Positions 1-33,114 of a DNA stretch of 33,114 nucleotides are shown in pieces (position 1 is the stretch's first letter; each line of letters opens with the position of its first letter). The notes beneath the pieces were generated by a model, which saw only the letters and a program-made list of their open reading frames with translations, did no database searches and was not told the origin of the DNA. This stretch comes from a virus. The translations under genes were made by a program, and so were the position numbers. The stretch is taken from positions 1 through 33,114 of the IMG/VR virus record IMGVR_UViG_3300047328_000023; one strand, given 5' to 3'.

Positions 1-1
1 C

Positions 2-118
2 ACGGCGACGCAGGTGCCCGTGCTGCTGGCGAAGCTGCTACTGCAGGAGCTCGATCGCGTGAATGCCGTGCTGGCCATGCACATCAAGCACGCCGCCAAC
101 AAGCCCACCACCGACTAG
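2..118 (+). CDS. 3' end of an unidentified gene (partial)
   Basis: An open frame enters from the left edge and ends at TAG (116-118), giving 38 residues that end in HAANKPTTD. The visible part is helical, with a leucine-rich stretch (LLAKLLLQEL) followed by a short basic and polar tail. It is in the same orientation as everything downstream, and its stop codon overlaps the first bases of the structured leader that follows. The fragment is too short to assign a function. The reading frame is supported only by its openness and by the fit with the compact gene layout. Confidence 0.5.
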   Translation, partial: TATQVPVLLAKLLLQELDRVNAVLAMHIKHAANKPTTD

Positions 119-211
119 CCGCGGCGAGCGGCAGGCGCGCCGATCCCGGCACTTCAGCTGGGCGGCAACCAGTGGGGAACTGGTGGGAAACCGTCTGCCG
201 CTCCCGCGGCT
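117..211 (+). ncRNA. Candidate structured leader RNA, copy 1
   Basis: The region between the upstream stop codon and the next gene folds into a defined shape. A long closing stem pairs 117-137 with 192-211 (about 20 bp, one bulged C at 125, one G-U pair). Inside it is a hairpin made of GCCG (139-142), a two-base bulge, CCCGGC (145-150), a six-base loop, GCTGGG (157-162) and CGGC (163-166). A second small hairpin follows, CCAG (169-172) with CTGG (180-183) and loop TGGGGAA, then unpaired TGGGAAAC. The 3' arm ends 20 bases before ATG 232. A second copy at 2543-2641 keeps the architecture with different paired bases. I could not match it to a known riboswitch family. A cis-acting regulator of the downstream gene is the simplest inference. 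Confidence 0.65.
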
Positions 212-231
212 CTCTTTCAGGACTGATCGCT

Positions 232-1230
232 ATGAGTTCTTCGTTGTCGCTGGAACGACGCGCCACGCTGGCCGTCGAGGAACCAACCACCCATGCCGTC
301 GGCCTGCAGCGCCCGGCCGAGCAGTTCGCTGCACGCCTTAAGGCCCAGCAGTTTCTCTACACGGCGGTGGTGGAGAACTTGGAGAAGAACATCGACTTCG
401 GCGAACTGCCGTCGGGCGATGATGATTACAAGAAGAAGGGCGACAAGACGCCGCCGAAGTACATGCTGCTCAAGCCGGGCGCGGATCGCATCTGTGCCGC
501 CCTGGGCGCGCAGCCGCGCTTCTCGATCGTGGAGCAGTCGATCGATCACGATCGCCGCACCCCGTACACGAAGCGCAAGAAGGTCTGGCGTGATGGCGCG
601 AACGGGAAGCGCGCGTTCGACTGGAAGGAAGAGTCGGGCGAGTCGCTCGGCTTCTATCGCTTCGTCGTGCGCTGCGAAATCGTGAGTCACGAGACCGGCC
701 TTGTGCTCGGTGAGGACGTGGCGGTCTGCAGCTCCCTCGAGGGCAAGTACGTCGATCGCCCGCGCGAGTCCGAGAACACGATCCTGCAGATGGCGCAGAA
801 GCGCGCGCAGTCGGCCGCCGTCCTCCGCGCCACGGGGCTCTCCGGTCGCTTCGCCGGCGAAGGCGAACCGGTGACCGACGCCGATGAGGATGGCGTGGTG
901 AAGGACGCGCAGGACGGCATCACGCTCGCCCAGGCGCTCGCATATCAGCTGAACAAGGTGCCGCTCGAGACAATGACGCCGCGCGCGTTGCGGAGTGCCC
1001 GCACCTGGTGCGACGGCAAGCTACAGGACGCGCCGGAGGATGCGAAGCTGCTCCGCGCCTCGGCCATGATCGACATGGTGATCAAGCACCGCGAGACGAC
1101 GCCGCTCGCACAGAAGGACGAAGCCGCGCCAGCGCCCACCCCTGCCCCTCCCTCGCCGCCGGCGGCCACCGGCGATGACGTTGGCCTCGCGGATGACGAG
1201 GACGACGATGCCCTTGGCCTCCCCTTCTGA
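232..1230 (+). CDS. Putative ssDNA-binding or annealing recombination protein with SSB-like C-terminal tip
   Basis: The 332-residue protein starts at ATG 232, with AGGA at 219-222 as ribosome site; an earlier in-frame start at 172 lies inside the leader RNA and is rejected. Residues 30-210 form one globular domain. The segment NTILQMAQKRAQSAAVLRAT (182-201) recalls a helix found in phage proteins of recombination modules, but I cannot name the family with certainty. Residues 290-315 are a Pro/Ala-rich linker, and the protein ends in an acidic tail, DDEDDDALGLPF. That ending resembles the acidic, PF-terminated tip by which bacterial SSB recruits repair and replication proteins. Downstream lie a small partner and a DUF2303 protein in one tight operon. 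A role in recombination or replication on single-stranded DNA is an inference. Confidence 0.55.
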   Translation: MSSSLSLERRATLAVEEPTTHAVGLQRPAEQFAARLKAQQFLYTAVVENLEKNIDFGELPSGDDDYKKKGDKTPPKYMLLKPGADRICAALGAQPRFSIVEQSIDHDRRTPYTKRKKVWRDGANGKRAFDWKEESGESLGFYRFVVRCEIVSHETGLVLGEDVAVCSSLEGKYVDRPRESENTILQMAQKRAQSAAVLRATGLSGRFAGEGEPVTDADEDGVVKDAQDGITLAQALAYQLNKVPLETMTPRALRSARTWCDGKLQDAPEDAKLLRASAMIDMVIKHRETTPLAQKDEAAPAPTPAPPSPPAATGDDVGLADDEDDDALGLPF

Positions 1231-1231
1231 C

Positions 1232-1600
1232 ATGGACACCTCGACGAAACCGGTACCACCCGCGTTCCAGACGCTCTGCAACGCGGCAGAGGATGGCCGC
1301 CTGCTGGATGAGCTCAACCTTCGCACGCAGGAACTCGTGGGCGTGATGCGCTCCGAGCAGCAGGCGCGCGGCGGCAAGCCGAAGGGCTCGCTCACGCTGT
1401 CGTTCAGCTTCTCGCTCGACCAGCATGGCCTCATGGCAGTGCAGGCCAACGTCACGACGAAGGAGCCGAAGGCCGAGCGCTCGCGCTCGATCTTCTACGC
1501 CCTGCAGGACAACACGCTGTCCCCGAACAACCCGAAGCAGATCACGATGGATCTCGGCACTCCGCGCGAGGTCGCTCCCCCTGTCATGAAGGTGATGTGA
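1232..1600 (+). CDS. Conserved small protein of the recombination module
   Basis: This 122-residue protein starts at ATG 1232, one base after the previous stop codon; an in-frame ATG at 1175 would overlap the upstream gene by 56 bases and is less likely. The N-terminal third is helical (LLDELNLRTQELVGVMRSEQ). The centre alternates like beta strands (GSLTLSFSFSLDQHGLMAVQ). No catalytic motif, signal peptide or membrane segment is seen. Its stop is separated by one base from the next ATG, so the three genes 232-2531 look translationally coupled. Similar small proteins sit beside DUF2303 genes in other phages, as far as I recall, but no function is assigned. Confidence 0.7.
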   Translation: MDTSTKPVPPAFQTLCNAAEDGRLLDELNLRTQELVGVMRSEQQARGGKPKGSLTLSFSFSLDQHGLMAVQANVTTKEPKAERSRSIFYALQDNTLSPNNPKQITMDLGTPREVAPPVMKVM

Positions 1601-1601
1601 G

Positions 1602-2531
1602 ATGAGCACGCTGAATCACCTAAGCGATGACGCGAGCGGTACCGCTGCCGTCATCAATGCCGTCGAACGCCTGAGCGGCTTCGATCTGAATCACCTCAGT
1701 ATCAAGGCCGGATGGGAAGGCGACGTGCCGGTCGCGGTTGTGCCCGAAGGCAAGTCGCTGCAGTCGGTCAAGAAGCTGCTCGACGAGTACGCGACGGCGC
1801 CGGACCGCATCACCGGTACCGCGCACCTCCGTGACGAGGCCTCGTTCATCGCGCACGTAAACGAACAGAAGGAGCTGACCACGCGCATCTTCTGCGAGCC
1901 GACGGCATCGCCGCCCACCTTCACCGCGGTGTACGACTACCACGATGTCGTGAATGGCGAGCAGCGGCCGGCGTTCGGCGCGCACCGCGCGGTGTGGCCG
2001 CTCACGATGTCCAAGGAGTGGACCGCGTGGCTGTCGCAGGCCGGGAAAAGCATGTCGCCGCAGGACTTCGCCGAGTTCCTCGAGCTGCGCGTGCCGGATG
2101 TCTACTGGGGCGACCAGCAGAGCGACTACACGAAGCTCCTCGTGCAGCAGCTCGAGCTCCGCCTGGCCACGCCGTCGGCACTGATCGCGCTCTCGCGCAA
2201 CTTGGCGGTGAACGTCGACGTGCAGGTACGCCAGGCGCAGACCCTGTCGTCGGGCGAGATCGCGATCACGTACGTCGAGCAGCACAAGGATGGCGAGGGC
2301 CAGCCGATCCGCGTGCCGAACGCCTTCCTGATCGCCATCCCGGTCATCCAGGGCGGCCCGGCGTATCAGCTGCTCGCCCGCCTGGCGTACCGCATCCGCG
2401 AGGGGAAGGTCACCTGGTCGTATCAGCTGCACCGCACGGATCTCGCGTTCGATGCCGCGCTCAAGGAGATCGGCGAACGCGTGGCGCTCGAAACCGCGCG
2501 CACCGTGTTCCTCGGCAGCCCGGAGAAGTAA
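1602..2531 (+). CDS. DUF2303 (YfdQ-like) phage protein
   Basis: The 309-residue protein has the layout of the DUF2303 family, represented by YfdQ of an E. coli prophage. It has a segment on filling or padding a list (SLQSVKKLLDEYATAPDRIT), then SFIAHVNEQK, then a beta-rich core with TAVYDYHDVVNG and the conserved AHRAVWPLTMSKEWTAW region around residues 125-150. The C-terminal half is also beta-rich. The family is common in temperate phages next to recombination or exonuclease genes, but its biochemical role is not established. It starts one base after the previous stop. The gene is followed by the second structured leader rather than another coupled gene. Confidence 0.8.
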   Translation: MSTLNHLSDDASGTAAVINAVERLSGFDLNHLSIKAGWEGDVPVAVVPEGKSLQSVKKLLDEYATAPDRITGTAHLRDEASFIAHVNEQKELTTRIFCEPTASPPTFTAVYDYHDVVNGEQRPAFGAHRAVWPLTMSKEWTAWLSQAGKSMSPQDFAEFLELRVPDVYWGDQQSDYTKLLVQQLELRLATPSALIALSRNLAVNVDVQVRQAQTLSSGEIAITYVEQHKDGEGQPIRVPNAFLIAIPVIQGGPAYQLLARLAYRIREGKVTWSYQLHRTDLAFDAALKEIGERVALETARTVFLGSPEK

Positions 2532-2542
2532 GTCCACCGCGA

Positions 2543-2641
2543 GAGCCGCGCGTAGCGGCGGGTGCGTCGACCCTGACACCTCGGTCAGGCGACACCAGTG
2601 GGGATAAAGCTGTGAGAAACCACCCGCCGCTGCCGCGGCTC
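2543..2641 (+). ncRNA. Candidate structured leader RNA, copy 2
   Basis: This element has the same plan as 117-211. The closing stem pairs 2543-2564 with 2621-2641: 8 outer pairs, a small internal loop, and 11 inner pairs. The internal hairpin is GTCG (2566-2569), a two-base bulge, CCTGAC (2572-2577), a six-base loop, GTCAGG (2584-2589) and CGAC (2590-2593). A weaker CAG/CTG hairpin carries the loop TGGGGATAAA and is followed by unpaired GAGAAAC. The unpaired motifs CCAGTGGGGA and GAAACC are shared with copy 1, while most paired positions differ and still pair. The 3' arm ends 11 bases before ATG 2653, and that start has no clear ribosome site of its own. Confidence 0.65.
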
Positions 2642-2652
2642 CATTCCTGACG

Positions 2653-2997
2653 ATGCCTGAAACTTCTGCTCCCGTGACAGCGCTCGAATCCGCCCTCCAC
2701 GCTCTCGTGCGGCGGTGGACAGAGGACGTCGTCCGGCGCCGCGCGATGAGTATGCACGACATGACCGCCGACGTGATTCATTCCCTGGCGGCGGAGCTCG
2801 TGCAGGTGATGAGCGTGGCCAGTGTGGAGGACGAGGAGCTCTCGCCGGCGGAGTTCGCCGCCCTGCCCCACATCAACAAGTCCGCGTCGACCGTGCGGCG
2901 CTGGTGTCAGCACGGACGGATCGAATGCCGGCCCGTGGGCCGTGACTACCGCATCCGCCGCGGCACGCTGCCGCCGCGCATTGTGATGGCCTCGTGA
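2653..2997 (+). CDS. Excisionase-like helix-turn-helix DNA-binding protein
   Basis: The 114-residue protein has a helical N-terminal half and a C-terminal MerR/Xis-type winged helix at about residues 64-104: SPAEFAALPHINKSASTVRR, then WCQHGRIECRPVGRDYRI. The pattern of a helix, a turn, the recognition helix with TVRRW, and a basic wing matches excisionase-family proteins. It lies directly upstream of the integrase, whose GTG start overlaps its stop codon (GTGA), so co-expression is likely. By analogy it would bend attachment-site DNA and direct excision, but a regulator of early transcription is also possible. Expression may be governed by the structured leader immediately upstream. Confidence 0.65.
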   Translation: MPETSAPVTALESALHALVRRWTEDVVRRRAMSMHDMTADVIHSLAAELVQVMSVASVEDEELSPAEFAALPHINKSASTVRRWCQHGRIECRPVGRDYRIRRGTLPPRIVMAS

Positions 2998-4457
2998 GCA
3001 AGCCGGTCGTCGCGTGGCGCTACGAAGTGGGCATCAAGCCGCACAAGGTCACCGCGTTCGAGGATCTCGCGCGCGGTGGCGTCGTGACGCTCCGCTGGTA
3101 CGTCGGCAACGGGACGCAGCGGAAGCGCCGCCTCAACGCGCTCGGGTTCACGGTGCGCGGCGCGCGAGCCGCGCTCGATCGCGCGCAGGTCGCGCGCGCC
3201 ATGGCGGCCGCGGATGAACAGCACCTCGCCCTGGTGCAGGGTCGCGAGAAGGGCGTCCCTGTGGTGGTGATCGAGCCGCTGACCATCGAACAGGGCTGGC
3301 TGCGCGCCAAGCATCCTGACACGGGCAAGTGGAACAAGGATACGGCGCACCGGAAGGACATCGACCGCGCGATCAGTCGTGCGGTGCTCACGTGGGGCAA
3401 GGGCTTCACCTGGGATGAGGTCGACCGGGGGGCGCTGCGGAAGCTCTGGCGCCGTGAGCTCGTGCGCCTCCGGAACGCGGGCCATGACGGGTATCGTGGC
3501 GCGCAGCTGCTGGTCGATCTCGTGCTGGCCGTGGGCGCCTGGCTGCGCGATGAGCAGCTCGTGGCACCGACGGCGGCGCTCAAGTGGAAAGGAATGGACG
3601 CCGAGTTTCAGGCCGACGCCGGCGAGCACATTCCCAAGCGACCGCGATACACCGTGGAGGAATACCGGAAGCTTTTCGCCGCAGCATGGAAGGCGGATGA
3701 GCGCTATGGCCTGCTCTACGACTTGGGGGCCGAGTTTCGACTGGGACAGGTGTCGCCTACGAAGCGCTCCGAGCTCGATCGCGAGGGCGGCCGACTGCGC
3801 ATCCGTGGCCACGGCAAGAAGCGCGGCGAGGTGATCGTGTTCACCGATGCGCAGAAAGCGAACGTCGAGCGCGCGCTGACCATCGGTTACCTCGCGGGCC
3901 TCGAGGCCGCCTACGTCGCGAAAGAGATCGCGGACTACCCGTTGTTCCCCGGTGGCCATTTCCACACAGACGCCGAGGGGCACATGGTCTCGCGCGCTAC
4001 CTATGCCGAGCGCGATCCGGTCGATCGGTCTGCGTGGCAGACGTGGCACCGCCGCGCCGAGGAGATCGCCGAGATCCCGCACGTGAAGGGCCGTGGGCCG
4101 TACGGCGCGCGCCGCAGCGGCGTGGACGCTGCGAACGAGCTGAACATCAGCCGCAAGGGAATGCGCGCGTGGGGCGGCTGGGGCAACGACCAGATGCCTG
4201 ACAACGTGTACGCCGATCGTGAGCAAGACTCGGCGCGTGTGGAGGCCTCTGACGTGCGCGCGAAGGCGCGCGGACTGCCCTCAAGCACGCCACCGCCGAC
4301 ATCATCGACGCCCGGCTCAGACACCAACGAATTGCAAAAACCGTCGCAAAACCGTCGCATCACGCAAAACGGCGCGACATCCGAAGATGACGCGCCGTTG
4401 CACACCCAGACCGAACCACCACAACCACACGAGGTTAGCGATGTCGGCACACAATAG
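2994..4457 (+). CDS. int: Divergent tyrosine integrase
   Basis: The 487-residue protein starts at GTG 2994, overlapping the previous stop. An arm/core-binding region covers roughly residues 1-210. The catalytic domain shows the tyrosine recombinase landmarks in a degenerate form: an arginine in GAEFRLGQV (R249), a basic beta turn GHGKKRGEV (K275/K276), GPYGARRSG with R373 in the place of the HxxR motif, GGWGND (W396, where His or Trp is usual) and a candidate nucleophile Y406 in DNVYADRE. The first His of HxxR is not seen. A polar, Pro/Thr-rich tail of about 75 residues follows the active site. The stop codon abuts a tRNA-like 3' half at 4457, as expected for an integrase next to its own attP. 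Confidence 0.75.
   Translation: MSKPVVAWRYEVGIKPHKVTAFEDLARGGVVTLRWYVGNGTQRKRRLNALGFTVRGARAALDRAQVARAMAAADEQHLALVQGREKGVPVVVIEPLTIEQGWLRAKHPDTGKWNKDTAHRKDIDRAISRAVLTWGKGFTWDEVDRGALRKLWRRELVRLRNAGHDGYRGAQLLVDLVLAVGAWLRDEQLVAPTAALKWKGMDAEFQADAGEHIPKRPRYTVEEYRKLFAAAWKADERYGLLYDLGAEFRLGQVSPTKRSELDREGGRLRIRGHGKKRGEVIVFTDAQKANVERALTIGYLAGLEAAYVAKEIADYPLFPGGHFHTDAEGHMVSRATYAERDPVDRSAWQTWHRRAEEIAEIPHVKGRGPYGARRSGVDAANELNISRKGMRAWGGWGNDQMPDNVYADREQDSARVEASDVRAKARGLPSSTPPPTSSTPGSDTNELQKPSQNRRITQNGATSEDDAPLHTQTEPPQPHEVSDVGTQ
4341..4365 (+). repeat. Left-flank repeat, candidate integrase arm-type site
   Basis: Two TCGCA units 11 bases apart lie in the end of the integrase gene (CCGTCGCAAAACCGTCGCAT, followed by CACGC). 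A very similar block lies at 4608-4631 on the other side of the tRNA-like core. Paired repeats on both sides of a core are what integrase arm-binding sites look like. This is inference from position and similarity only. Confidence 0.4.
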
Positions 4458-4497
4458 CTGGGGGGAGACTCGAACTCCCGACCTCACGATTATGAGG
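4456..4497 (-). other. attP core: 3' half of a CAT-anticodon tRNA
   Basis: On the minus strand this block reads as the 3' half of a tRNA. It has the anticodon loop CTCATAA (4490-4496, CAT anticodon), the 3' strand of the anticodon stem, a five-base variable loop AGGTC, a perfect T arm GGGAG-TTCGAGT-CTCCC (4463-4479) and the acceptor strand CCCAGCT. No matching acceptor 5' strand (AGCTGGG) or D arm follows beyond 4497, so it is not a complete tRNA gene. A tRNA 3' half directly after an integrase gene is the classic phage attachment core, which restores the host tRNA on integration. The implied target is a host tRNA with a CAT anticodon (Met or modified Ile). Confidence 0.75.
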
Positions 4498-4607
4498 CAT
4501 GGCGTAAACGCAACGCCACCACGCACTTCGCTCGCCCCTTTAATAGTTGTAACCGGCCGCTCCGTGAGCGCTGGCGCTCGCTTCTTGTCCCGCGATGCGT
4601 GCAATGC

Positions 4608-4631
4608 GCGTCGCAAATCGTCGCATCGCGC
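4608..4631 (+). repeat. Right-flank repeat, candidate integrase arm-type site
   Basis: GCGTCGCAAATCGTCGCATC, continuing as GCGC, has two TCGCA units 10 bases apart and resembles the block at 4341-4365. The 4498-4607 stretch between the core and this repeat shows no convincing gene. It holds a short GAGCG/CGCTC hairpin (around 4566-4579) and an A/T-rich patch (TTTAATAGTTGTAA, 4539-4552) that might be a promoter or strand-exchange flank. No more can be said from sequence. Confidence 0.4.
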
Positions 4632-4646
4632 GGAGGGCCTCGCGTG

Positions 4647-4841
4647 ATGCACATGACCAATCTGTCGCAGCCTGCGACGGCGCCGACGGCTGATTTCGAG
4701 GCCTCGTGCACCGCCTCCGCCTGCCCGGCGCCGACGCCCGGCAGCCCGCTTTTTCAGGAGCTCACGGCGTCCGAATTGGTCATCGATCCGTCGCCGGATC
4801 GTGTGGTCGATCGGCCCGCGGTCGCGAGGACCGGCGCATGA
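4647..4841 (+). CDS. Small protein of unknown function
   Basis: The 64-residue protein starts at ATG 4647, nine bases after the ribosome site GGAGGG (4632-4637). It begins MHMTNLSQPATAPTADFEAS and is rich in Ala, Pro, Thr and Ser, with two cysteines (SCTASAC). The C-terminal third has a short hydrophobic stretch (LFQELTASELVI) and is otherwise polar and low in predicted structure. It is the first gene after the attachment region and overlaps the next gene by four bases (ATGA). I do not recognise a family. The strong ribosome site and the coupled junction are the main support that it is expressed. Confidence 0.5.
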   Translation: MHMTNLSQPATAPTADFEASCTASACPAPTPGSPLFQELTASELVIDPSPDRVVDRPAVARTGA

Positions 4842-5152
4842 TCACGAACGATCTGCCGCTCTTCGCCACGCACGCCGGCACGGCGCCGTTGCATCGCCGG
4901 AGTGATGCGCCGACCGCCATCGCGGCGGCCGAAGCCGTCGCGGACAAGCTGAGTGGCCGGCAGGCGATGGTGCTGGCCGCCTTCACCGCCGCCGGTGCGC
5001 ATGGCCTCACCGACCGTGAGCTCGAGCAGCGTCGCGAGTTCGCGCAGTGGGCGCCCTCGACGGCGCGCAAACGGCGCTCCGAACTCTTTCACCTGGGTAG
5101 GCTGGTGGACGGCGGCCGCCGCGACGGGCTGACCGTCTGGAGGCTCGCATGA
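4838..5152 (+). CDS. Winged-helix DNA-binding protein
   Basis: The protein is 104 residues, starting at ATG 4838 in an ATGA overlap with the preceding stop. Residues 45-104 form a winged helix: a helix that senses mixed repertoires (HGLTDRELEQRREFAQ), a second helix with STARKRRSELFHLG, and a wing ending LTVWRLA. This pattern, a turn into xTARKRRSEL followed by a short hairpin, is common in small phage proteins of the early region that bind DNA. The first 40 residues (MITNDLPLFATHAG) look like a flexible N-terminus. A regulatory or replication-associated role is plausible but not shown. Confidence 0.65.
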   Translation: MITNDLPLFATHAGTAPLHRRSDAPTAIAAAEAVADKLSGRQAMVLAAFTAAGAHGLTDRELEQRREFAQWAPSTARKRRSELFHLGRLVDGGRRDGLTVWRLA

Positions 5153-5679
5153 GCCGCCGCCTTCGCCGTCAGATCGGCAACGCCGCGCAGCGCCAGATGG
5201 CGATCGCCCGGCTCGTGTCGCAGACCGAAGCCCTCGTCGATGCCCCGCAGCCCTGGGGGGCGTGGCGCGAGCGGTCCCTCTCCGAGAGCTTGCGGCCGGC
5301 GCCGCATGGTGTCACGCAGATCTTCGAGAACGGCTGGTTCGCCGTGTCGATTCGCCCGATCGCGTCCGGCTACCACCTGTTCATCTCGAACGCGCCGGGC
5401 ACGCCGGTGCGCAGCTGGCACGACCTGCAGCGCATCAAGAACGAGCTGATTGGCTACGACCATACCGCCGTCGAGATCTTCCCACCGCAGAAGGAGGTGG
5501 TCGACCAGGCGAACATGACGCACCTGTGGGTGCTCAAGCTGTATCGGTCACTGCCGCCAGACTTCTCGCTGGTCCAGTGGATGCACGAGGCCGATGAGGC
5601 GCGGGCACGAGCCGCCGCTCGGGCAACGGCGCGAGACGCCGACGTCGACGTCGACGACGCCGCGGCGGTGCTCTCGTGA
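5149..5679 (+). CDS. Conserved phage protein (DUF7694-like)
   Basis: The 176-residue protein starts at ATG 5149 inside the previous stop (ATGA). After a basic N-terminus (RRLRRQIGNAAQRQ), a compact domain covers about residues 60-130, with VRSWHDLQRIKNELIGYDHT, AVEIFPPQKEVVDQANMTHL and WVLKLY. These blocks match a domain I recall as DUF7694, found in phages and alphaproteobacteria and without known activity. The C-terminal 35 residues are an Ala/Arg/Asp-rich tail. The compact fold with few catalytic polar clusters suggests a binding rather than an enzymatic role; that is inference. Confidence 0.6.
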   Translation: MSRRLRRQIGNAAQRQMAIARLVSQTEALVDAPQPWGAWRERSLSESLRPAPHGVTQIFENGWFAVSIRPIASGYHLFISNAPGTPVRSWHDLQRIKNELIGYDHTAVEIFPPQKEVVDQANMTHLWVLKLYRSLPPDFSLVQWMHEADEARARAAARATARDADVDVDDAAAVLS

Positions 5680-6101
5680 GCGCGTCCGTCTGGATGTCTC
5701 GAAAGGGCAAGATCGCCATGGGCGGCGGTCGTAAGATCAGCGTCGATGCGCTGTTCAGCGACGCTGCGCCCGGGATTGCCCTGCACGCTGGCCAGTGGCT
5801 CGATCTCGAGGGCAGCAAAGGGAAGAGCCAAGTCGACACAGCGTCGGGCTGGCGTCCTTACACCGTTGACAACGGCGCCGCGTGCGGACCGATCTTCTAC
5901 GACCTCGAGAAGGCCAGCGCCTACGCGATCAGCGTCGCCGCGCTCACCGACTGGAACACGGTCGGAAAGCTGGTGCCTGCCCCGCTCTACGCGAAGCTCA
6001 TGCGCCTCTGGTATCCAGCGGCCGGCAAGAAGCTCACGAAGGCGATGCGGGCCGAGCTCGCGCAGATGGAAGGTGAGACCGAGACGGCGGTGACGGCATG
6101 A
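5676..6101 (+). CDS. Hypothetical early protein
   Basis: The 141-residue protein starts at GTG 5676, overlapping the previous stop as GTGA. The sequence mixes short strands and helices, with a Gly-rich start (KGKIAMGGGRKISVDALFSD), a segment GWRPYTVDNGAACGPIFYDL, and a C-terminal helix LTKAMRAELAQMEGE. I see no signal peptide, membrane segment or catalytic motif. The next gene overlaps by four bases (ATGA 6098). No family is recognised; the gene is supported by length, codon use and its place in an unbroken coupled chain. Confidence 0.6.
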   Translation: MSASVWMSRKGKIAMGGGRKISVDALFSDAAPGIALHAGQWLDLEGSKGKSQVDTASGWRPYTVDNGAACGPIFYDLEKASAYAISVAALTDWNTVGKLVPAPLYAKLMRLWYPAAGKKLTKAMRAELAQMEGETETAVTA

Positions 6102-6337
6102 CCGCAACCCGAGAGTTCACCGTGAAGCGCGACAGCGTCCGCGCAAAGCTACTCTTCAACATGAGCGAGAACCCGGAGGCGCCGACATCGCTCCGGGATC
6201 TGCAGGCCGCCATCCCGGTCAATCCGAAGGCGCTGAGCGTGGAACTCGTGCACCTGCAGAAGCTCGGCGCGGTGGAGCGCGTCGGTCGTGGCCTCTACAT
6301 CCGCCACGTCGGTGAGAAGCGGGAGTTCCGGCAATGA
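6098..6337 (+). CDS. Small winged-helix protein
   Basis: The 79-residue protein starts at ATG 6098 in an ATGA overlap. Nearly the whole length is a winged helix: a first helix around SVRAKLLFNMSEN, a turn to LRDLQAAIPVNPKALSVELV as the DNA-reading helices, and a wing VERVGRGLYIRHVG. It resembles the MarR/ArsR-like single-domain proteins of phage early operons. The C-terminus (EKREFRQ) is basic. A transcriptional role is inferred from fold only. Confidence 0.6.
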   Translation: MTATREFTVKRDSVRAKLLFNMSENPEAPTSLRDLQAAIPVNPKALSVELVHLQKLGAVERVGRGLYIRHVGEKREFRQ

Positions 6338-6507
6338 CCAGAATCCCGCCCACGACCAAAACGCGGCCTACGACCAAAATCCCGCGATCTGCCGCGCTGC
6401 ATCTCAGCACGCGGGCGATCGTCGCCTTCTGCTGGGCAGCTTTTTCACGCTCGGGAATGAAACGGCTGGGACGAAACGGCTCACGCCGGAGCGTGCGCAA
6501 TGGCTGA
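6334..6507 (+). CDS. Possible 57-residue coupled ORF
   Basis: An ATG at 6334 overlaps the previous stop (ATGA), and the frame ends at TGA 6505-6507, overlapping the start of the next gene by eight bases. It would fill the only gap in this operon. The protein begins MTRIPPTTKTRPTTKIPRSA, encoded by tandem 18-bp repeats, then a short hydrophobic stretch (AIVAFCWAAF) and a basic tail. Another frame through the same bases reads NDQNPAHDQNAAYDQNPA, which looks equally protein-like, so the real frame is uncertain. It has no recognisable domain. Confidence 0.35.
   Translation: MTRIPPTTKTRPTTKIPRSAALHLSTRAIVAFCWAAFSRSGMKRLGRNGSRRSVRNG
6335..6388 (+). repeat. Three tandem 18-bp repeats
   Basis: Three imperfect 18-bp units follow one another: TGACCAGAATCCCGCCCA, CGACCAAAACGCGGCCTA and CGACCAAAATCCCGCGAT. 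The shared core is CGACCAAAA. A period divisible by three keeps any reading frame open. The block could be an amino-acid repeat, a protein-binding array, or simply a slippage product. Confidence 0.6.
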
Positions 6508-7129
6508 CATTCTGTTCCGTCCGCTTCGCGCCTGGCCGCACAAGCCGACGCCCACGTATCAGCAGAAGCCGTGGCCGAACGGCCGCAAGATCACGATCAC
6601 GTCGGCTCTCGACGCGGTCGACGATGAGCTGCGCCGGATGGGGTGCGCTCGCCGCGCCTACATCGAAGCCGACATCGACGAGAAGCACATCCGCCTCGAT
6701 GGCGAGCTGCGGTCCAGTGCGACCACGCGGTCGCCGGGCTGCATCATCTACGCGTCGCACCGCACGCTCGGCGAGCTCCGTTGGGCCTGCGATCGCTTCT
6801 CGAAGCTGCAGTTCAACATTCGCGCGATCGCAGCGACCATCGAAGCGCTGCGTTCGGTCGATCGGTACGGGTGCGTCCGTGATCAGCAGCAGTTCACCGG
6901 CTTCAAGGCGCTGCCTGGTGAAGCAGGAACGACGATGGAGCGCGATGCTGCGTTCGAGATCCTGCGGAAGTACTCACTGCTCTTCCTGCCGGCCGACTCG
7001 ACCGAGGAGACCATCGGCAAGGCGTTCCTGTCGGCGCGGGCTCGCGTGCACCCTGATCGCAACCAAGGCTACCAGGGCGCTTGGGATGAGGTGATAGCGG
7101 CAGGTAAGGTGCTGGGGGTGATGAAGTGA
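6500..7129 (+). CDS. Phage protein with a C-terminal J-domain-like segment
   Basis: The 209-residue protein starts at ATG 6500. The N-terminal ~135 residues form an unrecognised domain (GRKITITSALDAVDDELRRM and later ELRWACDRFSKLQFNIRAIA). The last 60 residues look like a J domain: a helix AAFEILRKYSLLFLP, a second helix TIGKAFLSARARV, the tripeptide His-Pro-Asp at 184-186 (VHPDRNQG), and a third helix WDEVIAAGKVLG. HPD between two helices is the signature by which J-proteins stimulate DnaK-type chaperones. Its place among early and replication genes suggests recruitment of the host chaperone for replication, as lambda does through host DnaJ; this is inference. The next gene starts in its stop codon (GTGA). 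Confidence 0.65.
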   Translation: MADILFRPLRAWPHKPTPTYQQKPWPNGRKITITSALDAVDDELRRMGCARRAYIEADIDEKHIRLDGELRSSATTRSPGCIIYASHRTLGELRWACDRFSKLQFNIRAIAATIEALRSVDRYGCVRDQQQFTGFKALPGEAGTTMERDAAFEILRKYSLLFLPADSTEETIGKAFLSARARVHPDRNQGYQGAWDEVIAAGKVLGVMK

Positions 7130-7260
7130 TCGCAGACAACCTCGCCCGCTATGGCTGGAAGGTGCTGGCCTTCACCTTCGCCGGGCTATTCGTCGCGTGC
7201 ATGGCATTCGCGATCGCATTCGAGCGACCAGCGGCGAGCTGGGGAGGCACGCGTGCATAG
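7126..7260 (+). CDS. Tiny single-span membrane protein
   Basis: A 44-residue ORF starts at GTG 7126, overlapping the previous stop, and ends at TAG 7258-7260. One hydrophobic segment (VLAFTFAGLFVACMAFAIAF, residues 13-32) is preceded by a basic and aromatic start (NLARYGWK) and followed by a short tail. The layout predicts an inner-membrane protein with a short periplasmic or cytoplasmic tail. Function unknown; small early membrane proteins of phages often act on host envelope or exclusion processes, which is only a family-level suggestion. Confidence 0.5.
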   Translation: MIADNLARYGWKVLAFTFAGLFVACMAFAIAFERPAASWGGTRA

Positions 7261-7384
7261 CACCCCTGAACTCGGCCTCGTGGCACTCGCATTCCTCGTG
7301 TTCGGTCTCGCCATCGGCTTCGGCTGGTGCGATCGGATCTGGCGCGAGCACAACGCGCAGAAGGAAGGCACGGATGCCGGCTGA
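7253..7384 (+). CDS. Second tiny membrane protein
   Basis: A 43-residue ORF starts at GTG 7253, five bases after a strong ribosome site GGGGAGG (7241-7247), overlapping the previous gene by eight bases. It has one membrane segment (LGLVALAFLVFGLAIGFGW, about residues 8-26), then a charged helix CDRIWREHNAQKEG. The pair 7126-7260 and 7253-7384 forms two short membrane proteins in a row, in different frames. No family is recognised. Confidence 0.5.
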   Translation: MHSTPELGLVALAFLVFGLAIGFGWCDRIWREHNAQKEGTDAG

Positions 7385-7664
7385 GGAGAAGATCTACCGA
7401 TCAGGGCGTACCCGCTCCCTCCTGCGATACCTGCACAAGAATGGCCCAACCTGCCGCTTCGTCGGTGCTTGCGTCTCTCTGCCTTCCGCCAACGTGATGC
7501 GAAAGCTGGAAGCAGCGGGCTTTATCGAAGTCGTGCAGTCGTATCGGATCGCTGACATGCGCCGTGATCTGCTCACTCTGGAACTGACGATCACCGAGAA
7601 GGGCCGCGCGTGGCATTGCAGCGTTACAGGAGACGCTCCGGCGCCGCTGAAGCTCACAGAATGA
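7374..7664 (+). CDS. Winged-helix protein
   Basis: The 96-residue protein starts at ATG 7374 with AAGGAAGG upstream, overlapping the previous gene. A basic first helix (SGRTRSLLRYLHKNG) leads to a helix with ANVMRKLEAAGFIEVV and a wing region LELTITEKGRAWHC, the usual order of a MarR-like winged helix. Cys residues are scattered and do not form a zinc motif. The start is chosen because the longer in-frame version from 7197 would run across two upstream genes. It probably binds DNA; the target is unknown. Confidence 0.55.
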   Translation: MPAEEKIYRSGRTRSLLRYLHKNGPTCRFVGACVSLPSANVMRKLEAAGFIEVVQSYRIADMRRDLLTLELTITEKGRAWHCSVTGDAPAPLKLTE

Positions 7665-7912
7665 GCCCCGCGATGAACTACAAGGAGGCCACAGGCGTGC
7701 GAGCCCGCACGGACCTGTCGGCCAATGCGCGATCAGGAGAACCCTGCGAGCGCCTGACTGATGAACAGCTCATCAAGTTCGCTGAGTGGATGATGCAGAC
7801 TATCCGGACGGCAGAAGACCAAGACCTCACGCAGCTGAGCATCCCGGTGCGCTTCTCGCGCAAGCTGGTTGATGCCACGCTCGAGGTGGTGAACCGCCGA
7901 GGTGTGCGCTGA
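7661..7912 (+). CDS. Hypothetical early protein
   Basis: The 83-residue protein starts at ATG 7661 in an ATGA overlap; a nearby internal ATG at 7673 is the alternative. The first 30 residues are polar and probably disordered. The rest is helical: LTDEQLIKFAEWMMQTIRTA and SRKLVDATLEVVNRRG. There is no catalytic or membrane signature. The next gene's ATG lies at the last base of this stop codon (TGATG), so it is coupled to the replication initiator gene. Confidence 0.55.
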   Translation: MSPAMNYKEATGVRARTDLSANARSGEPCERLTDEQLIKFAEWMMQTIRTAEDQDLTQLSIPVRFSRKLVDATLEVVNRRGVR

Positions 7913-8916
7913 TGGCGAAGCCGAAGATGCGGCGTATCCGCGGCGAGTATCGACCATTTTTCGAGGCGCTGTTCACGGGCAAGGACTTCAACGTCCTCAG
8001 CCCTGACGCGAAGCTCGGCTACATGTTCGTGAAAGGGTTGAGCGGCGCTGCTGGCATCCGTGTGTGGCCAGCGTTCACCGAGCAGCTCGCGGAACTGACG
8101 GGGATACCGACTCCTCGCATGAAGCGCGCCATTTCGGATCTCACGGCGTCGAACTGGCTGCAGACAGAAGGCAGTATTGTGTGGGTCGTGCGCGGGATCG
8201 ACTTCGAACCGCAGATGGTTGCCGGCAATCCGAAGCATCAGGTGTGGCTGCGTGAGCACCTCGATTCCCTGCCTCGCCTCGCCATCGTCGATCGGTTCCG
8301 TGCGCACAACGCCGCGTGGTTCTGCGCTGGTGTGGAGCCATCGAGCGACGGAGATGGTCCGGGTGTATCGGATAGGGTATCGGATAGGCCATCGGATACC
8401 CTATCCGATACCAATCCCTTACCAGTATCCCTTACCACATCCCAATCCCTGTCCCTGACCACGACCAGTGCACCGGTGCGAGCCGCAGAAGGCTCGCACC
8501 GCATCCGCCTCGCCGCCGCGGCCAACCAAGGCATTACGAAACTGTTCGGCGGTGAGCAGCCAACGCCGGTGCGTTGGGATCATGCCGGGAGCCATCAGTG
8601 CGCCGATGAGCTCGAGGCCGCCGGCGTCGATATCGCGTTCGCCGAGTCGGCTCTGTTCCGCATCGCCAGCACGCAAATGCCAGGGGATGGCCGCGCACCG
8701 ACGTCGCTCCGGTACTACACGGCCGCCCTGCTCCATGCCTGGCGCGCAGAGGAGGCGCACCGCATGGCCGCGACGCTGGCCACGCCTGGCATCTCGTCCG
8801 CGGGATCGAGCAAGGATCCGAGCTACTTCACGGCGATCCGCTTCGCTCGCGAGGGTGATGCTGAGTGGCAGGCATACTGCCGCGAGCACAACATCGACTG
8901 GGAGATCGCTGCGTGA
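7912..8916 (+). CDS. Putative replication initiator (O-like)
   Basis: The 334-residue protein starts at ATG 7912. Residues 1-100 look like a winged-helix DNA-binding domain: GEYRPFFEALFTGKDFNVLS, then KLGYMFVKGLSGAAGIRVWP, and TGIPTPRMKRAISDLTASNW as recognition helix. The middle (about 145-190) is a Ser/Asp/Thr-rich linker encoded by a repeated, less GC-rich DNA tract. The C-terminal half is helical and ends IDWEIAA. A DNA-binding N-terminus, a linker whose DNA carries iterons, and a following helicase-loader-like gene is the same plan as lambda O with its internal origin. No ATPase motif is seen. Assignment as initiator is inference from this layout. Confidence 0.6.
   Translation: MAKPKMRRIRGEYRPFFEALFTGKDFNVLSPDAKLGYMFVKGLSGAAGIRVWPAFTEQLAELTGIPTPRMKRAISDLTASNWLQTEGSIVWVVRGIDFEPQMVAGNPKHQVWLREHLDSLPRLAIVDRFRAHNAAWFCAGVEPSSDGDGPGVSDRVSDRPSDTLSDTNPLPVSLTTSQSLSLTTTSAPVRAAEGSHRIRLAAAANQGITKLFGGEQPTPVRWDHAGSHQCADELEAAGVDIAFAESALFRIASTQMPGDGRAPTSLRYYTAALLHAWRAEEAHRMAATLATPGISSAGSSKDPSYFTAIRFAREGDAEWQAYCREHNIDWEIAA
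8365..8437 (+). repeat. Iteron array, candidate phage replication origin
   Basis: Four copies of an 11-bp unit start at 8365, 8377, 8389 and 8401, a strict 12-bp period: GTATCGGATAG twice, CCATCGGATAC, and CTATCCGATAC, which is the inverse form. Since TATCGGATA is nearly palindromic, each unit could bind a dimer. Two direct repeats ATCCCTTACCA follow at 8414 and 8427, then a C/T-rich tract to 8460. The array lies in the linker-coding part of the putative initiator gene, where lambda-type origins sit. Confidence 0.55.
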
Positions 8917-9500
8917 GTGACATCAAGCCCATCAAGCCGTCGCCTGCCCTGATCTCGGCCACGCGTCGTGCACTCAACATCCTCGCGCCGCACTGGTCGA
9001 CGAAGTTCAAGTTCCTGAGCGGAAGCAGCGAGGCAGACAACGCGATGCTCGAAGCGTATGCCAGCGCGTGTTCTTACGCGCACATCGACTTCCTCGAGCA
9101 GGCGGCCCGCACATGGGTGGTGAACAGCAGGTTCGCGCCAACTCCCGCGGAGTTCGGAGAGTACGCTCGCGAGGCCACACCGTTCCCGCAGCTCACGGTC
9201 ACTTCGGCACACGAGCCGCCACCGGTGAGCACGGCCAAGCATGGCCGGCAGATCGACCACCTGAACGCACTCGCGAAGGACCTACTGCGATCGCATGGCC
9301 ACACCCGGTTCGTAGTGCCGATCAGTCAGTGCTGGGCACTGCTCCTCGAGGTGCAGGATCGCCCCGAGCGCACGGGTGTCGTGGTGTCCGGCGATGTGCC
9401 GGACGACGTCTGGCTTGAGACCGTGCGTGCGTGGATCAAGGGCGCGAGACCGAAGGGCAACCCCATGAACAACCTGGGGCTCAACCAGAGGCTCGCATGA
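8913..9500 (+). CDS. Putative helicase loader or replication accessory protein
   Basis: The 195-residue protein starts at GTG 8913, overlapping the initiator's stop (GTGA). Helical blocks dominate: LEAYASACSYAHIDFLEQAA, RTWVVNSRFAPTPAEFGEYA and IDHLNALAKDLLRSHG. The phrase rFAPTPAEF after a helix recalls phage helicase-loader proteins of the G39P type and other P-like partners; I hold this loosely. The C-terminal part has VWLETVRAWIKGA and a polar tail. It has no Walker motifs, so it is not a DnaC-type ATPase. Position directly after the initiator supports a role in loading host helicase. Confidence 0.45.
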   Translation: MSDIKPIKPSPALISATRRALNILAPHWSTKFKFLSGSSEADNAMLEAYASACSYAHIDFLEQAARTWVVNSRFAPTPAEFGEYAREATPFPQLTVTSAHEPPPVSTAKHGRQIDHLNALAKDLLRSHGHTRFVVPISQCWALLLEVQDRPERTGVVVSGDVPDDVWLETVRAWIKGARPKGNPMNNLGLNQRLA

Positions 9501-9619
9501 GCGCACTCCAATGCGACACGGCGTTGCGGGGCGCCGTGCAGGTCTACCCAATTCGGGGTAGCCTGCCGGCTGGCGGTACGTGGGGCGTACGTCAGCCGGT
9601 TCGCGGGGAGTGTCGATGA
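9497..9619 (+). CDS. Possible 40-residue coupled ORF over three hairpins
   Basis: ATG 9497 overlaps the previous stop (ATGA), and the frame ends at TGA 9617-9619, which overlaps the next start (ATGA at 9616). It would encode 40 residues starting MSALQCDTALRGAVQVYPIR. Perfect coupling at both ends favours a real gene. Against it, the same DNA is an array of three strong hairpins that may be the true function. No domain is recognised. Confidence 0.4.
   Translation: MSALQCDTALRGAVQVYPIRGSLPAGGTWGVRQPVRGECR
9517..9599 (+). promoter_or_regulatory. Three consecutive hairpins before the packaging module
   Basis: Hairpin 1 pairs CACGGCG (9517-9523) with CGCCGTG (9532-9538). Hairpin 2 pairs CTACCC (9544-9549) with GGGTAG (9556-9561). 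Hairpin 3 pairs CCGGCTG (9566-9572) with CAGCCGG (9593-9599), with an inner GTACG/CGTAC stem. No T-tract follows, so it is not an ordinary terminator. The ribosome site GGGGAG of the next gene begins six bases after hairpin 3 ends. Confidence 0.55.
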
Positions 9620-9996
9620 GCACCCGACCACAGCGCACCGAGGCACAGATCGAGGCCGCCTGTGATCGCATCATCGCCCAGGCGAAAGGGAGCATCGTGA
9701 TGATCGGCCGCGGCAAGGTCGATCACTCGCCTGGTCTCCCGAGTCGTCGATACCACGTGCATGGCCGTCCGATGTGGTGGGCGCCTCGCTCGCCACGTGG
9801 CCATCTGTCTCGCGCAACCTCAGAGCTGCTCACGTCCGAGTACTCGATGGGCCAACTGGTGGGCGCTGGTGACGATGACGCGTTGCGCCACGTGGTGAAT
9901 CTTCTTGCTGGAGATCACTTCGAGGCAGCCGTCCATCGTGCGTGGCAGTACTTCCGCACGGTGGCTGATCGTGGGATGGTCGGGCGCGCATCGTAG
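9616..9996 (+). CDS. Hypothetical protein upstream of HNH nuclease
   Basis: The 126-residue protein starts at ATG 9616, five bases after GGGGAG (9605-9610); a longer in-frame start at 9580 lies in the hairpin array and lacks a ribosome site. It has a helical start (RTEAQIEAACDRIIAQAKGS), a basic, aromatic middle (SRRYHVHGRPMWWAPRSPRG) and a helical end (HFEAAVHRAWQYFRTVADRG). The His/Arg/Trp-rich centre could bind nucleic acid, but no known fold is recognised. It sits at the boundary between early and packaging genes. Confidence 0.5.
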   Translation: MSTRPQRTEAQIEAACDRIIAQAKGSIVMIGRGKVDHSPGLPSRRYHVHGRPMWWAPRSPRGHLSRATSELLTSEYSMGQLVGAGDDDALRHVVNLLAGDHFEAAVHRAWQYFRTVADRGMVGRAS

Positions 9997-10043
9997 CTGT
10001 GAAACCCACTTGTGCAACTCTGCCGTGGCCCTACCCTGCGGCC

Positions 10044-10547
10044 ATGCCTTCCTCTCCGCTCAAGCTCTGTGCCTACGCTGGCTGCGCACGCCGTACCGAT
10101 CACCGCGATCGGTACTGTGTGCAGCACACGCGTGTGGCCGCCAAGGAGCGAGAGGCACGCCGCGCACCACGTGTCATCGATGGTGAGCTGCAGTCCGGCG
10201 GCGGTCGTTCGCCTGACTGGCGAGCGTTGCGTGCCGAGGTGCTCGCGCGCGATCCGATCTGCAAGGACTGCGGTGTGAAGCCCTCGAAGCACGCCGACCA
10301 CGTCCTACCCAAGCGTGAAGGCGGACGTGACGTCGCGTCGAACCTTCGCGGTCTGTGCCACTCATGCCACAGTCGGAAGACGGCCGCGGTCGACGGCGGC
10401 TTCGGCAACCCGAAGCGGGCGACGGGGAGGGGGGTCGCGAATCCTTCAGCCGACGTGCTTTCATCCGCGCGCCCCCCTTTCTTCACGCGCCCGCAGGTTT
10501 CGCCGACACGTTTGGACGGCGCCGACGCGCGCCCAGGCGGGCGCTGA
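10044..10547 (+). CDS. HNH endonuclease of the packaging module
   Basis: From ATG 10044 the protein has 167 residues; a GTG start at 9999 would add 15. The HNH core lies at residues 68-113: a zinc Cys pair C73-x2-C76, the ADH motif (H86), N100 in VASNLRGLC, and the second Cys pair C105-x2-C108 with a closing His (CHSCHSRKT). A separate knuckle near the N-terminus has C9, C14, C25 and H28. The last 50 residues are basic and Pro-rich. HNH proteins next to terminase genes in cos-type phages help the large terminase cut DNA at the packaging site; position here fits that role. The small terminase ATG overlaps its stop codon (TGATG). Confidence 0.85.
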   Translation: MPSSPLKLCAYAGCARRTDHRDRYCVQHTRVAAKEREARRAPRVIDGELQSGGGRSPDWRALRAEVLARDPICKDCGVKPSKHADHVLPKREGGRDVASNLRGLCHSCHSRKTAAVDGGFGNPKRATGRGVANPSADVLSSARPPFFTRPQVSPTRLDGADARPGGR

Positions 10548-11032
10548 TGGGTCACCGTGGGCCGCCACCGACGCCCACCGCGCTTAAGCTGGTGAAAGGC
10601 AACCCGGGCAAGCGTGAACTGAACAAGCGCGAGCCGAGAGCGACCGGCTCACTCGGAGCGCCGCCGGATCATCTCGGCGCCGTCGGCAAGGCCGCGTGGC
10701 GCAACCTGGTCAACGTCATCGCCGGCATGAACCTCGAGAGCGGCAGCGACCGCCGTGCCCTCGAGCTCCTCGTGTCGACCTACGAAGAGTGGCGCGAAGC
10801 GCGCGCGCTCGTGGTCGAGCATGGCCTGACGTACGAGCGCCTCACGGCCCAGGGCGAGAAGATCATCGTCGCGCGGCCGGAGGTTGCCATCGCGGCGGAT
10901 GCGATGCGCCGCCTGCACCGCCAGCTGCTGGAGTTCGGCCTCACGCCGAGCGCGCGGTCTCGCGTCGAGGCTGGGGAGAAGGAGACGGTGGATCCCATGG
11001 AGGAGTTCCTCAAGCGCGGTCAGCAGGCATGA
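10547..11032 (+). CDS. terS: Terminase small subunit, P27-type
   Basis: The 161-residue protein starts at ATG 10547 in a TGATG overlap with the HNH gene. The start (MGHRGPPPTPTALKLVKGNP) is the typical N-terminus of the P27 family, whose members carry a PTxLKLLxGNPGKR box. A helical body follows: AAWRNLVNVIAGMN, ALELLVSTYEEWREARALVV and AADAMRRLHRQLLEFGLTPS. The conserved ending LTPSARSRV is also present. Small terminases form rings that recognise the packaging site and hand DNA to the large subunit, whose gene overlaps by four bases (ATGA). Confidence 0.9.
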   Translation: MGHRGPPPTPTALKLVKGNPGKRELNKREPRATGSLGAPPDHLGAVGKAAWRNLVNVIAGMNLESGSDRRALELLVSTYEEWREARALVVEHGLTYERLTAQGEKIIVARPEVAIAADAMRRLHRQLLEFGLTPSARSRVEAGEKETVDPMEEFLKRGQQA

Positions 11033-12765
11033 CGGCCACCGCGACGAAGCGCACGCGCGCGAAGCCGCCGGCACCACCGACGCCACCCGCGCCGTGGGAA
11101 GACTTCTGCGATGCCGTGCTCAGTGGCGTGCGCCCGGTCGGCTCGCTCGTGCTGCTCGCGGTTCAGCGGCACCGGCGTGACCTGACCGAAGGCGCCGCGC
11201 GAGGATTGCGATTCGACGCGAATTCGGCGCAGCACGCCATCGACTTCTTCGGCTTCCTCCGCCACTCGAAGGGCGAGTGGGCCGGCACCCCGTTCGTGCT
11301 CGCCGACTGGCAGACATTCGTCATCGCCATGATCTTCGGATGGCGGCGCGCCGATGGGACGCGCCGCTTTCGCGATGCGTATGTCGAGATCCCGCGCAAG
11401 AACGGAAAGTCGACACTGGCCGCGGGCGTGGGCCTCTACCTGTTCTTCGCCGATGGCGAGCAGGGTGCCGAAGTGTTCACGGCCGCGACGAAGCGCGACC
11501 AGGCGCGCATCGTGCACGAGGAAGCGGTCCGCATGGTCAAGGCGTCGCCGCTGCTGCGCAGCCGCATCGGAAGCGTGCGGGACAACCTGCACGTGAAGGC
11601 TACGAACTCGAAATTCGAGCCGCTCGGTGCTGACGATGACACGATGGACGGTCTCAACGTCCACGCCGCGATCGTCGACGAGTACCACGCCCACAAGAAT
11701 TCTGGCGTCTTCGACAAGCTGAACACGGCCACCGGTGCGCGTCAGCAGCCGCTGATGTTCACGATCACGACGGCCGGCGCCAACAAGGCGAAGAGTCCGT
11801 GCGGCCAGAAGAACGAGTATTGCCAGCGGGTGCTGCTCGGGACCGTCGAGGACGATGATACCTTCGCGTTCATCGCCACGATCGATGAGAAGGACGACTG
11901 GCGCGACGAGCGCGTGTGGGCGAAGGCTAACCTTAACCTCGGCACGAGCGCGAAGCTGGACGATCTCCGGCGCAAGGCGCGCGTGGCGATGGAGATGCCG
12001 GGCGCACAGAACAGCTTTCGCCGCCTCCACCTTAACCAGTGGACCGAGCAGTCGGAGCGCTGGATCGATCTCGAGGTATGGGACTCGTGCGCCGGTGAGA
12101 TTGAGGCGCGAGAGCTGCCGGAGTTTCTCATGGGGCGCGTGTGCTACGGCGCGCTTGACCTCGCGTCGACCAGAGACATCTGCGCGCTCACGCTCTGGTT
12201 CCCGCCAACGGACGATGAGACGGCCGGATACCTCGTGCCATGGCTATTCGTGCCGAACGAGAACATCCTCGAGCGCGACCGGAAGGACCGCACCACGTAC
12301 TCGGCGTGGCGCGACAACGAGTGGCTCGTCGCGACGCCAGGCAACATCACGGACTACGAGTTCATTCGGTCGACGGTGCACGAGGTGGCCGAGCGGTACC
12401 AGCTCGAGCAAGTCGCCTACGACCGCTGGAACGCCACACAGCTAGTCACGCAGCTGACCGACGACGGGATCGATATGGTGCCGTTCGGTCAGGGCTTCGC
12501 ATCGATGGCCGCGCCGACAAAGAGCTTCGAGGCGAAGGTGGTCGGGCGCACGCTGGCGCATGGCGGTCATCCCGTCCTCCGCTGGATGGCGCAGAACGTC
12601 TCGATCCGCCTCGACCCCGCCGGCAACATGAAGCCCGACAAGTCGACGTCCGGCGAGAAGATCGACGGCATCGTCGCGGCCATCATGGCCATCGGCATCG
12701 CGGAGCTGCAGGCCTCGGATTCGACCTCCTCTGTGTACGACCACGAAGATCTCAAGGTGCTATGA
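11029..12765 (+). CDS. terL: Terminase large subunit (packaging ATPase/nuclease)
   Basis: The 578-residue protein starts at ATG 11029 (ATGA overlap); the longer open frame upstream is in the shadow of the small subunit. The ATPase half shows a Walker A-like motif RKNGKST (123-129) and Walker B IVDEYHAH (215-222). The nuclease half has acidic residues in CYGALDLASTRDICALTLW (D377, D383) and a late acidic region near DGIVAAIMAIG, as in RNase H-like terminase nucleases. It belongs to the HK97-like Terminase_1 group. It cuts concatemers and pumps DNA through the portal. Confidence 0.95.
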   Translation: MTATATKRTRAKPPAPPTPPAPWEDFCDAVLSGVRPVGSLVLLAVQRHRRDLTEGAARGLRFDANSAQHAIDFFGFLRHSKGEWAGTPFVLADWQTFVIAMIFGWRRADGTRRFRDAYVEIPRKNGKSTLAAGVGLYLFFADGEQGAEVFTAATKRDQARIVHEEAVRMVKASPLLRSRIGSVRDNLHVKATNSKFEPLGADDDTMDGLNVHAAIVDEYHAHKNSGVFDKLNTATGARQQPLMFTITTAGANKAKSPCGQKNEYCQRVLLGTVEDDDTFAFIATIDEKDDWRDERVWAKANLNLGTSAKLDDLRRKARVAMEMPGAQNSFRRLHLNQWTEQSERWIDLEVWDSCAGEIEARELPEFLMGRVCYGALDLASTRDICALTLWFPPTDDETAGYLVPWLFVPNENILERDRKDRTTYSAWRDNEWLVATPGNITDYEFIRSTVHEVAERYQLEQVAYDRWNATQLVTQLTDDGIDMVPFGQGFASMAAPTKSFEAKVVGRTLAHGGHPVLRWMAQNVSIRLDPAGNMKPDKSTSGEKIDGIVAAIMAIGIAELQASDSTSSVYDHEDLKVL

Positions 12766-12977
12766 CGCGACGCCTCGCCTGGTATGACATCGGGTTCGTG
12801 AGCGGATTGCTCCTCATCGCTGGCGGCCTCGCCTTGTGGTCGGCGCCGTTGGCGCTGGTGGTCGCCGGCGTCGAACTCGTGGCGATCAGCGTCCTGGCTG
12901 CCTTGCGTGCCCGTCCGTCCGCATCCTCACCATCTGCCCCGCCGACTCATGGGACTACTGACCGCGCTGCTTCCTGA
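12762..12977 (+). CDS. Small two-span membrane protein
   Basis: The 71-residue protein starts at ATG 12762 in the terminase stop (ATGA) and overlaps the portal gene by 29 bases. Two hydrophobic stretches cover residues 10-27 and 29-48 (GFVSGLLLIAGGLALW and ALVVAGVELVAISVLAAL), followed by a Ser/Pro-rich tail. Small membrane proteins between terminase and portal occur in many siphophages, without known function. A reading in which it is only a coding remnant is possible but the coupling favours expression. Confidence 0.6.
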   Translation: MTRRLAWYDIGFVSGLLLIAGGLALWSAPLALVVAGVELVAISVLAALRARPSASSPSAPPTHGTTDRAAS

Positions 12978-14658
12978 CGCGACCGAGCGCCGCGATCGCG
13001 GCGTCGGCCAGACCGCCAGCCTGTCGACATCGGCGGGATGGCTGGAGGATCTCCTGGGCGGAGGCGTGAGCACCGCCGGCCGCCGCGTGACGGCGCAGAA
13101 TGCCACCACCGTCAGCGCCGTCTATGCGGGCCTTCGGCTCATGGGCTCCTCGCTGGCGCAGCTGCCGCTCAGCGTCATGCGCCGAGGAGAGGATGGTCGG
13201 CGCACCGAGCTCCGGAACCACCGGCTCTGGACGCTGCTCAACGATGCACCGAACGATGATCTCACAGCGATCGAGTTCCGCGAGCTGATGACGGGATGGG
13301 CCATCCTGCACGGCAATGCCGTCGCATGGCTCAACCTGCGCAACAACCTCGACATCGATGAGATGATCCCACTTGATCCGGAGCGGGTGTCGTACTGGCT
13401 GACGCCGAACGAGACCCAGCTGGTCGTCGAGTACAAGCTGAAGAGCGGCCGCTCCGAGTGGATTCCTCGGCACGCGTTCATGCAGCTGCGCGCGCCGCTG
13501 GGTAATCGGTGGCTCGGCTACGGGCTGCTCCAGCTGGCGAAGGATGCCATTGGGCTCACGATGGTGGCAGAAGAGCACGCGAGCCGCTTCTACTCGAATG
13601 CGGCGGCGCCGGCTGGTGTGCTGGTAACGCCGAAGACGCTCAAGCCAGAGACGTTCAAGCGCATCAAAGATCAGTGGAACGCTCGACATCAGGGTGCGGA
13701 GAATGCCTTCAAAACCGCCGTGCTCGAGGACGGCGTGGAATGGAAGCCGCTCTCACTCAACCTCAAGGATCAGCAGTTCCTCGAGACCCGCACCTTCCAG
13801 GTGCAGGAGATCGCGCGCTGGATCGGCGTGCCGCCGCACCTGATCGGGGAGCTCACGCGCTCGACGAACAACAACATCGAATCCCAGGGCATCGAGTTCG
13901 TCAGCTACGCAATCGGCCCATGGGCGAAGCGGTGGGAGCAGCGCATCGCGCTCGACTGCCTCGGTCCCAGCGAACGCCGCACGGCGTACCTCAAGCACAA
14001 CTTCAACGCGTTCCTCAGAGGCCAGACGCTCGATCGGTACCGCGCCTATCAGATCGGCCGCATGGGCGGCTGGCTGTCGTCGAACGATGTCCGCGGGTTC
14101 GAGGACATGGACCCCATCGCCGACGGCGACACGTACATGGCGCCCCTCAACATGGTGCCGGCCGACCAGTTCGAAGACGTCAACGATCCGGCGAACTCGT
14201 CTCAGAGTGACGCGAGCCAGGGCGACCCGGGCACGCAGCCCGGCGGTACCGCGCCCGACCTCACACGGTCGGCGCGGACGATGATCACCGCCGTGACGCC
14301 GATGCTCTTCGACGTCGCGCATCGCGCCGTGCGCCGCGCCCAGGGTGAGCAAGACCGCGCCAAGGGTCAACCCATGACGGCCGAGGCAGTGGAGGCACAC
14401 CGCAGCTGGTGCGTCCGCGCGCTCGCGCCGATCGCGTCCGGCATGGCCAGCGGCATCGCCGGATCGGTGGGCCGCTCGCTCGCACCGGATGACCTGCAGG
14501 CGCTGGTTGGTGTCGCGAGCGCCGCGGCCGCCGACCAGTGGACCCTGCGGTTCCGCGACCATCGCCTCGAAGCAGCCGAGGCCACGGCGGCCGCCGGCGA
14601 GGTCCTCTCGCAGCTGATCACCGCGCATCTCGCGCTTTCCCTCACGACGGAGCCCTGA
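12949..14658 (+). CDS. Portal protein, HK97 family
   Basis: The 569-residue protein starts at ATG 12949. Family landmarks run in order: TTVSAVYAGLRLMGSSLAQL near the start, LRNNLDIDEMIPLDPERVSY, a stem region, then FQVQEIARWIGVPPHLIGEL and STNNNIESQGIEFVSYAIGP followed by RWEQRIALDCL. The C-terminal 150 residues carry an extra helical region rich in Ala and Arg. Portal rings form the vertex through which DNA enters and to which connectors and tail attach. It lies in the standard order between terminase and protease. Confidence 0.95.
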   Translation: MGLLTALLPDATERRDRGVGQTASLSTSAGWLEDLLGGGVSTAGRRVTAQNATTVSAVYAGLRLMGSSLAQLPLSVMRRGEDGRRTELRNHRLWTLLNDAPNDDLTAIEFRELMTGWAILHGNAVAWLNLRNNLDIDEMIPLDPERVSYWLTPNETQLVVEYKLKSGRSEWIPRHAFMQLRAPLGNRWLGYGLLQLAKDAIGLTMVAEEHASRFYSNAAAPAGVLVTPKTLKPETFKRIKDQWNARHQGAENAFKTAVLEDGVEWKPLSLNLKDQQFLETRTFQVQEIARWIGVPPHLIGELTRSTNNNIESQGIEFVSYAIGPWAKRWEQRIALDCLGPSERRTAYLKHNFNAFLRGQTLDRYRAYQIGRMGGWLSSNDVRGFEDMDPIADGDTYMAPLNMVPADQFEDVNDPANSSQSDASQGDPGTQPGGTAPDLTRSARTMITAVTPMLFDVAHRAVRRAQGEQDRAKGQPMTAEAVEAHRSWCVRALAPIASGMASGIAGSVGRSLAPDDLQALVGVASAAAADQWTLRFRDHRLEAAEATAAAGEVLSQLITAHLALSLTTEP

Positions 14659-14660
14659 CC

Positions 14661-15299
14661 ATGCCCGCACCACGCCAGGCGCCTGACGGGCGCGAGTACC
14701 GCTACCTCACCACGCCGGTCGAGCTCCGTGCCGACGGCGACGGCCCGCGCCGCCTGGTCGGGCACGCGGCGATCTTCGACACGGACACCGACATCGGCCC
14801 GGTGGATTCGTGGGGGTGGCGCGAGCGCATCGCCCCAGGCGCCTTCCGCACGGCGATCGCCGAGGACGATGTGCGCGCGCTCTTCAACCATGACCCCAAC
14901 ATCGTGCTCGGTCGCAACCGCGCCGGAACGTTGCGCATGTTGGAGGATGCGGTCGGCCTCGCGGTGGATATCCTCGTGCCCGACACGGTCTACGGTCGCG
15001 ACGTGCTCACGCTGATCGAGCGCGGAGACGTCTCGCAGATGTCCTTCGGCTTCGCGATCCGCACCGGTGGGCAGATGTGGGAGGAGATGCCGGACGGCGT
15101 CATCCGCCGCACCATCAAGGACGTGCAGCTGTTCGACGTGAGCCCGGTGACCTTCCCTGCGTTCCCGGCAACCGATGTGGCGGTGCGCGAGGCGCGCGAA
15201 GCCGGCCTACTCACGCGCGCACCGCGTGATGCGGAGCGTGCGCGCGAGCATCGAAAGATGCTGCAAAACCGGCTTGCGCTCGCGGAATTGACCTTGTAA
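14661..15299 (+). CDS. Prohead maturation protease, HK97 gp4-like
   Basis: The 212-residue protein starts at ATG 14661, eight bases after GGAG (14649-14652). It shows the serine protease landmarks of the prohead family: GHAAIFDTDTDIGPVD, the His motif RALFNHDPNIVLGR (H77) and the Ser motif DVSQMSFGFAI (S128), followed by LFDVSPVTFPAFPATDVAVR. It ends with a short basic helix. The enzyme cleaves the capsid N-terminal scaffold domain during maturation. It is followed by a 211-bp leader before the capsid gene, the longest gap in this module. Confidence 0.93.
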   Translation: MPAPRQAPDGREYRYLTTPVELRADGDGPRRLVGHAAIFDTDTDIGPVDSWGWRERIAPGAFRTAIAEDDVRALFNHDPNIVLGRNRAGTLRMLEDAVGLAVDILVPDTVYGRDVLTLIERGDVSQMSFGFAIRTGGQMWEEMPDGVIRRTIKDVQLFDVSPVTFPAFPATDVAVREAREAGLLTRAPRDAERAREHRKMLQNRLALAELTL

Positions 15300-15415
15300 C
15301 CTGCCCTCACAACGACCGCACGACGCGGTCTGTATCGGCGGCAGGGTAGTGCGCACGCGTCCCTTGATGCGTGAGAACCTGCCGGCACACAGGCGACAGC
15401 GCGACCCCACGTGTC
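15300..15415 (+). promoter_or_regulatory. Structured 5' leader of the capsid gene
   Basis: Between protease stop and terminator there are several potential stems. CCTGCC (15300-15305) pairs with GGCAGG (15340-15345), enclosing GACCGC/GCGGTC (15314-15330, loop ACGAC). ACGCGT (15355-15360) pairs with ATGCGT (15367-15372). GCCGGCAC (15381-15388) pairs with GTGTCGGC (15411-15418) and overlaps the first bases of the terminator arm. A TTGACC hexamer at 15288 could be a -35 box, but no good -10 follows. Confidence 0.5.
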
Positions 15416-15469
15416 GGCGCGGCTCTGTACGGACCCCTTTCACAGGGGCCGGCAGAGCCGCGCCTTTTT
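15416..15469 (+). terminator. Strong intrinsic terminator upstream of the capsid gene
   Basis: GGCGCGGCTCTG (15416-15427) pairs perfectly with CAGAGCCGCGCC (15453-15464), followed at once by TTTTT (15465-15469). The loop contains a second hairpin, CCCCT (15434-15438) with AGGGG (15444-15448). It sits in the middle of a co-directional operon, 42 bases before the capsid ATG, so it either ends the packaging transcript or acts as an attenuator. Confidence 0.85.
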
Positions 15470-15479
15470 GCGTTGGGAA

Positions 15480-15502
15480 TCTCCGGTCCCAGGCACCGGA
15501 GA
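15480..15502 (+). promoter_or_regulatory. Hairpin covering the capsid ribosome site
   Basis: TCTCCGGT (15480-15487) pairs perfectly over 8 bp with ACCGGAGA (15495-15502). The 3' arm contains GGAG (15498-15501), nine bases before ATG 15511. When folded, the ribosome site would be hidden, so translation may be controlled, or the hairpin may stabilise the message. Confidence 0.7.
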
Positions 15503-15510
15503 AACCGGAC

Positions 15511-16824
15511 ATGTCGGCTCGACTGAAGAAGCTGCAGGAGAAGCGCCTCAGGATCGTGGAGGCGTCTCGCGCAATCATGGCCGTGGCGGAGCGTGAAGAC
15601 CGCGGCCTCACGACCGAGGAGCAGGCGAACTTCGACCGCGCGATCGCGGAACAGGAGTCGCTTCGCCAGGACATCGAACGCGAAGAGCGCCAGGCGCGCC
15701 TCGAGGCGGAGATGGTCGGCACGCGCGGCACGCAGCTCGGCGGCAACGAGGACGAGGAGCAGCGCGGCGGGCGTCCCAACGGACGCGAGTCCGCGGTGCG
15801 CTCTATCGGCGAAGGCCGCTACGCGGTGGTGGCCAACGGCCGCAACGCGAGCGATCGCGCGCTGATCGAGGAGCGCTCGTCGGTCGAGTACAACGACCGC
15901 TTCACGCGGGAGTATCGCGCCGCGCTGGACGCGCAGAGCACGGGAGCGAACGGCTCGTACCTCATCACGCCGATGCAGGTCGCTCAGCAGCTGCTGCAGC
16001 GACTCGACGATGCGGTCTTCATCCGTGGGCGTGCAACGGTGTTCACGCTGCCTTCCGCCACGTCGCTCGGTCGCGTCTCCCTCGAGACCGATGCCGAGGA
16101 CGCGGACTGGACCACCGAGCTCGCGACCGGCGGCCAGGAAGACTCGATCGCCTTCGGGCGCCGCGAGCTCACGCCGCACCCGCTGGCCAAGTACGCGAAG
16201 ATCAGCAACAAGCTGCTTCGCATTGCGACCATCGATCCGATGGCCGTGCTGATGCAGCGCGTGGCGTACAAGTTCGGCATCACCGAGGAGAAGGCGTTCC
16301 TCACGGGCGACGGCAACCAGAAGCCGCTCGGCGTGTTCACCGCGTCGAACGATGGCATTCCCACGTCGCGCGATGTCTCGACGGGCAACACGTCGACGAG
16401 CCCGACGTTCGAGGGCCTCATCTCGGCCAAGTACTCGCTCAAGGCGGGCTACCTCGCGAACGCTGCGTGGATGTTCCATCGCGATGCGATGGCGAAGATC
16501 GCCAAGCTCCGCGAAGACTCGGGCGCGGGCGCCGGTACGGGTGGCTTCCTGTGGCAGCCGTCCACGCAGCTGGGCCAGCCCGATCGCATCCTCGGTCTGC
16601 CGACCGTGATGAACGAGAACGTGCCGAACACGTTCTCGACCGGCCAGTACGTCGGCGTCCTCGGCGACTTCTCGTTCTATCACATCGCCGACGCCCTGGA
16701 CAACCAGGTGCAGCGCCTGAACGAACTGTTCGCCCTCACCAACCAGACGGGCATCGTCTGGCGCCGTGAGACGGACGGAATGCCGGTGCTCGGCGAAGCG
16801 TTCGTGCGCGTCAAGCTCGGCTAA
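15511..16824 (+). CDS. Major capsid protein, HK97 fold
   Basis: The start is ATG 15511, giving 437 residues; the open frame upstream crosses the terminator and is not used. Residues 1-70 are a charged coiled coil (KKLQEKRLRIVEASRAIMAV onward), the delta or scaffold domain that the protease removes. From about residue 110 the HK97 fold is seen: NGSYLITPMQVAQQLLQRLD, EDADWTTELATG, KYAKISNKLLRIATIDPMAV, AFLTGDGNQKPLGVF and the C-terminal GILWRRE-like stretch TGIVWRRETDGMPVLGEAFV. It is the shell protein. Its own leader, terminator and covered ribosome site suggest expression separate from the upstream packaging genes. Confidence 0.96.
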   Translation: MSARLKKLQEKRLRIVEASRAIMAVAEREDRGLTTEEQANFDRAIAEQESLRQDIEREERQARLEAEMVGTRGTQLGGNEDEEQRGGRPNGRESAVRSIGEGRYAVVANGRNASDRALIEERSSVEYNDRFTREYRAALDAQSTGANGSYLITPMQVAQQLLQRLDDAVFIRGRATVFTLPSATSLGRVSLETDAEDADWTTELATGGQEDSIAFGRRELTPHPLAKYAKISNKLLRIATIDPMAVLMQRVAYKFGITEEKAFLTGDGNQKPLGVFTASNDGIPTSRDVSTGNTSTSPTFEGLISAKYSLKAGYLANAAWMFHRDAMAKIAKLREDSGAGAGTGGFLWQPSTQLGQPDRILGLPTVMNENVPNTFSTGQYVGVLGDFSFYHIADALDNQVQRLNELFALTNQTGIVWRRETDGMPVLGEAFVRVKLG

Positions 16825-16854
16825 CCGCCGCTCTCACTTCCAGAGGATTTTCAG

Positions 16855-17301
16855 ATGCTGCTCGAAGATTGCAAGATCGTCCGCGTCTCGAACGCGGTGG
16901 CGGCGGGCGCCACGGACTCGAATGGCGCCGCCGTCGACATGTCGGGCTACGAGGGCGTGCTGTTCCTCGTGGCCTTCGGTGCCATCGTGTCAGGTGCGGC
17001 CACGTCGGTGAAGGCGCAGCAGGGTGCTGCGTCCGACGGCAGTGATGGCGCGGACCTCGAAGGCACGTCGGTGACCGTCGCTGATACCGACGACAACAAG
17101 ATCGTGGCGCTCGACATCTACCGTCCGCGCTCCGCGAACGGCAAGTACGTGCGCCCCGTGGTCAAGCGCGCCACGCAGAACGCCACGATCGACTCGATAA
17201 CCGCGATCCTGTACAACGGCCGGATCAAGCCGCAGGCTCTGGACACCACGCTCGTCGCGCTGTCCAAGTCGGTCGGCTCGCCGGCGCTCGGTACCGCCTG
17301 A
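16855..17301 (+). CDS. Conserved protein after capsid, possible head decoration protein
   Basis: The 148-residue protein starts at ATG 16855 after AGAGGA. It is mostly beta: GYEGVLFLVAFGAIVSGAAT, VKAQQGAASDGSDGADLEGT and IVALDIYRPRSANGKYVRPV. I recall closely similar proteins directly after the capsid gene in many siphophages, usually unnamed. Size, beta content and position fit a decoration or cement protein, or a minor head protein. There is no membrane segment or catalytic motif. The next gene begins two bases after its stop. Confidence 0.6.
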   Translation: MLLEDCKIVRVSNAVAAGATDSNGAAVDMSGYEGVLFLVAFGAIVSGAATSVKAQQGAASDGSDGADLEGTSVTVADTDDNKIVALDIYRPRSANGKYVRPVVKRATQNATIDSITAILYNGRIKPQALDTTLVALSKSVGSPALGTA

Positions 17302-17303
17302 CC

Positions 17304-17555
17304 GTGAAGGTCAAGATGAACACGCTCTCCGCGGGCCCGACTGGCGTACGCCAGCCGGGTTCCGTGGTTGAGGTGGACGAGGCCGAGGGCAAGGCGCTCG
17401 TCGCCGGCGGATACGCCGACGTGGTCGATGCCCCGAAGGTGAAGGCGAATGCGAAGGGCAAGGCAAAAGACGACGAGGTGCCGCCTCCGGGTGGTGACAC
17501 GCCGCCGCATGATCCGAATGCGCCCCCGCCGAATGGCGGAGAAACGCGCTCGTGA
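17304..17555 (+). CDS. Small conserved head-region protein
   Basis: The 83-residue protein starts at GTG 17304, two bases after the previous stop. The first 45 residues form a small beta module (GPTGVRQPGSVVEVDEAEGK, then ALVAGGYADVV) that is common in short proteins near head-tail connectors of siphophages. The rest is a Lys/Ala then Pro/Gly-rich tail (DDEVPPPGGDTPPHDPNAPP), probably disordered. Function is not known. It overlaps the connector gene by four bases (GTGA). Confidence 0.6.
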   Translation: MKVKMNTLSAGPTGVRQPGSVVEVDEAEGKALVAGGYADVVDAPKVKANAKGKAKDDEVPPPGGDTPPHDPNAPPPNGGETRS

Positions 17556-18124
17556 TCGTCAGCCTGCCTGATCTCCTGCAGCACCTGGGCGAGACCGGTG
17601 ATGATGCCGATCGCGACCAGGTGCTGACGGATCTGCTCACGCGCGTCGAGGGAGCCTTCCTCGCGGCGTGTGGTCGGAGCGATCGGCCGTTCCTGTCGGA
17701 CACGAACGAAATCACCGAGCACACCGACGGCACCGGCTATAACGGCGTCTACGCGGAACGCCCGATCACGAGCGTCAGTGTGGTCACCATCGGCGACATC
17801 GATGCCCCGCGCCTAACCATCGAGGCCAGCGCGCTGCTCGTGGTGGCGGGGAGTCGTCTCGTGCGGGCCAAGGATGCGTCGGTGCAGTTCGGCGCGGTCG
17901 ACGAACCCGGCGCCGTGCACATCACGTACACACCGGCCGCTGAGGCGCCGGAGGACGCGAAGCTGGCTGTCCTTCGGGCCGCGGCGGCGATGTACCTGCA
18001 GCGTGGCGCTGAGGACGTGCGCGCCGAATCAGAAGGCGGTGTGCGCAGCGAGTTCGCCTCGGCGTTCGAGGATCCGTCATGGCAGCTCGCCGTGGCGGTG
18101 CACCGTGAGCCGAGCCTCGGCTGA
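17552..18124 (+). CDS. Head-tail connector, gp6/gp15-like adaptor
   Basis: The 190-residue protein starts at GTG 17552 in the previous stop. A helical N-terminus (DRDQVLTDLLTRVEGAFLAA), a middle beta section with ERPITSVSVVTIGDID and a closing helical part (AKLAVLRAAAAMYLQRGAED) match the HK97 gp6 and SPP1 gp15 family of ring-forming adaptors. Such rings dock on the portal and start the neck. It lies right before the stopper-like gene, the expected order. The overlap with that gene is a single base (TGATG). Confidence 0.75.
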   Translation: MIVSLPDLLQHLGETGDDADRDQVLTDLLTRVEGAFLAACGRSDRPFLSDTNEITEHTDGTGYNGVYAERPITSVSVVTIGDIDAPRLTIEASALLVVAGSRLVRAKDASVQFGAVDEPGAVHITYTPAAEAPEDAKLAVLRAAAAMYLQRGAEDVRAESEGGVRSEFASAFEDPSWQLAVAVHREPSLG

Positions 18125-18516
18125 TGAGCGTCCTCACCCGTCGCCACATCCGCGGCGTCGCCATGCGCATCACGCGCCCGACGGCCGTGCGCCAGGCGGA
18201 TGGCTCGACCAGCCGCGTGGGCCTCGTGAACGGCGAGGCGCCGGAGCCGACCGTGCTGCAGGCCAGCGAGAAAGTGCAGCTGTCGTCGCTGACCACCGAG
18301 CGGAAGGAGCACGTGTTCGGCGCCAGTGCGAAGGCGACCGATACCGTGCGCGTGCCGATCGCCTGGGGCGTGCGCGATGGCGACATGTTCGAAGTCCTCG
18401 ACGGCCCGGAGACCGGCGCGCGTTTCAAGGTCGAGAAGGTGATCGCGTACCGGATGCGGCCACGCATGACGCACGCCGAGTGCGCGCTGGTGCAGCTGCC
18501 GACAGGAGCCCGCTGA
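18124..18516 (+). CDS. Putative head-closure (stopper) protein
   Basis: The 130-residue protein starts at ATG 18124 (TGATG). It is largely beta: GVAMRITRPTAVRQADGSTS, VRVPIAWGVRDGDMFEVLDG and ARFKVEKVIAYRMRPRMTHA. Short beta-barrel proteins in this slot, after the adaptor and before the gp10-like gene, form the neck gate that holds packaged DNA (SPP1 gp16-like). Sequence similarity within this family is low, so the call rests on fold impression and gene order. Confidence 0.55.
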   Translation: MSVLTRRHIRGVAMRITRPTAVRQADGSTSRVGLVNGEAPEPTVLQASEKVQLSSLTTERKEHVFGASAKATDTVRVPIAWGVRDGDMFEVLDGPETGARFKVEKVIAYRMRPRMTHAECALVQLPTGAR

Positions 18517-19049
18517 TGACTGGCTTCCGCAATACGGTATCGCTCACGGTCGACACGAGCCTTCGCAGGCAGATCGCGTCCGCGGTCCGCAACAGTCAGC
18601 GCTTCTTCGCCGACATCACCGGCGCCAACGATCCGGCGTCGCGGGGTGCGGCGCGGGTGCTGATGCGCGCGATCCGGAAACAGCTCTCGCGCAAGGCGGG
18701 CAAGCGCGGCCAGAAGCCTGAGCGCTCGCAGCCAGGCGAAGCGCCACGCAAGGCGAGCGGCAAGCTCTCGCGCTCGGTCGGTACCGAGGTCGTCGGCGGC
18801 ATTCGGCGCGTGGGCGTGGCGCGGTTCGTCGGCCGTCTCCTCGAGGAAGGCGTGGACACCACCGTACGCGTGACGCCGAACGGCCGCGCGTTCGGCAAGC
18901 GTCGTCGCAAAGCCGGTACCGCGAACCGCACCCTGCGCATCGCCCCCCGGCCGTTCATGCAGAAGGCGCTCGAGGAAGCGCTGCCGTACATGGAGGGCGA
19001 GGCCGTGTCGTCGCTTCAAGCGAAGGACCGCACCCTCCGGACCTACTGA
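18516..19049 (+). CDS. Neck/tail-completion protein, HK97 gp10-like
   Basis: The 177-residue protein starts at ATG 18516 (TGATG); a longer open frame upstream is a shadow of two other genes. A highly basic middle (AIRKQLSRKAGKRGQKPERS, GEAPRKASGKLSRSVGTEVV) with GVARFVGRLLEEGVDT, and the ending RTLRIAPRPFMQKALEEALP, match the HK97 gp10 family. In that family a residue pattern PRPF near the C-terminus is typical. The protein links the neck to the tail. Confidence 0.75.
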   Translation: MTGFRNTVSLTVDTSLRRQIASAVRNSQRFFADITGANDPASRGAARVLMRAIRKQLSRKAGKRGQKPERSQPGEAPRKASGKLSRSVGTEVVGGIRRVGVARFVGRLLEEGVDTTVRVTPNGRAFGKRRRKAGTANRTLRIAPRPFMQKALEEALPYMEGEAVSSLQAKDRTLRTY

Positions 19050-19483
19050 TGCCGAGCTCCATTGTCGCTCTCCAGCAGACCGCCGTCGCCGTGGCCACGG
19101 TGCTCGACGCCAGCATGGCCATCGCGGCGCTCACCAACCATGCCGCGCCGCAGTGCGTGCGTCTGGGTGGTGATATCGAGGCGGAGGTGCCGCTCATCGT
19201 CTTTCAGACCCAGAACGCTCGCGAGGCCGGTGGTCTCCTGGGCGCGTACCTCGTGGACGTCGAGCTCTATGCGATCGCCGCCACGATGCCGGAGGCCTCC
19301 GCGCTGCTCGCTGCCGCGCGCGATGCCTGTGATCCCGTCGCGTTCGCGGACGCGGGTCTCGACGCCATCCCGGAACCGGGCGCGCCGGCGAACAGCGAGC
19401 CCCTCGACCCCGAGGATGTGCCGTTCCCCGAGGCCGTTGGCGTGGCGACCACGCTGACGTTGGCCGCTTTCATCCCCTCCTAA
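19049..19483 (+). CDS. Putative tail terminator protein
   Basis: The 144-residue protein starts at ATG 19049 (TGATG). A helical start (LQQTAVAVATVLDASMAIAA) is followed by strands (EAEVPLIVFQTQNAREAG, GAYLVDVELYAIAATM) and another helix (ASALLAAARDACDP), then an acidic loop and a final strand. The alternation of one helix, beta strands and a second helix, and the position right before the tail tube gene, match tail terminators (lambda gpU-like, DUF3168-like). These rings stop tail growth and join tail to neck. Confidence 0.55.
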   Translation: MPSSIVALQQTAVAVATVLDASMAIAALTNHAAPQCVRLGGDIEAEVPLIVFQTQNAREAGGLLGAYLVDVELYAIAATMPEASALLAAARDACDPVAFADAGLDAIPEPGAPANSEPLDPEDVPFPEAVGVATTLTLAAFIPS

Positions 19484-19495
19484 CCGGAGCATTTC

Positions 19496-20221
19496 ATGCC
19501 ACGCCTGAACAACGGCCTCGAGGTCCTCAAGGGCATCTCCAAGGTCGAAGCCTTCCAGATCGTCACCAGCACGCCTGGCGACACCGTCACGACCGCCGCC
19601 CTCGCCGTTGGCGACGCCACGATTGGGGTCAGCGCGAGCACGAACTTCACGGCCGCCGATCCGATCTTCATCATCGGCGACGGCGGCGTGGAGCTCAACA
19701 AGATCGGCACGCCGAACGCGACCATGCCGCTCGGCTTCAAGGCCGCGCTCGCGCAGTCGGCCGGTGCGCGCCTAGTGGAAGCCGTGGCGCGCAACCTCGG
19801 TCACATCGACAACAACGGTGTCCAGTACAGCGCGAGCGTAGCGCTGACGCCGATCGATGCGGCCACGTCCGTCACGCCGATCGGCTATCAGCGCGGCGTG
19901 GGCGAGCTCACCGCGCAGTTCGGCCTCCGGGGCTGGAACAACCTGAACTTCCAGTTCGCGCACGGCGTGGACGAGAGCGAGTCGGGCGTCGGATCGTCGG
20001 CCGATCCGACGCAGATCGTGATCGGTGGTTCGCAGCTCGGCACGCACAGCACGATGTGCTGCCGCGTGACCGGCTACCGCTACGACGGCAAGACGGTGAC
20101 GCAGGACTTCCTCAACGTCACCATCGAGGTGCAGGTGCGCACGAACATCGGCGGGTCCACGCCGGCGGTGCTCCCGGTGTCGATGAAGTTCGACAACGTC
20201 GTGCAGCGGATCTGGTCGTAA
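19496..20221 (+). CDS. Major tail tube protein
   Basis: The 241-residue protein starts at ATG 19496 after CCGGAG. It is beta-rich, with GLEVLKGISKVEAFQIVT at the start, NNGVQYSASVALTPIDAATS and GVGELTAQFGLRGWNNLNFQ in the centre, and a final strand PVSMKFDNVVQRIWS. Size, beta content and location after the terminator and before the tape measure are those of siphophage tube proteins. The message for such an abundant protein would end close to the hairpin at 20265-20306. Confidence 0.8.
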   Translation: MPRLNNGLEVLKGISKVEAFQIVTSTPGDTVTTAALAVGDATIGVSASTNFTAADPIFIIGDGGVELNKIGTPNATMPLGFKAALAQSAGARLVEAVARNLGHIDNNGVQYSASVALTPIDAATSVTPIGYQRGVGELTAQFGLRGWNNLNFQFAHGVDESESGVGSSADPTQIVIGGSQLGTHSTMCCRVTGYRYDGKTVTQDFLNVTIEVQVRTNIGGSTPAVLPVSMKFDNVVQRIWS

Positions 20222-20234
20222 CCGGCCCGCCGGC

Positions 20235-21119
20235 GTGACCCGTTCGCCCTCGGTCAAGCGATACCTCAAGGAGCGCTGCTCGAATTATCGGGCAGCGCTC
20301 CTTGAGGCGCAGCTCGTATCCGAGGCCGAGCTGGCCGCCGTCTGGCCGGGCAGTCCCGACAACCGCGGGCACGATGTGGCCGCGTGGCTCCACACCTTCT
20401 GGAACATTGCGCGCTTCTTCGCGCGCGTCGAAGCTCGTGACGAGTACACGGCCGGCGTGTCCGAAAGCCGCACCGATCAACTGCTCCACCTGCAGCAGGG
20501 CACCCCGCGCGTCGTGCGCCTGCATCAGCCGGTCACGATCGACGGCGCCACGGTGGACGAGCTCCACCTCCATCACAAGTCATTTACCTCGCTGCGCCGA
20601 CTCGCGACCTACGCCCGCGTGAGTGCGCAGCTGCTCATGCACATCGCGCACCTCGAGGGGAGTCCAGAGCACGTCGACCTGGTAATTGCCGCGCAGGAGT
20701 GGCGCGAGCGCATTCTGCGGATGCTGATCTGGGGCGCCGTCTCCGACGGCCCGGACGGCACCGGAACCGGCCTGCCCTGGGATCCTGCTCGCGAGCCCTG
20801 GCCGGACGTGCCGACGTGGCTCGAGGCGCTCGACAGCACCGAAGTCCTGGCGGTGCAGATCGCCTACACTGAGCAGTACGGCCGCGCGCTGCTCTCGATC
20901 TCGCCGTTCATCGCCCCGAACGACGACGAGAAGGATCCGCTCGCTGGGTGGGAGACGTTCTTCGCCTCCTACGCCACCGAAAAGGGCCTCGAGGCGCATC
21001 GGCTCATGCAGGACCGGGCCTTCCTACCCTTCCTCACCCAGGTGAGTCTCGCCGCGCATTCCGCGCGCCAGGCGCGTGAGCAGGCCAAGGACACGCCCGA
21101 ACCCGCAGGGGTGCGCTGA
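20235..21119 (+). CDS. Pre-tape-measure tail protein
   Basis: The 294-residue protein starts at GTG 20235, 13 bases after the tube stop, with no clear ribosome site. It is helical throughout (YLKERCSNYRAALLEAQLVS, VAAWLHTFWNIARFFARVEA, SLRRLATYARVSAQLLMHIA) with a Trp-rich middle (GLPWDPAREPWPDVPTWLEA). This slot normally holds tail assembly chaperones expressed as two frames joined by a programmed shift; here there is one long frame and no obvious slippery site. An 18-bp hairpin covers its codons 11-24. A chaperone-like role is inferred from position only. Confidence 0.55.
   Translation: MTRSPSVKRYLKERCSNYRAALLEAQLVSEAELAAVWPGSPDNRGHDVAAWLHTFWNIARFFARVEARDEYTAGVSESRTDQLLHLQQGTPRVVRLHQPVTIDGATVDELHLHHKSFTSLRRLATYARVSAQLLMHIAHLEGSPEHVDLVIAAQEWRERILRMLIWGAVSDGPDGTGTGLPWDPAREPWPDVPTWLEALDSTEVLAVQIAYTEQYGRALLSISPFIAPNDDEKDPLAGWETFFASYATEKGLEAHRLMQDRAFLPFLTQVSLAAHSARQAREQAKDTPEPAGVR
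20265..20306 (+). promoter_or_regulatory. Perfect hairpin at the start of the pre-tape-measure gene
   Basis: CTCAAGGAGCGCTGC (20265-20279) pairs without mismatch with GCAGCGCTCCTTGAG (20292-20306). The loop can extend the stem by a T-G wobble and two CG pairs, leaving AATTAT, about 18 bp in all. No T-tract follows, so it is not a terminator. It lies 43 bases after the tube protein stop, and within coding sequence of the next gene. Confidence 0.75.
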
Positions 21120-24100
21120 TGGCGCGCAAGATCGGGGAGCTTTTCTTTGAGCTGCGCACGTCGACCGAGGCGCTCTCGCGCGACCTCAAGGAGGGCGAGC
21201 GCCAGCTCGGCAAGTTCACGGAGTTCGTGAAGGCGAACCCGCTGGTGGCCGTGACCGGACTCGGCGCGGCGTTCGCCGGCGTGGCCTTCGCCGCCGCGCA
21301 GGCGGCCGCGAAGATCGACCTCACGTTCCGCCAGGTGACCAACACCCTGGGCGCGACCGCGAAGGAGGCGGCCGCGCTGCGCGAGGATCTCCGCGCCGTA
21401 TCGATCGAGAGCGGCAAATCGCGTGAGGAGATCGCTGGACTGTTTCGCGCGATCGCGGAAGGCGGGCCGAATGGGGCCAGAAACGTGCGCGCGATCGCCG
21501 ATGCCGCCATCGCGCTGAGCGATGTACTCGGCGGCGACGTCGGCGCCAATGCGTCCGGCCTCGACCAGATCACGGACATCTTCGCCATCGATCCCGCGCG
21601 CGCGAAGGAAGTAGCAGCCGCGCTGTTCACGATCGCTTCCGGCAAGGTCCCGCTCAACGACGTGTTTGACGCGCTCTCAAAGATCGGACCGGAGGCCGCC
21701 GCACTCGGCCTCTCGTTCGAGCAGGTGGCGTCGTTCCTTACCCGCTTTCTCGATCAGGGCTACTCGGTCAAGCGCGTCAGCGCGCTCTTCAAGGAGCTGG
21801 CGGACAACGGCGCCGAAGGCCGCAAGGAGATTCTGGCGCTCGCCGGCTCGACTGAGAACACCGCCGATGCCATGGCGAAGCTGGAGAAGGCGCAGGCCGA
21901 TGTGACAGCCAGTGGTGAGAAGCAGTTCGAGGTGTTGAAGAATCGCCTGAGCGATCAGTGGCTGGAGTTCGGCTCCAAGGTGCTGCCGCCTGTCACGACG
22001 GCGCTCCGGTTGCTCAACGACATCCTCGACGGGACATCTGCCAAGCTGGTCGGTGTGGGCGATGGCTCGGATCGCGCGATGGCCGGTCTGCTGCGCGTCG
22101 CCGAACAGCAGCGGAAGGTCACGATTGGCGAGGTCGCATTCCGCTCCAACGGTGGTGGCAACGCCGAGGTGAAAGCCTCCGTGATCGGCGATAGGTACGC
22201 CGAGATTGTCAGCGCGACGAAGAAGCTCGAGCAGCTCAGCATCAAGGCGCTACGCGAGAACCAGCAGAGGCTGAACGACATCCTCAACACGCCTGGCATC
22301 AACGACTCGCTTGAGCAGAAGGCGAAGGCGCTGCAGGCGAAGATCGGCGAGGCCATCGAAGCGGCCTACAAGAAGAGCCGCGAGAAGGTCGAGAAGGCTG
22401 ACGCCGAGCTGCGCAGATCGCTCAAGGACATCGGCGAGGATATCGATCGCGTCATGAATCGCGTGTTCGCTGATGAGGATGATCGGCGCGCGGAAACGAT
22501 TCGTGATCTGCAGAAAGAGTCGGCCGAGCGCCAGAAGAATGCCGATCAGACATCGGAGCAGATCACCGCGCTGATGCAGAGCAAGGAGGCCTATGAAGCG
22601 GCACTGGTAACGCAGGCCAAGTCGAACGCCGTGGAGAGCGCACGGCAGCGCCTGCTCAAGGTCGGACTCGATCTGTCGCCGGACCAGGTCAAGGCGATTG
22701 AGGCAGAGACCGAAGCCAACATCCGACTCGAGAAGGTCAAGTCAGCACTGCTCGCCGCCGCTGGCGTCAAGCCGCAGGAGATCAAGCAGACCGTCGCCGA
22801 GGTCGGCCAGCTCGCCGATGCGCTGTCACTCGCGGCCGGCGCCGCGGCCGGCATTGCCACCGCATTCGGCGAGGCCGGCCGGCGGATCGCCGCCGTCCTC
22901 GGCTCCACGTCGCAGCTGCTGACGGCACTCTCGCGCGCCCAGGGTGCCGGTCAGTTCACCGACGGCAAGGGCGTGAAGCAGAATGTGGGATTCCTCGGCG
23001 CGCTGTCCGGTAAGGCGGGCGCGGCTGGCATCGGTACCGCGGCGGCATCCGCGCTGTCGTTCGTGGGCGCCGCCGCGCAGATCGCCGATGCCGTCGACCT
23101 TTTCGGGAATCGCGCACGCGAGCAGGCGCGTCTGCTGCGTGAGCGCGCCATCGCATTCAATCAGGCGCTCGAAGACTTCGCGATCAGCAATCGCAGCGAT
23201 CTCGAGGAGCAGCTCCGGCAGAACCTGCGGAAGGCGAACGAGCTGGCCGCATCGGCCGGGCTGCAAGGGGTGAACTTTCAGAGCACCAGCGAGATCGGCC
23301 AGACCGTCGAGACGCTCCGCGCGCTGTCGCGTGAACTGAGCGACTCGAAGAACATCAAGAACATCCTGCAGATCGCCGATGCGCTGAGTCGCCTCGGGAA
23401 GGAAGCGGCTGAGAACGAAGTCAAGCTGCGCGCGGCCAACGCGTCTGCCATTGCGCGGCTGCGCGAAGATCTCGACATCCGCCGTATCGCACTCACCCAG
23501 GGCAACGACGCCGCGACGGCGGCGCGCGCGCAGCTCGAGCTGGAGCGCCAGATCGCCGAGATCCGCGATCGCTATGGCGATGCCGCCGACGGCTACATCG
23601 CGGATCTCGTGGCGATCGCGGCGGCCGAGACGCAGCTCGCGGCCGCGCGCGCGGCGCAGGCGGCGGTGCTGCGTCGTATCGAGGATGATGACGCGCTCCT
23701 CGGTGGTGGCGTCTACCAGAGCCTGCAGCGCTCGATCGCGGGCTTCGTCGAAAGCTTTGGCGGCCAAGTCGTCAACATGTTCAACGGCTTGGATCTCAAC
23801 ACCGCCGACGGACTGAACGCGGCCAAGCAGAAGATACGCGATCTGTACCAGCAGCTCGCCGCCGACGGCATCGATGAGAACGAACGGCCGATCATCGACT
23901 TCCTGAAACGCATCTTCGGACAGCTCGACGAGGCGATCGGCACCCTGCCGGACGGCTTCGCCAACGTGCAGGCGCAACTCGACGCCTTCGACGAATGGGT
24001 GCAGCTGTTCGCGAGCGGCGGGAAGGATCTCGGCACGCAGATCCGTCAGCTTGGCGTCATCCTGGGCGGCCAATTCAACGGCGCTCTCGACGACATCCTG

Positions 24101-25315
24101 AAGAACGCGGATCTCGGCTCCGCCACTGGGCGCGCGCAGTTCAAGAACCAGATCGAGACCCTCCTCGCCGGCGTGTTGGCCGACGGCAAGATCGACGAGA
24201 AGGAGGGGCCGCTCTACGCCGTCCTCCAGCGACTGCTCGGTATCGCGAATCAGGCGTTGACCGATGCGGAGACCGAGGCCGATCGGATTGCTGAAGCGGC
24301 GCGGCAGAAGCGTCAGCAGCGCCGCTCGTCGGCGCAGACGCGCATCGAACTCTTCGACCTCGCAGGGCTCGACGCCTTCCGCGTCACCCTCGAAGGCCTC
24401 GGCCCGGCGTTCGCGTCGCTGTTCGGCGACTTCGATCTCTCCTCGCTGAAGGGGATCGAGGACGCCAAGGGCGTCATCCGTGGGATCTTCACGGAGCTCG
24501 AGAGCCTGTCGGACGAGGAGATCTTCCAGAAGTTCGGCCTCACACGCGACGAGCTCGTGGCCGCGCTGCTCGATGCCGACAACGGCTTGGATGGCCTGCA
24601 GGGATCGCTCAAGGACGTCGCTGCCGCTGCGATCGAGGCCGCGCGCGCGTCGGCGGAGTTCACCGACGAGATCTCCCAGGACTTCCTCCGCTCGCAAGGC
24701 CGTGGGCAGGAAGCCGATATCAATGCCGCCAAGGCGAAGCGCGACGAGCGACTCAAGAAGGCGGCGCAGCTGGGCCTTGGTCCGGATGTGCTCGCGCAGA
24801 TCGAGGCGATCTTCCAGGCGGACCTCATCGAGATCGCGAATCGGTACGCGCCAGCGGTCACGGCCGCCGTCGACTCGGTCGCCTCCGTGGGCACCAGCAG
24901 CGTCACCAGCCAGCGCGGGAGCGGCAGCCGCGGCACGCGCACGTCCTCGCTCGTGCAGGACTTCGGCGGCCTCACTGAGATCACCGCTCAGTCGCTCGCC
25001 GCGCTGCAGCGCGAGGCGGTGCTGTACGCCGCCGAGACGGCCCGCGCGACGTCGGGAATGCTGGCGATCCTCAGCGGGGGCCTGCCCTCGCCGCCGTCGT
25101 CGCTGCTCCGGTTCGCGAGCGGCGGCGGGTTGCCGACGGCAACCACCGGCGCCGGCGGCGTCATGATCGGCACGATCATCGTGAACATCGGCTCGCTCAA
25201 TCCCATGGGCATGACCCCGGGTGAAGCCGCCAGCTCCACGGCACGCGAGCTCTCGCGTCAGTTCGGGAAGCTGATCAGCCAGGAAGCGAACTTCCTCGGC
25301 ACGAGCGTCGCATGA
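21119..25315 (+). CDS. Tape measure protein
   Basis: The 1,398-residue protein starts at ATG 21119 (TGATG) and is by far the longest tail gene before the tip. The start (IGELFFELRTSTEALSRDLK) is typical of tape measures, followed by a hydrophobic segment at 41-64 (PLVAVTGLGAAFAGVAFAAA). Long Ala/Lys/Glu-rich helices fill residues 270-830. Between about 860 and 1170 there are three related segments roughly 107 residues apart. The C-terminus ends in Gly-rich hydrophobic stretches. By the usual rule of about 0.15 nm per residue the tail would be near 200 nm; this is an estimate from length only. The next start lies in its stop (ATGA). Confidence 0.9.
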   Translation: MARKIGELFFELRTSTEALSRDLKEGERQLGKFTEFVKANPLVAVTGLGAAFAGVAFAAAQAAAKIDLTFRQVTNTLGATAKEAAALREDLRAVSIESGKSREEIAGLFRAIAEGGPNGARNVRAIADAAIALSDVLGGDVGANASGLDQITDIFAIDPARAKEVAAALFTIASGKVPLNDVFDALSKIGPEAAALGLSFEQVASFLTRFLDQGYSVKRVSALFKELADNGAEGRKEILALAGSTENTADAMAKLEKAQADVTASGEKQFEVLKNRLSDQWLEFGSKVLPPVTTALRLLNDILDGTSAKLVGVGDGSDRAMAGLLRVAEQQRKVTIGEVAFRSNGGGNAEVKASVIGDRYAEIVSATKKLEQLSIKALRENQQRLNDILNTPGINDSLEQKAKALQAKIGEAIEAAYKKSREKVEKADAELRRSLKDIGEDIDRVMNRVFADEDDRRAETIRDLQKESAERQKNADQTSEQITALMQSKEAYEAALVTQAKSNAVESARQRLLKVGLDLSPDQVKAIEAETEANIRLEKVKSALLAAAGVKPQEIKQTVAEVGQLADALSLAAGAAAGIATAFGEAGRRIAAVLGSTSQLLTALSRAQGAGQFTDGKGVKQNVGFLGALSGKAGAAGIGTAAASALSFVGAAAQIADAVDLFGNRAREQARLLRERAIAFNQALEDFAISNRSDLEEQLRQNLRKANELAASAGLQGVNFQSTSEIGQTVETLRALSRELSDSKNIKNILQIADALSRLGKEAAENEVKLRAANASAIARLREDLDIRRIALTQGNDAATAARAQLELERQIAEIRDRYGDAADGYIADLVAIAAAETQLAAARAAQAAVLRRIEDDDALLGGGVYQSLQRSIAGFVESFGGQVVNMFNGLDLNTADGLNAAKQKIRDLYQQLAADGIDENERPIIDFLKRIFGQLDEAIGTLPDGFANVQAQLDAFDEWVQLFASGGKDLGTQIRQLGVILGGQFNGALDDILKNADLGSATGRAQFKNQIETLLAGVLADGKIDEKEGPLYAVLQRLLGIANQALTDAETEADRIAEAARQKRQQRRSSAQTRIELFDLAGLDAFRVTLEGLGPAFASLFGDFDLSSLKGIEDAKGVIRGIFTELESLSDEEIFQKFGLTRDELVAALLDADNGLDGLQGSLKDVAAAAIEAARASAEFTDEISQDFLRSQGRGQEADINAAKAKRDERLKKAAQLGLGPDVLAQIEAIFQADLIEIANRYAPAVTAAVDSVASVGTSSVTSQRGSGSRGTRTSSLVQDFGGLTEITAQSLAALQREAVLYAAETARATSGMLAILSGGLPSPPSSLLRFASGGGLPTATTGAGGVMIGTIIVNIGSLNPMGMTPGEAASSTARELSRQFGKLISQEANFLGTSVA

Positions 25316-28300
25316 GCTGGGAACTCACGCTCATGTCCGACTGGACGTCCGCCGGCGGCGTGCCCCTCGAGAACTTGGGGCCCGCCCGCGAGGGCAGTCA
25401 GCTCCGCCGCGAGCTCTCGCAGCGTGGCGAGGCGACGCTCGTGCTCGATCGCGATCTCGCGTGGCACCTTGCCACGCCGCGCGCGATCATCCGCATCGAT
25501 GGCGTGCGCGATGGGTTCACTGAGGTGCGCGTCACCGACCGCGCCCTGCAGACACGCGGTGTCGAGGCCACGCGGTTCCGCGTCACCGGCCTGCCGCGCA
25601 TCTACGATCTCGCGAGCGCGGGCCTGATCTACGAGGAGCTCGGCGGCCGGAAGATCTTCACGTTCAACGAAGCGCTGACGCGGGCGCAGTATCTCTCGCG
25701 CTTCTTCCTGCAGCGGCAGAGCGAGCGCCGCCTGGTCGGGCTGAGTCCGCGCCTCGTTGCCAACACGGAGCGCGTGCCGCTCCAGTGGAGCCGCTGGAAT
25801 AGCGGCGAGCTGCTCGATGCCCTGCTCTCCGCCACGCAGGACGAACTGCAGTGGGTCACGGACGGCGCCGACGAGTTCATCGACCTGGTCGACTTCGTCG
25901 GCAGCGACGCGGTCACGGTCCCGCTGTACTTCGGGGATCGACTTCGCGATCACCAGCTCGAGGAGGACTACCGGGACATGGGCACGGTCGCCCGCGTCGC
26001 CGGCGACGCCCCGACGGCCGACAGCGAGCGCGCGAACATCGGTGAAAACCTGTGGGACGTGGTGGGGCGTCGGACGCTCGACGACGGCACCGTTGCCGTG
26101 GAGATCCGCGCGCCAGGGACCACCGAATCGCCGCTCCTCGAGGACGATCAGTATGCCGCCGCGCCCGACGTCGGGCTGCCGGCGCGCTACCTCCAGCGCG
26201 AGGACGGGACCACGCGCCTCGCGATCCTCGGCAGCGATGCCGCGGCGAGTGAGCTGATCGTGAGCGCCGGCGCGCCACTGGTCGGCGAGCGGGTATCGAT
26301 CGTGGCCGACAGCACCGGTGCGCCGCTCGAGACGCTGGAGCTGCCGAGCGCCGTGCGCGCCTACGGCTTCATCGAGCGCGATGTGCAGATCGCCGGCGGC
26401 CGCGGCGAGCGCCAGTACGCGCGGAATGGTGGACACGAGGCCGGGCTGGCCCGCTGGAGCGCGGTGAATGCCGGCGCCGGCGCCGAGTATCTCCGGACGG
26501 AATTCGGCGTCACGCTGGCCGCCCTGGCCAATGGCGCCAGGGCCGCGGCGACGGGCACCGGCACGCCCTTCGCGATCAAGGGTCTCACGCCGGGCACGAA
26601 CATCCGGAAGGGCATGGAGCTCCGCGTCGGTGGCGCGATCTGCGCCGTGCAGTCGGCCGCGATCGCGAGCACGACGGGTGTGCTGGTGCTCGGCATCAGC
26701 CCGGGGTTGCCAGCGCCGTACCCCGATAGTACGCCGCTGACCTTAGTGCGACGCGAGTCGCGCGCCCTTGAGCTCGATGGGGCGCAGTCGCCACTCAACC
26801 CCGTCCTCAACTTCCGCGACGTCGACACGGACGGCCTCCGGCGCATTGACCCGGCCGAGTCGAACGCGCTCACGAGCGGCGACTACGAAGGCACGGGTGT
26901 CTTCGCTTATTCCGATGCGCCGGTCGGGTCGTTCACCGCACGCCAGGCAGGAAAGGTGGGCTGCCAGCTGGCCGGCCTCACGTGGTCGACGTACGATGAC
27001 GATGTCTTCGACGTGACGCCGACCGAGATCGTGTCCGGCGTGTTCGGCTTCGTCATGACGCTCAAGATCGATCCGGCGCTGATCACCGCGGGCACGGTCT
27101 CGGTGGGCACGCGCCTCCGCTACACCGCGCAGCCGGGCGATACGCAGTTCAACGTCCTCGGTGGGCCCTTCGCCGGCTACTACGCCACGTGGACCGTGCG
27201 CGTCACGGCGGCCGCCGGCGACACCATCACCGTCACCGCCGAGGTGCCCGCCGGCGCGACGGGTGTGGTCCTCGGCCAACCCGCGAACAGCGGCGGGAGC
27301 ATCACGGCGTGGGACGCCACCAACGTCACACTCGCCGACGGCCTCGCCTGGACACTGGTGGTGACGAAGGAGTCGCGCCCCGTGCTGCTCGATGGGTCGT
27401 ACAGCCTCGGCGCCACCACGGTCACGTGCAAGCCGCAGACGATCATCGCCCGGCGGAACTTCGCCGGCGGCGACGCGATCGAGTTGGTGCGGACGCTGTC
27501 GGTGTACGCGCGGATCCTGAGCGGCACGGTCACCACCGAGACGGACGCCTACGGCTTCACGTTCTATCGGCTGACGGCAACGATCGACCTCGCCTTCAGC
27601 ACGGTGCAGAATCTGTCGCCGGCGCAGCTGCTCAACTGGGCGCCGCGCATCAATGGCGAGTTCTCGCCGGGCTCGCCGATCACGCTGTACTGGAACGCCG
27701 AGTCGTTGAGCGGCACCACGCTGACGCTCACCAGCGGCAACAGCTTGTCACCGTACGTGGGCCCGTTCCCGGTCGACACCGATCCCGAGACCATGCTGCT
27801 CTTCGAGACGTACGGGGTCTCGAGTGCCACGGCGTGGAGTACGGCGGCGCGTACGGTGCTCACGCTCTCAGCCGCGATTCCCGCCGGCCGCGCCTACAGC
27901 CGCGGCGCGCTCGTGTGGGCGAACTGGCACACGCGCGCCGCCCATGGCGCATCGCCGTCGCTCCGCCTCTTCGCGGCCGTCGCCGCCGGCGATCCCACCG
28001 TCGAGCTGCTGGGCGGCGACAATGTCACGAGCGCCACCGCCAACCCTCTGACCACGGGTGTTGCCACGTGCTATCGCGTCGCGCCCACCGGCTCCACCAT
28101 CCCGATTGCCGGGAACGTACTCTACGCCGCCGCCAGCACCGTGGCCGACGGCAGTGGCAACGCCAGCGTGACCCTCGTCGCCGCGAACCCGGCCGCGATC
28201 ATCAACAACGAAGCGGTGACCATCCCGATCCCGCCCATGGTGCCCGCCGGCCTTGAGCTCACCGCCAGCGCGCTCCGCCTGTTCTGCGCCGTCGGCGGCC

Positions 28301-29004
28301 TCGGCGAACCGCTCACCGCCACCGGTGGGCAGACGCATGACCTGGCGTATGTGCGGGTACCCGCGGGCTCGACTCGCACCATCACCGCCATCAGCCTCTT
28401 CACGCTGAGCGCGGGCGAGTGGTTCGCGGGACAGGGACCTGTGCTCGCGCTCGTCGACGCCGCCGGTACGATCCTCGGCTACCAACGCCTCGGCGACGAT
28501 GGCCTCGTGGTCGAGTCCGCGCCCGGTGTGGTGACGCTCACGGCGCAGGCGACGATCGCGCAGTCCGGGCTCTACGGGTTTCGTGTGTACGGCGGTGCGA
28601 GCGCGGATTACAGCCGGTGGTGCGTGCACCTCCGGACCTTCTTCTACCTCGGCGAAGCGACCGACGCGCCGTATACGCCGACGTCGTGGCCGACGCGCCT
28701 GATGCTCGCGGGGCTCAAGAAGCTCGATCAGCTGCGCACGCCGCGCATCACCGATCGCCTGACGCTCGATGAGTGGAACGCCGCCCAGCTCACCGCAGCG
28801 GGGGTGCCGCTCGCCGGCGTGCCGCCGGTGGTGCTGGGTGGTCGCGTGCACCTCGAGGAGTGGGATCGCGTGGTGCGCGTGATCGCGTATACCGAGCGGC
28901 CGGACATGCCCGTCGCCGACGTCGAGATCGGCCAACTCGCGCGCGACGGCTCGCGCATCATCACGCAGACGGCGCTCGCCGCTGCGCCGCAGGGGGTGCG
29001 CTGA
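25312..29004 (+). CDS. Large tail-tip/hub protein
   Basis: The 1,230-residue protein starts at ATG 25312 (ATGA overlap). The first ~260 residues are a compact domain (ATLVLDRDLAWHLATPRAII, GVEATRFRVTGLPRIYDLAS, SGELLDALLSATQDELQWVT) that recalls the hub domain at the start of tail-associated proteins. From about 380 on it is a chain of beta-rich modules rich in Thr, Ala and Gly (VRVTAAAGDTITVTAEVPAG, ATVTLADGL-like stretches). The C-terminus has TDRLTLDEWNAAQL. No enzymatic motif is seen. It probably forms the tail tip or hub and side modules; modules were not matched to named families. Confidence 0.65.
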   Translation: MSWELTLMSDWTSAGGVPLENLGPAREGSQLRRELSQRGEATLVLDRDLAWHLATPRAIIRIDGVRDGFTEVRVTDRALQTRGVEATRFRVTGLPRIYDLASAGLIYEELGGRKIFTFNEALTRAQYLSRFFLQRQSERRLVGLSPRLVANTERVPLQWSRWNSGELLDALLSATQDELQWVTDGADEFIDLVDFVGSDAVTVPLYFGDRLRDHQLEEDYRDMGTVARVAGDAPTADSERANIGENLWDVVGRRTLDDGTVAVEIRAPGTTESPLLEDDQYAAAPDVGLPARYLQREDGTTRLAILGSDAAASELIVSAGAPLVGERVSIVADSTGAPLETLELPSAVRAYGFIERDVQIAGGRGERQYARNGGHEAGLARWSAVNAGAGAEYLRTEFGVTLAALANGARAAATGTGTPFAIKGLTPGTNIRKGMELRVGGAICAVQSAAIASTTGVLVLGISPGLPAPYPDSTPLTLVRRESRALELDGAQSPLNPVLNFRDVDTDGLRRIDPAESNALTSGDYEGTGVFAYSDAPVGSFTARQAGKVGCQLAGLTWSTYDDDVFDVTPTEIVSGVFGFVMTLKIDPALITAGTVSVGTRLRYTAQPGDTQFNVLGGPFAGYYATWTVRVTAAAGDTITVTAEVPAGATGVVLGQPANSGGSITAWDATNVTLADGLAWTLVVTKESRPVLLDGSYSLGATTVTCKPQTIIARRNFAGGDAIELVRTLSVYARILSGTVTTETDAYGFTFYRLTATIDLAFSTVQNLSPAQLLNWAPRINGEFSPGSPITLYWNAESLSGTTLTLTSGNSLSPYVGPFPVDTDPETMLLFETYGVSSATAWSTAARTVLTLSAAIPAGRAYSRGALVWANWHTRAAHGASPSLRLFAAVAAGDPTVELLGGDNVTSATANPLTTGVATCYRVAPTGSTIPIAGNVLYAAASTVADGSGNASVTLVAANPAAIINNEAVTIPIPPMVPAGLELTASALRLFCAVGGLGEPLTATGGQTHDLAYVRVPAGSTRTITAISLFTLSAGEWFAGQGPVLALVDAAGTILGYQRLGDDGLVVESAPGVVTLTAQATIAQSGLYGFRVYGGASADYSRWCVHLRTFFYLGEATDAPYTPTSWPTRLMLAGLKKLDQLRTPRITDRLTLDEWNAAQLTAAGVPLAGVPPVVLGGRVHLEEWDRVVRVIAYTERPDMPVADVEIGQLARDGSRIITQTALAAAPQGVR

Positions 29005-29909
29005 TGCCGTTGGGATTCTCCTTCGGATTCCTCTTCGCCGGCGGCTCGTCGTCGGCGCCGTCCGTCGCCCCGCTGCCGCGCGTGCCGACGATGCTCTGGG
29101 CGAATGAGACGCCGCTGCAGCTCGCGGGCGTGGTGCTGCAGCGGCCTACTGGCTGGCTCGATGGCGCCACGCGCGCGTTGCCGGAAGTCGATCGAGTGCC
29201 GGGCTACACCGGTGGCCGATACGGAGTACTCCCCACAGTGGGCCCGCTCGACATCACGCTCACCGGCGTCATGCTGGACGTGACGCTCGAGCAGCAGCGT
29301 GCCGCGCTCTCAGCCCTCACGGATCTCTTCACCGGTGAGGTCGAGCTCCGGTGGCCGCACGCGCCCACCCAGGTGATGCGCGGCATGGCGGGCCCGATCA
29401 CGGTGGAGCCGTTCAATCCCGATAAGGCCTTCGTGCTCGATCGGCAGCGCCGCGTCGCGCTCCGCGTCACGTGGAACGTGCGCTGCGCCGATGCCGCGCG
29501 CTACGAACGCCACCCGCGCCGCATTCGCCTGGGCACGACGCCGAAGCCGATCGTGATGGGCGGCCTGCCGGTGGGCGGCGAGATCCTGCTCGAGGGGCCG
29601 CTGTCTGGCGATGTGAACATCGACATCCTGACGCCGAGCGGCACGCTGCTCGATCGAATCGCGCTGCGGAATGTCGCGCTCGCGTCGGGCGACTCCGCCA
29701 CCGTCCGCCTCGACGCGCCGAACACCATCACGAAGCGCACGGCGGCCGGCGTGCTGACCAGCGTCTACAGCTGGCGCAGTCTCGACGCGAGTACGCGCTG
29801 GTGGAAGGCGAACCCGTACTACGCGGATCCGGATCGCGATCAGTGGCCGCTCGTGAAGCTCTCCACCGGCTCCGGCTGGTGGACGTACGTCGTCGCAAAT
29901 AGCCACTAG
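29004..29909 (+). CDS. Distal tail (Dit)-like protein
   Basis: The 301-residue protein starts at ATG 29004 (TGATG); an earlier in-frame start overlaps the hub gene by 230 bases. Its N-terminal half is beta-rich with a ring-like domain: DITLTGVMLDVTLEQQRAAL, GEVELRWPHAPTQVMRGMAG and RRVALRVTWNVRCADAARYE. The last resembles the end of the Dit N-domain, where a strand leads to a Cys/Asp-rich turn. The C-terminal half (GGEILLEGPLSGDVNIDILT) may be a carbohydrate-type beta sandwich. Dit rings connect tube to tip. The order after the hub gene is unusual, so the call is moderate. Confidence 0.5.
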   Translation: MPLGFSFGFLFAGGSSSAPSVAPLPRVPTMLWANETPLQLAGVVLQRPTGWLDGATRALPEVDRVPGYTGGRYGVLPTVGPLDITLTGVMLDVTLEQQRAALSALTDLFTGEVELRWPHAPTQVMRGMAGPITVEPFNPDKAFVLDRQRRVALRVTWNVRCADAARYERHPRRIRLGTTPKPIVMGGLPVGGEILLEGPLSGDVNIDILTPSGTLLDRIALRNVALASGDSATVRLDAPNTITKRTAAGVLTSVYSWRSLDASTRWWKANPYYADPDRDQWPLVKLSTGSGWWTYVVANSH

Positions 29910-29922
29910 GAGACGCGAGCCC

Positions 29923-30705
29923 ATGTCCCGCATCCCGATCCTCGGATCGCAGCAGCTCGACGTCCGCATGGACGGCAGCGCGCCGCGTCTCCGCACGAAG
30001 TCCCTGCTCTGCTGGCGCTCGTGGGACGGCCGCATCCTGCCCGTCAACGATGGCATCAGCTGCGGCTATCTCGGTCGATCGACCACGGCCACGATCTACG
30101 ACAGCTATGGCACGAGCGGCGCGCTCGTCGCCTCGGCGCTCGCGTTCTCGTGCGTCGATTGGGACGGAGATGGCGTGCGCGAGGAGGATGCGCTCCTGCT
30201 CAGCGACGAGGAGGCGCTCCGCTTCTACGACGCCAACACGAACCGCCTGACGTGGAAGACGGATGCGAAGGTGATTCGCTTGGACTGGTTGCAGGTGGGT
30301 GACATCGTCGCGGATCAGCCGCTCTTCACGTTCACGCGAGACAACGGCACCGGCGCCTACTTCGGTCTGTTCGGTGGGCCCGATGGCACCGTGCAGTTCC
30401 GCCACTACAACGGCACGAGCACGGTGACCTCTGAGCGCCCCGTCTTCGACGGCGATCGCTGCAGCGCGCGCGCCCTGCTCTTCTCGAGTGGCGCCGTGCA
30501 GCTCGGCCTCGTGCGCAATGGCAGCGCGGAGTCTGTGGGTACCAAGTCCAGTGCGCTTGAGCCGGCGGCCGATTGGGGCAACGGCGGTGCGACCGTCGCG
30601 CGTCTCAATGAGTTCGGCGACAGCGATCGCGGGACGATGCTGGCCCGCTACCTCGCGGTCTACGGCGGCAACGCCACCCGCAAGCAACTCCTCGAGGTGC
30701 TCTGA
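29923..30705 (+). CDS. Putative tail adhesion protein, LamG-like
   Basis: The 260-residue protein starts at ATG 29923, ten bases after AGGAG (29908-29912). The body is beta-rich with a jelly-roll feel: LFTFTRDNGTGAYFGLFGGP, DGTVQFRHYNGTSTVTSERP and SARALLFSSGAVQLGLVRNG. Residues 79-89 (DWDGDGVREED) form a calcium-type loop of alternating Asp. The C-terminus ends with a helix (MLARYLAVYGGNATRKQLLE). LamG-like tail proteins bind host surface sugars; receptor binding is inferred from fold and place near the lysis genes. Confidence 0.5.
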   Translation: MSRIPILGSQQLDVRMDGSAPRLRTKSLLCWRSWDGRILPVNDGISCGYLGRSTTATIYDSYGTSGALVASALAFSCVDWDGDGVREEDALLLSDEEALRFYDANTNRLTWKTDAKVIRLDWLQVGDIVADQPLFTFTRDNGTGAYFGLFGGPDGTVQFRHYNGTSTVTSERPVFDGDRCSARALLFSSGAVQLGLVRNGSAESVGTKSSALEPAADWGNGGATVARLNEFGDSDRGTMLARYLAVYGGNATRKQLLEVL

Positions 30706-31088
30706 TGCCCACTCTTCCCGAGGGGTACACGATCGAACCCGGCACCGGGCGACTGATCCGCATCGTCGGCCGCGAGTGCTCGCAGCTGGAGTTCATGTCC
30801 CGGCTGTCCCTGTCTGAGCAGGTCGCGCTCGCCGCTGTGCGCATCGATGAGACGTCGCCGATCGCAGTGCGAGCGCAGCTCGAGGTGCTCAAGGAGACGC
30901 GAGACAACACGAGCAACAAGCGCATCAACCTTGACGATCCGCGCACGGCCCTCGGTGCGCAGATCGCGCTGTCGGTACTCGCCTCGCTGCCGGAAGACAC
31001 GCCCGGCCGCATCGATCCGACCGATGTGCCGGCGCGCCTCGCGGCGTGGTTGGCCGACTTCCCCCAGCCTGGAGAAGCCGTCCTGTGA
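30705..31088 (+). CDS. Hypothetical protein after tail genes
   Basis: The 127-residue protein starts at ATG 30705 (TGATG). It starts with a short beta turn (LPEGYTIEPGTGRLIRIVG) and is then helical: SRLSLSEQVALAAVRIDE, AVRAQLEVLKETRDNT and GAQIALSVLASLPEDTP. No membrane segment or motif is seen. Its place between the adhesion gene and the holin-like gene suggests a tail accessory or fibre chaperone, but no family is recognised. Confidence 0.5.
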   Translation: MPTLPEGYTIEPGTGRLIRIVGRECSQLEFMSRLSLSEQVALAAVRIDETSPIAVRAQLEVLKETRDNTSNKRINLDDPRTALGAQIALSVLASLPEDTPGRIDPTDVPARLAAWLADFPQPGEAVL

Positions 31089-31417
31089 TGGCCATCCTTG
31101 CGGACACCACACAGCACATCACGCGGATGACCACCGACGCGCCCACCGCCGTCTACGTGTCGCTCGCCGGCCTCGCATTGACCATCGCCGGCATCACGTG
31201 GAAGGGTGGTGAGTTGATGGGCGAGCTGCGTGCCGTGCGTCGCGAGCACCACAAGCGCCTCGAAGACCTCGAGATCACCGTGAAGTCGACCGCGCACGAT
31301 CGGATCACGCGCGAGGAGCTGAACGCGCGATTCGCCGAGATCCGCACCAGTGTGAGCTCGATGAGCGATCGCGTGAGCGACGCTGTGGAACTGATGAAGG
31401 AGGCACTCAAGCGATGA
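31088..31417 (+). CDS. Holin-like membrane protein
   Basis: The 109-residue protein starts at ATG 31088 (TGATG). A single membrane span covers residues 21-38 (AVYVSLAGLALTIAGITW), followed by a long charged helix (GELRAVRREHHKRLEDLEIT and ARFAEIRTSVSSMSDRVSDA). One span plus a coiled coil, directly before the endolysin gene, fits a holin or a holin-associated protein. The topology is not that of classical two- or three-span holins, so an accessory lysis role is also possible. The next ATG overlaps its stop (ATGA). Confidence 0.55.
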   Translation: MAILADTTQHITRMTTDAPTAVYVSLAGLALTIAGITWKGGELMGELRAVRREHHKRLEDLEITVKSTAHDRITREELNARFAEIRTSVSSMSDRVSDAVELMKEALKR

Positions 31418-32067
31418 CGATCCGGCGCAAGATCGCGACGTGGCTGCTGGTCGTCGGTGCGTTGGCGCTTGGCCTCGCGCCAGTACTCGCGCGCGCCAAC
31501 GGCCAGGCGCCCGCGGTCGTCACCGTCGGCGGCAACCCGTTCACCGCGCTGCCGAAGCCGTGCTGGCCAGAAGCGCTCCTGATCGGCCGCGACACGGCGT
31601 ACGCGGCATTCCCCTGCGCCTCGCTCGAGGTGCTCCCGCTCGGGATGCGGCGGCAGGTGGAGTGCACGCTCGATCGACTGCGCACCGGCGGCTGGGATCC
31701 GCTGGTCTATGAGACGTATCGTTCTGCGCGCAGGGTCGCGCACCTGTACAGTTTCGGGCGCACCAGGCCGGGCCCGCGCGTCACGAACGCCAGCAATCCG
31801 CTCGTCGCGCCGCATTACTGGACCCTCTCGGTCGACATCATCGATCGGAAGAAGCTCTGGAACAACCCGCGCTTCTTCTACTGGCTCGGCCAACACTACG
31901 AAGCGTGCGGCCTCGTCGCCGGCGCCTTCTGGAAGTCCTTCCCCGACGCGCCCCATGGCCAGTTCGCGGCGATCGAGAGCATGTCGCGCGCGCCCGCCTG
32001 GGCGAAGCGGTTGATGGCCGAGGGCAAACGCGATTCCCTCCTCCTCCGACTCGGAGCGACGCGATGA
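31414..32067 (+). CDS. Endolysin, M15-type peptidase
   Basis: The 217-residue protein starts at ATG 31414. A basic start and hydrophobic segment (KIATWLLVVGALALGLAPVL, residues 6-25) form a signal or signal-anchor sequence, followed by ARA. The peptidase shows the VanY/M15 order: TYRSARRVAHLYSFGRT around 101-117, GPRVTNASNPLVAPHYWTLS with zinc ligand H134, D141 in VDIID, and DAPHGQF with H181 and likely catalytic D178. These cut peptide bonds in the cell-wall stem peptide. The exported form means lysis timing may depend on membrane release, as in SAR endolysins, or on the Sec route. The upstream holin-like and downstream spanin-like genes overlap it. Confidence 0.85.
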   Translation: MTIRRKIATWLLVVGALALGLAPVLARANGQAPAVVTVGGNPFTALPKPCWPEALLIGRDTAYAAFPCASLEVLPLGMRRQVECTLDRLRTGGWDPLVYETYRSARRVAHLYSFGRTRPGPRVTNASNPLVAPHYWTLSVDIIDRKKLWNNPRFFYWLGQHYEACGLVAGAFWKSFPDAPHGQFAAIESMSRAPAWAKRLMAEGKRDSLLLRLGATR

Positions 32068-32765
32068 GCACCACCGCGATACTCGCGTTGTTGGCGAAGG
32101 TCGCCAACGGAGCGCGCCGACTCCCCGAGTGGGCCTGGGGCGTGATCGTCTTCGCGCTGATGGCCGGCAGCGGCTGGTGGCTGCACACGCGGAGCGTGGA
32201 GCTCGCGGTCCTCGCCGATCGCCAAGTGCGCGCGCGTGAGGCTCAGGTAGTGCTGGACTCGATCGTCGGCTTCGAGCGCGCGAAAGCACGCTGGGCTGTT
32301 GAGGAAGCCCAGAAGGCGACACGAGCGTCCTGGGCGACACGAGACCGCGCGGTCGCACAGACGAAGGCGGCCGAGCGGGCCGTGACCGTCGCACAGAGCC
32401 GCGTGCGTGAGACGATTGCCGCGATCCCCGACTCGCTCAAGCAGCTGCCGGTGATCAAATCAGCGTTGCAGGCGTGCACCGCCTTGGCGAACGATTGCGA
32501 GCAGCTCCGCGCCGAGATCGTGACGGAACGCGCGGCAACCGATACGGCGAAGGCGGTCGTCGATCGCGAGCGCCGCGCGCACCTCCTGCAGCAGGCACTC
32601 GCCGACACCGCCTTGGCGAAGGCCGGCGTGGTGATCGTCGACCAACGCTCCGCGATCGCCAAGCTCGGCGGCCGCATTCCCCGGAAAGTCGCCGTGGTAG
32701 GTGGCGCGCTGGCCGCCATTGCCGGCTGGACCGCGCGCGAACTCGTTTATCGGAGACACCCATGA
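32064..32765 (+). CDS. Spanin-like membrane coiled-coil protein
   Basis: The 233-residue protein starts at ATG 32064 (ATGA). Residues 24-41 (AWGVIVFALMAGSGWWLH) form a membrane span. A long alpha-helical coiled coil rich in Ala, Arg and Glu follows (KATRASWATRDRAVAQTKAA, ALQACTALANDCEQLRAEIV), and a second hydrophobic segment lies near the C-terminus (VAVVGGALAAIAGW, 209-222) before a basic end. The position after the endolysin and the coil suggest an Rz-like spanin that disrupts the outer membrane. The second span is not typical of lambda Rz. If right, the host has an outer membrane. Confidence 0.6.
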   Translation: MSTTAILALLAKVANGARRLPEWAWGVIVFALMAGSGWWLHTRSVELAVLADRQVRAREAQVVLDSIVGFERAKARWAVEEAQKATRASWATRDRAVAQTKAAERAVTVAQSRVRETIAAIPDSLKQLPVIKSALQACTALANDCEQLRAEIVTERAATDTAKAVVDRERRAHLLQQALADTALAKAGVVIVDQRSAIAKLGGRIPRKVAVVGGALAAIAGWTARELVYRRHP

Positions 32766-33114
32766 GCATGGCCGCGCTACGGCGCCGACGATTCGTACAG
32801 GCGGCCGTTGTGATCGAATCCGGAGGAGGTGGTCCGGACCTCACGCGGCTCCCGACGCTCACGTCGATCAATCGTGCGCCGCCGGATATGGCACTCAACG
32901 CGGCCATTCGCGCACTGCCGGCGGGCGGAACATTTACCGATGACCTGAGCAGTCTGCTGCAGCTCAAGCTCACCGACGCCACGTCCCCCGTCGCCAACTC
33001 GATTGGTGGGCATCCGTACAGCGAAGGTGGGCCGTACCTGTCACGGTTTTGGGGAACCGATCAATTCACCATCATCACGTTCCTCAATCGCACGTCAGGA
33101 AGCGTCGTGTACTG
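32762..33114 (+). CDS. Unidentified gene, 5' part (runs off the window)
   Basis: An open frame starts at ATG 32762, overlapping the previous stop (ATGA), and remains open to the last base: 117 residues are visible. It begins MSMAALRRRRFVQAAVVIES, then a Gly-rich turn (GGGGPDLTRL), a helix-like DMALNAAIRALPAGGTF and later beta-like GGPYLSRFWGTDQFTIITFL. I do not recognise a family. A second lysis-related or late surface protein would suit the position. Confidence 0.55.
   Translation, partial: MSMAALRRRRFVQAAVVIESGGGGPDLTRLPTLTSINRAPPDMALNAAIRALPAGGTFTDDLSSLLQLKLTDATSPVANSIGGHPYSEGGPYLSRFWGTDQFTIITFLNRTSGSVVY

Follow-up and report, generated by a model that had tools for sequence, protein, structure and literature searches.

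The window analysed here is the whole 33,114-nucleotide stretch of the virus record IMGVR_UViG_3300047328_000023, a 33-kb record of an HK97-type temperate siphophage in which terminase, portal, protease, head, tail tape measure and endolysin were recognised. A Gemmatimonadota bacterium may be the host, to judge from the integrase, which among the collected plasmids matches only one from Gemmatirosa, where an excisionase homologue adjoins it. The early genes are co-directional, on the plus strand. A truncated upstream gene ending with the stop codon TAG (116-118) is followed by a gene of the phrog_10048 family, whose function is unknown (232-1230), a phrog_204 family gene of the same operon (1232-1600; ORF 1175-1600), a DUF2303 gene (PF10065; 1602-2531), a gene for an excisionase-like HTH protein (2653-2997), which has no clear Shine-Dalgarno sequence and whose N-terminus was aligned with the Gemmatirosa homologue, and an integrase gene (phrog_1; 2994-4457). 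Directly 3' of the integrase lie 38 nt of the 3' half of a tRNA-Met(CAT) (4459-4496, minus strand), the probable attP core; such a position is what one expects of attP. The excisionase-integrase operon proposed in the initial annotation is borne out by these features. Further along, an orphan ORF (9616-9996, plus strand) is followed by an HNH endonuclease gene (9999-10547) and the terminase. Gene calling shows that most genes overlap or abut, and the three elements described below, e1, e2 and e3, occupy three of the few larger gaps.

The early gene order is kept in a relative, L212, where it reads RecT (PF03837), phrog_204, DUF2303, excisionase-like gene and integrase. Since RecT (5389-6561 in L212) occupies the place upstream of phrog_204 and DUF2303, the product of 232-1230 is, by position, a probable recombination protein, and the swap between the two suggests that this unclassified gene encodes one that has gone unrecognised. 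The recombination operon that had been proposed downstream of e1 is thus plausible. The protein has a relative in Synechococcus phage Sc-Yong805-2 (32% identity, residues 36-212); its AlphaFold model (pLDDT 54) was set aside. L212 also contains, between the excisionase-like gene and the integrase (8690-9050), a short coding unit in tandem (cgcaaccgcgagaag...).

The first two elements, e1 (117-211) and e2 (2543-2641), lie on the plus strand and are built on the same plan, and both the coordinates and the anatomy given for them in the initial annotation proved right. A closing stem, P1, of 8 + 12 bp with a small, identically placed internal loop encloses two adjacent hairpins, P2 and P3 (0-2 nt apart across the elements); the outer ends read AGCCGCG...CGCGGCT. 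P2 has helices of 4 and 6 bp separated by a 2-nt 5' bulge and is capped by a hexaloop, which is ACUUCA (151-156) in e1 (P2 at 139-166) and ACCUCG (2578-2583) in e2 (P2 at 2566-2593). P3 has the loop GGGGA in e1 (168-184) and GGGGAUAAA in e2 (2596-2612), and is followed by the single strand J3/1, GGGAAACC (185-192) and UGAGAAACC (2613-2621), respectively. The unpaired motif CCAGTGGGGA...GAAACC, noted earlier as kept in both copies, is found only at e1 and e2 within the window (expected 0). Also as described earlier, both elements fill the space between a stop codon and the next start. The 5' end of e1 is inside the stop codon TAG of the truncated gene and its 3' end is 20 nt short of ATG 232, while e2 begins 11 nt past the stop codon TAA (2529-2531) and finishes 11 nt before ATG 2653. 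The Shine-Dalgarno sequence after e1, AGGA (219-222), is unpaired, 8 nt beyond P1.

The folds are stable, with an MFE of -67.7 (z -6.15) for 117-211 and -60.6 (z -4.89) for 2536-2641, and none of 200 shuffles matched the stability of either segment. Several coding segments in the window have fold z-scores equal to or lower than those of the elements, so fold energy alone cannot single the elements out, but covariation does. An alignment of e1 and e2 contains 58 paired columns with 14 differences, and in both copies every one of the 29 aligned pairs is intact as a Watson-Crick or G-U pair; six pairs are altered on both sides and two on one side. When the same 14 substitutions were scattered randomly over the paired positions, a mean of about 6.2 pairs was broken, and an outcome with no broken pair did not occur in 200,000 trials. 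The earlier observation that the paired bases differ and still pair is thus upheld. As a pair the two copies covary strongly, yet being only two they fall short of family-wide proof. There are 3 G-U pairs in e1/e2 and 6 in e3, with no A-C opposites, which assigns the structure to the plus-strand RNA, i.e. to the coding direction.

Two other readings of e1 and e2 were tried and rejected. An antisense RNA is disfavoured as the minus-strand folds are weaker, and a coding explanation fails as the plus frames of e2 contain stops and no frame explains the pairing.

Other structured spots were seen in the window. The strongest fold z-score belongs to a 20-bp hairpin (CCTCAAGGAGCGCTGCTCG...) at 20263-20308 (plus strand) inside ORF 20235-21119, and a hairpin of about 20 bp made of repeated TATCGGATAGGG units lies at 8365-8411 (plus strand) within ORF 7912-8916. 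The gap 15300-15510 is highly structured throughout and contains GTGAGAACC, which resembles the e1/e2 strand GTGRGAAACC.

A third member, e3 (9503-9613, plus strand; fold z -6.2), had been overlooked in the initial annotation. It was flagged at 9511-9610 by a window-wide scan of folding z-scores and is matched by the descriptor search described below. It is diverged: P1 (9503-9516/9601-9613) encloses an extra hairpin (9517-9538), P2 (9539-9565; 4 bp, 1-nt bulge, 6 bp, loop AAUUCG at 9550-9555) and P3 (9566-9599), which holds GUGGGG at 9580-9585. The GAAACC of J3/1 is missing, and e3 is a looser match than e1 and e2. It sits between the stop codon TGA (9498-9500) and ATG 9616, its 3' arm ends 2 nt before that ATG, and the Shine-Dalgarno-like GGGGAG of ORF 9616 (9605-9610) is mostly inside the 3' arm of P1. 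A 40-codon ORF (9497-9619, plus strand), for which no relatives were found, overlaps e3 and has ATGA overlaps with both neighbouring genes; if it is real, e3 may be dual or coincidental.

Common to all three elements is a bulged hairpin whose hexaloop reads A-M-Y-U-C-R, with GUGGGG in the hairpin after it. A descriptor of these features (bulged P2 hairpin, loop A.YUCR, GUGGGG downstream) matches the window at exactly three places, each of them intergenic and on the plus strand; it was relaxed at loop position 2 and in the bulge (1 or 2) after e3 had been seen, and is therefore not fully blind. In 3.16 Mb of background loci the geometry was matched 1630 times, 21 times with GUGGGG and once with the loop, but never with both, and 60 Markov-shuffled windows gave no match. 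The hexaloop, L2, can pair with the UGGG of the P3 loop, L3, in one register in all three elements, and at the four shared paired positions L2 varies only by exchanging pyrimidine for pyrimidine or purine for purine opposite G and U. The pairing is weak and rich in G-U wobbles. The best reading is that e1, e2 and e3 form a new family of cis-acting structured leader RNAs at the heads of gene modules, namely a recombination-like block, the excision/integration genes, and the orphan ORF with the HNH nuclease and terminase. The role proposed initially, coordination of recombination and excision, is too narrow for a family whose third member precedes ORF 9616, the HNH nuclease and the terminase; what stands of the proposed new cis-regulatory RNA is the conserved, covarying fold that has no Rfam counterpart.

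Relatives of the elements were sought in several collections. In agreement with the initial comparison by eye, in which several riboswitch consensus sequences gave no match, a search of the whole window against Rfam 15 gave no match at the gathering cut-off to any of the 4227 models, and at E up to 10 only unrelated chance matches, none of them to a riboswitch, the purine riboswitch included. A loose motif scan of IMG/VR returned matches judged to be chance, without a corresponding fold; stricter scans found none in IMG/VR and four chance matches in GTDB genomes, and a shortened motif gave 10 chance matches in IMG/VR. The covariance model R1 had no match in 80 full related phage records, 80 DUF2303 loci or 149 genomes from the phylum of L125, which is titled Frankiales, and blast of the elements against phage and plasmid records gave chance matches or none. 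No such element is present at the corresponding gene junctions of L212 or of a Gemmatirosa prophage (L126). The homologues with compensatory changes that the initial annotation looked for in other genomes were thus returned by none of the searches. This absence is weak evidence, since motif scans, which need an exact match, would pass over members that had diverged as far as e3, and since the searches covered collections other than Gemmatimonadota genomes.

It is useful to compare the elements with the put sites of phage HK022. The latter, putL and putR, are antiterminator RNAs of two adjacent stem-loops located downstream of the early promoters (PMC9378689). The similarities are that one temperate phage carries two or more copies, related but not identical, of a structured RNA of about 70-100 nt that precedes gene blocks and has two adjacent stem-loops, though in our elements these are enclosed by P1. 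The differences are that put has no closing P1 and follows the early promoters, while our elements are intercistronic and have no promoter that we could find. As to mechanism, put suppresses termination by binding the zinc-binding domain of the RNA polymerase beta' subunit. The nut sites of phage lambda, too, are cis-acting RNA signals that recur at the heads of phage operons, as the present elements do; unlike nut, these share no conserved boxA-like sequence across the three copies and form a larger structure.

We tentatively propose, as the likeliest mechanism, that the elements are put-like recognition tags read by the transcription machinery. The model starts from observed properties, i.e. 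the fold and the compensatory changes of e1 and e2, and the strand, position and copy number of the elements. The elements would be transcribed in the plus direction between genes of the phage, P1 would draw the two adjacent hairpins together, and the P2 hexaloop (AMYUCR) probably kisses the GUGGGG of P3, so that a compact fold could be kept while the helix sequences drift. The nascent RNA tag at the head of each block (recombination, excision/integration, HNH/terminase) would be bound by RNA polymerase or an antitermination-type factor, and transcription would then run through the module that follows, as with HK022 put or lambda nut. What we infer is the kissing of the loops, the identity of the binding partner and the step of antitermination. 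The variable distance to the ATG (20, 11 and 2 nt for e1, e2 and e3) suits a tag that is independent of ribosome-binding-site spacing. Circumstantial support comes from a strong intrinsic terminator, a GC-rich stem followed by TTTTT, at 15416-15469 (plus strand) inside the structural operon. The major head gene (start 15511) follows after 41 nt, which leaves scant space for a promoter, and RNA polymerase would therefore have to read through the terminator. Against the proposal, no sigma-70-like promoter was found in 1-5200, including upstream of e1 and e2, nor a promoter-like site in 5000-21000, with the reservations that the consensus may not be that of the host and that only the 116 bases preceding e1 could be searched upstream of it. 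Likewise against it, a single transcript would need just one put-like element, no homologue was found in other genomes, e3 has no GAAACC, the L2-L3 pairing is weak, and the corresponding junctions of relatives are without the element.

Close behind comes a translational gate, which we regard as possible. Here P1, which reaches from the preceding stop codon as far as the border of the following ribosome-binding site, would be opened or locked by a terminating ribosome, a bound protein or a ligand, and the translation of the next module would be coupled or repressed. The position of the arms fits this idea, the 5' arm starting at a stop codon or shortly after it and the 3' arm ending close to the next ATG, as do the Shine-Dalgarno sequence mostly buried in P1 of e3 and the want of a clear one before the gene after e2, access to which is perhaps controlled. 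However, the Shine-Dalgarno sequence after e1 is free, and a plain gate has no need of conserved loops. This variety (mostly in a stem in e3, free in e1, none in e2) argues against a single simple occlusion mechanism and, together with the constant loops, for recognition by a factor.

It is also conceivable, if rather doubtful, that we are dealing with an undescribed class of phage RNA, in which a P2-P3 kissing-loop module with a closing stem near the start of the next gene marks the heads of modules, and one trans-acting factor or the polymerase controls several modules jointly. Phage-linked cases occur among the structured RNA candidates of comparative genomics. Such candidates have been found through covariation in bacteria and metagenomes (PMC2864571, PMC8040213). 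The fold of e1-e3 differs from them in matching none of the Rfam models.

Less probable is a mobile or repeated DNA element (REPIN-, MITE- or attC-like) that landed in intergenic gaps. Like REP/REPIN sequences, the elements are intergenic, about 100 nt long and bounded by inverted arms that are themselves palindromic (GCCGC...GCGGC); e1 and e2 flank a gene block as direct repeats, and the equivalent junctions in relatives are devoid of the element. However, REPINs exist as many near-identical genomic copies together with a RAYT transposase, while the 33 kb hold two similar copies and a diverged one, and no RAYT or other transposase turned up when 20 proteins were compared with PHROGs. Compensatory changes in the helices with conserved loops, the G-U strand bias, the identical orientation of all three and the lack of recognisable target duplications also speak against it, phage and plasmid records yielded no further copies, and the integron attC end boxes (GTTRRRY / RYYYAAC) are absent from the element ends. 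Nothing points to the repeats being a known mobile element. Quite improbable, too, is a role in mRNA processing or stability, in which the structure between cistrons would set the 5' end of a module transcript after RNase cleavage; the very stable P1 at module heads, the plus strand and the variable start-codon distance would agree with it, but processing alone does not explain the conserved L2 and L3 loops. A small-ligand riboswitch sensing a metabolite during phage growth is very unlikely, since the likeness to the purine aptamer is one of architecture only (in e1/e2, P1, P2 and P3 around a three-way junction, loop-loop complementarity and a purine-rich conserved J3/1), there is no conserved core, junction residues differ, e3 has not retained J3/1, Rfam holds no matching riboswitch and the downstream genes are non-metabolic.

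With three copies whose helices have diverged, a single genome supplies natural mutants for structure-function tests. Should the elements be translational gates or repeats instead of tags, they would still represent an RNA family absent from Rfam. If they are put-like or otherwise protein-read tags, the recombination, excision and packaging genes of this phage would be coordinated by RNA and not by DNA operators, and in a host group whose phages have hardly been studied.
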